The notes under the pieces were generated by a model. The model had not been told where the DNA came from. It was given only the letters and a program-made list of their open reading frames with translations, and ran no database searches. 46,261 nt of DNA from Gammaproteobacteria bacterium (GTDB lineage: Bacteria > Pseudomonadota > Gammaproteobacteria > Steroidobacterales > Steroidobacteraceae). The stretch covers positions 1-46,261 of the forward strand of contig DAHXNE010000026.1 in the NCBI GenBank assembly GCA_027366635.1, read 5' to 3'. The stretch's first letter is position 1. Every line of letters begins with the position of its first letter. Position numbers and translations under genes: made by a program. This document shows, piece after piece, positions 1 through 46,261 of the stretch.

Positions 1-75
1 CCGCCTCAACGGGCAGGACAAAACAACACCTGCCGCCGGACGCCCCGCTTCACTGCGCGCGCAGCGTCGCAATGA

Positions 76-312
76 CTGGCGCGCGCGGACGCTGCGCAGT
101 GGCTCAAAGCCGGCGGGGTCGCTCACGTCCATGTTCGCTTCGAGGCGGCCGCGACCCTGGAGTTCCTGCGCTCACCGCCCGGCAACCACCTCGAAGCACT
201 GGAGCGTGACTGTCTCGGACAGCACAGCATCCGCATTAATGATCAGTGGCGCGTATGTTTTCGTTGGACCGCGGCAGGCGCCGAAGACCTCGAGATCGTC
301 GACTATCACTGA
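76..312 (+). pseudogene. Remnant of a HigB-type toxin (5' end lost)
   Basis: The frame ending at the TGA at 310-312 encodes the C-terminal half of a RelE/HigB-family mRNA interferase: the segment around PPGNHLEALERD followed by GQHSIRINDQWRVCFRW and the terminal EIVDYH is characteristic of the family. Upstream the frame is open only to a TGA at 73-75, contains no ATG or GTG start, and loses resemblance to HigB before about position 140. The usual protein is about 90-95 residues, so roughly the first 35-40 residues are missing or scrambled. It sits 30 bases before an intact higA, the normal toxin-antitoxin order. It could be expressed from a start I cannot see, but a decayed toxin is the simpler reading. 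Confidence 0.65.
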
Positions 313-342
313 AGCCGCCGGTGGGTGGCTGGAGAGGCAGAC

Positions 343-651
343 ATGGCATTCAAGAACGGCATGCGGCCCGTGCACCCCGGCGAGGTTCTGCGCGAGGAGT
401 ACCTCAGGCCGCTAGATATGAGCGTCAACGCTCTCGCCAAGCGGCTGGGCATTCCCACCTCGCGCCTGAACGACATCGTGCTCGAGCGCCGTGGCGTGAC
501 CCCAGACACCGCCATGCGCCTTGCGCGCTGCTTTGGCGGCGACGCCCGCTCCTGGCTCAACCTTCAGATCGCACATGATCTGCGGCTTGTCGAAATCAAG
601 AAGGCCAAGGAGATCGAGCGCACGGTTGAGCCATTCCCAGAGTCGGCATAG
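343..651 (+). CDS. higA: HigA-family antitoxin, XRE helix-turn-helix regulator
   Basis: A 102-residue protein with the HigA opening (MRPVHPGEVLREEYL at residues 7-21) followed by an XRE-type helix-turn-helix (about residues 27-70: SVNALAKRLGIPTSRLNDIV) and the typical ARCFGGDARSWLNLQ segment. HigA antitoxins bind and neutralise HigB and repress their own operon. The ATG at 343 is preferred over a GTG at 325 because GGAGAGG lies at 331-337 and the family normally begins just before this motif. The toxin gene immediately upstream appears broken, so this antitoxin may be orphaned, acting only as a DNA-binding regulator or protecting against a related toxin elsewhere. Confidence 0.9.
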   Translation: MAFKNGMRPVHPGEVLREEYLRPLDMSVNALAKRLGIPTSRLNDIVLERRGVTPDTAMRLARCFGGDARSWLNLQIAHDLRLVEIKKAKEIERTVEPFPESA

Positions 652-870
652 GCGACTGGCAGATACCTATCGGGTCGCCCGCGACGCCCTCACCACACAA
701 ATTTCTCCTCCTACCCTCGAGCCGCTACCGCTACGACGAGCCGCTTGAACCGGCAGCGGCTATTCGTGTCGGCAATCTCTGAGCTGACCAGATTCCTGGG
801 CGGCACACAGACTCTCGCGCCCCCTGCGTTCGCTGAACTTGGGGATCATTGCCGCGGACTTCCTCATGTG

Positions 871-2547
871 TCACGGAAAGCGGTATAACAGTCCGGCAAT
901 TTTGCCGGCAGACGTCAGTGGGGAAATGATGATGGCGAGTTGCCCGTGCGCGAAAGTGGCGATGTAGTCATTGCTGCCGTTCGGCAGAACGCCCGCGAAC
1001 CGCAGCGACCGCAAGGCGCCCAGCCGTTTCCACAGGGCGGCAGTTTTCGGCTCCTGCTCGCGGGCTGCTGCCGCAAGCTCGGGCGTCATTTCGGCATAGA
1101 GTCCGTGACCGGTGCTCTCCAGCGACTGAATCTGCCGCAGGAGGGCTGCCTCGGTTCCGGGACTGGGCCGATTTTGCTTGATTCGGTGCCGTAGCTCCGA
1201 CTCGAACGCGGCATAAGCCGTCTTCGAGCTGCGCGGCCAGGCGTGCAGATAGCCGTTCTGATGCAGAACCATGCCGGTCGCCCTGCCGGTGGGTCCGGTC
1301 ACGAAGCTGATTTGCGCCGCCACCACCGTCGCGAAAAACTTCGTGGGGCTCTCGGGGAAGACTTGAACGGGCGGCTGGCCGGTCAACTGCAAGTAATAGT
1401 GATCACCCTTGCGATAGGCGCGTGCGAAGCCTACGGGGGCGCCGGATGGGCCGATTCTGTAATAGCCCGCGAACTTCTCGAAGCGTGCGGGATTGAACGG
1501 CACCTCCTGCTGAGGCGCCTGTTGCTCGGCAAGGAGCTTGGCGCGATCGGCCGGCGCCGGGACCGTGGCGGCGGCCGCCTGGGCGTGCGCGACCGTGACC
1601 GACAACCCTCCGGAGAGAGCCATGGTACAGAGCGCGCCGGCAATGGAAGTTGCGATCAACAATTTCTTTGTGCGGCCGACGGGTATGGCGCTGCGTTCGC
1701 TCATGATTTCCTCCACGCGATGTCTCAAATCGGAACCGGAAACGCCCGCAACGCAGGCGATCTTCGACTGCGCAAAGAACCGGCAAACCTTCAGAATGCT
1801 GCCCGCATAGATTTCCGCGTCATGACCGGCGGCTACCACCGTCTCGTCGCAGGCCCGCTCACGCTCGGCGATCAGCCGGGCGCCCAACCACCAGACCGGC
1901 GGGTAAAACCAGAAAAGCGCCTCCACCACCATGTGCATCGTCATGGTCAGGTTGTCGCGCCGCCGGTAATGGCAGAGTTCGTGGGCGACAATGCCGCGCA
2001 TCTCCGTGGCCGTGAGACGCGCGGCAAGACCCACGGGAAACAGGATCACCGGATGCAAGACGCCGACCAGTCCGGGCTCCAGCGAGGCGCTCGATTCACG
2101 TACGGGAATCGGCGCTTCGAGCGGCAGCGGTGTGGATGAGGATAGCGCTCGGCGCACTCGCCGCCACCGGATGAGCCACGAAAACAGCACGATCCCGACG
2201 CCCGCGCCCCAGATGATCAGCAGTACGACCCACAAATTCTCAGGCGGCCCCACCGGTGGAGCTGCCGCCGACGCGCCGGCGGGCGTGGATCCTGGCACGA
2301 ACGGCTGGATTATCCGCTGAGCCAGTCCCGATGGGGGGCCGGAGAGGACGGCGAATGCGGGTAGCGGGGGTAACCGGCCGGTCAGGCTGGCGAGCAGCGA
2401 AAGCGGAAGGAGAAATTTCACCGACGCCGCGAGCCACACCCGGTAGCGTGCACCTGCACTGTTCGTGCGCAGGAGCAGAGTCAGAAGAGCCGCCAGGCAT
2501 AGGAAAGCCGTCGACTGCCACAGATCATTCAAGATTGCAGCGATCAT
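871..2547 (-). CDS. M56 family membrane metallopeptidase, BlaR1/MecR1-like sensor
   Basis: A 558-residue protein with several hydrophobic segments in its first 130 residues and again near residue 300, and the zinc-peptidase motif HELCHYRRRDN (HExxH type) near residue 190, as in BlaR1/MecR1. In that family, ligand sensing outside the membrane activates the peptidase, which leads to cleavage of the BlaI/MecI repressor. The C-terminal part is not the penicillin-binding sensor of true BlaR1; it contains a GYYRIG...GYLHAWP segment resembling DUF3471-type domains, so the signal is unlikely to be a beta-lactam. The gene overlaps the stop of the blaI-like gene by ATGA, indicating translational coupling. 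Confidence 0.85.
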   Translation of the reverse strand: MIAAILNDLWQSTAFLCLAALLTLLLRTNSAGARYRVWLAASVKFLLPLSLLASLTGRLPPLPAFAVLSGPPSGLAQRIIQPFVPGSTPAGASAAAPPVGPPENLWVVLLIIWGAGVGIVLFSWLIRWRRVRRALSSSTPLPLEAPIPVRESSASLEPGLVGVLHPVILFPVGLAARLTATEMRGIVAHELCHYRRRDNLTMTMHMVVEALFWFYPPVWWLGARLIAERERACDETVVAAGHDAEIYAGSILKVCRFFAQSKIACVAGVSGSDLRHRVEEIMSERSAIPVGRTKKLLIATSIAGALCTMALSGGLSVTVAHAQAAAATVPAPADRAKLLAEQQAPQQEVPFNPARFEKFAGYYRIGPSGAPVGFARAYRKGDHYYLQLTGQPPVQVFPESPTKFFATVVAAQISFVTGPTGRATGMVLHQNGYLHAWPRSSKTAYAAFESELRHRIKQNRPSPGTEAALLRQIQSLESTGHGLYAEMTPELAAAAREQEPKTAALWKRLGALRSLRFAGVLPNGSNDYIATFAHGQLAIIISPLTSAGKIAGLLYRFP

Positions 2548-2933
2548 GAATTCTCCTTCTTCTTGCTCAGTCGTCGTAGCGTCTTTTCGGCCTCCTGGAT
2601 GTCGTCAAGGGAAAGCTTGCCCGTTTCGATCAGATGGGCCATCAGCGGTTGGGCTCGGCCGCCGAACAGTCCAAGAAACTCTTCAACGAGACGGCGCAGG
2701 GCGCTCTCGCGAGTGATCAGGGGCGCGAAGATATGCGCATTGCTGATCTTCTTGACCCGTTCAACGGCTCCTTTCGCCTCGAGCCGATAAACCATCGTCT
2801 GGATCGTCGTGTAGGCGGGTCGGTCATCCGGCGGGAAGCACTGCTGGATTTCCCTGATCGACAAAGGACCGCCGGCCCAGAGCGCCTGCATGATCTGCAG
2901 CTCGAATCGACTCAGGCGGCGCGCGGCCGTCAT
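2544..2933 (-). CDS. BlaI/MecI/CopY family transcriptional repressor
   Basis: A 129-residue winged-helix protein with the BlaI/MecI signature: LSRFELQIMQALW at the N terminus, SIREIQQCFP, and the recognition-helix region AYTTIQTMVYRLEAKGAVER. The C-terminal half should dimerise, as in BlaI. It is the first gene of a two-gene operon with the M56 peptidase downstream, which should cleave it on signal. A perfect GTAGTAG/CTACTAC inverted repeat 18-34 bases before its start is the expected operator, implying autorepression of the pair. Targets outside this operon cannot be seen. Confidence 0.92.
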   Translation of the reverse strand: MTAARRLSRFELQIMQALWAGGPLSIREIQQCFPPDDRPAYTTIQTMVYRLEAKGAVERVKKISNAHIFAPLITRESALRRLVEEFLGLFGGRAQPLMAHLIETGKLSLDDIQEAEKTLRRLSKKKENS

Positions 2934-2950
2934 GCCAGTCTCCTAATATT

Positions 2951-2967
2951 GTAGTAGAGACTACTAC
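2951..2967. promoter_or_regulatory. Probable BlaI-type operator
   Basis: A perfect inverted repeat, GTAGTAG-AGA-CTACTAC, lies just upstream of the blaI-like gene. Members of the BlaI/MecI family bind dyads built from TAC/GTA-rich half-sites, so this is a good candidate for the autoregulatory operator. Flanking TT and AA extend the symmetry slightly. Confidence 0.7.
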
Positions 2968-3049
2968 CAATTCGTTTCGCTGGCAAGGCGGCTGGAGGCG
3001 CATTCGCAGCACCAGGATTGCGGCATTTTCCAGAAGGAAATCAACGGGT

Positions 3050-3262
3050 TTACCGCTTCGAGCCGCGCCGGCGCCGCGCGGGCGCCAACTCATCTTCGGG
3101 TCGCCACGGGCGGCCCTGCTTCTCCTCTATGTACCCGCGGATCAACCGCCGCACGACCTGCGAGGGGGTCGTGTCCTCGTCCGCGCACAGGCGCTCGAAG
3201 ATGGCTTTCTTGCGTGGATCGATCAGGACGGTCAGGCGGGCGGTGCGCGTTTCGAGGGCCAC
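3050..3262 (-). CDS. Small ribbon-helix-helix (CopG-like) protein
   Basis: A 70-residue protein starting at GTG (3260-3262) with AGAGGA about 10 bases upstream. The pattern TARLTVLIDPRKKAIFERLC followed by TTPSQVVRRLIRGYIEE fits a ribbon-helix-helix DNA-binding fold (one beta-strand and two helices, about residues 5-45), with a basic tail (ARRRRGSKR). Such proteins are often repressors or the antitoxin half of toxin-antitoxin pairs, but no toxin partner is adjacent. It is divergent from the hyfB operon and shares that promoter region, so it could regulate the operon; that is inference. Confidence 0.75.
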   Translation of the reverse strand: MALETRTARLTVLIDPRKKAIFERLCADEDTTPSQVVRRLIRGYIEEKQGRPWRPEDELAPARRRRGSKR

Positions 3263-3276
3263 GGTGACGAATCCTC

Positions 3277-3305
3277 TTCACATTTGAGCACCATCCTATG
3301 ATAAT
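3277..3305 (+). promoter_or_regulatory. Sigma70-like promoter of the hyf/Ehr operon
   Basis: TTCACA (3277-3282) and GATAAT (3300-3305) are separated by 17 bases; each matches five of six consensus bases. Transcription would begin near 3312, about 36 bases before the likely hyfB start. Confidence 0.5.
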
Positions 3306-3347
3306 GAAATTCACGGTTCGGTGCATCCTGTGGTTAGTCCATCCCCC

Positions 3348-5345
3348 ATGCTCCTCGTCGGCTGCGTCGCGCTCCTGCTGAGCTGGACCGCAATCGGTTT
3401 CGCCGGGCTGGTGCGCCCCCGTAGCGTGCTGCTGACCGGCCGCGTCCTGTTTCCGCTTGGAGCGCTGCTCGGGCTCGCGCTGGCGGCGCTCGCCGGGGCG
3501 AGCCTGCTCGGCGGCGGCGTCGAGCGGCTGATCCTGCCGATCGGCTTGCCCAACCTGCCGATGCATCTGCGGCTCGATCCTCTGTCGAGCATCTTTCTGC
3601 TATTGCTCGGCGCCTCATCCTTCGGCATTTCGCTGTTTGCCGGCGGCTATTTCCGGGTCGGGGAGGGGACTGCCCCGGGACTGTTATGCCTGCAGTACCA
3701 CCTGTTTCTGGCGTCGATGGGACTGGTGCTCATCGCGAATGATGCGTACAGCTTCCTCGTGGCCTGGGAGGTGATGGCGCTTTCGTCCTACTTTCTGGTC
3801 ACCACCCAGCACCGCATCCCGGAGATCCGGCGCGCCGGCCTCATCTATCTTGTAATGGCGCACGTGGGTGCGCTCTGCCTCCTGTTGTGTTTCGGTGTGC
3901 TGCAGGGCGGCAGCTGGCTCTTCACCTTTCATGCCATGCGCGCCGCGCACCTCTCACTGGGTTGGGCGACGGCGGCATTCGGGTTGGCACTGGTCGGCTT
4001 CGGCGCCAAGGCCGGGCTGGTGCCGCTGCACATTTGGCTGCCCGAGGCGCACCCGGCGGCGCCTTCCCCGGTGTCGGCGCTGATGAGCGGCGTCATGCTC
4101 AAGACCGCCGTCTACGGCATGCTGCGCGTGGGGCTCGACCTGCTGGGCCGGCCGGTCTGGTGGTGGGGCCTGGCCCCGTTGGTCCTCGGTCTTTTCACGA
4201 TCATCTACGGCGTGCTGTTCGCGGCGGTGCAGACTGACATGAAGCGCCTGCTCGCGTACTCGTCCGTCGAGAACGTTGGCATCGTGTTTACCGGCATCGG
4301 GCTGACAATCATCTTCGCCGGCTCGGGGCTCAAAGTGCTGGCGGCGCTGGCGCTGCTCGCCACCCTCTATCACTGTCTCAACCACGCATTTATGAAGAGC
4401 CTGCTGTTTCTCGGTACGGGCGCGGTGCTGCACGCCACCAAGGAGCGCAACCTCGGGCGCCTGGGCGGATTGATCCACCGCATGCCGTGGGTGGCATGGT
4501 TGACCCTCATCGGAGTCCTCGCGATCGCCGGACTGCCGCCGCTGAACGGCTTCGTGTCGGAGTGGCTGATGCTGCAGGCGTTTTTGTTTACCGGGCGCCT
4601 GCCGCACGCGTTCGTAAATCTCTTGATTCCCATGGGCATGGCGCTGGTCGTGCTCGGGACCGCGCTCGCCGGCTATGTCATGGTGAAGTTCTATGGAGTG
4701 ATCTTTCTCGGCCAGCCGCGTGAAGCTTCTCTGGCCCACGCACACGACTGTGGCTGGCTCGAGCGGATCGGACTGTCATGGCTGGCGCTTGGCTGCGTGG
4801 CGCTCGGTTTGTTCCCGCTGCAGGTGATTCGGGCGCTTGGGTCGGTCACGCACCAACTGGTCGGCGCGGTCGTTCCACAGGCGTCCTCCGCCTGGTGGTT
4901 GCTCGCGCCCGTGCCCGGCCGGTCGGTCTCCTATGGACCGCTGGTGTTTCTGATGGCTACCCTTGCCGTGGTGCTCATGACCGTCCTCGCTGTGCGCCTG
5001 GCCTACCACCAGCGCGTGCGGCGGGGACCGGCCTGGGATTGTGGCGCCGGCGGTCTCACGGCACGCATGCAGGACACCGCCGAGGGCTTCGGCCAGCCGA
5101 TCCGCAATCTGTTCCAGCCGTTCTTCGAGATCGAGCGCGAGTTGCCCGAGCCGGCCGATCTCGCGCCCCGCTATCGTATCGTAGTTCGGGAGCGGATCTG
5201 GCGGCTGCTGTACGCGCCGCTGGTGGGCGCCGTCGAGGGGCTGGCCAACGCCGCCGCGCGTATACAGCGGGGGCGCATCTCTGTGTACCTGCTGTACAGC
5301 TTCGTAACCCTGCTGGTGCTGCTGGCGGTGGCGTTGCTCAGATGA
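3348..5345 (+). CDS. hyfB: HyfB-like antiporter subunit of hydrogenase-related complex
   Basis: A 665-residue polytopic membrane protein of the NuoL/MrpA-like family, close in length to E. coli HyfB. Diagnostic is the segment GAKAGLVPLHIWLPEAHPAA with PSPVSALMSGVMLKTAVYG, which contains the conserved lysine of the proton channel; DMKRLLAYSSVENVG and a later lysine/histidine region follow. It should form one proton-translocating module of the membrane arm. The first ATG after the promoter is 3348; a GTG at 3321 in frame is possible. Its stop overlaps the hyfC start (ATGA). It begins the six-gene complex encoded to 10451. Confidence 0.88.
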   Translation: MLLVGCVALLLSWTAIGFAGLVRPRSVLLTGRVLFPLGALLGLALAALAGASLLGGGVERLILPIGLPNLPMHLRLDPLSSIFLLLLGASSFGISLFAGGYFRVGEGTAPGLLCLQYHLFLASMGLVLIANDAYSFLVAWEVMALSSYFLVTTQHRIPEIRRAGLIYLVMAHVGALCLLLCFGVLQGGSWLFTFHAMRAAHLSLGWATAAFGLALVGFGAKAGLVPLHIWLPEAHPAAPSPVSALMSGVMLKTAVYGMLRVGLDLLGRPVWWWGLAPLVLGLFTIIYGVLFAAVQTDMKRLLAYSSVENVGIVFTGIGLTIIFAGSGLKVLAALALLATLYHCLNHAFMKSLLFLGTGAVLHATKERNLGRLGGLIHRMPWVAWLTLIGVLAIAGLPPLNGFVSEWLMLQAFLFTGRLPHAFVNLLIPMGMALVVLGTALAGYVMVKFYGVIFLGQPREASLAHAHDCGWLERIGLSWLALGCVALGLFPLQVIRALGSVTHQLVGAVVPQASSAWWLLAPVPGRSVSYGPLVFLMATLAVVLMTVLAVRLAYHQRVRRGPAWDCGAGGLTARMQDTAEGFGQPIRNLFQPFFEIERELPEPADLAPRYRIVVRERIWRLLYAPLVGAVEGLANAAARIQRGRISVYLLYSFVTLLVLLAVALLR

Positions 5346-6292
5346 GCGCAATCGACTGGATCACCCAGGTGCTCGAGGTCGTGGCCGCGGTTGCGGCCGC
5401 CCCGGCCCTTCTCGGCTGGCTGAACCAATGTCGTGCCTGGCTGCAGAACCGGCGCGCACCGAGCCTGTGGCTGCCTTACCGGAACCTGCACAAGCTGTTC
5501 CGCAAGGAGGCCGTGATCGCCGAGAACGCCTCACCACTGTTCCGGATCGCCCCGTATGTGGTCTTCGGCACGATGGGGCTGGCCGCGGGCATCATTCCGT
5601 CGATGGGAACGCAACTGCCACTGGTCGGTTCAGCAGATGCGATCGCGCTGGTCGGGCTGTTCGCGGCGGCGCGCATGTTCATGACGTTGGCGGCCATGGA
5701 TGTCGGCACCGCGTTCGGCACGATGGGCGCGCGCCGCGAGATGATGGTCGGCTTTCTCGCCGAGCCGGCGCTGCTGATGGTGATCTTCGTCGCCTCGCAG
5801 ATCTCCTCGAGCACGGCGCTGCCGGTGATCACCGAGCACCTCGCCTCCGGACGCCTGGGACTGTCGCCGGGGCTGGCCTTCAGCGCGGTGGCATTCATCC
5901 TGGTTCTGCTGGCGGAAAACGCGCGCATTCCAGTCGACAATCCCGCTACCCACCTCGAACTCACCATGATCCACGAGGCGATGGTGCTGGAATACTCGGC
6001 CCGCCACTTGGCGTTGATGGAGTGGGCCGCACAACTGAAGCTGTTCAACTACATCTGCATCGGCTTCGCCCTGTTCTTCCCCTGGGGGGTGGCGACGGCG
6101 CACATCGGGCCGGTGGGTCTCGTCGTGGCGATCCCCGCGCTCGCGATCAAGCTCGCGGTCGCAGGCGCGGGATTGGCCGTGATCGAGACACTGTCGGCCA
6201 AGCTGCGGGTCATGCGCATACCGGAGTTTCTCGGCACGGCGTTCCTGTTGGCCGTGCTCGGACTGCTGGTGCACGTACTACTGGGAACCTGA
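5342..6292 (+). CDS. hyfC: HyfC/NuoH-like membrane subunit
   Basis: A 316-residue membrane protein of the NuoH/HycD/HyfC family. The best marker is ENARIPVDNPATHLELTMIHEAM near residues 190-215, the conserved loop that faces the quinone- or hydrogenase-proximal cavity in complex I and group 4 hydrogenases. It anchors the soluble small and large subunits to the membrane arm. The ATG at 5342 overlaps the hyfB stop, giving a typical family N terminus. Five bases separate it from hyfE. Confidence 0.9.
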   Translation: MSAIDWITQVLEVVAAVAAAPALLGWLNQCRAWLQNRRAPSLWLPYRNLHKLFRKEAVIAENASPLFRIAPYVVFGTMGLAAGIIPSMGTQLPLVGSADAIALVGLFAAARMFMTLAAMDVGTAFGTMGARREMMVGFLAEPALLMVIFVASQISSSTALPVITEHLASGRLGLSPGLAFSAVAFILVLLAENARIPVDNPATHLELTMIHEAMVLEYSARHLALMEWAAQLKLFNYICIGFALFFPWGVATAHIGPVGLVVAIPALAIKLAVAGAGLAVIETLSAKLRVMRIPEFLGTAFLLAVLGLLVHVLLGT

Positions 6293-6297
6293 GCGCA

Positions 6298-6966
6298 ATG
6301 GCACACCTGCCCCTGGGACAACAGCTACTCGATTCCTGCGCGGCATTGTTGCTGCTGCTGTCTTTCGCCATGTTGTCGCAGCGGCGTGTGGTGACTCTGG
6401 TCAATCTTTATGCGGTGCAGGGCGCGGTGCTCGCCGCAGCGACTCTGCTGCTCGCGTGGCGGACCGGCGAAACCCATCTATACATCTCCGCCGCGCTGAC
6501 TGTCGGACTCAAGGTGGTGCTGCTGCCCTGGCTGCTGTACAGACTCATCCGCAAGCTCGAGGTGTATCGGGACACCGAGCCGCTGTTCAATGTCTCCGGC
6601 ACCATGCTGGTGGGCCTGGTGATCGTGGTATTCGCCTTTTCTCTGGCGCAGCCGATCACGCGGCTCGCCAGCACGGCGACCCGCAGCTCCATCGGGATCG
6701 CCATCGCCGTGGTGCTGCTCTCGTTCCTGATGATGATCACGCGGCGCAAGGCCATATCGCAGGTGATGGGGTTCTTGTCGATGGAGAACGGTGTGCTGTT
6801 CGGCGCCATGAGCGCCAGTTACGGCATGCCCATGGTCGTGGAGCTGGGAATCGCCCTCGACGTGCTGGTGGCCGTGCTGGTGTTGGGAGTGTTCTTCTTC
6901 CAGATCCGCGAGCGGTTCGACAGCCTCGATCTGCACCACCTGGAAAGTCTGAAGGAGCGCGAATAA
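6298..6966 (+). CDS. hyfE: HyfE-like (NuoK-containing) membrane subunit
   Basis: A 222-residue protein with about six to seven hydrophobic segments, matching HyfE in length (about 216 in E. coli). The C-terminal half resembles NuoK, with MGFLSMENGVLFGAM carrying the glutamate in a membrane helix that is conserved in NuoK for proton transfer. Its ATG at 6298 follows the hyfC stop by five bases and its stop precedes the hyfF start by one, so translation is tightly coupled in the operon. Confidence 0.88.
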   Translation: MAHLPLGQQLLDSCAALLLLLSFAMLSQRRVVTLVNLYAVQGAVLAAATLLLAWRTGETHLYISAALTVGLKVVLLPWLLYRLIRKLEVYRDTEPLFNVSGTMLVGLVIVVFAFSLAQPITRLASTATRSSIGIAIAVVLLSFLMMITRRKAISQVMGFLSMENGVLFGAMSASYGMPMVVELGIALDVLVAVLVLGVFFFQIRERFDSLDLHHLESLKERE

Positions 6967-6967
6967 C

Positions 6968-8422
6968 GTGGAGCTGCTGCTGCTGTTGATCCTGCCGATC
7001 GGAGGTGCCGCATGGCTCGGAATCACCGGCGCGCATCGGCGCGCTCCCGAGGTCAACGCGGTGGTGAGTCTCGGGACTTTTCTTGCCGCCTGCGCCCTTG
7101 CGGTGCGCGTGATCCGCCACGGCGATCTGCTGCTTGGGGAGGAGCAGTTCTTCATCGACCCGTTCAATGTCTTTCTGGTGACGTTGACGGCGTTCGTCGG
7201 GCTGACTACGGCGCTATTCTCGCGTCCCTACATGCGCATCGAGGTTGATCATGGCCGGCTGACGCCGCGACGATTGCGCCTCTATCACAGCATGTATCAG
7301 CTGTTCATGTTCACCATGCTGCTAGCGCTGACGACCAACAACATGGGGTTGATGTGGGTCGCCATGGAGGGAGCGACGCTCTCGACCGTGCTGCTGGTGA
7401 CCCTGTACCGCACGCCTGGAAGCCTCGAGGCGGGCTGGAAGTACTTCATTCTTTGCGGCGTCGGCATCGCTCAGGCACTGTTCGGCACCATCTTGCTGTA
7501 TGTGGCGGCTGAAAAGGTGCTCGGTTCCCAGGGCGTGACGGCGCTGCTGTGGACGCACCTCGACGCCGTCAAATCGCAGCTCGAGCCCACGGTACTGGCG
7601 CTCTCCTTTGTGTTCCTGCTGGTCGGTTATGGCACCAAAGTGGGGCTGGTGCCGCTGCACAGCTGGCTGCCCGATGCGCACGCCGAGGGGCCCACGCCGA
7701 TCTCGGCCGTCCTGTCCGGCTTGCTGCTCAATGTGGCCCTCTACGCGGTGGTGCGCAGCAAAGTGCTGGTCGAGGGCTCAGTGCACTCGCAACTCCCGTC
7801 ACGGTTGCTCATGGGGTTTGGACTGGTGTCGGTGGTGGTGGCGGCACTGCTGTTGTGGCGGCAGCGTGACATCAAGCGCCTGTTCGCCTATTCGTCGATC
7901 GAGCACATGGGAATTGCGACGTTCGCCTTCGGCATGGGCGGTCCCATTGCGAATTTCGCCGCTCTGCTGCATATGACGGTGCACTCGCTCACCAAGTCCT
8001 CCATCTTCTTCACCGCGGGACATGCCGCGCAGAAGGCGGGCACTCAGGAGATCGATCGCATCCGTGGTCTGATCACGCTTTCGCCGACCGTAGGCTGGGG
8101 GCTGATGCTCGGCTCGCTCGCCATTCTCGGAGTGCCGCCGTTCGGAGTGTTCACCAGCGAGTTCCTGATCCTGACCACCGCCATGCGCACCCAGCCCTGG
8201 GCCACACCGATCCTGCTGGCGGCCCTCGCGGTGGCGTTCGCGGCCATATTCTCTAAAGTGCAGCCCATGGTATTCGGCGAAACCACCGGCCGCCGCCTGC
8301 CGCATGCTCCTGCGCTGCTGCCGGTGTTTGCGCACCTGGCGATCGTGCTGCTGCTCGGGCTGTACATCCCGCCGTACCTCGCGGACTGGTACCGTGCCGC
8401 GGCGCATCTGATCGGAGGCTAG
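6968..8422 (+). CDS. hyfF: HyfF-like antiporter subunit
   Basis: A 484-residue NuoN/NuoM-type membrane protein. GYGTKVGLVPLHSWLPDAHAEGPTPISAVLSG carries the channel lysine, and DIKRLFAYSSIEHMGI is the family's second landmark. It begins at GTG 6968 with AAGGAG at 6952-6957. This is the second antiporter-like module after HyfB; no HyfD homologue is present, so the complex has two such modules plus the NuoK-like HyfE. A 35-base gap, with GGGAGG before the next start, separates it from the large subunit. Confidence 0.88.
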   Translation: MELLLLLILPIGGAAWLGITGAHRRAPEVNAVVSLGTFLAACALAVRVIRHGDLLLGEEQFFIDPFNVFLVTLTAFVGLTTALFSRPYMRIEVDHGRLTPRRLRLYHSMYQLFMFTMLLALTTNNMGLMWVAMEGATLSTVLLVTLYRTPGSLEAGWKYFILCGVGIAQALFGTILLYVAAEKVLGSQGVTALLWTHLDAVKSQLEPTVLALSFVFLLVGYGTKVGLVPLHSWLPDAHAEGPTPISAVLSGLLLNVALYAVVRSKVLVEGSVHSQLPSRLLMGFGLVSVVVAALLLWRQRDIKRLFAYSSIEHMGIATFAFGMGGPIANFAALLHMTVHSLTKSSIFFTAGHAAQKAGTQEIDRIRGLITLSPTVGWGLMLGSLAILGVPPFGVFTSEFLILTTAMRTQPWATPILLAALAVAFAAIFSKVQPMVFGETTGRRLPHAPALLPVFAHLAIVLLLGLYIPPYLADWYRAAAHLIGG

Positions 8423-8457
8423 AACGTGCAGGACGGCAGAGTAGGGAGGATCGCTCG

Positions 8458-9945
8458 ATGCCCCTGAGGCGCTGGTGGGACCGCGCGCAGCCCGTCACGG
8501 GCGCGCCTCACGTCCGGGGTCTGGGCGTTGGGACCGAGGACTGGCTGCAGGTGGCGCGGGACGTGGCGGCCGCCGGCGGTGTGCTGCACGCTCTGTGGAT
8601 GAGTTGCGCGGCGATGGGCGATCACGCCGTGCAAGAGCGCATCGTCTATGGCGCGTATCTGACGGACACGGGTGTATTGATCGTCGAGCTCACGCTGCCC
8701 GCCGCGGCCACTCAGACCTATCCGGGGCTGGAAGGGATTTTCCCCGCTGCCGCGCGGATGCAGCGCGCCGCGCATGATCTTTCCGGCATCCGCTCGAGCG
8801 ATCCGGACGCGCGGCCCTGGCTGAATCACGATCGGCCCTACGAGTTCGTACGGGTGGACGGAGAAGGCGTGCATGAAATCGCCGTGGGTCCGGTGCACGC
8901 CGGCACTATCGAGCCGGGCCATTTCCGCTTCTCCGTGGTCGGTGAGAAGGTGCTCAAGCTCGAGGAGCGTCTGGGCTACACGCACAAGGGTCTCGAGCAG
9001 CGCTTCACGGCGTTGCCGATTCTGCAGGGCCATCGGCTGGCGGCGCGCGTGTCGGGCGATTCGGCGGTGGCGTATTCCTGGGCCTACTGCCAGGCGTTGG
9101 AAGGCATGAGCGGCCGGGCGATACCGCCGCGGGCGGCTTGGCTTCGCGCCGTGTGCCTGGAGCTTGAGCGGCTTGCGAATCATCTCGGCGACCTCGGGGC
9201 GCTCGGAAATGACGTCGGATTCGCATTCGGACTGACGCAGTTCTCCCGCCTCAAGGAAGATCTGCTACGCGCCATGGCCGCGGTTTTCGGCGAGCGCTAT
9301 CTATTCGACATCATCGTCCCGGGAGGTGTGGCGATTGATGTGTCGGCAGCGGCGGCCGGTGCGTTGGCCGATGTGGTGCGCGCGGTGTGCACCGAGACGG
9401 AGGAACTGCGCGATATCTACGACGAGCATGAGGGCGTGCGCGATCGCTTCACGGGCGCGGGACGTCTGGAACCGGAGCGGGCCGCGCGACTCGGCGTGAT
9501 CGGGCTGGTGGGGCGCGCCAGCGGACAAGCGCGCGACGTACGTGTGGATCTGCCCGATGCCCCGTACACGGAGCTACCCGTTGCAATGGTCGTAGAACAC
9601 GACGGGGACGTCGCGTCGCGGGTGGCAGTGCGTTTCGGGGAGGTGCGCGAATCGGGGCGGTTGTTGACGAGCTTGCTGTCGGCATTGCCGGACGGCATGC
9701 ATGCGGTGGAGGTCGGTGTTCCCGCGGACGGCGCGTTCGGCGTCGGTCTCATTGAGGGGTGGCGCGGGCCGGTGCTCGTGGCGCTGCAGGCGGGACCTTC
9801 GGGCTCGATCCGCCGGTGCCACCCGCACGATCCGTCATGGCAGAACTGGCCGGCGCTGGAATACGCCATCATGGGCAACATCGTGCCGGACTTTCCGCTC
9901 ATCAACAAGTCGTTCAATCTGTCCTACAGCGGCGTGGATCTCTAG
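8458..9945 (+). CDS. Hydrogenase-like large subunit without Ni ligands (EhrL-type)
   Basis: A 495-residue fusion of a NuoC-like domain (about 1-115) and a NuoD/HycE-like domain. GPVHAGTIEPGHFRF (144-158) and RLGYTHKGLE (171-180) place it with group 4 hydrogenase large subunits. The N-terminal nickel motif, CGxC in HycE, reads SGDS at residues 199-202, and the C-terminal DPCYSC motif reads NLSYSG at 487-492. All four nickel-binding cysteines are therefore absent, while the surrounding fold residues are kept. This matches 'energy-converting hydrogenase related' (Ehr) subunits, which cannot hold a NiFe site and may bind another substrate such as a quinone. The start at 8458 has GGGAGG eight bases upstream. 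Confidence 0.9.
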   Translation: MPLRRWWDRAQPVTGAPHVRGLGVGTEDWLQVARDVAAAGGVLHALWMSCAAMGDHAVQERIVYGAYLTDTGVLIVELTLPAAATQTYPGLEGIFPAAARMQRAAHDLSGIRSSDPDARPWLNHDRPYEFVRVDGEGVHEIAVGPVHAGTIEPGHFRFSVVGEKVLKLEERLGYTHKGLEQRFTALPILQGHRLAARVSGDSAVAYSWAYCQALEGMSGRAIPPRAAWLRAVCLELERLANHLGDLGALGNDVGFAFGLTQFSRLKEDLLRAMAAVFGERYLFDIIVPGGVAIDVSAAAAGALADVVRAVCTETEELRDIYDEHEGVRDRFTGAGRLEPERAARLGVIGLVGRASGQARDVRVDLPDAPYTELPVAMVVEHDGDVASRVAVRFGEVRESGRLLTSLLSALPDGMHAVEVGVPADGAFGVGLIEGWRGPVLVALQAGPSGSIRRCHPHDPSWQNWPALEYAIMGNIVPDFPLINKSFNLSYSGVDL

Positions 9946-9947
9946 CC

Positions 9948-10451
9948 ATGTTGAAGACGTTGCGCAAGATCGCGTCGATCGGATTGATATCGGAGCCGGC
10001 GCCGGCGCCCGACGAGCTGCTGCGCGTGCGCCGCGCGGCGGACGCCACGATCGCCGCGGTGCTCGGCCGGGCGCTGTGCATCCGGCACGTGGATGCCGGC
10101 TCTTGCAATGGCTGCGAGCTCGAGATTCAGGCGCTCGGCAACCCATACTACAATCTGGAAGGACACAACATCCGGTTCGTCGCCAGCCCCCGGCATGCGG
10201 ACCTGCTGCTGGTCACCGGACCGGTGGTAAAAAACATGGAGCTGGCGTTGCAGAGAACGTATGCGGCGACACCGGATCCGAAGCGGGTCGTGGCGGTGGG
10301 GGACTGCGGCTGCACCGGCGGAATCCTCGGGGAGTGTCCGGCCTCGCTGGGGCGGGTTGCAAATGTGATCCCGGTGGACGTGGCGGTGCCAGGGTGTCCG
10401 CCGAGCCCGGTACGCATCCTGCAGGCAATCCTGACCGCGATCCAGGCCTGA
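9948..10451 (+). CDS. Hydrogenase-like small subunit (NuoB/HyfI-like, EhrS-type)
   Basis: A 167-residue NuoB/HyfI-family protein. Cysteines C53 and C56 (CNGCE), C120 (GDC) and C150 (PGCPPSP) are placed as the four ligands of the proximal [4Fe-4S] cluster (N2 in complex I). Cluster binding thus appears intact although the partner large subunit has lost its metal site. Two bases separate it from the large-subunit stop. No ferredoxin-type HyfH/NuoI gene follows, so the route by which electrons reach this cluster is unknown. Confidence 0.9.
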   Translation: MLKTLRKIASIGLISEPAPAPDELLRVRRAADATIAAVLGRALCIRHVDAGSCNGCELEIQALGNPYYNLEGHNIRFVASPRHADLLLVTGPVVKNMELALQRTYAATPDPKRVVAVGDCGCTGGILGECPASLGRVANVIPVDVAVPGCPPSPVRILQAILTAIQA

Positions 10452-10589
10452 TCGAGGTACCCCGGGTCCATCGCGCCGTCCGTGCGGTAGGAGACGGTCC
10501 GATTGAGTGTGGCCAGCCAGCAAGCCTACGCGCAGTGGCGCTGCGGGATAGCGGCGGCCTGCATCGTCAGCCGTTGACCGGTCGGGCGT

Positions 10590-11549
10590 TCAGGCCGGCG
10601 GGAGCCGGCACAGGCTGCCGTGCAGCTCGCTGAAATAGTAGCTGCGAAAGCGCAGCGTCGCCTTGTCTGTGCGCACCGAGCGCTCGGCGCTCGCGGCCGG
10701 GATCTGCGGCGGGTCGGAGGATTCGACGATGTTGCGATCCTCGTCCGCGATGCGACGGTTGGTCCGGTTGAAGAACCAGTCGAAAATAGCGGCGCGCGCG
10801 AAGCTGCGCGCCGCCATCAGGAGCAGCCGAGTGCGGTGCTCATCGAGCGGCACACACGCCACCGCCAGCGTCAGATGACGTCCACGCATGGGAATGTGCA
10901 GGTTCATCTGGTTGGGCCGGCGGAAGTCGAGCATGCCGGGCCGGACCGCGCCGCGCAAGGCGGTGCGTACGCGCCATCCCCACTCGTGTTCTTCGATCAG
11001 CGTGTCCATACGTTCCGCGCTGAATGGCACGAGGTCCTTGCCGATGCTGCCGCGATGCACGAACGCCAGATGCGGCCAGTCGAGCATGTTCTCCATGGCG
11101 CGGGTCCAATGCGTGTGCCAGATCGTCTCGATTCCGGTCAGCCGCGTTTTCGGGTCGAGCAGCGATTCGTGCACCGTTGGCGCGTCGGGCGCCTCGGGGC
11201 CGAGGGAGGTGCGGATCCAAATCTGTCCGGAGAGTTCGCGGGCCGGTATCGCCAGGGCGTGCAGCGCAGCACGTTTCGCGTCGGGATTCCATGGAACCTG
11301 CACGCACTGTCCATTGCGGTCGAATCGCCAGCCGTGGTACGGACATTGCAGGCAGCCGTCGCGAACCGATCCAAGTGACAACGCGGCGCCGCGATGCGGG
11401 CAGCGGTCGAGTACGGCGGCCGGTGTGCCATGCGTGTCGCGGAACACCGCGAGCGCGGTGCCCGCGACACGGATCCGCATCACATCGTTGGCGCGCAGTT
11501 GCGCGGTCAGCGCAACCGGAGTCCATACGTTCGCGAAGTCGCGGAACAT
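10590..11549 (-). CDS. Rieske non-heme iron oxygenase
   Basis: A 319-residue oxygenase alpha subunit. The Rieske [2Fe-2S] ligands are C50/H52 (CPHRG) and C69/H72 (CPYHGW). The mononuclear iron site is visible as ENMLDWPHLAFVH, giving D157, H160 and H165. The overall layout is that of single-component-type (PaO/VanA-like) enzymes that hydroxylate or demethylate a small molecule using an outside reductase. The substrate cannot be told. It lies six bases after the CarH-like regulator stop on the same strand, so the two are probably cotranscribed and light- or B12-responsive. Confidence 0.88.
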   Translation of the reverse strand: MFRDFANVWTPVALTAQLRANDVMRIRVAGTALAVFRDTHGTPAAVLDRCPHRGAALSLGSVRDGCLQCPYHGWRFDRNGQCVQVPWNPDAKRAALHALAIPARELSGQIWIRTSLGPEAPDAPTVHESLLDPKTRLTGIETIWHTHWTRAMENMLDWPHLAFVHRGSIGKDLVPFSAERMDTLIEEHEWGWRVRTALRGAVRPGMLDFRRPNQMNLHIPMRGRHLTLAVACVPLDEHRTRLLLMAARSFARAAIFDWFFNRTNRRIADEDRNIVESSDPPQIPAASAERSVRTDKATLRFRSYYFSELHGSLCRLPPA

Positions 11550-11555
11550 GTTGAG

Positions 11556-12479
11556 TCAAACGGCGGCCGCCGGCGGGGCTCCGTGGCGCTGACCGAACTC
11601 GGCGAGCTCGTGTGGAATGTGTTCGAGGCGGCTGACCAGGCGGATCCCGGGCGGCACATCTTGCGCGTGGTCCCAGAGCGCCCCGCCTGCCCAGATCTCG
11701 ATCGACTGCGGCAATTGCGCCCGCAACTCCTGCAGCATGGCGAGCGCGGCTTTTAAGCGCAGCGCTTCGCTGAAGGACAGGGCAACGACGTCGGCGCCGT
11801 GCTGATGGGCGGCCTGAGCAATGTCCCTGATGGGCGTCTGCACGCCCAGAGAGATGCAGCGCACGCCCTCGAGCGCCAGGCAGGCGTGAGCCATCAGCAC
11901 CCCAAGTTGATGGGCTTCTCCCGGCAGCGTCGTCAGCAGCACGCTGGGTGTGCGTCTGCCGGGATAGATCGTTCCGATGCCCTGACGCAGTTGGTGCTGC
12001 ATCTGCTCGGAATACAGGTGCTCCTGGCTGACGGCGAGCGTACCTCGCGACCAAGCGTCGCCGACTTGGACGTTCATCGGTGCTGCGAATTCGAGGATGA
12101 AGCGCAGCAGCCCGAGCCGCTGCAGCGTCAGCGACAGATGCGAGCGCAGTCCAGCGTCATCGTAGGCTGCCAGTAGCTTCAGGGTGGTCTCGAACGGCGG
12201 GCTGTTGTCGGCCGCCGGGCTGGGCTGAGCGGGCGCCGCCACGCGCGCCCGCAGTTCCTCGATCGACGCCGCCACCAGCTGGCGTGGTCGCAGCCCGCGG
12301 TCGAGCAGGCGGCTGATCAGGCGCAGCTTGCCGACCTGTTCGGCCGAATAGACCCGCTCGCCGTGACGATCGCGGTGCGGGTCCGGAAACCCGTAGCGAC
12401 GTTCCCAGACTCGCAGCGTGTCTTTCGACAGGCCCGTTTCCCGCTCGACAACGCTGATGCCGACCTCAGGCGACGTCAT
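11556..12479 (-). CDS. MerR-type regulator with B12-binding domain (CarH/LitR-like photoreceptor)
   Basis: A 307-residue protein with a MerR helix-turn-helix (about residues 6-70: LSKDTLRVWERRYGFP), a four-helix cap and a cobalamin-binding Rossmann domain. The cap carries W143-x9-E153-H154, the Wx9EH signature of CarH proteins that sense light through adenosylcobalamin, and GEAHQLG supplies the expected axial histidine H190. CarH tetramers repress in the dark and release DNA on illumination. The ATG at 12479 is used; a TTG at 12488 would add three residues. It is divergent from folE2, with two matching operator-like repeats between them. Confidence 0.88.
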   Translation of the reverse strand: MTSPEVGISVVERETGLSKDTLRVWERRYGFPDPHRDRHGERVYSAEQVGKLRLISRLLDRGLRPRQLVAASIEELRARVAAPAQPSPAADNSPPFETTLKLLAAYDDAGLRSHLSLTLQRLGLLRFILEFAAPMNVQVGDAWSRGTLAVSQEHLYSEQMQHQLRQGIGTIYPGRRTPSVLLTTLPGEAHQLGVLMAHACLALEGVRCISLGVQTPIRDIAQAAHQHGADVVALSFSEALRLKAALAMLQELRAQLPQSIEIWAGGALWDHAQDVPPGIRLVSRLEHIPHELAEFGQRHGAPPAAAV

Positions 12480-12482
12480 TAC

Positions 12483-12502
12483 GTTCAATTATGTCCTGGA
12501 CA
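12483..12502. promoter_or_regulatory. Operator-like repeat, copy 1
   Basis: A 20-base element ending in TGTCCTGGACA, an odd-length palindrome. It lies four bases upstream of the regulator gene and is repeated at 12548-12567 with 16 of 20 bases identical. It is the best candidate for binding of the CarH-like repressor. Confidence 0.5.
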
Positions 12503-12509
12503 CAGATGG

Positions 12510-12538
12510 TTGAGAACTCGGCTGTAATGCGTTATTGT
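12510..12538 (+). promoter_or_regulatory. Sigma70-like promoter of folE2
   Basis: TTGAGA (12510-12515) and TATTGT (12533-12538) are separated by 17 bases. The promoter is flanked on both sides by the two operator-like repeats, so bound repressor would block it. Confidence 0.45.
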
Positions 12539-12547
12539 CCGCCAGAA

Positions 12548-12567
12548 GTTCAATATTGTCTAGGACA
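12548..12567. promoter_or_regulatory. Operator-like repeat, copy 2
   Basis: The second copy of the 20-base element contains TTGTC-TAG-GACAA. It lies 65 bases from copy 1, just after the -10 box and over the expected transcription start of folE2, a position suited to repression. Confidence 0.5.
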
Positions 12568-12587
12568 ACAATCCCTTGAAGACTGCA

Positions 12588-13385
12588 ATGACACCGGTAA
12601 CGCCTTTTGCTCTCGCAGATGTCCAGTCCAGTGCGGACCACCGTGGCATCGCCATCGACCGGGCCGGCGTGAAGGGGTTACGGGCCCCGCTGCGGGTGCG
12701 CCAGGCCGACGGGACGGAGCAGCCGGTGGTGGCGCGGCTCGACATGTCCGTGGGACTTTCCGGGCACCTCAAGGGCACGCACATGTCCCGCTTCGTCGAC
12801 CTCATCGAGGCGCAGCAGTGCGCGCTCGATGTGCCTGCTCTCGTGGCGCTGCTGCAGCGCATGCTCGCGCGGCTTGATGCCGATCGGGGCGAGATCGCCG
12901 TGGCGTTCACCTACTTCATCCGCAAGACAGCGCCCGTCTCGGGCGTTCAGAGCGCTCTCGACCACGAAGTCGTGATGTCCGCGATGCACGATCCGCGGAG
13001 CGGTACCCGCGTCACGCTCCAGGTGTGCGTGCCGGTGACGAGCCTGTGTCCATGCTCGAAGGAAATCTCCGCCTACGGTGCCCACAACCAGCGCTCGCAG
13101 GTGACCATCGAGGTGGACCTGACTGCACCGATGAGCATCGAGGAACTGGTGCGTATCGCCGAGGAGGAAGCCTCGTGCGAGGTTTACGGTTTGTTGAAGC
13201 GCCCGGATGAGAAATTCGTCACCGAGCGAGCCTACGACAACCCGAAATTCGTCGAGGACCTGGTCCGGGGCGTGGCTGTGCGGCTCAACGGCGAGGAGCG
13301 TGTCTCGTGCTACCGGCTGATGGCCGAGAACTTCGAGTCCATCCACAACCACTCTGCGTTCGCAGCAATCAAGCGCGAGGCGTGA
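12588..13385 (+). CDS. folE2: GTP cyclohydrolase IB (FolE2)
   Basis: A 265-residue protein of the COG1469 family, which converts GTP to dihydroneopterin triphosphate, the first step of folate and pterin synthesis. The landmark is [19 protein letters not shown] (near residues 145-163), holding the metal-binding cysteine and histidine; [12 protein letters not shown] and the terminal [13 protein letters not shown] also match. FolE2 is the metal-flexible alternative to FolE. Its divergence from a B12 photoreceptor suggests light-induced pterin supply, for example for photolyase antenna cofactors, but no photolyase gene is in view. A TTG at 12576 would add four residues. Confidence 0.93.
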
Positions 13386-13530
13386 ACGACCGCTGTCGGG
13401 CGCACCCGGCCCTGCGAATTCATGTCCCGCCGTGATGCGGTACAATCCCGCATCGGCCGAGGCTCGGCGCGTCATTGCTGCACGGCGCCTGCCATGCTGC
13501 TCGTCCGATGGTTGCGCAAGGTGCGTCACG

Positions 13531-14004
13531 ATGCGCTCTCGAATATCGAACGCCTATTTACTCGCCGCTCAGATCTGTGCGTACGCCGGAGAATACGCGG
13601 TCACGACACTCGGAACCGCGGCAACCACGGGGTATGCCGTCAATGCACGCGGCGAGGTCACGGGCGACTGGCTGACCGAAAGCGACATGGACCGGGCGTT
13701 TCTCGTGACCCCGGAGGGCGGTGTGACGGACCTCGGCACGCTCGGCGGCGCCACGAGCACCGGATACGCGATCAACACGCGGGGCCAGGTCACGGGCGAA
13801 TCCGTGACGGCCGACGGGGCCATACGGGCATTCCTGTACAGGAACGGAAAAATTCGCAATCTGAACACCATGCTCGATCGCCATGCGGCGGTGCACGTGA
13901 CGCTGACTTGAGGCAGGGGAATCAACGATTCTGGCTGGATCGTTGCGCGCGGCGCCGATTCGCGTTCCGGCGAGATGCACACGTACGTATTGAGTCCACA
14001 TTGA
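13531..14004 (+). pseudogene. HAF-repeat protein interrupted by an in-frame TGA
   Basis: The reading frame from ATG 13531 carries two HAF-type repeats, visible as VTDLGTLGGATSTGYAIN followed by GQVTGESV and RAFLY. It stops at TGA 13909-13911, but the same frame then continues for 30 codons with GINDSGWIVARG and HTYVL, which is the normal ending of HAF proteins, to a TGA at 14002-14004. A single sense-to-stop change therefore appears to have split the gene. The protein is short (157 codons in all) with a weak N-terminal hydrophobic stretch, so the 5' part may also be reduced. The function of HAF proteins is unknown. A sequencing error at one codon cannot be excluded. Confidence 0.65.
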
Positions 14005-14068
14005 GTAAGCCTTGCGGCCGATGGTGTGGCCGACGGATTACGCTGTCCGGCGGACGGCGAGTTTGAAA

Positions 14069-14099
14069 TTGACAAAACCTTGCTCTTGCCGGCTATAGT
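14069..14099 (+). promoter_or_regulatory. Sigma70-like promoter before the DUF2007 gene
   Basis: A perfect TTGACA (14069-14074) is followed by TATAGT (14094-14099). The 19-base spacer is longer than ideal, which lowers confidence. The site lies 60 bases before the next gene. Confidence 0.4.
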
Positions 14100-14159
14100 C
14101 GAACCGGCGGTGCCGTGAGCTCCGCTCAGTCGTCCATGTCACGCTCGAGGCTAAGCCCT

Positions 14160-14348
14160 ATGCAGGTGATCAGAACCTTTCCGACCCGTGTCGAGGCGGA
14201 TCTGGCCAGAATTACGTTGGAGGGCGCGGGAATACCAGCGATGGTGCTGGGCGTGGGCATCGGCATGGAGGGCGGAATCGGCGGCGTCCAGCTGCTCGTT
14301 CCCGAGGACAGGGCCGAAGCTGCGCTCAAACTGCTCAATGACGCGTGA
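14160..14348 (+). CDS. Small DUF2007-like protein
   Basis: A 62-residue protein beginning MQVIRTFPTRVEADLARITLEGAG and ending with VQLLVPEDRAEAALKLL. This is the compact alpha/beta pattern of DUF2007, sometimes called putative signal-transducing protein, with one beta-alpha-beta unit and a final helix. The ATG at 14160 fits the usual family start; earlier in-frame starts (ATG 14136, GTG 14115) would add residues that look untypical. No clear function is known. Confidence 0.7.
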   Translation: MQVIRTFPTRVEADLARITLEGAGIPAMVLGVGIGMEGGIGGVQLLVPEDRAEAALKLLNDA

Positions 14349-14493
14349 ACGGCGCGACACGGCGCGCCGAGGCGGTCGATCGGGGGCTCGCCCGTGTTGC
14401 CCCGATGTCCCACGTTCCGTCCAGCCGCGAAACCGGGGTGGGGCTGCTTGGCGGTGGGTGGTCAGCGTGGTTGATGAGACTGATTAGGGCCTC

Positions 14494-16404
14494 ATGACCG
14501 ACGGATCGCCGAGCGCATCGGGACCCGCTGCCGGCGGCGACCCGCAGAAGATCAGCTGGCCCACCGTCCGGCGAACAATGGGGGTCGCCGCGCCGCACAC
14601 GCGCATGCTGCTCATCTTCTTTGGGGTCGTGGTCATCAGCTCCACCATCGGGGTGGCGTATCCGCTCATCTACCGCGCGATCATCAACGAGGGGATCCTC
14701 AAGCACAATCCGGCGCTCATCGTCCGTCTGGCGATCTTGATCGCCGGATTGGGGGTGTTGGATGCGGGCCTCGGTCTCGGTCGGACGTATCTGGCGGCAC
14801 GGGTCGGTGCCGACGTCGTGGCGTCGTTGCGCGCCAGGTTGTTCGAGCATATCCAGAGAATGCCGCTGGCGTTTTTCTCCCGCACCCAGACCGGGGCTCT
14901 GGTCAATCGGCTGGTTACGGACGCCCGTGGGGCCCGCCGAGCCTTTTCCGATGTTCTCTCCAACGTCGCCGGGAATGCGGTGACCGTAATCCTGATTTTC
15001 GCGGTTCTCTTCACGCTGTCGTGGCGGATCACGCTGCTCGTCCTGATTCTCCTGCCGCTGTTCCTGTTCCCGGCCCGATACTGGGGCCGGAGAATTCGGC
15101 AAGTCACCCGCGAGTCACTCGACGCCGGGGCCGTCATGGCGAGCGCCATGGTGGAGCGCTTCACGGTGTCCGGCGCCCTGCTGAGCAAGCTGTTCGGACA
15201 CCCGGAGCAAGACGCGCGCGCCTTCGAGATGAAAACGAAGGCCTTGTCCCGGACGCACGTCAAAGCGGCCATGTACGGACGTATTTTCGCCACGCTGTTG
15301 GTCCTCAGCGCGACATTCGCCACTGCCCTCGCGTATGGATGGGGCGGCGTGCTGGCCAGCCGGCATGCGCTCGAGTTGGGTACGGTCGTGGCGATCGCGG
15401 CCCTCCTTACCCGCTTGTACGCGCCGCTCATGGGCCTTTCGAACGTGCAGGTGAGCGTGATGAGCGCGCTCGTGTCCTTCGAGAGGATATTCGAGGTCCT
15501 GGATCTCGAGCCGATGATTCGCGAGAGTGAGCATGCCGTGGCGATTCCGAGCGGACCCGTTCGACTGACCTTCGAGGCTGTCTCGTTCCGCTATCCGTCG
15601 GCGGATGAGATTTCCGTGGCGTCGCTGGAGTCGATCACCGTTCCGGAGAAGCGTGAGCAGAGAACGGTGCTTCATGATATCAGCTTCGACGTGTGGCCCG
15701 GGCAGCTGGTGGCGCTGGTCGGACCGTCGGGGTCGGGAAAGACGACCATTACTCATCTCATCCCGCGTCTCTACGATCCTCAGGCGGGCTCCGTGCGCCT
15801 CAATGGTATCGACGTCCGTGAGGCGACACTGGCATCCCTGCGCTCGCGAATCGGTGTTGTGACCCAGGACGCGCATTTGTTCCACGACACACTCGGGGCG
15901 AACCTCCGCTATGCCCGGCCGGAGGCGAGCGATGCGGATATCCGCGCGGCGCTGCGCGCCGCCCAGATCTTCGATGTGGTGGAGGCATTGCCCGATGGCC
16001 TGGACACCATGGTCGGCGAGCACGGCTATCGCTTCTCCGGCGGCGAGAAGCAGCGCCTGGCCCTCGCGCGGCTGCTGCTCAAGGCACCGGATCTGGTCAT
16101 TCTGGATGAAGCCACGGCGCATCTGGATTCGGCGTCCGAGACGGCGATACAAGTGGCCCTGGAGCAGGCCCTCGTCGGACGCACCTCGATCGTGATCGCC
16201 CACCGGCTGTCCACCGTCGTCCGTGCCGATCAGATACTGGTTCTGCGCGACGGGCGGATCGTGGAGAGAGGGACGCATGCGCGGCTGATCGAGGCGGGTG
16301 GCCTGTATGCGGACCTCTACCGCCGGCAGTTCGCCGCCGCGGCGCCGCGAACCGCGGACGATCAGGTCCGGCTCAACCGGGATGTTGGAACGAGCGCCGC
16401 TTAG
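14494..16404 (+). CDS. ABC transporter, fused permease and ATPase (multidrug exporter type)
   Basis: A 636-residue half-transporter. The N-terminal two thirds hold about six membrane helices (residues 30-300, ABC type 1 exporter fold). The ATPase domain has Walker A GPSGSGKT at 410-417, signature FSGGEKQR at 514-521 (an E in place of the usual Q), Walker B LVILDEA at 534-540 and the H-loop IAHRLST. A homodimer in the inner membrane would export a hydrophobic compound or lipid. An insertion between strands of the nucleotide-binding domain (about 370-390, ISVASLESITVPEK) is slightly unusual. No substrate clue comes from the neighbours. Confidence 0.88.
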   Translation: MTDGSPSASGPAAGGDPQKISWPTVRRTMGVAAPHTRMLLIFFGVVVISSTIGVAYPLIYRAIINEGILKHNPALIVRLAILIAGLGVLDAGLGLGRTYLAARVGADVVASLRARLFEHIQRMPLAFFSRTQTGALVNRLVTDARGARRAFSDVLSNVAGNAVTVILIFAVLFTLSWRITLLVLILLPLFLFPARYWGRRIRQVTRESLDAGAVMASAMVERFTVSGALLSKLFGHPEQDARAFEMKTKALSRTHVKAAMYGRIFATLLVLSATFATALAYGWGGVLASRHALELGTVVAIAALLTRLYAPLMGLSNVQVSVMSALVSFERIFEVLDLEPMIRESEHAVAIPSGPVRLTFEAVSFRYPSADEISVASLESITVPEKREQRTVLHDISFDVWPGQLVALVGPSGSGKTTITHLIPRLYDPQAGSVRLNGIDVREATLASLRSRIGVVTQDAHLFHDTLGANLRYARPEASDADIRAALRAAQIFDVVEALPDGLDTMVGEHGYRFSGGEKQRLALARLLLKAPDLVILDEATAHLDSASETAIQVALEQALVGRTSIVIAHRLSTVVRADQILVLRDGRIVERGTHARLIEAGGLYADLYRRQFAAAAPRTADDQVRLNRDVGTSAA

Positions 16405-17031
16405 GCCCGTTGCCTCTGCAATAGGCTTGTCCGCGCCGCCGTCTCGGACCAAGCGGCCACGTCGAAAAATCCCATCTGGCAGGTGAGGCCGCCGCTGGCA
16501 ACATTCCGCGGTGCCTGCTCAAGCCGGAGCGTGACGATCACACGGAGCCGAATATCAGCTTCGCGACGCCGGGAAGACAACCGGGCCTGGTAGGTTGCGC
16601 GCACGCTGCCAGCGGATCGAGCCACTCGCTGCCGATGAGCGGATCCGTCGATCCGATGCTGCCGCTTCGCATGGCGTAGTTTCATCCGCGCTCGTCGCGC
16701 CGCGATTGACTCGGAAATCAATCTGGGAGCCATCCTCGAATTTTCGCCACTTCCGCGACACCACCGGGAACCGTGACGTAGTTCACGGTTTGTCGCCAGA
16801 ATCCTGAACGCCAGCTAACTGAACCCGCGCTGCCAACCGGCGGTGGCCGGTTGCGTTGCCCCTAAATCGAGCGTTTAGCGGCGGTTCATACACATTCGCT
16901 AAAGTACTCCGCCTAGGACCGCGGCGAGGGCCTGCCAGGGTGGAATTGGTGGCGAACTGCGCAGCGGGACAACTACGAAGAATGCCTGTCATTAGACTTT
17001 GAGTCTTGCAGTGACAATTGCGGAGTGCGCT
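16405..17031. other. 627-base stretch without a recognisable gene
   Basis: Short frames occur on both strands, but none resembles a known family. The stretch holds an 8-base perfect inverted repeat, AACCGTGA-CGTAGT-TCACGGTT (16769-16790), a TTTAGCG/CGCTAAA pair with 7-base arms (16874-16903), and AGACT-TTG-AGTCT (16994-17006) shortly before the lipoprotein gene. These may be regulatory or remnants; I see no transposase or tRNA. Confidence 0.4.
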
Positions 17032-17979
17032 ATGACATCCTCGAGTCGTTTCACTTCTCTATGGCGAGTGGTACGCCTGATAGCCGTCGCGGGTCTGTCT
17101 GTGCCGTTTTTGGCCGCATGTGGTGGCGGTAGCGGTTCCTCGTCCTCGACGCTGAATCTGGGAATCACCGACGGACCGGTGACGTCGGCGAGCTCGGTAG
17201 TGGTTTCGTTCACGGGCGTGGAGCTGCAACCGAGCGGCGGCGGCAAGGCGATCACCTTCAATTTCAGTAGCCCCGAGACAATCGATCTGCTCAACGAGCA
17301 AAACGGCAACGAAGCGTCGCTGCTCAGCGGCGTTGCCGTTCCGGCGGGAAATTACGCCTGGATCCGCCTGCTGCTCAATGTCGCCTCGAACGGCACGGTG
17401 GCGAATTCGTACATTGATATCAACGGTGCGCAATATCCGCTGGTGATTCCGAGCGGGGCGCAGACGGGCCTGAAACTGGTTCAGGGCTTCACCATGACAG
17501 CCAATCAGGTAGCTAATTTCACCATCGACTTCATGCTGCAGCAGTCGATCACCGCGCCGCCCGGACTGACCTCGGGCGGGGGTACGCAGGACTACCTCCT
17601 CAAGCCGGCGCTGCGCCTCGTCAACAATGTCCAGGCCGGAACGATCGCCGGTACGGTGGCGCTCTCGAGCTTGCAGAGCAATTCGGCATGCCTTGCCGGC
17701 GATTCCGGAAGCGGCCCGCTGCCGAATGCCCAGGTGTACATTTTCTCGGGGAGCGTGACGCCTTCGAGCAGCCTGACCCCGGTCGTGGAGCCGGAGATCG
17801 CGCTCTCGTCCTCAGGAAGCTACACTTATGATCAGCCGTTCCTGCTCGCAGGCGACTATACGCTGGCGGTGGCGTGCACCAGCACCTCGAGCACGGGCTC
17901 GACCAGCGTGGTGTTCGTGCCGGCCGCAGGCGTGACCGGAACCGTCACCGCGAATCAGACTACGACGGTGAATCTGTAG
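17032..17979 (+). CDS. DUF4382 domain lipoprotein
   Basis: A 315-residue protein with a lipoprotein signal peptide: hydrophobic LIAVAGLSVPF then the lipobox LAAC, followed by a Gly/Ser linker. Residues from about 38 to 200 match DUF4382 (LNLGITDGPVTSASSVVVSFTGVEL, later PAGNYAWIRLLL). The C-terminal part looks like a second beta-rich domain with a carboxypeptidase-regulatory-like pattern (GSYTYDQPFLLAGDYTLAVAC). It should be anchored in a membrane facing the periplasm or the surface. Function is unknown. The ATG at 17032 gives a good signal peptide. Confidence 0.82.
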   Translation: MTSSSRFTSLWRVVRLIAVAGLSVPFLAACGGGSGSSSSTLNLGITDGPVTSASSVVVSFTGVELQPSGGGKAITFNFSSPETIDLLNEQNGNEASLLSGVAVPAGNYAWIRLLLNVASNGTVANSYIDINGAQYPLVIPSGAQTGLKLVQGFTMTANQVANFTIDFMLQQSITAPPGLTSGGGTQDYLLKPALRLVNNVQAGTIAGTVALSSLQSNSACLAGDSGSGPLPNAQVYIFSGSVTPSSSLTPVVEPEIALSSSGSYTYDQPFLLAGDYTLAVACTSTSSTGSTSVVFVPAAGVTGTVTANQTTTVNL

Positions 17980-17993
17980 GCCACCGACACTAG

Positions 17994-18029
17994 GGGCCCC
18001 TGACACGGAAACACGCTGGTCAGGGGCCC
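17994..18029. terminator. Strong hairpin between convergent genes
   Basis: GGGCCCCTGAC (17994-18004) pairs perfectly with GTCAGGGGCCC (18019-18029) across a 14-base loop. It follows the lipoprotein stop by 14 bases. The following bases are only weakly T-rich, so it may act as a terminator or a 3'-end-stabilising stem. Confidence 0.6.
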
Positions 18030-18307
18030 TCTTGACCAGTGCCGCGCGCGCGTGTCAGTGGCGCTACGCTCTGTTGCGAGCGACGGGTTTGACGAGTGCT
18101 CGCAGGTGCCGGCCGTATGGGTCGGCGCGCGGTGGGAAGAAGCGTTGGTCCACGCCGCCGTGCGCGCGGAGGCGGTGGCGGCCTGTCTGTGACGCAAGGC
18201 GCCCGCGTTCGCGTCAGACGAGCAACAGTGCCGGTAACGCTGTGGAGTATTTCCGGCGCGGGGCGCCGGATCGGCCTGTCATCGCGGCTCGTGGCCCGGT
18301 CGCTGAC

Positions 18308-19933
18308 TCAACCGCCGCTCGGGAGCAGCTCGCGCAGCAGCCGCAGCAGCGCCTCGGCGCGGATGGGCTTGCTGGTGACGCGCAGGTCCGGATCGAAGGC
18401 GATGCTGCGGATCGCTAGTGATGTGTCGCCGCTGACCAGCACCGCTTTGAAGTGGGGGCCGAGGCGCTCGCGAATCGCCGCAATCACTTGGAGGCCTGTT
18501 TGGGCCGGGCCGAGGTGGTAGTCCGTCATCAACAAATCGAAGTGCGGCTGCGCGGTGAGCGCGTCCAGGGCCCCTTCGAGCGAGCTGACCGCCGTGACGG
18601 CAAAGCCCTCGATTTTCAGCAACATGCGGGTCGCATCGCGCACGCTCGGGTCGTCTTCCACGAGTAGGATACGCGGCTGAGCACTGCGAACGGCGGCAGG
18701 CGCAGCGGCGGCGTACTCCTCGCGCGGTTCCGGCGCGGGCGTGAGTCTGCCGGCCGACGGCAACAGCAGCGCGAAGCTCGAGCCTCGACCCGGCTGCGAG
18801 TGCACCTCGATCTTCAACCCGAGCAGATCGACGATGCGTTTGACGATCGCGAGGCCCAGGCCGTATCCGTCGCGCGTGGTGTTGGTGGCGATGCCGACTT
18901 GATAGAACTCGTCGTAGATCAGCGGGATCTGGTCGGCGCAAATTCCGATGCCGGAGTCGCGCACTTCCAGCCGTACCATCGATTGGTCCGCCACCGCGCA
19001 GGTGAGCGCCACGCCGCCGTTGCGGGTGTATTTGATGGCATTCGACACGAGGTTGCGTAGCACTTGCTCGACCAATGAGGCGTCGCTGTGAACACGCGCG
19101 TCCGTCGCATCGATCTCGAGCGTGAGACCCTTGCGGGTCGCGACCGTGGCGAACTCGCGGCGCATCTCCTCGAAGATGAACGCCACAGAGAAGTCGGTGA
19201 TGTCCGGCCGCACGCTGCCGGATTCCAGTTTGCTGATATCGAGCAGGGCATTCAGCAGGCGCGACATCGCTGCGATGGCCTGCTCCTGCTGGGCCAGCGC
19301 CTCGGTGACCGAGGGGTCGCTGACAGTGCGCCGCAGCGTGCCGTTCAGCAATGCCAGTGCCTGCAGCGGCTGGCGCAGGTCGTGGCTGGCGGTGGCGAGG
19401 AACCGGCTTTTGCCCTGATTGGCGCGCTCGGAGCTCTCGCGCGCCTGGTCCGCGACATTGCGCGCCTCCTCGGCCGCCGAGCGGGCCGCAATCAACTCGC
19501 GTTGCACGTGTTGCCGCTCACTCACGTCGCGGATCGCCACGACCACGAGTTGCGGGTCGTTGTCCGCGACCGGGCTGAGGCTGATCTCGACGGGGAACTC
19601 GCTGGCGTCGCGGCGCAGCGCGTAGAGCTCGAGGTTCTGGCCCATGGGCCGTACCCGCATGCGCGTCATGTAATCGGCACGGTGACCCAGATGGCGGTCG
19701 CGGAACCGTTGCGGGATCAGTGTCTCGACCGGCAGGCCGACGATCTCTTCGCGCGCGTAGCCGAACAGGGCGAGCACCTGCCGATTGGCAAAGCGGATGA
19801 CGCCCTCGGCGTCGACCATGAGCATCGCGTCGGGGGCCGCTTCCAGCGCACTGAGCGCGAGCTGAGGTGGCATCATGCGCATGACGAGCAGCGTCCTCCC
19901 ATTGGCGACAACCGGGTTTGACGGTGCGGCCAT
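18308..19933 (-). CDS. Hybrid sensor histidine kinase (PAS-HisKA-HATPase-REC)
   Basis: A 541-residue soluble kinase. A PAS domain spans about residues 25-145 (DAEGVIRFANRQVLALFGYA), then a coiled linker, and the phosphorylated histidine H184 in FLATASHDLRQPLQAL. The ATPase has the N box LVSNAIKYT and G boxes RDSGIGI and GYGLGLAIV. A C-terminal receiver domain (421-541) has acidic pocket VEDD, phosphoacceptor D471 (MTDYHLG) and K522 (SKP). No membrane segments are evident, so it senses a cytoplasmic signal, possibly redox or oxygen through PAS, though no cofactor ligand is obvious. No response regulator with a DNA-binding domain is adjacent. Confidence 0.9.
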   Translation of the reverse strand: MAAPSNPVVANGRTLLVMRMMPPQLALSALEAAPDAMLMVDAEGVIRFANRQVLALFGYAREEIVGLPVETLIPQRFRDRHLGHRADYMTRMRVRPMGQNLELYALRRDASEFPVEISLSPVADNDPQLVVVAIRDVSERQHVQRELIAARSAAEEARNVADQARESSERANQGKSRFLATASHDLRQPLQALALLNGTLRRTVSDPSVTEALAQQEQAIAAMSRLLNALLDISKLESGSVRPDITDFSVAFIFEEMRREFATVATRKGLTLEIDATDARVHSDASLVEQVLRNLVSNAIKYTRNGGVALTCAVADQSMVRLEVRDSGIGICADQIPLIYDEFYQVGIATNTTRDGYGLGLAIVKRIVDLLGLKIEVHSQPGRGSSFALLLPSAGRLTPAPEPREEYAAAAPAAVRSAQPRILLVEDDPSVRDATRMLLKIEGFAVTAVSSLEGALDALTAQPHFDLLMTDYHLGPAQTGLQVIAAIRERLGPHFKAVLVSGDTSLAIRSIAFDPDLRVTSKPIRAEALLRLLRELLPSGG

Positions 19934-20221
19934 CCATACCCGTGTCTATTCTGCGGCGTACTGTCCGGGGCATTGGCGGCAAGCTTCGCCAAATTTACCG
20001 CGTCGCGCAGGTGTTACTTGAAAAGAATACCAGTTCACCGATGCGTGCCGCAATTGCGACTCAGGAACGATCCACATCGCGGTTACAAAGCGTAACGCTG
20101 GGCACATTGCGCAGTTCGCCGACTGGTTCGGGCGTGGGTAAAGATACGCACAGCATACTAGCCCCGCGCGTGCCACCCTCTCAGCTCGACATGGGTCGCG
20201 GAATGTGCGGACGGACTGACC

Positions 20222-21568
20222 ATGACTGAATGCCGCGGGGGCGTGCCCGGGTTCAAAGCGCCATTTGTGCGCGTCTTGCGGCGCGAGTTCGCGATCGTGA
20301 CGCGATTTGACGGCTCGCTGCCGGTCGCGCCGATCGCGGCACCGAGCGCGCCCTGTCAGCTCTACGTGCACGTCCCGTTCTGCGAGTCGCTCTGTCCGTT
20401 CTGCTCGTTTCACCGCGTCAAGTACCGAGAGGAGAAGTCGCGCGAGTATTTCGCGATGCTGCGGCGGGAGATCCGCCTGTACTGCGATCGCGGCTTCACT
20501 TTCGGGGATGTTTACGTCGGCGGCGGTACTCCGACTGTCAATCCCCGCGAGCTCATCGAGACCGTCCGGCTGATCCGCGCCTGCTGGCCGATCCGCACGC
20601 TGTCGGTGGAAACCAATCCGAACCATTTGCGGCCGGACCTGCTCGATGCGTTGCAAGGTGCCGGTGTCGACCGGCTGTCCGTCGGCGTGCAGAGCTTCGA
20701 TGACATGCTGCTGCGCGCCATGCGGCGCTACGAGCCATACGGCAGTGGCGCCCGGATCGCCGCGCAGCTGGCCGCGGCCCGGGGCCGCTTCCCGACGCTC
20801 AACGTCGATATGATCTTCAATTTCGCGGAGCAGACCCACGAGTCCCTCAAGCGTGACCTCGCCATCGTGCGCGAGCTCGAAGTGGAGCAAGTGTCCTTCT
20901 ATCCGCTGATGAGCGCCACGTCCACGGCCCGCCACATGGCGAAGAGTCTCGGGGTTGCGGCTCCCGGTCGCGAGTTCGAGTATTACGAACGGATCCTCGA
21001 GCTGTTGCGTCCCGCTTACGAACCATCGTCCGCGTGGTGCTTCTCGCGCGCCGCGCCTCGGTCCGGTCCACGGCCTATCGATGAATACGTCACGCAGCAG
21101 GACGAATACGTCGGTGTCGGCAGCGGGGCATTCAGCTATGTGGGTGGGCGGCTGTATTCGACCACGTTCTCCCTGAACCGCTATCGCGAGCGGATCGCGG
21201 CCGGGGAAAGCGGTATCACGGAATGCAAAGTCCTGACACTCAAGCAGCGCATGCGTTACGACTTCCTGATGCGGCTGTTCGGGCTCTCCCTGCCGTACGC
21301 GTTCATCACGGCGAAGTACGGCCGCTCGTTCTGGTGGCGGATGGCGCCGGAGCTGGCCGCCATGCGCCTGATCGGCGCCATACGCTACGACGCGGATGCC
21401 ATCCGTCTGACGCAGCGCGGCATGTGCTGCTGGATGTCGATGATGTCCGAGTTCTTCACGGCGGTGAACACATTTCGTGACAAGATGCGCCGGCACATTC
21501 GGGCCGAGGAATACCGCCCCGGCGGGGCGGACTTCGGGCGTGCAGCACGCGGCGCTGGCACGCCATAG
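20222..21568 (+). CDS. Radical SAM protein, coproporphyrinogen III oxidase/HemW-like
   Basis: A 448-residue radical SAM enzyme. The cluster motif is CESLCPFC (CxxxCxFC) near residues 54-61, preceded by LYVHVPFC as in HemN/HemW. GGGTPT, VETNPNHL and RLSVGVQSFDD are the usual SAM-binding and barrel motifs, and the C terminus (KVLTLKQRMRYDFLMRLFGL) resembles the HemN_C domain. True HemN oxidises coproporphyrinogen anaerobically, while HemW carries heme; which applies cannot be decided from sequence alone. It precedes a cluster encoding more than 20 c-type heme sites, so a link to heme supply is plausible. Confidence 0.82.
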   Translation: MTECRGGVPGFKAPFVRVLRREFAIVTRFDGSLPVAPIAAPSAPCQLYVHVPFCESLCPFCSFHRVKYREEKSREYFAMLRREIRLYCDRGFTFGDVYVGGGTPTVNPRELIETVRLIRACWPIRTLSVETNPNHLRPDLLDALQGAGVDRLSVGVQSFDDMLLRAMRRYEPYGSGARIAAQLAAARGRFPTLNVDMIFNFAEQTHESLKRDLAIVRELEVEQVSFYPLMSATSTARHMAKSLGVAAPGREFEYYERILELLRPAYEPSSAWCFSRAAPRSGPRPIDEYVTQQDEYVGVGSGAFSYVGGRLYSTTFSLNRYRERIAAGESGITECKVLTLKQRMRYDFLMRLFGLSLPYAFITAKYGRSFWWRMAPELAAMRLIGAIRYDADAIRLTQRGMCCWMSMMSEFFTAVNTFRDKMRRHIRAEEYRPGGADFGRAARGAGTP

Positions 21569-21712
21569 ACCCGTTCCAAGCGGACCGTTCGCCGCCTCCC
21601 GGCGGATTCCTTGCGGAAATCCCGTACTGCTTTGCACCATCACGCCTCGTTAGCATCGCTGCCCAGTGACGCCTCTGCCGCGATCGGCCGGGGTGCGAGG
21701 TGGGAGACGCCG

Positions 21713-24139
21713 ATGGGTAAGGTCCGTGAGGCGATCTGGGTGGCCGGCCGCCTGATCCGCAGAGTAGGTGTTCTGGGGGCCGTGGCGATGCTTGCGGCAT
21801 GCGCGGGCAGCACCGGCGCATCGGGCCCCGCCGGACCGGCGGGTGCGACCGGCCCGGCCGGCCCGTCCGGACCGAGCAGCACGGTGAGCGCGCTCGACGT
21901 GAGCACCGCCACGAAGATCACCGCGACCATCACCAACGTCACGATTCCCTCCTCGGGACAACCGATCGTCGATTTCACGCTCGTGGATCAGAACGGCGAG
22001 CCGCTCTCGGGCCTGCCCGCCGCCGATGTCAGTTTCGCCATTGCCCGGCTCGTGCCCGCTGGCGTGCAACTGAATGCCTACCCGAGGCTGCCGGCGCCGG
22101 TTCCGCTCCTGCGGCCCCAATGGCAGTCCTACCTCTACAACATGGTCGAGCCCGCGCCCGCATCCGCCGGAACCGCCACCGATCCGGTCGTAGGTACCAC
22201 GGCTGAGCCGCAGGCAACGACCGAAGCCGGCACCGCCGGAACGCTCGTCGATAACGGCAATGGCAGCTACCAGTACGAGTTCGCGAAGGACATCGAAACC
22301 GATCCGGTCGTGACCTACGATCCGAGCTACGTTCATCGCGTCGGTCTCGAGATCCGCAATCTCGCTCCCGCCAACAGCCCGGTGTACACATTCATCCCGG
22401 CGACCGGAGCGACCACCGGGTTCGATGCCAACGATGCCGTGTCCAACGCGCAATGCCTCGCCTGTCACCAGCAACTGGCCTTTCACGGCGGTGCGCGCAC
22501 CAACGTGCAGTATTGCGTCATCTGCCACAATCCGAGCTCGATAGATCCGTCGAGCGGCAATACGCTCGATTTCTCGGTGATGATTCACAAGATCCACATG
22601 GGCGTCGATCTGCCGAGCGTCGTGGCGGGCACGAATTACTATATCTTCGGTTACCAGAACCAGATCTTCGATTTCAGTAACGTCGCCTATCCGCAGACCG
22701 ATCTCAGCGACAACAGCAGCGCAGTATCGGGTTCCGGTACCCGTTTCTGCACGACCTGCCACGAGCCTGACGATCCCAGTGCGCCGCAATCCGGCGATTA
22801 CCAGACGGTTATTGTTGCTGCCACCTGCGCCTCGTGTCACGACAACATCGATTTCGCGACGGGACAAGGCCATGACGGGATCATAGCAACCGACGCCCAG
22901 TGTTCGACCTGTCACGGACCGACCTCTACGCTCGACAATGGCACGCTGCAGGTGGCGGCCGCCCATGCTCTGGGGGTGGATGCCGCGGCCGGAAAGTTCG
23001 CCTTCAAGATCGTGAATGTCGCGAACACCGCGCCGGGCGATACGCCGTCCGTGACCCTGGAGGTCGTCAACCCGGATGCCAACGACGCGCCGTACACTTT
23101 GCCGGGACCGTTCGTGGGCGGGTCGCTGTCGGTCGATATGGCGTGGCCGACCGAGGGCTTCCAAAATATCGGCAGCGACAGCGCCACTGCCACCAGCGGC
23201 ACGCCCAATCAGCCGGTGTCTATCAACTTTCTCGGTAGCAACGTGACCGACAACGGCAATGGCACGTTCACGGCACTCTCACCGGTGCCCATTCCGACTA
23301 CGGCCTCCGGCTCGGGGCAAATGGCGGTGGAGGGGCGGGTGCCGGTGGCGCTGCCGAATGTATCGGGCAGCGGCACGACCACGGTGAACCTCGGTATCGA
23401 CGGTGTCACCGATGACTTTCCGATCACCGACGCGAGCGCGGTGGCGCCCGCGCAAATCGTCTCGATCGCCAAATGCGATGCCTGTCATCACGACTTGAGT
23501 GAGCACGGCCAGTTGCGCACCAACAAAATAGAGCTGTGCGCGGCCTGCCACAACGCCGATGCCACTGACATCGGGGAGCACACGGCCGCCTCGGGCGCCT
23601 GCGGGCCGGTGGGCAGCGCGGGCGCGAATCCCGTCCAGTCGATCGACTTCGCGATCTTCATCCATGAGATCCATGCCTCGGGCGCGGTCGATGCCGCTGG
23701 CAATCTGCGCTACCCGAATGGGTTGACCATTTGTAGTTTCGGCGCGAGGCCCCAGACGTTCAATGTCGCCTACCCGGGCAATCTGGAGGACTGCAATGCC
23801 TGTCACGTGAACAACTCGTACTACCCGGTGAGCGACGCCCAGGCGCTGGGTCCGACGGTTGGTCTCGATCCGACCGCCCGCACGACCCTGACCGATGACG
23901 TCGCGGTCTCGCCGAACGCCGCGATCTGCGCGAGCTGCCATACGAGCCAGACGGCTGAGGAGCACATGATCCAGAATGGCGGTGACTTCACTGCGACCAA
24001 GAGCGCCACGGGCGCCTTGGTGCCGTCGAGCGTCGAGACCTGCGCGTTGTGTCACGGGCCCGGTGGAATAGCGGACGTGGCGGTGATGCACAACCTGGCG
24101 GATTTCCCCAATAGTACCGGTAGCACCGCCAGCAATTAA
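21713..24139 (+). CDS. Decaheme c-type cytochrome lipoprotein, OmcA/MtrC family
   Basis: An 808-residue surface cytochrome. The ATG at 21713, preceded by GGGAG, gives a lipoprotein signal peptide with lipobox LAAC, followed by a collagen-like GPAGPAG stretch. Ten CxxCH sites are present: CLACH, CVICH, CTTCH, CASCH and CSTCH at residues 248-401, then CDACH, CAACH, CNACH, CASCH and CALCH at 588-781. A beta-rich segment lies before each pentaheme block. This is the four-domain plan of MtrC/OmcA, which pass electrons to minerals or other extracellular acceptors. The decaheme partner and outer-membrane barrel follow directly. Confidence 0.93.
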   Translation: MGKVREAIWVAGRLIRRVGVLGAVAMLAACAGSTGASGPAGPAGATGPAGPSGPSSTVSALDVSTATKITATITNVTIPSSGQPIVDFTLVDQNGEPLSGLPAADVSFAIARLVPAGVQLNAYPRLPAPVPLLRPQWQSYLYNMVEPAPASAGTATDPVVGTTAEPQATTEAGTAGTLVDNGNGSYQYEFAKDIETDPVVTYDPSYVHRVGLEIRNLAPANSPVYTFIPATGATTGFDANDAVSNAQCLACHQQLAFHGGARTNVQYCVICHNPSSIDPSSGNTLDFSVMIHKIHMGVDLPSVVAGTNYYIFGYQNQIFDFSNVAYPQTDLSDNSSAVSGSGTRFCTTCHEPDDPSAPQSGDYQTVIVAATCASCHDNIDFATGQGHDGIIATDAQCSTCHGPTSTLDNGTLQVAAAHALGVDAAAGKFAFKIVNVANTAPGDTPSVTLEVVNPDANDAPYTLPGPFVGGSLSVDMAWPTEGFQNIGSDSATATSGTPNQPVSINFLGSNVTDNGNGTFTALSPVPIPTTASGSGQMAVEGRVPVALPNVSGSGTTTVNLGIDGVTDDFPITDASAVAPAQIVSIAKCDACHHDLSEHGQLRTNKIELCAACHNADATDIGEHTAASGACGPVGSAGANPVQSIDFAIFIHEIHASGAVDAAGNLRYPNGLTICSFGARPQTFNVAYPGNLEDCNACHVNNSYYPVSDAQALGPTVGLDPTARTTLTDDVAVSPNAAICASCHTSQTAEEHMIQNGGDFTATKSATGALVPSSVETCALCHGPGGIADVAVMHNLADFPNSTGSTASN

Positions 24140-24157
24140 GGCGCGGGCAAACGCCAC

Positions 24158-25150
24158 ATGAATGCTGCACGTCCACGAATTCAACGGTTCTGGTCAGCCG
24201 CGGCGGTGGCACTGGCCGGTATGGTGATGTTTCTGGCAGCGGGCGCGGCATGGGCCGCGCCGCCCGCCGGTCCGCCCGTGCCTGCCGTGCCGAGTAACTC
24301 GCCCACGGCGCTTGGCTACAGCGCCCAAGGCGCCGATACCTGCCTGATGTGCCATCGGACCAACGCGCGGGTGATGGCCATCTTTCGCAGCCCGCACGCG
24401 CAGCCGAACAACCCGCGCAGCCCATTCGGGCCGGGCGGGTTGCAGTGCGAGGCCTGTCATGGGCCGGGCGAGGCCCACGTAAAGGCGTTCGGGATGAAGC
24501 CGGCGGGCATCGTGGTGTTCGGTCCGCATTCGCCGACGCCGGTGGCCAAGCAGAACTCGATGTGCCTGGCTTGCCACAAGAACGTGGCGCGCGTATGGCT
24601 GACCGGGGCGCACGCGGCCAATAACGTCAGTTGCGCCGACTGTCACCAGATTCATGCCGGCACGGATCCGGTCATGATGCAGGCCACCGAGGCAAGCGTC
24701 TGCGCCAAGTGTCATCAGGCGGTCGTGGCGCAGTTTCGCATGCCCTATCATCATCCAGTGCTCGAGGGCACCATGACCTGCTCGTCCTGCCATGATCCGC
24801 ACGGCTCGTTCGGACCGGACATGCTCATCAAGAGCACTGTGAACGCGACATGCACCAGTTGTCATGCCGCGATGCGCGGTCCGTTCCTATGGGAACATCA
24901 GCCGGTCACCGACGACTGTCTGGACTGCCATACGCCGCACGGTTCGGCCGTGGCGTCGTTGCTGAAGGAGCCGACGCCCATTCTGTGTCAGCAGTGTCAT
25001 GATCTTGCCGGCCATCCGTCCGTGCCGTACGGTCCCCAGGGCCTGCCCGCAGGCATGCCCAACCCTTATCTGCTGATCGGTGGATGCGTGAACTGCCACT
25101 CCCGCATCCACGGCTCGAACAGTCCGTCGGGGCAGTATCTGATGCGCTAG
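24158..25150 (+). CDS. Decaheme c-type cytochrome, DmsE/MtrA/MtrD family
   Basis: A 330-residue periplasmic cytochrome with a signal peptide (MVMFLAAGAAWA then APPAGPP). Ten CxxCH sites are spaced over the mature protein: CLMCH, CEACH, CLACH, CADCH, CAKCH, CSSCH, CTSCH, CLDCH, CQQCH and CVNCH. Size and heme number match MtrA/DmsE, which insert into an MtrB barrel as a heme wire across the outer membrane. It lies 18 bases after the MtrC-like gene and eight bases before the barrel gene. Confidence 0.94.
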   Translation: MNAARPRIQRFWSAAAVALAGMVMFLAAGAAWAAPPAGPPVPAVPSNSPTALGYSAQGADTCLMCHRTNARVMAIFRSPHAQPNNPRSPFGPGGLQCEACHGPGEAHVKAFGMKPAGIVVFGPHSPTPVAKQNSMCLACHKNVARVWLTGAHAANNVSCADCHQIHAGTDPVMMQATEASVCAKCHQAVVAQFRMPYHHPVLEGTMTCSSCHDPHGSFGPDMLIKSTVNATCTSCHAAMRGPFLWEHQPVTDDCLDCHTPHGSAVASLLKEPTPILCQQCHDLAGHPSVPYGPQGLPAGMPNPYLLIGGCVNCHSRIHGSNSPSGQYLMR

Positions 25151-25157
25151 AGGAACC

Positions 25158-27302
25158 ATGTCCCCGGGGAGTTCGAGACAGCGCGGCACAGGCGACTCGT
25201 TCACGCGCCGCGCACCACGTGCCACAGCGGTGATCGCCATGGCGGTGGGCGCCGCACTCGCGGCGCCGCTGGCGCGCGCCACTGCGCCGCGGCCCAATAC
25301 CAGCGCGTGGACGTGCAAGCTTTGCGTATTCTATACAGGCGCGAAGGCCAAGGTCGAAGTGGGGGTGCTCGACGCCAGCGGCGCGAACTTCGCCTCCGGG
25401 CGCTACAACGGCGTCGATCACAACGGCGCGTACCTGCAAGGCGGCGCGCAGGGTCGCTGGCGCACCGCGGGCGGGGCTTACGGGAGTTTTACGGCGGATC
25501 ATCTGGGCCTTGCCTCACGCCATATCGCCGTGATAGCCGGCGAGGAGGGGCGTTACGAGGTCCATGCAACCTACCAGGGGCAGCCGTTTCACCAATACGA
25601 TGACGCCGAGACCCCGTACCGCAGCGCTGGCGATGGGGAGTTGGTGCTCCCGGGTGGCTGGGTGACGGCCAATACCACAGCGGGCATGACCGCCCTGCGG
25701 GCGGACCTCGAGCCGGTTCGCATCGAATCAAACCGGCGTACGGTGACTCTGAGCGGCCGGTACTTTACCAGCAGCGTCTGGACGCTGTTCGGTACTCTCA
25801 GCCAGACGGAGCGGACCGGCACCGATGCCACGGGAGCGAGCTTTCTCACCGAAGCGGTGCAGCTGCCGGAGCCGATCGATTACCAAACCGACGATGTCCA
25901 CGCCGGCGCAGTGTGGGCCGATGCCGGCGCCAGCGTGCGCATCGCCTATCAAGGCTCCTGGTTCGACGACAAACTGGACGCGCTGGTGTTCCAGAACCCC
26001 TATCTGCCGCTCGTGCCCGGCGCGAGTGCGGGTCTGCTGTCACTGCCGCCGGACAACGACCTGCAGCAAGGTTCGATTGCGGGCGAAGTGGTGTTGCCCA
26101 TCTGGTCGGGTGAGCTCAGCTATCTGGCCTCGGTCGGCCGTCTTGCCCAGGAGGGGACGTTCGTTCCCGGCAGTACGCTCCCGGGCGGCCCGGCGCCGCT
26201 GTCCGGCTCGCTGTCCGGCGATATTGACCTGACACATTACGCGCTGGGGCTGTCGCTGCGGCCGATGGCCCGGCTCGATCTGCTCGGTCGGGCCACGTAC
26301 GATGGCCATGACGACCACACCGCGGTGCTCGCCATTCCCTACATCGTGACGGACACGCTGCCGGGCGGTATTGGTGTCACGCCGCGCTACGGAGAGGATC
26401 GTGTGCGGCTCACCGGCAGCGCCTCTTACCGCCTGGTCCGCTGGGCGCGGGTAAGTGTCGGGGGTGAGTACGGCCACACCCATTACGGTCCTCTGCAGGT
26501 CCTGACCTCGCTCAGCGAGCTGCAGGCATGGGGCCAGGCGACGGTACAGCCGGTGGCGGCGGTGAGCGTCACGGTCAAGGGGGGCAGCTCGCGCCGCGAC
26601 GCCTCGGCACTCGATGTGGCCGCCCTGCCGCCGGGCGAGGATCCGCAGCTGCTGGCGTACGATTACGCGCCCCGCGATCGGGAGTTCCTCATGGTCCGGG
26701 GCACCTGGGCCATCACCACCCGGGTGGCATTCTCGCTGCAGAGCACCGCGGCCACGGACGCGTATCGCCGCTCGCAGCTTGGCCTGAGCGATGCACGCGA
26801 GCGCGAGCTCTCCGCAACGCTGGAGTGGTCGCCCGCGAGCCCCTGGAGCCTGTATCTCGACAGCAGCTACCAGCACCTGGAGACCGGCCAGTACGGCCTG
26901 CAGATCCCCGCCGGCATCGCCTGGCAGGCGCGCGAGGGCGAATATTTCTGGACCGCCGGCACGGGAGGAACTTGGACCGTGAGCTCGCGCTGGCGCGTCC
27001 GGGCCGATTACGTTTACGCGGCTTCGCGCGCGAACATGTCGCTCGACAGTGTGGGTGTCTATGGGGGATTTCCACAGGATGGCAGCTCACTCGACACAGT
27101 CAAAGTCGATGCGAGCTACCGGTGGACCGCGGCGCTGTCGCTGCGCCTGCGCTACGAGCGGGCCAATTTCGGATCCAACGATTGGGCGCTGCAGAGCGTC
27201 TATCCGGACACTGTGCCACAGCTACTCGCCCTCGGAGTGCAGCCGTATCGCTACGGTGTGGACCTGATCAGCGTATCATTCCTGTACCGGCTGGGACGAT
27301 AG
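25158..27302 (+). CDS. MtrB/PioB family outer-membrane beta-barrel
   Basis: A 714-residue protein with an N-terminal signal region (TAVIAMAVGAALAAPLARA). Shortly after it, WTCKLC (C53 and C56) reproduces the CxxC found near the N terminus of MtrB. The remainder shows alternating beta-strands rich in Tyr/Trp and turns (for example GGEYGHTHYG, VRADYVYAASRANMS) and ends in a barrel-like strand, ISVSFLYRLG. MtrB-type barrels sheathe the MtrA-type cytochrome. The start overlaps no gene and is preceded by AGAGGAACC. Confidence 0.92.
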   Translation: MSPGSSRQRGTGDSFTRRAPRATAVIAMAVGAALAAPLARATAPRPNTSAWTCKLCVFYTGAKAKVEVGVLDASGANFASGRYNGVDHNGAYLQGGAQGRWRTAGGAYGSFTADHLGLASRHIAVIAGEEGRYEVHATYQGQPFHQYDDAETPYRSAGDGELVLPGGWVTANTTAGMTALRADLEPVRIESNRRTVTLSGRYFTSSVWTLFGTLSQTERTGTDATGASFLTEAVQLPEPIDYQTDDVHAGAVWADAGASVRIAYQGSWFDDKLDALVFQNPYLPLVPGASAGLLSLPPDNDLQQGSIAGEVVLPIWSGELSYLASVGRLAQEGTFVPGSTLPGGPAPLSGSLSGDIDLTHYALGLSLRPMARLDLLGRATYDGHDDHTAVLAIPYIVTDTLPGGIGVTPRYGEDRVRLTGSASYRLVRWARVSVGGEYGHTHYGPLQVLTSLSELQAWGQATVQPVAAVSVTVKGGSSRRDASALDVAALPPGEDPQLLAYDYAPRDREFLMVRGTWAITTRVAFSLQSTAATDAYRRSQLGLSDARERELSATLEWSPASPWSLYLDSSYQHLETGQYGLQIPAGIAWQAREGEYFWTAGTGGTWTVSSRWRVRADYVYAASRANMSLDSVGVYGGFPQDGSSLDTVKVDASYRWTAALSLRLRYERANFGSNDWALQSVYPDTVPQLLALGVQPYRYGVDLISVSFLYRLGR

Positions 27303-27318
27303 CAGAGGAGATTCCCGG

Positions 27319-27636
27319 ATGAGCACTAGAGGTCTGATTCTTTCTGGACTGGGGCTCGCGCTTGCGGCCAGTGCGGCCATGGCGTCTGCGGCCACGCCCG
27401 CGGCCGAAGGCAAGGCATTGGCGAGCTCGCAGGGCTGTGACATGTGCCATGTGGCCGGCGGCATGGCCAAGCCACTGTCGAGCTATGTTGGGGATTCCGA
27501 CAGCCGGCTCGAGGCGGCCATTCTCGATCCGAAGAAGGCGCTTGGGGCCAACGTGATGATGCCGCCCTTCCGCGGCAAGCTGAGCGCCGCGCAGTTGGCC
27601 GCGCTCGTGGCCTACATCAAGGCTGGCGGCCGGTAG
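27319..27636 (+). CDS. Small monoheme class I cytochrome c
   Basis: A 105-residue secreted cytochrome. A signal peptide (LILSGLGLALAASAAMASA) precedes a single heme site, CDMCH, and the segment ANVMMPPFRGKLSAAQLAALVAYI provides the likely distal methionine. It is the last gene of the conduit operon, 16 bases after the barrel gene and preceded by GAGGAG. It could shuttle electrons in the periplasm between an inner-membrane donor and the decaheme wire; this role is inferred from position. Confidence 0.88.
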   Translation: MSTRGLILSGLGLALAASAAMASAATPAAEGKALASSQGCDMCHVAGGMAKPLSSYVGDSDSRLEAAILDPKKALGANVMMPPFRGKLSAAQLAALVAYIKAGGR

Positions 27637-27694
27637 AGGCCGAGCGCGGCGCCGGGCGGTTCCGGCCTCGCCCCGAGAGCATAGATCGGCACGC

Positions 27695-28057
27695 TCAACC
27701 CGGAGCGAGCGGGGTCGGATCCAGGTAAATTTCGTAATGCGAGATTTTGTCGCCGCGTAGCGTGAGGACATCGCAGAACGGAAGCTGAACGGTCGTGCCG
27801 TCCAGCCGTTGGTAACGCACCTCGCCGCGGCAGATGACGTGCCCGGAAGTCTCCCACAGATCGAGCACGCGATGCGACAGGGATGCGACGCTGGCAAAGA
27901 ATCCATCCACGGCTTGCGCGATCGCGGTCTCGCCCTGCGCCGCGGGCGCGCTACCGAAGCGGAAGCGGGCGTCGGGCGTCAGGAAGCCGACGAATTCCCT
28001 GGTGCGCTTGCCGTCGATGCTCGCGAAGAGCCGTTGACACCACTGCTGTCGATTCAT
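27695..28057 (-). CDS. SnoaL/NTF2-like protein
   Basis: A 120-residue protein with the NTF2-like cone fold pattern: an N-terminal helix (RQQWCQRLFASIDG), FVGFLTPDARFRFGSAP, then strands ending DVLTLRGDKISHYEIYLD. AGGAG six bases before the ATG fixes the start. Such proteins may be isomerases, hydrolases or binding proteins, and no catalytic set stands out. It follows the prenyltransferase gene by 20 bases, so the two are likely cotranscribed. Confidence 0.75.
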   Translation of the reverse strand: MNRQQWCQRLFASIDGKRTREFVGFLTPDARFRFGSAPAAQGETAIAQAVDGFFASVASLSHRVLDLWETSGHVICRGEVRYQRLDGTTVQLPFCDVLTLRGDKISHYEIYLDPTPLAPG

Positions 28058-28077
28058 GAGATTCTCCTGCGCGCGTT

Positions 28078-29061
28078 TCAGCGTACGATGGCCGCGCTCA
28101 ACACACTGACGAACAGCAGCGCCGATCCCGCCAAGTGCAGCTTCAATGTGGTGCGGATGGAGCGCTGCAGCGAGGCGCGCTCGGTTGGTTCGACGATCGC
28201 GCCGGCGGCGCGCCACGCCGCGGGCAGCAGCAGCAGGCCGGCGAAGCCCGCCCAGGCCGGGATCACGCCCAAGATGGCGGCCAGAATCAGCGCCGCGCAG
28301 GCTCCGCCCTGCAGCGCGAGAAACAACCGGCGCGTGGCCGGCACGCCGAGCCGTACCACGAGGGTGGCTTTCCCGGCACGCGCGTCGGCCTGTCGGTCGG
28401 GCACCTCGTTCATCAGCAGAATCGCCGCGACCCACAGGCCCATGGGCACCGATATCAGGATGCTTGTGGCGTTGAGCCGTCCGCTCTGCAGCCATGCCGC
28501 GCCGGCCACCGGCAGAACTCCGAATGCGATGGCGATGCTCGCCTCACCGAGGCCCCGGGCGGCGAGCTGGATCCGCGGCAGGGAATAGGCCAGTCCGAGC
28601 GCGACTCCGACCACGCCGAATGCCAGCACGCCCGGTCCGCGCAGCGCGACCAGTGCGAGCCCCAATACCGCCGCGACAGCGAGCAGCGCTATGCCCCAGA
28701 GTGTCATCTCGCGCGGGCTGAGCACGCCGTTCTGAATAAAGCGCGAGCCGCCGGTGTAGGGGAATATCCGCTCCTCGTTGCCGCGGTCGGCGCCGGACAG
28801 ATCATCGCTGACGTCATTGAGGACATTCGCGGCCAAATGAACACACAGCGTTGCCAGCAGAGCCAGCAGTGCCAGGCTCCACGAGAACCGTCCGGCGACT
28901 CGGTAGCCCCAGGCACTGCCGATGAGCACCGAGGCGAGCGATGCGGGCGCGAAGGCCGGCCGCGTCGCAAGCACCAGCCGCCGCGTCCGTGCCGCGAATG
29001 AGCCGCCGCCGAACGCGGCGGCGGTCGGCTCGGCGGGAGTTGTCTGCATGGGCGTCGTCAT
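28078..29061 (-). CDS. UbiA/MenA-type prenyltransferase
   Basis: A 327-residue membrane protein with about eight or nine helices. The prenyl diphosphate/Mg motif is NVLNDVSDDLSGAD, followed by PYTGGSRFIQNGVLS; the second Asp-rich loop is NEVPDRQADARAGK. This places it among UbiA-superfamily enzymes that attach a polyprenyl chain to an aromatic ring, nearest to 1,4-dihydroxy-2-naphthoate prenyltransferase (MenA). The ATG at 29061 has GGAG nine bases upstream and is preferred to GTG 29067. Its place between the cytochrome b fusion and a SnoaL protein suggests quinone supply for the respiratory chain. Confidence 0.82.
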   Translation of the reverse strand: MTTPMQTTPAEPTAAAFGGGSFAARTRRLVLATRPAFAPASLASVLIGSAWGYRVAGRFSWSLALLALLATLCVHLAANVLNDVSDDLSGADRGNEERIFPYTGGSRFIQNGVLSPREMTLWGIALLAVAAVLGLALVALRGPGVLAFGVVGVALGLAYSLPRIQLAARGLGEASIAIAFGVLPVAGAAWLQSGRLNATSILISVPMGLWVAAILLMNEVPDRQADARAGKATLVVRLGVPATRRLFLALQGGACAALILAAILGVIPAWAGFAGLLLLPAAWRAAGAIVEPTERASLQRSIRTTLKLHLAGSALLFVSVLSAAIVR

Positions 29062-29167
29062 CGTCACGGACTCCTATGCCGCGGCCTGTACCGCCGCGCC
29101 ACTTTGATTACCGTCACTTTTGCTCATCCGCTTCACGACAGGGGGCAATGGCCGCAGTGCGTGCCGC

Positions 29168-30820
29168 TCATCCTGCGAAGATTACCAGTAGGATCAGCGT
29201 GATACCGGTGATCACGACGGCGGACCCGAACAGCACGCTGATGGCCGTCATGAACGGCGAGGGCGCCGGCACAATCGACTGCTCGAGCCGACCCTCGTCC
29301 ACCAACTGTTGGTACTGCAAGGGCCGCTCCTCTTTGAACCGATCGAGCGGCACCCGGCCGGTAAGGATCGAGACATCGATCGGAAATTTCTCGGGCCGCA
29401 GGTGATTGTGGAAGAAATGAAAAATGAAGATGAAGCCGGTCGCGAGCAGTGCCTCTTCGGAATGCACGAGCAAGGCGACATTCAGGGCGATCCCGGGCAG
29501 CAAGCGTGTGGAATAGACCGGCGCTGCCATCATGAGCCCGGACACGCCGATGATCGCCACGCCCCAGAATACCGCCCAGTAATCGAATTTCTCCCAGTAC
29601 GTCCAGCGGCCCATGCGCGGCTGAGGTCCGAGGTACAGGAACCAGCGGAAGTTACCCCAGATATCGCGGATGTCCTTCTGGTTGGGCACGAGAGAATCGT
29701 CCCCCAACAGGCGGAAGCGCTGCTTTTTCACCACCACGCGGTAGCCCAGGTAGCACAAATGAAAGAAGAAGTAGCCGAAGGTGATGCCGCCGTTGACGAT
29801 GTGCACGATGCTCATCGTGTGTGGACCGCCGAAAAAGGCGGTCACGGCGCGGGCCCAGGCGGTCTGCGGATGCATCAGCGCCAGGCCCGTCAGGGCCAGC
29901 AGCATGAAGCTCAGGATCACGGTCAGGTGCGTCAGACGGTCAACCACGGTGAACCGCTGGATGTGCGGCCCGCCGAAGTGCGATACCCGCGGCAGCTCGC
30001 CGCGCAGCCGGCCGACGAAACTACGCTGCAGCCACAGCAGTGTGTGCAGGCCGAAGAAGCCGAACACGCCGATGAGCAATGCCAACATGAAGTAATGCAC
30101 GCCGGTCAGCAGCGCGGAGCGCCGCGGATCATCTGGCTGGGGATGCGGGTCGAAGCCGATGAAGTTGGCCGTCGCTCCGGCATGGCAGCTCTGGCAAGTC
30201 GTCAGCCGATTGCGCGCGGAGACGCGTGACAGCGGATTGGATGGCGGCAGCGCGAGGTGCGGGTTGTGGCAGCTAATGCAGGTCGGGGCCCCCTTCATTC
30301 CGAGCGCGGCGGCCTGGCCGTGCGGCGTGCTCATGTAGGAGCGATAGGCCTGGGCGTGGCATCCGGCGCAGGTGCGCGTGATGCGGCGCAGGAACACCGG
30401 ACTGGTCACCGGTTGCACGTCGTGCGTGCCATGGCAGGTGACGCAGGTGGGTGTGGTGCGTCGGGCGGCGGCCGGAGTCGGACTGGGCGCCATGGGTGGG
30501 GCATGCGACCCGTGGGCCAGCGCCCAGCCTTCGGCTACGTGGCAGCGCGCGCAATTGACCGCGGCAACCGGCACCGGATGCGGTATCCGCTTGATCGAGG
30601 CATGGCAACTGACACAGGCAAGCGAGGCGTGCACCGAGTGGGCCAGCACCCGCGGATTGACCTTCGGTGCACCCATGAGGCCGGTGGCATGACAGGCGAG
30701 GCACTCGCTGTTGGGGATCGGCGCCGCGGCGGGCGCCGCCTGGAGCGCCGGCCCGAGCAGCAACGCCGCGACAGCCAGCGCCACCATCCAACAGAGTCCG
30801 CCGACACGACGTGCGTTCAT
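29168..30820 (-). CDS. Heptaheme cytochrome c-cytochrome b fusion (CbcL-like)
   Basis: A 550-residue protein. After a signal peptide (WMVALAVAALLLGPALQA) come seven CxxCH sites (CLACH, CVSCH, CARCH, CVTCH, CAGCH, CISCH, CQSCH) in about residues 40-220. The rest is a four-to-five-helix cytochrome b of the formate dehydrogenase gamma/thiosulfate reductase type, with paired histidines in RLTHLTVILSF, VHIVNGGITFGYFFFH and FIFIFHFFHNH for two b hemes. The architecture resembles CbcL-type inner-membrane quinol oxidases that feed periplasmic cytochromes. It could link the quinone pool to the outer-membrane conduit. An ATG at 30832 is an alternative start. Confidence 0.9.
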   Translation of the reverse strand: MNARRVGGLCWMVALAVAALLLGPALQAAPAAAPIPNSECLACHATGLMGAPKVNPRVLAHSVHASLACVSCHASIKRIPHPVPVAAVNCARCHVAEGWALAHGSHAPPMAPSPTPAAARRTTPTCVTCHGTHDVQPVTSPVFLRRITRTCAGCHAQAYRSYMSTPHGQAAALGMKGAPTCISCHNPHLALPPSNPLSRVSARNRLTTCQSCHAGATANFIGFDPHPQPDDPRRSALLTGVHYFMLALLIGVFGFFGLHTLLWLQRSFVGRLRGELPRVSHFGGPHIQRFTVVDRLTHLTVILSFMLLALTGLALMHPQTAWARAVTAFFGGPHTMSIVHIVNGGITFGYFFFHLCYLGYRVVVKKQRFRLLGDDSLVPNQKDIRDIWGNFRWFLYLGPQPRMGRWTYWEKFDYWAVFWGVAIIGVSGLMMAAPVYSTRLLPGIALNVALLVHSEEALLATGFIFIFHFFHNHLRPEKFPIDVSILTGRVPLDRFKEERPLQYQQLVDEGRLEQSIVPAPSPFMTAISVLFGSAVVITGITLILLVIFAG

Positions 30821-30855
30821 TTTCAACAGCATCCGGGACAGGCCGGTGCGGGTCG

Positions 30856-30894
30856 ATACGTACGATTGCCTAGGATATCCGCACAGGTACGTAT
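30856..30894. promoter_or_regulatory. Paired TACGTA inverted repeats in a divergent promoter region
   Basis: ATACGTAC (30856-30863) and GTACGTAT (30887-30894) form a perfect 8-base inverted repeat; each arm contains the palindrome TACGTA, 31 bases centre to centre. They lie between the cytochrome bc fusion gene and hypC, which are divergently transcribed, and may bind a shared regulator. No regulator can be named. Confidence 0.35.
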
Positions 30895-30952
30895 TCAAGA
30901 CACCACGCCGGTGCGGCACGGTAGAGCAGCAGCCTGATTCAAGGGGTGGCGC

Positions 30953-31222
30953 ATGTGTCTGGCAATACCCGGCAGAATTCTCAGCGTTTGCGGTGACGAC
31001 CCCGTGGTGCGCACTGCGCGCGTCGATTTCGGTGGGGTCGTCAAGGAAATCAGCCTGGCGTACACCCCCGAGGCGCAGCCGGGACAGTACGTGCTCGCGC
31101 ATGTGGGCTTCGCCATGGCGTTGATCGATGAAGACCAGGCCGCCGAACTGCTCGCGACACTGCGCGGTCTGGCCGCCGAGGCGGGCATTTCCCTGGACGC
31201 GGTGCCCGGACCCGGCGCATGA
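30953..31222 (+). CDS. hypC: Hydrogenase maturation chaperone HypC
   Basis: An 89-residue HypC/HybG-family protein. MCLAIPG at the N terminus carries the essential cysteine (C2), followed by the OB-fold pattern TARVDFGGVVKEISLAY and YVLAHVGFAM. HypC carries the Fe(CN)2CO unit with HypD and delivers it to the hydrogenase large subunit. It opens the hyp operon, with AAGGGG before its ATG, and overlaps hypD by four bases. Confidence 0.95.
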   Translation: MCLAIPGRILSVCGDDPVVRTARVDFGGVVKEISLAYTPEAQPGQYVLAHVGFAMALIDEDQAAELLATLRGLAAEAGISLDAVPGPGA

Positions 31223-32385
31223 AGCACGCCGACGAATATCGCGATGGCCGGCTTGCACGCGTGCTCGCGGATCGAATCGGCGCAGAAGTGGTCGGCGGTA
31301 CCGGCGGGTATCACTTCATGGAATTCTGCGGCGGGCATACCCACGCCATCTCCCGCTATGGCCTGGAAGATCTGCTGCCCGCATCGGTTCGTCTGATCCA
31401 TGGACCCGGTTGTCCGGTGTGCGTCCTGCCGGTGGCCCGCATCGACAGCGCCATCCGGCTCGCCGAACGGCCGCAAGTGACGCTGTGCACCTACGGCGAC
31501 ATGATGCGCGTGCCGGGCTCGCGCGGCGTGTCGCTGCTGCGGGCCAAGGCGGCGGGCGCCGACGTGCGCATGATCTATTCGGCCGCCGATGCCGTGGCGC
31601 TGGCGCGCGCCGAGCCGCGGCGCGAGGTCGTGCTATTCGCAATCGGCTTCGAGACCACGACTCCGCCGACGGCGCTGGCTATCCGGCTCGCCGCGCGACT
31701 CGGTGTGAAGAACTTCAGTGTGTTCTGCAATCACGTGCTGACGCCCGCGGCGATCCAGAATATTCTGGAAAGTCCCGATGTGCGTGAGCTCGGGCGGGTG
31801 CGGATCGATGGGTTCATCGGACCGGCGCACGTGAGCACGATCATCGGCAGCGCGCCCTATGCGTTCTTTGCCGAGGAGTTCGCCAAGCCCGTGGTCATCG
31901 CCGGGTTCGAGCCGCTCGATGTGCTGCAGGCGATACTCATGCTCATCCGACAGGTCAATGACGGACGCCATGAGGTCGAGAACCAATACGGGCGGGCGGT
32001 GCGTCCGGACGGCAACGAGCACGCGAAACGTGATGTCGCCGAGCTCTTCGAGCTACGCAAGAGCTTCGAGTGGCGCGGGCTTGGACCGGTTCCCTACAGC
32101 GCGCTGCGTTTGAAAAGCGCCTACGCCGAGTTCGACGCCGAGCGGCGCTTCGCGCTCCAAGACGTCCCCGCGCGCGAGGTTCCGGGATGCCAATGCGGCG
32201 CGGTGCTGCGCGGCGTGAAGCGGCCCACCGACTGCAAGCTGTTCGGCACGGTATGCACGCCCGAGACGCCGATGGGCTCTTGCATGGTGTCCTCGGAGGG
32301 TGCTTGCGCCGCGCACTGGACCTACAAGCGATTTCGCGATCCGCTGCCGTTGGATGTGGGAGTTGCGGCGCAGGGGACCCGATGA
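31219..32385 (+). CDS. hypD: Hydrogenase maturation protein HypD
   Basis: A 388-residue protein. Conserved motifs are FCGGHTHAISRYG with C37, GPGCPVC with C65 and C68, and the C-terminal cysteine cluster around CQCGAVLRGVKRPTDCKLFGT that holds a [4Fe-4S] cluster. With HypC it is the scaffold where cyanide and CO are attached to iron. It overlaps hypC and hypE by ATGA on either side, so translation is coupled. Confidence 0.96.
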   Translation: MKHADEYRDGRLARVLADRIGAEVVGGTGGYHFMEFCGGHTHAISRYGLEDLLPASVRLIHGPGCPVCVLPVARIDSAIRLAERPQVTLCTYGDMMRVPGSRGVSLLRAKAAGADVRMIYSAADAVALARAEPRREVVLFAIGFETTTPPTALAIRLAARLGVKNFSVFCNHVLTPAAIQNILESPDVRELGRVRIDGFIGPAHVSTIIGSAPYAFFAEEFAKPVVIAGFEPLDVLQAILMLIRQVNDGRHEVENQYGRAVRPDGNEHAKRDVAELFELRKSFEWRGLGPVPYSALRLKSAYAEFDAERRFALQDVPAREVPGCQCGAVLRGVKRPTDCKLFGTVCTPETPMGSCMVSSEGACAAHWTYKRFRDPLPLDVGVAAQGTR

Positions 32386-33425
32386 GCCGACCGCTGCGCC
32401 GGCTGCTCGATGTTCGCTGCGGGCGGGTGGAACTCGCGCACGGCGCGGGCGGCAGCGCCATGGCGCAGCTGATCGCGCAGGTGTTTCACCCGGCGCTGGA
32501 CAACCAATGGCTGCGCCGCGGCAACGACCAGGCGGCGTTCGACGTCGAGCCGGGACGCATGGTGATGACCACCGACGGTTACGTGATCTCGCCGCTGTTC
32601 TTTCCCGGGGGAGATATCGGGTCCTTGGCCGTGCACGGCACGGTCAACGACATCGCCATGGGCGGCGCGGTACCGCGCTATCTGTCGGCGAGCTTCATTT
32701 TGGAGGAAGGCTTCCCGCTGGCGGATCTCGAGCGTGTCGCCCAGAGCATGGGGGCGGCGGCCCGCGCGGCCGGAGTTGCCGTGGTGACCGGGGATACCAA
32801 AGTGGTGGAGCGCGGCAAGGCCGACGGCGTGTTCATTTGCACGACGGGAATCGGTGTGGTGCCGCCCGGGACGGATGTCTCGGTCGAACGGGTGCGCCCG
32901 GGCGATCACGTTCTGTTGTCCGGATCGCTCGGGGACCACGGCATTGCCGTCATGTCGTGCCGGAACGACCTGCGCTTCGAGACCGCGTTGCAGTCGGACT
33001 CCGCCGCCCTGCACACGCTGGTGGCGGCAATGGTCGCCGCCGGCGGCGCGGGGCTGCACGCCATGCGTGACCCTACCCGCGGCGGCCTGGCGGCGACGCT
33101 CAATGAGATCGCTCAGCAGGCCGGTGTCGGGGTGCGGCTGCGTGAGCAGGCCATACCGATCAAGCCTGCCGTGGCGGCCGCCTGCGAGCTGCTCGGCCTC
33201 GATCCGCTGTATGTCGCCAACGAGGGCAAGCTCGTGGCCTTTGTCGCACCCGAGTCGGCTGGGGCGGTGCTCGCGGCCATGCGCGCCCATCCTCTCGGAG
33301 GTGACGCGGCGCTCATCGGCGAGGCCGTCGCGGACGATCATCGCTTCGTGCAGATGACCACGGGGTTCGGTGGCGGTCGAGTCGTCGATTGGCTCGCCGG
33401 TGAGCAGTTGCCGCGGATCTGTTGA
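32382..33425 (+). CDS. hypE: Hydrogenase maturation protein HypE
   Basis: A 347-residue PurM-like ATPase. ELAHGAGGSAM near the N terminus, DPTRGGLAATLNEIA and the terminal PRIC are HypE hallmarks; the last cysteine accepts the carbamoyl group from HypF and is dehydrated to thiocyanate, the source of cyanide ligands. The start overlaps the hypD stop by ATGA. Nothing unusual is seen in its motifs. Confidence 0.96.
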   Translation: MSRPLRRLLDVRCGRVELAHGAGGSAMAQLIAQVFHPALDNQWLRRGNDQAAFDVEPGRMVMTTDGYVISPLFFPGGDIGSLAVHGTVNDIAMGGAVPRYLSASFILEEGFPLADLERVAQSMGAAARAAGVAVVTGDTKVVERGKADGVFICTTGIGVVPPGTDVSVERVRPGDHVLLSGSLGDHGIAVMSCRNDLRFETALQSDSAALHTLVAAMVAAGGAGLHAMRDPTRGGLAATLNEIAQQAGVGVRLREQAIPIKPAVAAACELLGLDPLYVANEGKLVAFVAPESAGAVLAAMRAHPLGGDAALIGEAVADDHRFVQMTTGFGGGRVVDWLAGEQLPRIC

Positions 33426-33433
33426 GCCGTTCG

Positions 33434-35194
33434 ATGCGCATTCTACTGCTCACCCATTCGTTCAACAGTCTCGCCCAGCGTCTGTTTGTCGAGCTCGAAG
33501 AACACGGCCATCACGTGTCCGTGGAGTTGGACATCAACGACGCCGTGACGCGCGAAGCCGTCGAGCTGTTCGATCCGGATGTGGTGCTCGCGCCGTTCCT
33601 AAAACGTGCGATTCCAGAGCCAATCTGGCGGACCCGGTGCTGTCTGATCGTCCACCCCGGCATCCGCGGCGATCGCGGTCCGTCGGCGCTTGACTGGGCC
33701 CTGCTCGAGGCGCGGCGGGAGTGGGGCGTCACGGTGCTGCAGGCGCAGGCGCAGTTCGATGCGGGGCCGGTGTGGGCGAGCGTTCCGAGCGCTTTGCGCG
33801 CCGCCACCAAGTCGAGCATCTACCGGCGTGAGATTGCCGATGCCGTCGTGCGCGCGGTGCTCGAGGCGCTGGGACGGGTCGAGTCCGGCGATGTCCAGCC
33901 GCAGCGCACTGATCCGGCCGATCCAGCGGTGCGCGGCCGTGAGCGGCCGCTGTGCCGTCTGGCCGACCGGCGCATCGACTGGTTCTGCGATGGCACCGAG
34001 ACGGTATTGCGCAAGATCCGCAGCGCCGACGGATCCCCGGGCGTCGCCGACGAACTGTTCGGCCGCCGCGTACGGCTGTTCGATGCTCACCCGGCCGCGG
34101 GCCTAGCGGGCGCCCCGGGCAGCATGCTCGCGCGGTGCGATGGTGCGCTCGCCCGGGCAACTCGCGATGGTGCGATCTGGATCGGACACGTGCGAGAGGA
34201 GGGTGGGGAAAATACCGGCATCGCCGGCTTGAAGCTTCCGGCCGAGCGGGTGTTTCAAGCCGAGAGTGCCGCGTTGCCGACGGCACCCGGTTACGCACCG
34301 ATCCGTTATGAGGAGGACGGGCCGGTTGGCGTGCTGAGCTTCGAGCTCTACAACGGGGCGCTGAGCGCGCAGCGGTGTCAGCAGTTGCGTGCCGCCTATG
34401 CCCGCTGCCTCGAACGGCCCACGCGGGTGCTGGTTCTGGCCGGCGGGGCCGATTATTGGTCGACCGGCATTCATCTGGGGCTGATCGAAGCGGCGGACAG
34501 TCCCGCGGACGAGTCCTGGCGCACCATCAACGCGATCGATGATTTGACCCGGGACATCATCCTCACCAGCGACCGGCTGGTGATCGCCGCGCTGCGCGGC
34601 GGCGCGGCCGCAGGCGGGGTGTTTCTCGCACTCGCGGCGGACGAGGTGTGGGCCGTTGCGGGTGTGGTGCTCAACCCGCATTACAAGGACATGGGCAACC
34701 TCTACGGCTCGGAGTATTGGACTTATCTGCTGCCGCGGCGGGTGGGCGCGCAAGGCGCGCAGCGGCTGATGCAGCGGCGATTGCCGATGGGCGTCGCCGA
34801 GGCTAGGCGTCTGGGCCTGGTGGATCGGGTGCTGCCGTGCGAGGCTATCGACGCATTGACGGCGATCGGCGCGTCGGCGCAAGCGCTCGCGGCCGACCCG
34901 ACTCTGGAGCGACGGATCGCGGCCAAGCGCCTGCGGCGCGAGGCGGACGAGCGCGCCAAGCCGCTCGAGACATACCGCTGCGAGGAACTCGCGCGCCTGG
35001 AGCGCAACTTCTACGGCTTCGATCCGAGCTACCACGTGGCCCGGTACAACTTCATCTACAAGGTGGCGAAATCACGTACGCCGCTGCATCTGGCCCGGCA
35101 TCGTGGCCCGCAGGCGCGTCGGCCCGCGCCGCTGCGGGCCGTGACGGGCGGTGTGGATCGCGGGCAGACCAACCAGGAGACTCGACATGTGTAA
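33434..35194 (+). CDS. hypX: Hydrogenase maturation factor HypX (HoxX)
   Basis: A 586-residue two-domain protein. Residues 1-about 270 resemble formyl-tetrahydrofolate transferases, with MRILLLTHSFNSLAQRLFVEL and the catalytic HPGIRGDRGPSALDWAL segment; the rest resembles enoyl-CoA hydratase/crotonase, including the RGGAAAGGVFLALAADE oxyanion-hole region and NPHYKDMGNLYGSEYW. HypX makes the CO ligand of the NiFe site from N10-formyl-tetrahydrofolate in the presence of oxygen. Its presence implies a hydrogenase matured under oxic conditions. ATG 33434 is preferred to TTG 33422, which overlaps the hypE stop. It overlaps hypB by eight bases. Confidence 0.93.
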   Translation: MRILLLTHSFNSLAQRLFVELEEHGHHVSVELDINDAVTREAVELFDPDVVLAPFLKRAIPEPIWRTRCCLIVHPGIRGDRGPSALDWALLEARREWGVTVLQAQAQFDAGPVWASVPSALRAATKSSIYRREIADAVVRAVLEALGRVESGDVQPQRTDPADPAVRGRERPLCRLADRRIDWFCDGTETVLRKIRSADGSPGVADELFGRRVRLFDAHPAAGLAGAPGSMLARCDGALARATRDGAIWIGHVREEGGENTGIAGLKLPAERVFQAESAALPTAPGYAPIRYEEDGPVGVLSFELYNGALSAQRCQQLRAAYARCLERPTRVLVLAGGADYWSTGIHLGLIEAADSPADESWRTINAIDDLTRDIILTSDRLVIAALRGGAAAGGVFLALAADEVWAVAGVVLNPHYKDMGNLYGSEYWTYLLPRRVGAQGAQRLMQRRLPMGVAEARRLGLVDRVLPCEAIDALTAIGASAQALAADPTLERRIAAKRLRREADERAKPLETYRCEELARLERNFYGFDPSYHVARYNFIYKVAKSRTPLHLARHRGPQARRPAPLRAVTGGVDRGQTNQETRHV

Positions 35195-35993
35195 GGATTG
35201 CGGTTGCGGAATCACCGACGGCGAGCACGCTCATCACAGCCAGCGCGGCGAAGGCGGTGCCGTCCGGTCGGTCGAGGTGCTGCGCGAATTGCTTGGTGAA
35301 AATGACCGCCTCGCGGCTCACAACCGTGAGCACTTCGACGCGCACGGTGTGCTCGTGATCAATCTCATGTCCTCCCCGGGAGCGGGCAAGACCTCGCTGC
35401 TGGAGCGCACGGTGGAGGCACTTTCGGGGCGTCGGCGCATGGCGGTCATCGAAGGGGACCTGGCCACCGAGAACGACGCGCGGCGCATTCGCGCCAAGGG
35501 CGTGCCGGCGGTGCAGATCACCACTGGTAGCGCTTGTCATCTGGATGCCCACATGGTTCACCGCGCGCTCGATGATCTCGAGCTCGAGGGACTGGACCTG
35601 CTGTTCATCGAGAACGTCGGCAATCTGGTCTGCCCGGCCAGCTTCGATCTCGGCCAGCATCTCGATGTGATCTTGCTGTCGGTCCCGGAGGGCGACGACA
35701 AGCCACAGAAGTATCCGGTGATGTTCCATGCGGCCGATCTGGTGCTTCTGACCAAGGCGGACCTGTTACCGCTGTTGCCGGAGTTCGATCCGGCGCGCGC
35801 CGAGGCGAGCCTGCGTTCGCTCGCGAGCGAAGCGCCGGTATTGCGGCTATCCAGCCGCTCGAGCGCAGGCATGGAGGCGTGGTGCGTTTGGCTCGAGCGC
35901 GCGCGCGCGGCACACCGCACGGGTCTGCGACATCCGGCCCGGCCGGCTACCGGGGATGAGCACGTCGCTGCCGCCGGCCACGCCGGCGCCTGA
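35187..35993 (+). CDS. hypB: Hydrogenase nickel incorporation GTPase HypB
   Basis: A 268-residue GTPase. MCKDCGCG at the N terminus is the CxxCGC nickel site, the P-loop is SSPGAGKTS (about 62-70), and the G-domain metal site includes GSACHLDAH. ENVGNLVCPASFDLG and KADLLP (guanine recognition) complete the match. It loads nickel with HypA, but no hypA is seen in the window. Only a few histidines follow the N-terminal motif, so it lacks the long His-rich storage stretch of some HypB proteins. AGGAG precedes its ATG. Confidence 0.96.
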   Translation: MCKDCGCGITDGEHAHHSQRGEGGAVRSVEVLRELLGENDRLAAHNREHFDAHGVLVINLMSSPGAGKTSLLERTVEALSGRRRMAVIEGDLATENDARRIRAKGVPAVQITTGSACHLDAHMVHRALDDLELEGLDLLFIENVGNLVCPASFDLGQHLDVILLSVPEGDDKPQKYPVMFHAADLVLLTKADLLPLLPEFDPARAEASLRSLASEAPVLRLSSRSSAGMEAWCVWLERARAAHRTGLRHPARPATGDEHVAAAGHAGA

Positions 35994-38307
35994 GCCGGCG
36001 TCGGGCACGGCTGTATCGGGCGAGCCGCAGGCGCGGCGGCTGCGGCTTGGTGGCTATGTGCAGGGCGTCGGGTTCCGGCCGTTCGTCTACCGCTTGGCGC
36101 ACTCGCTCGGGCTTGCCGGCAGCGTCCGTAATCTGCACGGTGAGGTCGATATCGTGGTCCGCGGCTCGTCGGCGGCGCTCGAGCGTTTCATGCATGAGCT
36201 GATCGCGAGCGCTCCGCCGTTGGCCCGCCCGCGCCTGATCGATGTGCAAGCGGTCACGCTGCCACTGACGTCGGAGTTCACGATTCTCGCCAGTGCCGCC
36301 GACGGTCCGGCGCGGATCTTCGTCCCCGCCGATGCGTTCACCTGCCCGGAGTGTCTCGCCGAGCTCACCGAGCCGACCGACCGCCGTCACCGCTATCCGT
36401 TCATCAACTGCACCCAGTGCGGTCCGCGCTACACGTTGATCGAGGCGCTGCCCTACGATCGTTCCAACACGACGATGTCGGGCTTCGCGCTCTGTTCACG
36501 CTGCGCCGCGGAGTATCGTGATCCCGGTGATCGGCGCTTCCACGCAGAGCCGGTGGCCTGTCCGGAGTGTGGACCGTCGGTCTGGCTCGAGAGTGAGTCC
36601 TCGCCGGGGCATACGCTGCGCGGGGAGCCGGCTCTGCGGCGCGCCGTGCAGGTGCTGCTCGCCGGCGGGGTCGTGGCCGTCAAGGGAGTGGGGGGCTATC
36701 ATTTGCTGTGCGATGCCACGAGCGACGCGGCGGTAGCTCGGCTGCGCGCGCGCAAGCACCGTCCTGACAAGCCGTTCGCGGTGATGTACCCGCAGCAAGG
36801 TGGCGACGGGTTGGCGGCGTTGCGCGGCGACGTCCATCTGTCAGAGCACGAATCCGCATGGCTGCTCAGCCCGGCGCGGCCGATCGTTCTGGCGCGGCGG
36901 TGCGGCGGCGCCCGGCTCTCGCGGCTGGTGGCGCCGGGCTTGGCCGAGGTGGGTGTTTTTCTGCCGTATAGTCCCTTGCACCATCTGCTGCTGAGCGATG
37001 CCGCGCGAGCGCTGGTGGCGACCTCGGGCAACGTCAGCGGTGAGCCTGTCATCACCGAAGTGATTGCGGCGCGCGCGTACCTCACGCCCATGGTCGATGC
37101 CGTCCTGCATCACGATCGGCCGATTGCGCGCCCAGCCGATGACGCGGTGGTACGCAGCGTCCTGGGTCGTGCGCGCGTGCTGCGCATCGGGCGCGGGTTG
37201 GGTCCGCTGGAGCTCGCCTTATCCCGGCGACTCGAGCAACCGGTGCTCGCCACGGGCGGACACCTGAAGGCCACGGTTGCTCTGGCTTGGGAGGATCGGG
37301 TGGTCGTCTCGCCGCACATCGGCGATTTGGATAGCGCGCGCAGCGTGCGGATCTTCGAGCAGGTCGTCGAGGACTTGCAGCGCCTCTACGGCGTGAGGGC
37401 CACCGCAGTGATCTGCGACGCGCATCCGGATTACGCGTCGAGCCGTTGGGCGCGCGAGTGCGGTCTGCCGGTTACGCGCATCCCGCATCACCAGGCGCAT
37501 GCGTCGGCCGTGGCGGGTCAAAGTGATGTGCGTGGTCCGATGCTGGTCTTTACCTGGGACGGCACCGGGTTTGGCGAGGACGGCACGTTGTGGGGCGCAG
37601 AGGCGTTTCTCGGGGCGCCCGGCGCTTGGCACCGTGTGGGCAGCCTGCGGCCGTTTCGCCTGCCCGGGGGCGAGCGCGCCGCGCGCGCACCGTGGCGATG
37701 CGCCGCGGGCGCCTGCTGGGAGGCGGGTATCCGGCTGCCCGACCCCCAGCCGGATGCGCTGGTGCGGCAGGCCTGGGAGCGAGGCGTCAATGCGCCATGG
37801 ACGAGCGCTGCCGGCCGGCTGTTCGATGCGGGCGCCGCCCTGGCGTTGGGCGTGCGTGAAGCCAGCTACGAAGGGCAGGGACCCATGCGGCTCGAGGCGG
37901 CTGCTCGCGCCGGCGCGAGCGGCTGTGAGCGGGCCCGACCGATCGCGCCGGCTCGGCTGTACCGGGACGCGACGGGCGTGCTGCGCCTCGATTGGCAGCC
38001 CCTGATCGAGCAGCTGGTACACTGCAACGCTCCGGTCGGACAGCGCGCACTGGAGTTTCACCGCGCTCTCGCGTGCGGCCTCGCGGCCCAGGCGCGGGCC
38101 TTACGTTCCGCGGGCATCACTCATGTGGGGCTCGGCGGTGGAGTGTTTCAGAACGCGCTGCTGACGGAACTGGCGTCTGAGGAGCTTGTCGCGGCGGGCT
38201 TTCACGTGAGTCTGTGCGAGCAGGTGCCCTGCAACGACGGCGGGCTGTGTTACGGACAGATCATCGAGTACGCGGCGCGAACTGGATCACGGGACTGCCC
38301 ATGCTGA
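35956..38307 (+). CDS. hypF: Carbamoyltransferase HypF
   Basis: A 783-residue protein of normal HypF length. Domains in order: acylphosphatase (LRLGGYVQGVGFRPFVYR, about 28-120); two zinc-finger-like motifs with CPEC, CTQC, CSRC and CPEC (about 130-215); a YrdC-like domain (KHRPDKPFAVMY); and a Kae1-like domain with HHQAHASAVAG and LGGGVFQNALL. It transfers carbamoyl from carbamoyl phosphate to HypE. The start lies inside the 3' end of hypB, a 38-base overlap, with GGGG close upstream; a later start is possible but would clip the acylphosphatase lead. Confidence 0.95.
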   Translation: MSTSLPPATPAPEPASGTAVSGEPQARRLRLGGYVQGVGFRPFVYRLAHSLGLAGSVRNLHGEVDIVVRGSSAALERFMHELIASAPPLARPRLIDVQAVTLPLTSEFTILASAADGPARIFVPADAFTCPECLAELTEPTDRRHRYPFINCTQCGPRYTLIEALPYDRSNTTMSGFALCSRCAAEYRDPGDRRFHAEPVACPECGPSVWLESESSPGHTLRGEPALRRAVQVLLAGGVVAVKGVGGYHLLCDATSDAAVARLRARKHRPDKPFAVMYPQQGGDGLAALRGDVHLSEHESAWLLSPARPIVLARRCGGARLSRLVAPGLAEVGVFLPYSPLHHLLLSDAARALVATSGNVSGEPVITEVIAARAYLTPMVDAVLHHDRPIARPADDAVVRSVLGRARVLRIGRGLGPLELALSRRLEQPVLATGGHLKATVALAWEDRVVVSPHIGDLDSARSVRIFEQVVEDLQRLYGVRATAVICDAHPDYASSRWARECGLPVTRIPHHQAHASAVAGQSDVRGPMLVFTWDGTGFGEDGTLWGAEAFLGAPGAWHRVGSLRPFRLPGGERAARAPWRCAAGACWEAGIRLPDPQPDALVRQAWERGVNAPWTSAAGRLFDAGAALALGVREASYEGQGPMRLEAAARAGASGCERARPIAPARLYRDATGVLRLDWQPLIEQLVHCNAPVGQRALEFHRALACGLAAQARALRSAGITHVGLGGGVFQNALLTELASEELVAAGFHVSLCEQVPCNDGGLCYGQIIEYAARTGSRDCPC

Positions 38308-38747
38308 GCACACAGGCCGAGCGCCGACTGCCTTATGACGCAACCGCGTTGTTCGATCTGGCGGCCGATGTCGAGGGCTATCCGTTCTTTCTGCCGGGCT
38401 GGATCGAGGCGCATATCGAGCAGCGCGACGGCGAGCGGTGCGAAGCGGTGCAGACCATCGGGTTCGGGCCCATGCGTCTGCGGTTTCGTACCCAGGCGCT
38501 GCTGCGGCGCCCGGAGCGGATCGAAATAACCTCTGACGACGCGCAGTTCCGTCACTTGAATCTCACCTGGCGCTTCGCCGCCAGTCCCGCCGGCGGCTGC
38601 CAGGTCGCTTTGCTGCTCGAGATCGAGCTGCGCTCGCGTTTTCTGCAGCGTTCACTGGAATTGATGACCCCGACCGCGGCGGGCGACATTTTGCGGGCAT
38701 TCGAGGGCCACGCGCGGCAGCGCCTGCAGCCGACCGGCGGCCCATGA
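38301..38747 (+). CDS. START-domain protein, RatA/Coq10-like
   Basis: A 148-residue protein with the Coq10/polyketide cyclase pattern: RRLPYDATALFDLAADVEGYPFFLPGW near the N terminus and the final helix region LMTPTAAGDILRAFEGHARQRL. Relatives bind ubiquinone or, as RatA in E. coli, were reported as ribosome-associated toxins; sequence cannot separate these here. It overlaps hypF by seven bases, so it is probably translated from the hyp transcript, though it has no known role in hydrogenase maturation. Confidence 0.85.
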   Translation: MLSTQAERRLPYDATALFDLAADVEGYPFFLPGWIEAHIEQRDGERCEAVQTIGFGPMRLRFRTQALLRRPERIEITSDDAQFRHLNLTWRFAASPAGGCQVALLLEIELRSRFLQRSLELMTPTAAGDILRAFEGHARQRLQPTGGP

Positions 38748-38776
38748 AACCGGTGTGCCGGCGTTGGGGCTCGCGC

Positions 38777-39232
38777 TCAGCCCAGGGCCTGGTCCAGCCA
38801 GCGCGCGAGACTCGAGCCATCCAACGCGCCGGATTGACGCGCGAGCTCGCGGCCCGCACGGAACAGGATCAGCGTCGGGATGCTGCGGATCCCGAACCGT
38901 CCGGCGAGTTGCGGCTGCTCATCGGTGTTGACTTTTGCCACGCGCACTCCGGTGGCGCGCTGAGCCGCGGCGCGATCGAGCACCGGCGCCATCATGCGGC
39001 ACGGCCCGCACCAGGGGGCCCAGAAATCCACGAGCACCGGCAGTGTGGCGCGCTCGACGTGCGCGGCGAACGAGGCGGTATCCAGTGCTACCGGCTCCCC
39101 GGTCAGGATCTGGGCTTTGCACCGTGGGCACTTGGGATGTTCCTGCAGGCGCCCCTCGGGTACGCGGACCAGAGTGTGGCAGTGCGGACAGGCCACAATC
39201 ACCGCATGGGCGGCTTCAGTTTGGGCGTTCAT
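38777..39232 (-). CDS. trxC: Thioredoxin 2
   Basis: A 151-residue thioredoxin with an N-terminal zinc ribbon (C15/C18 in CPHC and C35/C38 in CPRC) and the active site WCGPC at 74-78. The cis-proline loop SIPTLILF and [16 protein letters not shown] complete the fold. This zinc-bearing form is TrxC, which reduces protein disulfides and is often linked to oxidative stress. It is convergent with the preceding START-domain gene (29 bases between) and divergent from cbpA. Confidence 0.95.
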
Positions 39233-39350
39233 GCCGTCTGGGTGGGGTCGTCGGTCCGGGAATCAAGCCGGGGTCTTGGCTTCGACTGCGGCGCCCCCAT
39301 GTCGGCGGTTTGCGATCGCGGAATCCTTTTTCACGAGGGCTACATCGCGC

Positions 39351-40316
39351 ATGGAATACCGGGATTACTATAAAACCCTGGGCGTGGCGCGTACCGCCAC
39401 GGCCGAGGAGATCAAGAAGTCCTACCGCCGGCTGGCTCGCAAGTACCATCCTGATGTCAGCAAGGAGAAGGATGCCGAGGCGAAGTTCAAGGAAGTTCAG
39501 GAGGCCTACGAGGTTCTGAAGGATGCGGAAAAGCGCGCCGCCTACGATCAGCTTGGGAGCGGCTGGCAGTCCGGCCAGCAGTTTCGGCCTCCGCCGGACT
39601 GGGCGAGCGGCTTCGAGTTCGGCGGTGAAACCCCGTCCCAGGGTGCAGGCGGCGCACATGTATTCGAGCAGCATGGCTTCAGCGACTTTTTTGCCTCGCT
39701 GTTCGGCGGTGCGAGCCCGTTTGCCGCGGCTGGTGAGCGCCCGCAGTACGGCGGACGCGACCATCATGCCCGCATCGACCTCGATCTCGAGGAGGCCTTC
39801 GGGGGCGGCGCGCGCACGCTCGAGCTGAAGCGGCCGGAGCTGAAATCGGACGGCACGCTGGAGCTGCGCACGCACACCGTGCGGGTGACGATTCCCGCAG
39901 GCGTCACGGACGGGCAGCTCATTCGATTGGCCGGACAAGGCGAGCCGGCGTCTGGCGGTGGGCGAGCGGGCGACCTGTATCTGGAGGTGCACGTGCGCCC
40001 AAACCGCCGGTATCAGCTGGACGGCCGCGACGTGACGCTGACGTTACCTATTGCACCTTGGGAGGCCGCGCTGGGGGCGACAGTGACTGTCCCGACGCTC
40101 GGGGGCGCCGTCGAGATGCAGGTGCCGCCCGATGCGCAGTCCGGGCAGAAATTGCGCTTGAGAGGCCGCGGGTTACCCGGTCAGCCGCCCGGTGATGCCT
40201 ATGTGCAGCTCAAGGTCGTACTCCCCCCCGCTACCTCGCCCGAGGCGCGCGCGGTCTACGCGGACATGCGAGCGAAGCTCGGGGACTTCGATCCGCGCGC
40301 CGATTTCAGGAGGTAG
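39351..40316 (+). CDS. cbpA: Curved DNA-binding protein CbpA (DnaJ-like co-chaperone)
   Basis: A 321-residue class II J-protein. The J domain occupies residues 1-70 with HPD at 33-35, followed by a Gly/Phe-rich linker ([12 protein letters not shown]) and the two C-terminal substrate-binding domains ([22 protein letters not shown] and [27 protein letters not shown]). There is no zinc finger, which separates it from DnaJ. It stimulates DnaK. cbpM follows four bases later, the usual pairing. Confidence 0.94.
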
Positions 40317-40320
40317 TGTC

Positions 40321-40629
40321 ATGGAGATCCGTGAAGTGCACGTGGTGGGCGGCGCCGATTGGGTCGATGCCGCCGAAATCTGCCGGCTTTGCCGACTCGA
40401 TCTCGCTGCGGTGATCGAGTTCGCGGAGCTTGGTCTGGTCTCGCTCCGAGGCGACTCTCCGGGCCAGTGGCAGCTCCCGGTGGCGGCACTGCCGCGTCTT
40501 GCAGTGGCGGGCCGGCTGATGCGCGATCTCGGGGTCAACGTCAGCGGTGCGGCTCTGGCCCTCGAGCTGTTGGATGTACGGCGGGAGCTGGAACGGCAGA
40601 TCCGACGCCTCCAGGCTCTGGCGCAATAG
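40321..40629 (+). CDS. cbpM: Chaperone modulator CbpM
   Basis: A 102-residue MerR-fold-like protein with DAAEICRLCRLDLAAVIEFAELGLV at the N terminus and a C-terminal coiled helix (LDVRRELERQIRRLQAL). CbpM binds the CbpA J domain and inhibits its co-chaperone and DNA-binding activities. AGGAGG before its ATG and the four-base gap after cbpA show it is cotranscribed. Confidence 0.92.
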   Translation: MEIREVHVVGGADWVDAAEICRLCRLDLAAVIEFAELGLVSLRGDSPGQWQLPVAALPRLAVAGRLMRDLGVNVSGAALALELLDVRRELERQIRRLQALAQ

Positions 40630-40651
40630 CGCGTGCCAACTGTCGAGCCGC

Positions 40652-41680
40652 TCAGGGGGAGACGCGATTGATCAGGATGTTTACTTGGCCATCGCGGCCG
40701 ACTCGGTAGGTCGCCCGTCCAGACAGATCCCCACGGGCATCGAGTGGATTGCCGGACGGCGCAACGCGCGCGACGACCTCGACGCGCTCGCCCGTTGTGA
40801 ACGTGCGCCCGGGAATCATCGAGTCGGCGGGTGTCAGAGTTACGGTTTGGGGAAACCGGCTGGTCAGGCGCTTGACCGCCAGCGGCGGGCCGGGCTGTGC
40901 CGGATCGCGAACGAATACAAAGAGCGGCGCGTCGTGCGGTGCCCGCGCGGCAAGTGTCGGAGCCAGCTGCAAGCGGACCCGAATCACTGCCGGGTGTGCC
41001 CCGGCGCGGTCAATCATCGCGCCGGTCGCGATGGGCACAGGCGGTGAATTTCCCAGCTGCTGATCGATGCTGGCGATCTGTTCCCGCACTACATTCCTCA
41101 TGTGCGCCGGCGGATCGAGCGTCAGCAGCCGGCTGAAGCGTGCGCGGGCGAGCGCGAGTTGCCCGCGGTGCATCGCCACGATTGCCCCAAAGTAGAGCGC
41201 CTCTGGATCAGTCGGCGAGAGCGCCAGCGCCCGCTCGACCAAGTTGCCGGCGCGTCCCGTCAGTTGCCGCCCGTCGATCAGCATCATCGCTTGCGCTTCC
41301 CCGAGCAGCGCATCCGCATCGGTGCCGCCGGACAGTCGATCGGCCTGCCGATACGCATGCTCGGCGCGCGGGTATTCCTTGAACACAATGTACGAGCGTC
41401 CCAACATCATCCAGCCAGCCAGATCGTCGGGATGCGATCTGAGGTGACGTGCCAACTGCACCACCATGGATTGGGGAGAGCCGGCCTTGGGAGCTTGCTT
41501 CACCGATCCGTTGCTCAGCGAAGCGTAAAGGGTCGTTATGCCGAGCATCACAACCCCTGTGCAGACGAGGGCGATCCACAGCGCCGGATTCAGCGAGGGA
41601 CGCGATTTGAGCAATGGTATCGAAATGAGCCCGGCCGCGATCAGCACGAGCGCAACGGCAGACAGGATGACCACGGCCAT
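40652..41680 (-). CDS. CcmI/CycH-like TPR protein of cytochrome c maturation
   Basis: A 342-residue protein with two N-terminal membrane helices (VVILSAVALVLIAAGLISIPLL and ALWIALVCTGVVMLGITTLYA), a TPR region (ARHLRSHPDDLAGWMMLGRSYIVFKEYPRAEHAYRQA through ALALSPTDPEALYFGAI) and a C-terminal beta-rich domain (LFVFVRDPAQPGPPLAVKRL) typical of CcmI/CycH. These deliver apocytochrome c to heme lyase. No other ccm gene is nearby, yet the window encodes many c-type cytochromes. ATG 41680 has GGGAG five bases upstream; GTG 41692 would add four residues. Confidence 0.82.
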   Translation of the reverse strand: MAVVILSAVALVLIAAGLISIPLLKSRPSLNPALWIALVCTGVVMLGITTLYASLSNGSVKQAPKAGSPQSMVVQLARHLRSHPDDLAGWMMLGRSYIVFKEYPRAEHAYRQADRLSGGTDADALLGEAQAMMLIDGRQLTGRAGNLVERALALSPTDPEALYFGAIVAMHRGQLALARARFSRLLTLDPPAHMRNVVREQIASIDQQLGNSPPVPIATGAMIDRAGAHPAVIRVRLQLAPTLAARAPHDAPLFVFVRDPAQPGPPLAVKRLTSRFPQTVTLTPADSMIPGRTFTTGERVEVVARVAPSGNPLDARGDLSGRATYRVGRDGQVNILINRVSP

Positions 41681-41839
41681 CAGCACTCCCACGGCGCGCT
41701 CATGCCCGTGCGCCGCGTGGGGGCTGACCGCGGACGCGCACGCCGATGCGCTTATGCGCGAATTCTCGTCATTGCGCCGAGGGGGCTCTATACGGGGAAG
41801 TGCCTATCCGCAGCAGAAGGTCCGCCGGCGCCCGAACTC

Positions 41840-43135
41840 TCAGCCAGGTCCATGTGGACCGAACAGTGGCGGAGGCGGCTGTCGCGCGCGTCCCGGTTTT
41901 GCCGCCGGCTGAGGATGGAATTTTTGCGGGCGGAACTGCTGCTGCGGGCGGAACTGCTGCTGCGGATGGAACTGCTGCTGCGGATGGAACTGCTGCTGCG
42001 GGCGGAACTGCTGCTGCGGATGGAACTGCTGCTGCGGGCGGAACTGCTGCTGCGGGCGGAACTGCTGCTGCGGGTGGAACTGCTGCTGCGGATGGAACTG
42101 CTGCTGCGGATGGAACTGCCGCTGCGGGCGGAACTGCTGCTGCGGGCGGAACTGCTGCTGCGGGCGGAACTGCCGCTGCGGGCGGAACTGCTGCTGCGGG
42201 CGGAACTGCTGCTGCGGATGGAACTGCTGCTGCGGGCGGAACTGCCGCTGCGGGCGGAACTGCTGCTGTGGGTGAAATTGCCGCTGTGGACCGAATCGCT
42301 GTACGCGCACTCCGGGGCCCCGGAAGCGAGCGGCCGGGCGTCGGAACTGTTGTCCTCGGTACTGCATGCGCGGACGGTAGCGCGCGCGGGCGCCGAATCG
42401 CGGCCGGGCCCCAAATACGCCGGGCCCGTGGAACACACCGGGCCGTTGGGTGGCGGCGACGGGCGGCCGTCCATGGTTGAAGTCTGCGCGTAGCCTGGGA
42501 TCGCGAAATGCGATTCTTTGATGCAAGCGCTGTTGGTTCGTGAGTAAGAAGCGCCGTTCGCGCGCCGCGAGGAAGTCACGGCGGTCCGGGCGCGCGAATA
42601 CCCCACCGGGACCACCATTGAAGCTGACGCGGGCCACGTACGGATGAAACGCGGGACGGTGGAAGTACACGTGGGCGCCGAATGTCGGCCCGACCTGTAC
42701 TACCGCCTGGTTATAGAAGAAAGCGTCGCCGCGCCAAAAGCCACCGTCGAATCCCATGCCATCGTATCCGAACCCGTAATCGATGCCACCGTAAAATCCG
42801 ACGCGCGGCCCCCAGTAGCCGGCGTGCCAGATGTAGACACCGTTCATCCAGCCCCAGTAGCCGGGCGTCCACAGCAACCCCACCTGCGGCGGCAGCACCC
42901 AGGTCCCGGGCACCCAGTAATACCCGGCGGGTCCCCAGGCCCAATAGCCGGGTACCCACAGGTAGCCGATTGCGGGGCAGGGGGGCTGGATGTAAACAGG
43001 CAGCGGCGGCGGAGCGATGGTGACGGAGATCCCGAAGGGTATGCCGGCGGACGCGCTGAGCGGCAGCGCGAGGAGCGCCAGCACTACAAGCACGCGCCTG
43101 AGAAAGGGGATCTGCATAGGGCTTTTCCGCATCAT
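41840..43135 (-). CDS. Secreted YXWGXW-repeat protein with Gln-rich hexapeptide tail
   Basis: A 431-residue exported protein. A signal peptide (RRVLVVLALLALPLSASA) precedes aromatic repeats (YLWVPGYWAWGPAGYYWVPGTW, LWTPGYWGWMNGVYIW) seen in WXXGXW/YXWGXW proteins. The C-terminal third is about 20 copies of F-[RH]-P-Q-[QR]-Q, rich in Gln, Phe and Arg, then a basic Pro-rich end. It probably lies in the periplasm or envelope; no function is known. ATGs at 43132 and 43117 are alternative starts. The repeat tail may vary in length between strains. Confidence 0.8.
   Translation of the reverse strand: MMRKSPMQIPFLRRVLVVLALLALPLSASAGIPFGISVTIAPPPLPVYIQPPCPAIGYLWVPGYWAWGPAGYYWVPGTWVLPPQVGLLWTPGYWGWMNGVYIWHAGYWGPRVGFYGGIDYGFGYDGMGFDGGFWRGDAFFYNQAVVQVGPTFGAHVYFHRPAFHPYVARVSFNGGPGGVFARPDRRDFLAARERRFLLTNQQRLHQRIAFRDPRLRADFNHGRPPVAATQRPGVFHGPGVFGARPRFGARARYRPRMQYRGQQFRRPAARFRGPGVRVQRFGPQRQFHPQQQFRPQRQFRPQQQFHPQQQFRPQQQFRPQRQFRPQQQFRPQQQFRPQRQFHPQQQFHPQQQFHPQQQFRPQQQFRPQQQFHPQQQFRPQQQFHPQQQFHPQQQFRPQQQFRPQKFHPQPAAKPGRARQPPPPLFGPHGPG
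41926..42285. repeat. Tandem array of about 20 copies of an 18-base unit
   Basis: Units of the form GCGG(G/A)(C/T)GGAACTGC(T/C)GCT run head to tail without spacers. On the minus strand each encodes one F-[RH]-P-Q-[QR]-Q hexapeptide of the secreted protein. Variation between units is mainly at R/H (CGC or CAT) and Q/R (CAG or CGG) codons, consistent with duplication followed by point change or gene conversion. Confidence 0.95.
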
Positions 43136-43324
43136 TTGTCTATCGGGAGCCTGGATCGGTCGCGCTGAACGGGTGCTGAACCTGCGCTGATCCCGGCCGA
43201 GCCGCTCCTGGGAGCAGCAACGCAAGACCGCAGGACTCGTTGACGGGCCGGGAGTGCGCGGCAAGGTGCGGGACGGCCGCCCGCTTGATACGATGCGCCG
43301 CCCTCATCGCATTCCAAAATCCCC

Positions 43325-44725
43325 ATGACGGTCGTGACCCGATTCGCTCCCAGCCCCACCGGCATGCTGCATGTCGGCGGTGTACGTACCGCCCTATACA
43401 GCTGGCTGTACGCGCGGCGCATGGCCGGCAAGTTCATTCTGCGTGTGGAGGATACGGATCGCGAGCGATCCACCGAGGAAGCCGTGCAGGTCATCCTCGA
43501 GGGCATGACTTGGCTGGGTCTGACGGCCGACCAAGGGCCGTACTTTCAGACGCAGCGGTTCGATCGATATCGGGCGGTCATCACCCAGATGCTCGCTGCG
43601 GGCCAGGCGTACCACTGCTACTGCACCAAAGAGGAGCTCGATGCGGTGCGCGCCGAGCAGATCGCCCGCAAGGAAAAGCCGCGTTATCCCGGCACTTGCC
43701 GCTCACGGCGTGAGCCGCGAGCGGGTGTTCAGCCGGTGGTGCGCTTTCGCAACCCGCGCGAAGGCGCGGTGGTGGTCGAGGATTTGGTGCACGGCGCGGT
43801 GACCTTCCAGAACGCCGAGCTCGATGATCTGATCATCGCTCGCTCAGACGGGAGTCCGACGTACAACTTCAGCGTAGTCGTCGATGACATGGACATGGGC
43901 GTAACGCATGTGATCCGCGGTGACGATCACCTGAACAATACGCCGCGGCAGATGAACATGCTGATTGCGCTCGGCGCGACACCGCCCCTCTATGCCCATG
44001 TGCCGATGATCCTCGGCCCTGATGGCACGAAGCTCTCGAAGCGTCACGGCGCGGTCAGCGTGCTGCAGTACGAGGAAGAGGGCTACCTTCCCGATGCGCT
44101 GCTGAATTATCTGGTACGCCTCGGATGGTCACACGGCGATCAGGAGGTCTTCACGCGCGAGGAAATGATCGCCGCATTCGACATCAAGGACGTCAATAAG
44201 GCGGCCTCGACGTTCAACCCGGAGAAGCTTCTGTGGCTCAATCAGCAGCACATGATGCGTGCGGAGCCCGCGACGCTGGTACCGCACTTGCGTGCGCAGC
44301 TGCGCAGGATCGGACTCGACAGCGATGACCAGGACCTGCTCGAGGGGGTTATCCTCGCCCAGCGAGAGCGTGCGAAAACCTTGAAAGAGATGGCGGGCAA
44401 CAGTCGCTTCTTTTTCGTGGACGCCGTGCAGATCGATCCCAAAGCGGCCGCCAAGTACCTGGGCGACGGCGGCCGGCAGATGCTGGGGCAGGTGCGTGAG
44501 CGCCTCGGGCAGATCACGCCGTGGACGGCCGAAGCCATCCATGCGGCGCTCGAGAATCTGGCCGCGGCCAGTGGATCCGGGCTCGGCAAAGTGGCTCAGC
44601 CGGTGCGCGTGGCGGTGACGGGAACGGCGGTCTCGCCGCCGATCGATGCGACCCTGGCCTTGCTCGGCCGGGAGCGCGCACTGGCGCGGATTGAAACGGC
44701 CCTGCGCAGCGCTGCCGGCGGATAG
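43325..44725 (+). CDS. gltX: Glutamyl-tRNA synthetase
   Basis: A 466-residue class I synthetase that charges tRNA-Glu. The HIGH-type motif is PSPTGMLHVGG (residues 10-20) and the KMSKS-type motif is KLSKRHG from K236. The zinc region CYCTKEEL...YPGTC is partly retained as in many bacterial GluRS. The anticodon-binding C-terminal domain is complete, ending LLGRERALARIETALRSA. Length matches the family. Confidence 0.96.
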   Translation: MTVVTRFAPSPTGMLHVGGVRTALYSWLYARRMAGKFILRVEDTDRERSTEEAVQVILEGMTWLGLTADQGPYFQTQRFDRYRAVITQMLAAGQAYHCYCTKEELDAVRAEQIARKEKPRYPGTCRSRREPRAGVQPVVRFRNPREGAVVVEDLVHGAVTFQNAELDDLIIARSDGSPTYNFSVVVDDMDMGVTHVIRGDDHLNNTPRQMNMLIALGATPPLYAHVPMILGPDGTKLSKRHGAVSVLQYEEEGYLPDALLNYLVRLGWSHGDQEVFTREEMIAAFDIKDVNKAASTFNPEKLLWLNQQHMMRAEPATLVPHLRAQLRRIGLDSDDQDLLEGVILAQRERAKTLKEMAGNSRFFFVDAVQIDPKAAAKYLGDGGRQMLGQVRERLGQITPWTAEAIHAALENLAAASGSGLGKVAQPVRVAVTGTAVSPPIDATLALLGRERALARIETALRSAAGG

Positions 44726-45053
44726 GCGGAGTCTGTTCCGGCGCTCGTGATAGGTCGGCATGATGTGGGTCGGGGTAAGGCGGCTCATTAGCGTGACAGC
44801 CGAACCGGCGCTGCTGCGACCGCGTGGCGCGGCGAAGGTATACGAGCGCGCCGCGGCTGCTGCATCGATCAGCCCGGTGCCATGGGGGGAAGTCTACGCC
44901 GAGGTTTTCTGCGCCGCGGGGAGCGCGTGGCTCAGCGCCGCCGGGAATTTCTCAAATAATCCGCAGAATTGCCGGCGCTGGTAACCGTCGCGGCGCTCTG
45001 CCTCGTGCCTGCGCCACGGCAGCACGAGGACTGACGGATGCCCGCGCCCGTGC
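44726..45053. other. 328-base stretch between convergent genes
   Basis: No gene, tRNA or insertion sequence is recognised between gltX and the rhtA-like gene. It contains one clear hairpin, listed separately. Confidence 0.5.
45001..45029 (-). terminator. Candidate terminator hairpin downstream of the rhtA-like gene
   Basis: CCTCGTGC (45001-45008) pairs with GCACGAGG (45022-45029) over a 13-base loop that can extend the stem by three pairs. A second 8-base stem (GCCCGTGC at 45046-45053 with GCACGGGC at 45068-45075) spans the rhtA-like stop. Neither has a clear T-run. Confidence 0.35.
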
Positions 45054-45959
45054 TCAGTCCGGAACCGGCACGGGCATCTCCTGGCGTGCGGTGATCGCGC
45101 TGCCTATGGAGGCGACAATGACCAGCAGTATCGCGCTCCATTGAGTTGGCACGAGCCTTTCGTCGAGAAACAGCAGTCCGAACAGCGCGCCGACCGCAGG
45201 CTCGAGGCTCATCAACACGCCGAACATCCGGGTTGGCAGCTGTGTCAGAGCGACCATCTCCAATGAATACGGCAACGCGGTGGACAGTGCGGCCACCGCG
45301 AGCCCGGGTAGTAGCACGGCCCAGGAAAACAGCGTCGCGGGCGCAACGGATAACCCGATCGGTACGATGAGCACGGCGGAGATCACGCTCCCGAGCGCAA
45401 CGCCCTGCGCTCCCACATGATGGCCGACTTTCTGGCCGAATACGATGTATGTCGCCCAACAGGCGCCGGCGCCGAGCGCGAACAGAATGCCCGGCAGATT
45501 GACGTGAGTCTGATGCAGAACCGGCAGCAGCAGCGTGAGCCCGCCGGCGGCGAGCACGATCCAGAGAAAATCGATGAATCGTCTGGAACTGAGCACGGCC
45601 ACAGTGAGCGGCCCGATGAATTCCACGGCCACGGCGATGCCGATGGGCAGGCGGTCGAGCGCCTCGTAAAACAGGAAATTCATGGTGCCGAGCGCGACGC
45701 CGTATACCACCAGCGGTGGCCAGGATTCACGCCGCACGCGCAACCGCCAAGGGCGCAGAGCGAGACACAGGAGCACCGTTCCGAAACCGATGCGCAGCGC
45801 CACGGTGCCGCCCGGGCCCGCCACGGCAAACAATCTCTTCGCGATGCAGGCGCCACTTTGCACCGAGCCCATCGCCACGAGCAGCGCCGCAATGGGTGCC
45901 ATCGCGCTGACCGAGGGTCTGAAGCTGCTTATCCCGCTGTTTTTAAGGCGGCCCGACAA
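45054..45959 (-). CDS. rhtA: RhtA-type EamA/DMT exporter
   Basis: A 301-residue inner-membrane protein with about ten helices and two EamA repeats. Similarity to E. coli RhtA is visible along the chain: LLVAMGSVQSGACIAKRLF, GIAVAVEFIGPLTVAVLSSRR, LGAGACWATYIVFGQ and LSTALPYSLEMVALTQLPTRMFG. RhtA exports threonine and homoserine. The TTG at 45959, with AGGA about ten bases upstream, gives an N terminus of family-like length; the first ATG is at 45902. Confidence 0.88.
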   Translation of the reverse strand: MSGRLKNSGISSFRPSVSAMAPIAALLVAMGSVQSGACIAKRLFAVAGPGGTVALRIGFGTVLLCLALRPWRLRVRRESWPPLVVYGVALGTMNFLFYEALDRLPIGIAVAVEFIGPLTVAVLSSRRFIDFLWIVLAAGGLTLLLPVLHQTHVNLPGILFALGAGACWATYIVFGQKVGHHVGAQGVALGSVISAVLIVPIGLSVAPATLFSWAVLLPGLAVAALSTALPYSLEMVALTQLPTRMFGVLMSLEPAVGALFGLLFLDERLVPTQWSAILLVIVASIGSAITARQEMPVPVPD

Positions 45960-46261
45960 TCTTCACATCCTCGTCTTGTGTGTGCGATCAGAGTAGCGTC
46001 GAAGCGCACCGGGACGCGAGCGACCCCGGCGGTTTAAATCACCGCGCAGCGGGATGTCCGCCGGCAGGTGGGATTTCGCCCAGGTCTCGCGTCGATTTTA
46101 GAGGCTGTATAAAATATCAGATCAGAGTCCTGCCCTGACACGTCTTCGCCCCGTTCCTGACGGTGCTCGAGGTGTCTCGGCCCTTGCGGGCTGTGCAGCC
46201 TGCGCGGGCCTTTTGGCCGGTTCGCGGTTCATCGTGGGGCGGCGCTGAAGCGGTACGACCG
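45960..46261. other. 302-base terminal stretch without a recognisable gene
   Basis: No convincing coding frame or tRNA is seen up to the window edge. A near-LexA-like sequence at 46105-46120 is discussed among rejected items. A gene beginning beyond the edge may use this as its upstream region. Confidence 0.4.

Follow-up and report, generated by a model that had tools for sequence, protein, structure and literature searches.

An Ehr-type gene cluster from Steroidobacteraceae with conserved replacements of the nickel ligands and a possible connection to inorganic carbon supply

Introduction

Energy-converting hydrogenase-related (Ehr) complexes, whose large subunits lack the CxxC motifs, have been reported from Sulfobacillus (PMC4378227) and from comammox Nitrospira (PMC10284858). 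The passages concerned with Ehr in these two papers state that its function is unknown, which agrees with an earlier note on the DNA analysed here in which the reaction of such complexes was held to be not established. For Sulfobacillus, the same passages describe six syntenic genes near each large subunit, with complex-I-like partners. Another related system is the membrane-bound sulphane reductase (MBS) of Pyrococcus, which is derived from a hydrogenase. According to the sections of PMC7684303 that deal with these features, MBS keeps two of the four nickel cysteines and all Mrp homologues, coordinates its proximal cluster by three cysteines and lacks the proton-transfer glutamate, which in MbhL is E21; cluster spacing is given there as adjacent cysteines for complex I and as C-x2-C for hydrogenases. 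Complex I (NuoB/NuoCD) and NDH-1MS have their core architecture in common with the complex described here, and for the cyanobacterial NDH-1MS a coupling of ferredoxin oxidation to CO2 hydration is described in the part of PMC13144422 that treats it.

In the literature covered, which excludes preprints and most subscription papers, Ehr- or Hyf-like complexes were tied to inorganic carbon by a single remark in PMC10880623: the passage in question places carbonic anhydrase beside 'formate hydrogenlyase' or formate dehydrogenase genes in Wood-Ljungdahl organisms and calls this hard to understand. Here we describe a hydrogenase 4-like cluster on a stretch of 46,261 nucleotides (the window; contig DAHXNE010000026.1 of assembly GCA_027366635.1, Steroidobacteraceae) together with its relatives in other genomes. 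The complex and its clade are referred to as EhrA.

Materials and Methods

The set of large subunits comprised 123 sequences, 83 from a first scan (window included) and 40 from further genomes. A paralogue with all four cysteines (L098b) and one duplicate (L181, identical to L122) were removed, leaving 121. Gene neighbourhoods were taken from the best 80 of 578 loci confirmed in a scan of genome contigs, plus the window, and from a second set of 40 loci; genes in the loci were called by codon usage. Pfam scans covered 72 of 104 upstream and 70 of 129 downstream neighbours. The fold alignment contained 65 first-scan large subunits including that of the window (66 rows). In the second of two trees the four ligand columns were left out, and six sequences of the first tree were left out and four added.

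Results

Gene content of the cassette

Our analysis revealed an intact cassette of six consecutive genes in the order hyfB-C-E-F-G-I (positions 3321-10451), of which the fifth encodes the large subunit (Table 1). The membrane subunits were named 'hydrogenase 4' by the NCBIfam models. Antiporter-like and NuoH-like membrane subunits are thereby found in one cluster with a NuoB-like Fe-S subunit, which is a trait of Ehr. The full set of six was called in 56 of 81 loci, the window and the best 80 of the 578 confirmed ones, and in 33 of the 40 loci of the second set; many of the incomplete loci end at contig ends and a few lack a called subunit. Two of the genes have alternative starts: hyfB begins with GTG at 3321 with a possible ATG at 3348, and a TTG at 9942 is possible for hyfI. 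Downstream of the cassette, on the opposite (minus) strand, lies a Rieske/VanA-type gene (10590-11549).

Table 1. Features of the hyf-like cassette in the window, with the evidence for each.
Feature	Position	Strand	Basis
hyfB-like antiporter-type membrane subunit	3321..5345	+	NCBIfam NF005086, 848.6 bits (above cut-off); Pfam Proton_antipo_M
hyfC-like membrane anchor, NuoH family	5342..6292	+	Pfam NADHdh, 95.7 bits
hyfE-like membrane subunit	6298..6966	+	NCBIfam NF008556 at 106.4 bits, under its cut-off (136); nothing in Pfam; position within the cassette shared by 67 loci
hyfF-like antiporter-type membrane subunit	6968..8422	+	NCBIfam NF005045, 851.4 bits (above cut-off)
hyfG-like large subunit, 30 kDa and 49 kDa domains fused, no Ni ligands	8458..9945	+	ORF, Pfam, alignment, AlphaFold model, PDB match
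Codon E152, aligned with MbhL proton-transfer glutamate E21	8911..8913	+	Alignment; E in 120/120 with that column
Codons S199-G200-D201-S202, position of first Ni cysteine pair	9052..9063	+	Aligned with HycE CGIC; D201 in 121/121
Codons N487-L-S-Y-S-G492, position of second Ni cysteine pair	9916..9933	+	Aligned with HycE DPCYSC; K484 120/120, N487 119/120
hyfI-like subunit, one [4Fe-4S] site	9948..10451	+	Pfam Oxidored_q6, 102.2 bits; CNGC spacing, hydrogenase-type

The predicted products include a complete membrane arm of the hydrogenase 4 type whose charged residues are conserved. Counting from the ATG at 3348, HyfB residues E141, K221, K299, K350 and E405 are shared by at least 96% of 61 loci with the window included, as are HyfF residues E134, K224, K303, K343 and E398 by at least 96% of 75 loci; we take these to be proton-path residues. 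At least 96% of 63 loci share the segment DNPxTHLELTMxHEAxxLEYS in HyfC. The predicted [4Fe-4S] site of HyfI is equally well conserved: C53, C56 and C120 (167-residue form) occur in all 75 loci and C150 in all 74 that have the column, the window among them, and all four cysteines are present in 36 of 36 loci of the second set, one of which repeats L122. Their spacing is the C-x2-C of hydrogenases, unlike complex I, in which two cysteines are adjacent.

Subunits B, C, E, F, G and I and the fold resemble E. coli hydrogenase 4 (Hyf) and hydrogenase 3 (HycE), whereas HyfA, HyfD, HyfH and formate dehydrogenase are absent from the cassette, as are the nickel ligands. The cassette also encodes no NADH module, no DabA and no electron-input or electron-donor subunit. 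Among 920 flanking ORFs two CxxCxxCxxxC motifs, the ferredoxin pattern of HyfA and HyfH, were found in two ORFs, both in one locus (L173). This pattern scores 2 on E. coli HyfH and only 1 on a ferredoxin-HyfI fusion from contig C63 of the window's genome, so that variants can be missed.

The large subunit and its former nickel site

The 495-residue ORF of the large subunit is intact from ATG to stop. As stated in the earlier note, its translation reads SGDS at 199-202 and NLSYSG at 487-492 where HycE has CGIC and DPCYSC. In the alignment with HycE and HyfG of E. coli MG1655 the columns of the four nickel ligands are occupied by S199, S202, S489 and G492, and none of the four cysteines of the CxxC...CxxC pattern of group 4 [NiFe] hydrogenases is present. 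The flanking fold motifs are conserved (GPVHAG..EPGHF, R at 197 and SYSG-x-D), again in keeping with the note. An AlphaFold model (mean pLDDT 90, pTM 0.92; pLDDT below 50 at 147-153, weak at about 121-180 and at the C-terminus) came closest, among PDB entries, to HycE from formate hydrogenlyase (7z0s_E; 28% identity and, by query length, TM 0.89), with NuoCD chains of complex I next in rank.

The loss of both cysteine pairs extends to the relatives. All four ligand columns are present in 120 of the 121 large subunits; 109 of these are free of cysteine in the four columns and 11 carry a single one, so none of the 120 distinct sequences (window included) keeps more than one ligand cysteine. Chance or sequencing error as the cause of the cysteine loss was rejected on this count. 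With the duplicate L181 still counted, position 199 is S in 106 sequences, C in 9, A in 6 and V in 1; position 202 is S in 96, T in 19, A in 3 and C and M in 2 each; position 489 is S in 103, A in 14 and N in 4; and position 492 is G in 119 and A in 2. Besides D201, residues N483, K484, S485 and Y490 are found in every one of the 120 large subunits with these columns and N487 in all except one, and the signature NKSFN-x-SYSG encloses the site of the second pair. Within the sampled clade the nickel ligands are thus replaced by conserved residues of polar or charged character (D201, N483, K484, S485, N487 and Y490). With this set nearly invariant, the former metal pocket was rebuilt and appears to be under selection, not in decay.

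The proton-transfer glutamate of group 4 enzymes is kept (E152, Table 1), as is the one hydrogenase-type [4Fe-4S] site of HyfI. The quinone ligands of complex I are absent: in the alignment Nqo4 H38 corresponds to I151 (82 of 82 first-scan sequences with that column and 40 of 40 further ones) and Y87 to G200 (119 of 122). MBS likewise lacks quinone ligands. Compared with complex I and NDH-1MS, EhrA therefore differs in its missing quinone-ligand residues, its hydrogenase-type cluster spacing and the lack of an NADH module in the cassette.

HycE continues past the second cysteine pair and EhrA does not, a C-terminal extension being absent from 83 of 83 first-scan and 40 of 40 further sequences. 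We dropped this as proof that nickel is not inserted, an argument for which the C-terminal processing of HycE is our assumed background, because the four-cysteine protein L098b likewise stops right after CTDR.

Phylogeny and distribution

Maximum-likelihood analysis placed two cysteine-less clades apart from HycE/HyfG, MbhL and NuoD with support of 99.4/100. The second tree, without the ligand columns, gave the same separation (100/100), the group set apart then consisting of the two cysteine-less clades and the added L098b. Placement inside catalytic group 4 was not found with respect to the few catalytic types sampled, namely MbhL and HycE/HyfG of the E. coli type; the Ehr sequences in the trees were those collected here.

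L098b is a four-cysteine large subunit (L098:1977-3590) encoded upstream of an EhrA cassette, from which a HyfI-like gene separates it. Its sequence finishes with NKSFELCYSCTDR, and NKSF is common to it and EhrA. Since it groups with the Ehr clades, that grouping is not wholly cysteine-less, and its position among them is poorly supported (17.1/59). A search of 299 sampled genomes at E <= 1e-90 gave no copy of L098b, the 13 matches being EhrA copies by position (36-41% identical). The nickel cysteines could have been lost among the Ehr clades in either one event or two.

Matches to the large subunit at E <= 1e-40 occurred in 65 of the 299 sampled genomes of the phylum. By identity 58 belong to the EhrA clade (the window's own genome and fragment G203 included) and seven are HycE-like (31-34% identity), three of them (L141-L143) confirmed with RVCGIC and DPCYSC. 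With HycE as query, close HycE (72-97%) was found in 3 of 200 genomes, and six other matches lay at EhrA-clade positions. In the window's family, where 19 of 60 genomes gave matches, we count 18 as carriers of the EhrA clade. Culturable carriers include Rhodanobacter lindaniclasticus (L077), Thiomonas sp. FB-6 (L096) and Azospirillum isscasi (L134). A further complex without the cysteines is encoded on contig C63 of the window's genome (33% identity, with SGVG and ASFGLTVAG), the one with a ferredoxin domain fused to HyfI. The same genome also has a [NiFe] hydrogenase with RICGVC and DPCMAC, of group 1 type by best models, as well as NuoD and nickel maturation genes.

Genes beside the cassette

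The commonest recurring family among the upstream neighbours was SulP/STAS (10 of the 72 scanned proteins), a family outside the 25 commonest among the 70 scanned downstream proteins. In 11 of 88 loci (L074, L088, L097, L108, L109 with a STAS-bearing fragment, L115, L125, L129, L131, L136 and L187) a SulP/STAS gene is one of the two genes preceding hyfB, and none was found there in the other 77. Counted over ORFs, SulP makes up 12 of 169 upstream against 4 of 751 other flanking ORFs (Fisher p 9.7e-7, with loci that are not independent; p 1.0e-6 when the duplicate locus is omitted). The phmmer SulP list is not clean, since one of the four other matches is a TauE+Usp protein. The distance from the end of SulP to the start of hyfB is -3 in L125, where the two overlap, and 34 in L187. 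The SulP proteins form three groups with 20-41% identity between groups and were therefore recruited more than once.

Directly upstream of hyfB, L097 and L162 (distances 23 and 11) encode a gamma-carbonic-anhydrase-like protein, a piece of which is also present at the contig end in L074. The best NCBIfam matches of these proteins are CcmM and carbonic anhydrase, at scores below the cut-offs of the CcmM, carbonic anhydrase and gamma carbonic anhydrase models. Three histidines (H72, H89 and H94) are present, in what we take to be the spacing of Cam. L074 has two more candidates downstream: a divergent CsoSCA-like gene (Pfam 24.9 bits at a cut-off of 21.5; TIGR02701 37 of 241 bits) and a CbbR-like regulator at 252 of the 450 bits of its model cut-off. 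In L099 RuBisCO and CbbQ adjoin the cassette. The neighbours of the cassette in the window itself showed no carbon gene and no gamma-carbonic-anhydrase-like gene.

RuBisCO and DabA in the carrier genomes

RuBisCO at form I/II-like scores was present in 35 of 58 EhrA genomes and in 51 of 241 others (p 1.7e-8), an association that is confounded by kinship. In one family (f33) 23 of the 31 EhrA genomes have RuBisCO, and 56 f33 genomes have it in all. Outside f33 it occurs in 12 of the 27 carriers, compared with 18 of no more than 208 others; p lies between 1e-5 and 3.5e-4 if f33 is assumed to comprise 64 to 130 genomes. The assignment of score ranges to forms I/II and IV is our assumption. The window's genome, which is 86.6% complete, encodes RuBisCO-like fragments of 244-249 bits, in the range taken for form IV; neither phosphoribulokinase nor SulP was found in it, and DabA is present.

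DabA is rarer in EhrA genomes (3 of 58 against 52 of 241). We rejected EhrA as a substitute for DabA, since RuBisCO against DabA gives the same pattern (4 of 86 genomes with RuBisCO against 51 of 213).

Discussion

Proposed function of EhrA

The operon in the window fits an Ehr complex, an already-known kind. The earlier note had assigned it so, and the assignment is borne out by the loss of the ligands, by the membrane and Fe-S subunits encoded in one cluster and by the separation in the tree. The likeness to the Sulfobacillus and Nitrospira complexes is drawn from their descriptions in PMC4378227 and PMC10284858, the relevant passages of which mention neither the signature of the second-pair site nor a SulP or carbonic anhydrase context. 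New here are the SulP and gamma-carbonic-anhydrase-like genes upstream and the enrichment of RuBisCO among carriers.

Judging from its residues, EhrA is almost certainly not a hydrogenase, and it is probably an ion-translocating redox complex. The best supported description is that of a nickel-free, redox-driven, complex-I-like ion pump. The statement in the earlier note that the complex must oxidise or reduce something else is an inference to which the kept cluster ligands of HyfI lend backing. A soluble low-potential donor, e.g. ferredoxin, would dock on HyfI, whose single cluster would hand electrons on to a substrate bound where the NiFe site used to be. This transfer would drive ion movement via HyfC and the arm formed by HyfB and HyfF. 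The pump might in addition energise inorganic carbon supply in many carriers, for instance by removing the proton from CO2 hydration or by powering HCO3- uptake, in the manner of cyanobacterial NDH-1MS and the DAB complexes. Since no clade-specific carbonic-anhydrase-like metal site was seen among the conserved residues of the large subunit, we place the hydrating step in a partner, which in some operons would be the gamma-carbonic-anhydrase-like protein. An antiporter-type subunit coupled to CO2 hydration, as in DAB/DAC (DabA and DabB), is the function proposed here, with the difference that EhrA has a large subunit and an Fe-S subunit and no DabA in the cassette.

Taken as a whole, the reading of the six-subunit EhrA as a complex-I-like ion pump without nickel that serves inorganic carbon supply in many carriers is a tentative one, to which we give rather less than even confidence; that inorganic carbon is a main role of the EhrA family is conceivable, and we regard it with some doubt. 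The possible carbon role is nevertheless the best clue to the purpose of EhrA, and a testable one. Against it stand the majority of loci without such neighbours, the below-cut-off NCBIfam scores of the carbonic-anhydrase-like, CsoSCA-like and CbbR-like proteins, the kinship behind the RuBisCO association, the sulphur-transport genes near the cassette in two loci, and the window's genome with its form IV-like RuBisCO scores and no phosphoribulokinase or SulP found. For the organism of the window it would hold only by analogy.

Alternative explanations

EhrA might instead be a general ferredoxin:quinone oxidoreductase, or in reverse a quinol:ferredoxin oxidoreductase, that pumps ions and has SulP and carbonic-anhydrase-like neighbours incidentally. 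This is a credible alternative that we nonetheless consider doubtful. The complex-I-like architecture and the preserved cluster ligands and charged membrane residues suit it well, as do the 23 of 58 carriers, the window's genome included, without RuBisCO at form I/II-like scores, and the window's own neighbourhood free of carbon genes. It has to contend with I151 and G200 in the quinone-ligand columns, with the lack of electron input in the cassette and with an upstream enrichment of SulP that is unlikely to be due to chance.

A sulphur-compound reductase like the Pyrococcus MBS, with the proximal cluster as the catalyst, is unlikely. SulP may carry sulphate (of six SulP proteins scanned, three reached the cut-off of a 'sulfate permease' subfamily and none that of BicA), Pfam Sulf_transp (PF04143) genes come first downstream of the cassette in L161 and third downstream in L162, and L162, which is also a carbonic anhydrase locus, has TauE nearby. 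MBS, too, lost nickel ligands and quinone ligands, according to the pertinent sections of PMC7684303. However, those sections describe for MBS an iron without a cysteine ligand, no proton-transfer glutamate and a hydrophobic pocket, whereas EhrA keeps four cluster ligands with C-x2-C spacing and the glutamate, and its replacement residues are polar or charged. An MBS-type proximal cluster was accordingly rejected on ligand count.

We consider it very unlikely that EhrA is a non-redox ion antiporter or assembly with the large subunit as a structural remnant: the lost NiFe site and the missing electron-input subunit would accord with this, but the Fe-S ligands are invariant across the 75 loci and 36 further ones, and the replacement residues are nearly so, unlike those of a decaying site. 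That EhrA functions as a hydrogenase through unusual ligands, or that its gene was mis-sequenced, can be practically dismissed despite the nickel maturation genes and true [NiFe] hydrogenase of the genome, since a separate clade of 120 sequences with at most one ligand cysteine each contradicts this, and alternative nickel ligands were rejected on the same grounds.

Implications

Ehr complexes are common, the EhrA clade being present in 58 of 299 sampled genomes of the phylum compared with seven genomes at HycE-like identity, of which three have confirmed HycE. L098b offers a starting point for how the NiFe site was lost, and the gene context gives a concrete lead on the function of Ehr. If the link to carbon is true, it might also explain the gene juxtaposition remarked upon in that passage of PMC10880623, provided that the genes in question, among them the 'formate hydrogenlyase' of Desulfocapsa sulfexigens, are Ehr. 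In its furthest form, which we think rather improbable, the cysteine-less, HyfH-less Ehr of six genes would be a third type of energy-driven inorganic carbon pump beside NDH-1MS and DAB, with a rebuilt pocket (D201, K484, N487 and Y490) and a redox-driven proton pump that drives CO2 hydration or bicarbonate uptake together with SulP and gamma-carbonic anhydrases. Many autotrophic and mixotrophic Pseudomonadota would then carry such a pump, labelled 'hydrogenase 4'.

Variant cassettes and upstream regulators

A further large subunit was encoded beside EhrA, the six-gene cassette (hyfB-C-E-F-G-I) of the energy-converting hydrogenase-related (Ehr) complex, in two loci from other genomes. The four-cysteine group-4 large subunit of L098 is without the C-terminal extension and groups with the Ehr clades, and the HyfI-like protein encoded behind it has a longer N-terminus. 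The tandem cassette of L092 encodes a large subunit with SGDC at the place of the first nickel cysteine pair.

Directly upstream of hyfB, six loci (L166, L168, L170, L171, L173 and L178) encode a regulator of 180-190 residues, at a distance of -3 from hyfB in four of the six and of 102 and 191 in the other two. The L173 regulator combines HTH and cupin domains and the remaining five, judged by eye, resemble it. In other loci this position is taken by a gene for a small protein, HTH-like and roughly 90 residues long.

Features of the window, its genome and the compared loci
Location	Feature	Remarks
L098 1977-4428	Four-cysteine group-4 large subunit, then HyfI-like gene	Followed by EhrA cassette
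L092 11986-18798	Second cassette, tandem	Behind first EhrA cassette; one Burkholderiales contig
Window 21713-27302	Predicted outer-membrane electron conduit	OmcA/MtrC-like multihaem cytochrome, second multihaem cytochrome, MtrB/PioB porin; side by side
Window 31004-38307	Maturation genes	hypC, hypD, AIRS-domain gene, HypX-like fusion, hypB, hypF
L008 510-7950 (contig C63)	Second complex, also cysteine-less, in the window's genome	HyfI with fused ferredoxin domain

Electron conduit, repeats and hydrogenase maturation

The porin of the predicted conduit scored above the TIGR03509 cut-off, and the second multihaem cytochrome was taken for MtrA-like. At 41788-43264 of the window both strands have long open frames, produced by repeats of low complexity that on the minus strand are of the FHPQQQFRPQ type. 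Two further contigs of the same genome, C109 (L190) and C62 (L191), start with near-identical RuBisCO-like fragments, and the open frames behind the two fragments are near-identical as well; this pair is a repeat or an assembly split.

In the maturation set the AIRS-domain gene was taken for hypE, and the HypX-like gene is a formyltransferase/enoyl-CoA-hydratase fusion. Genes for a [NiFe] hydrogenase lie about 8 kb from the second cysteine-less complex on contig C63, and it is presumably this hydrogenase that the maturation set of the window serves.
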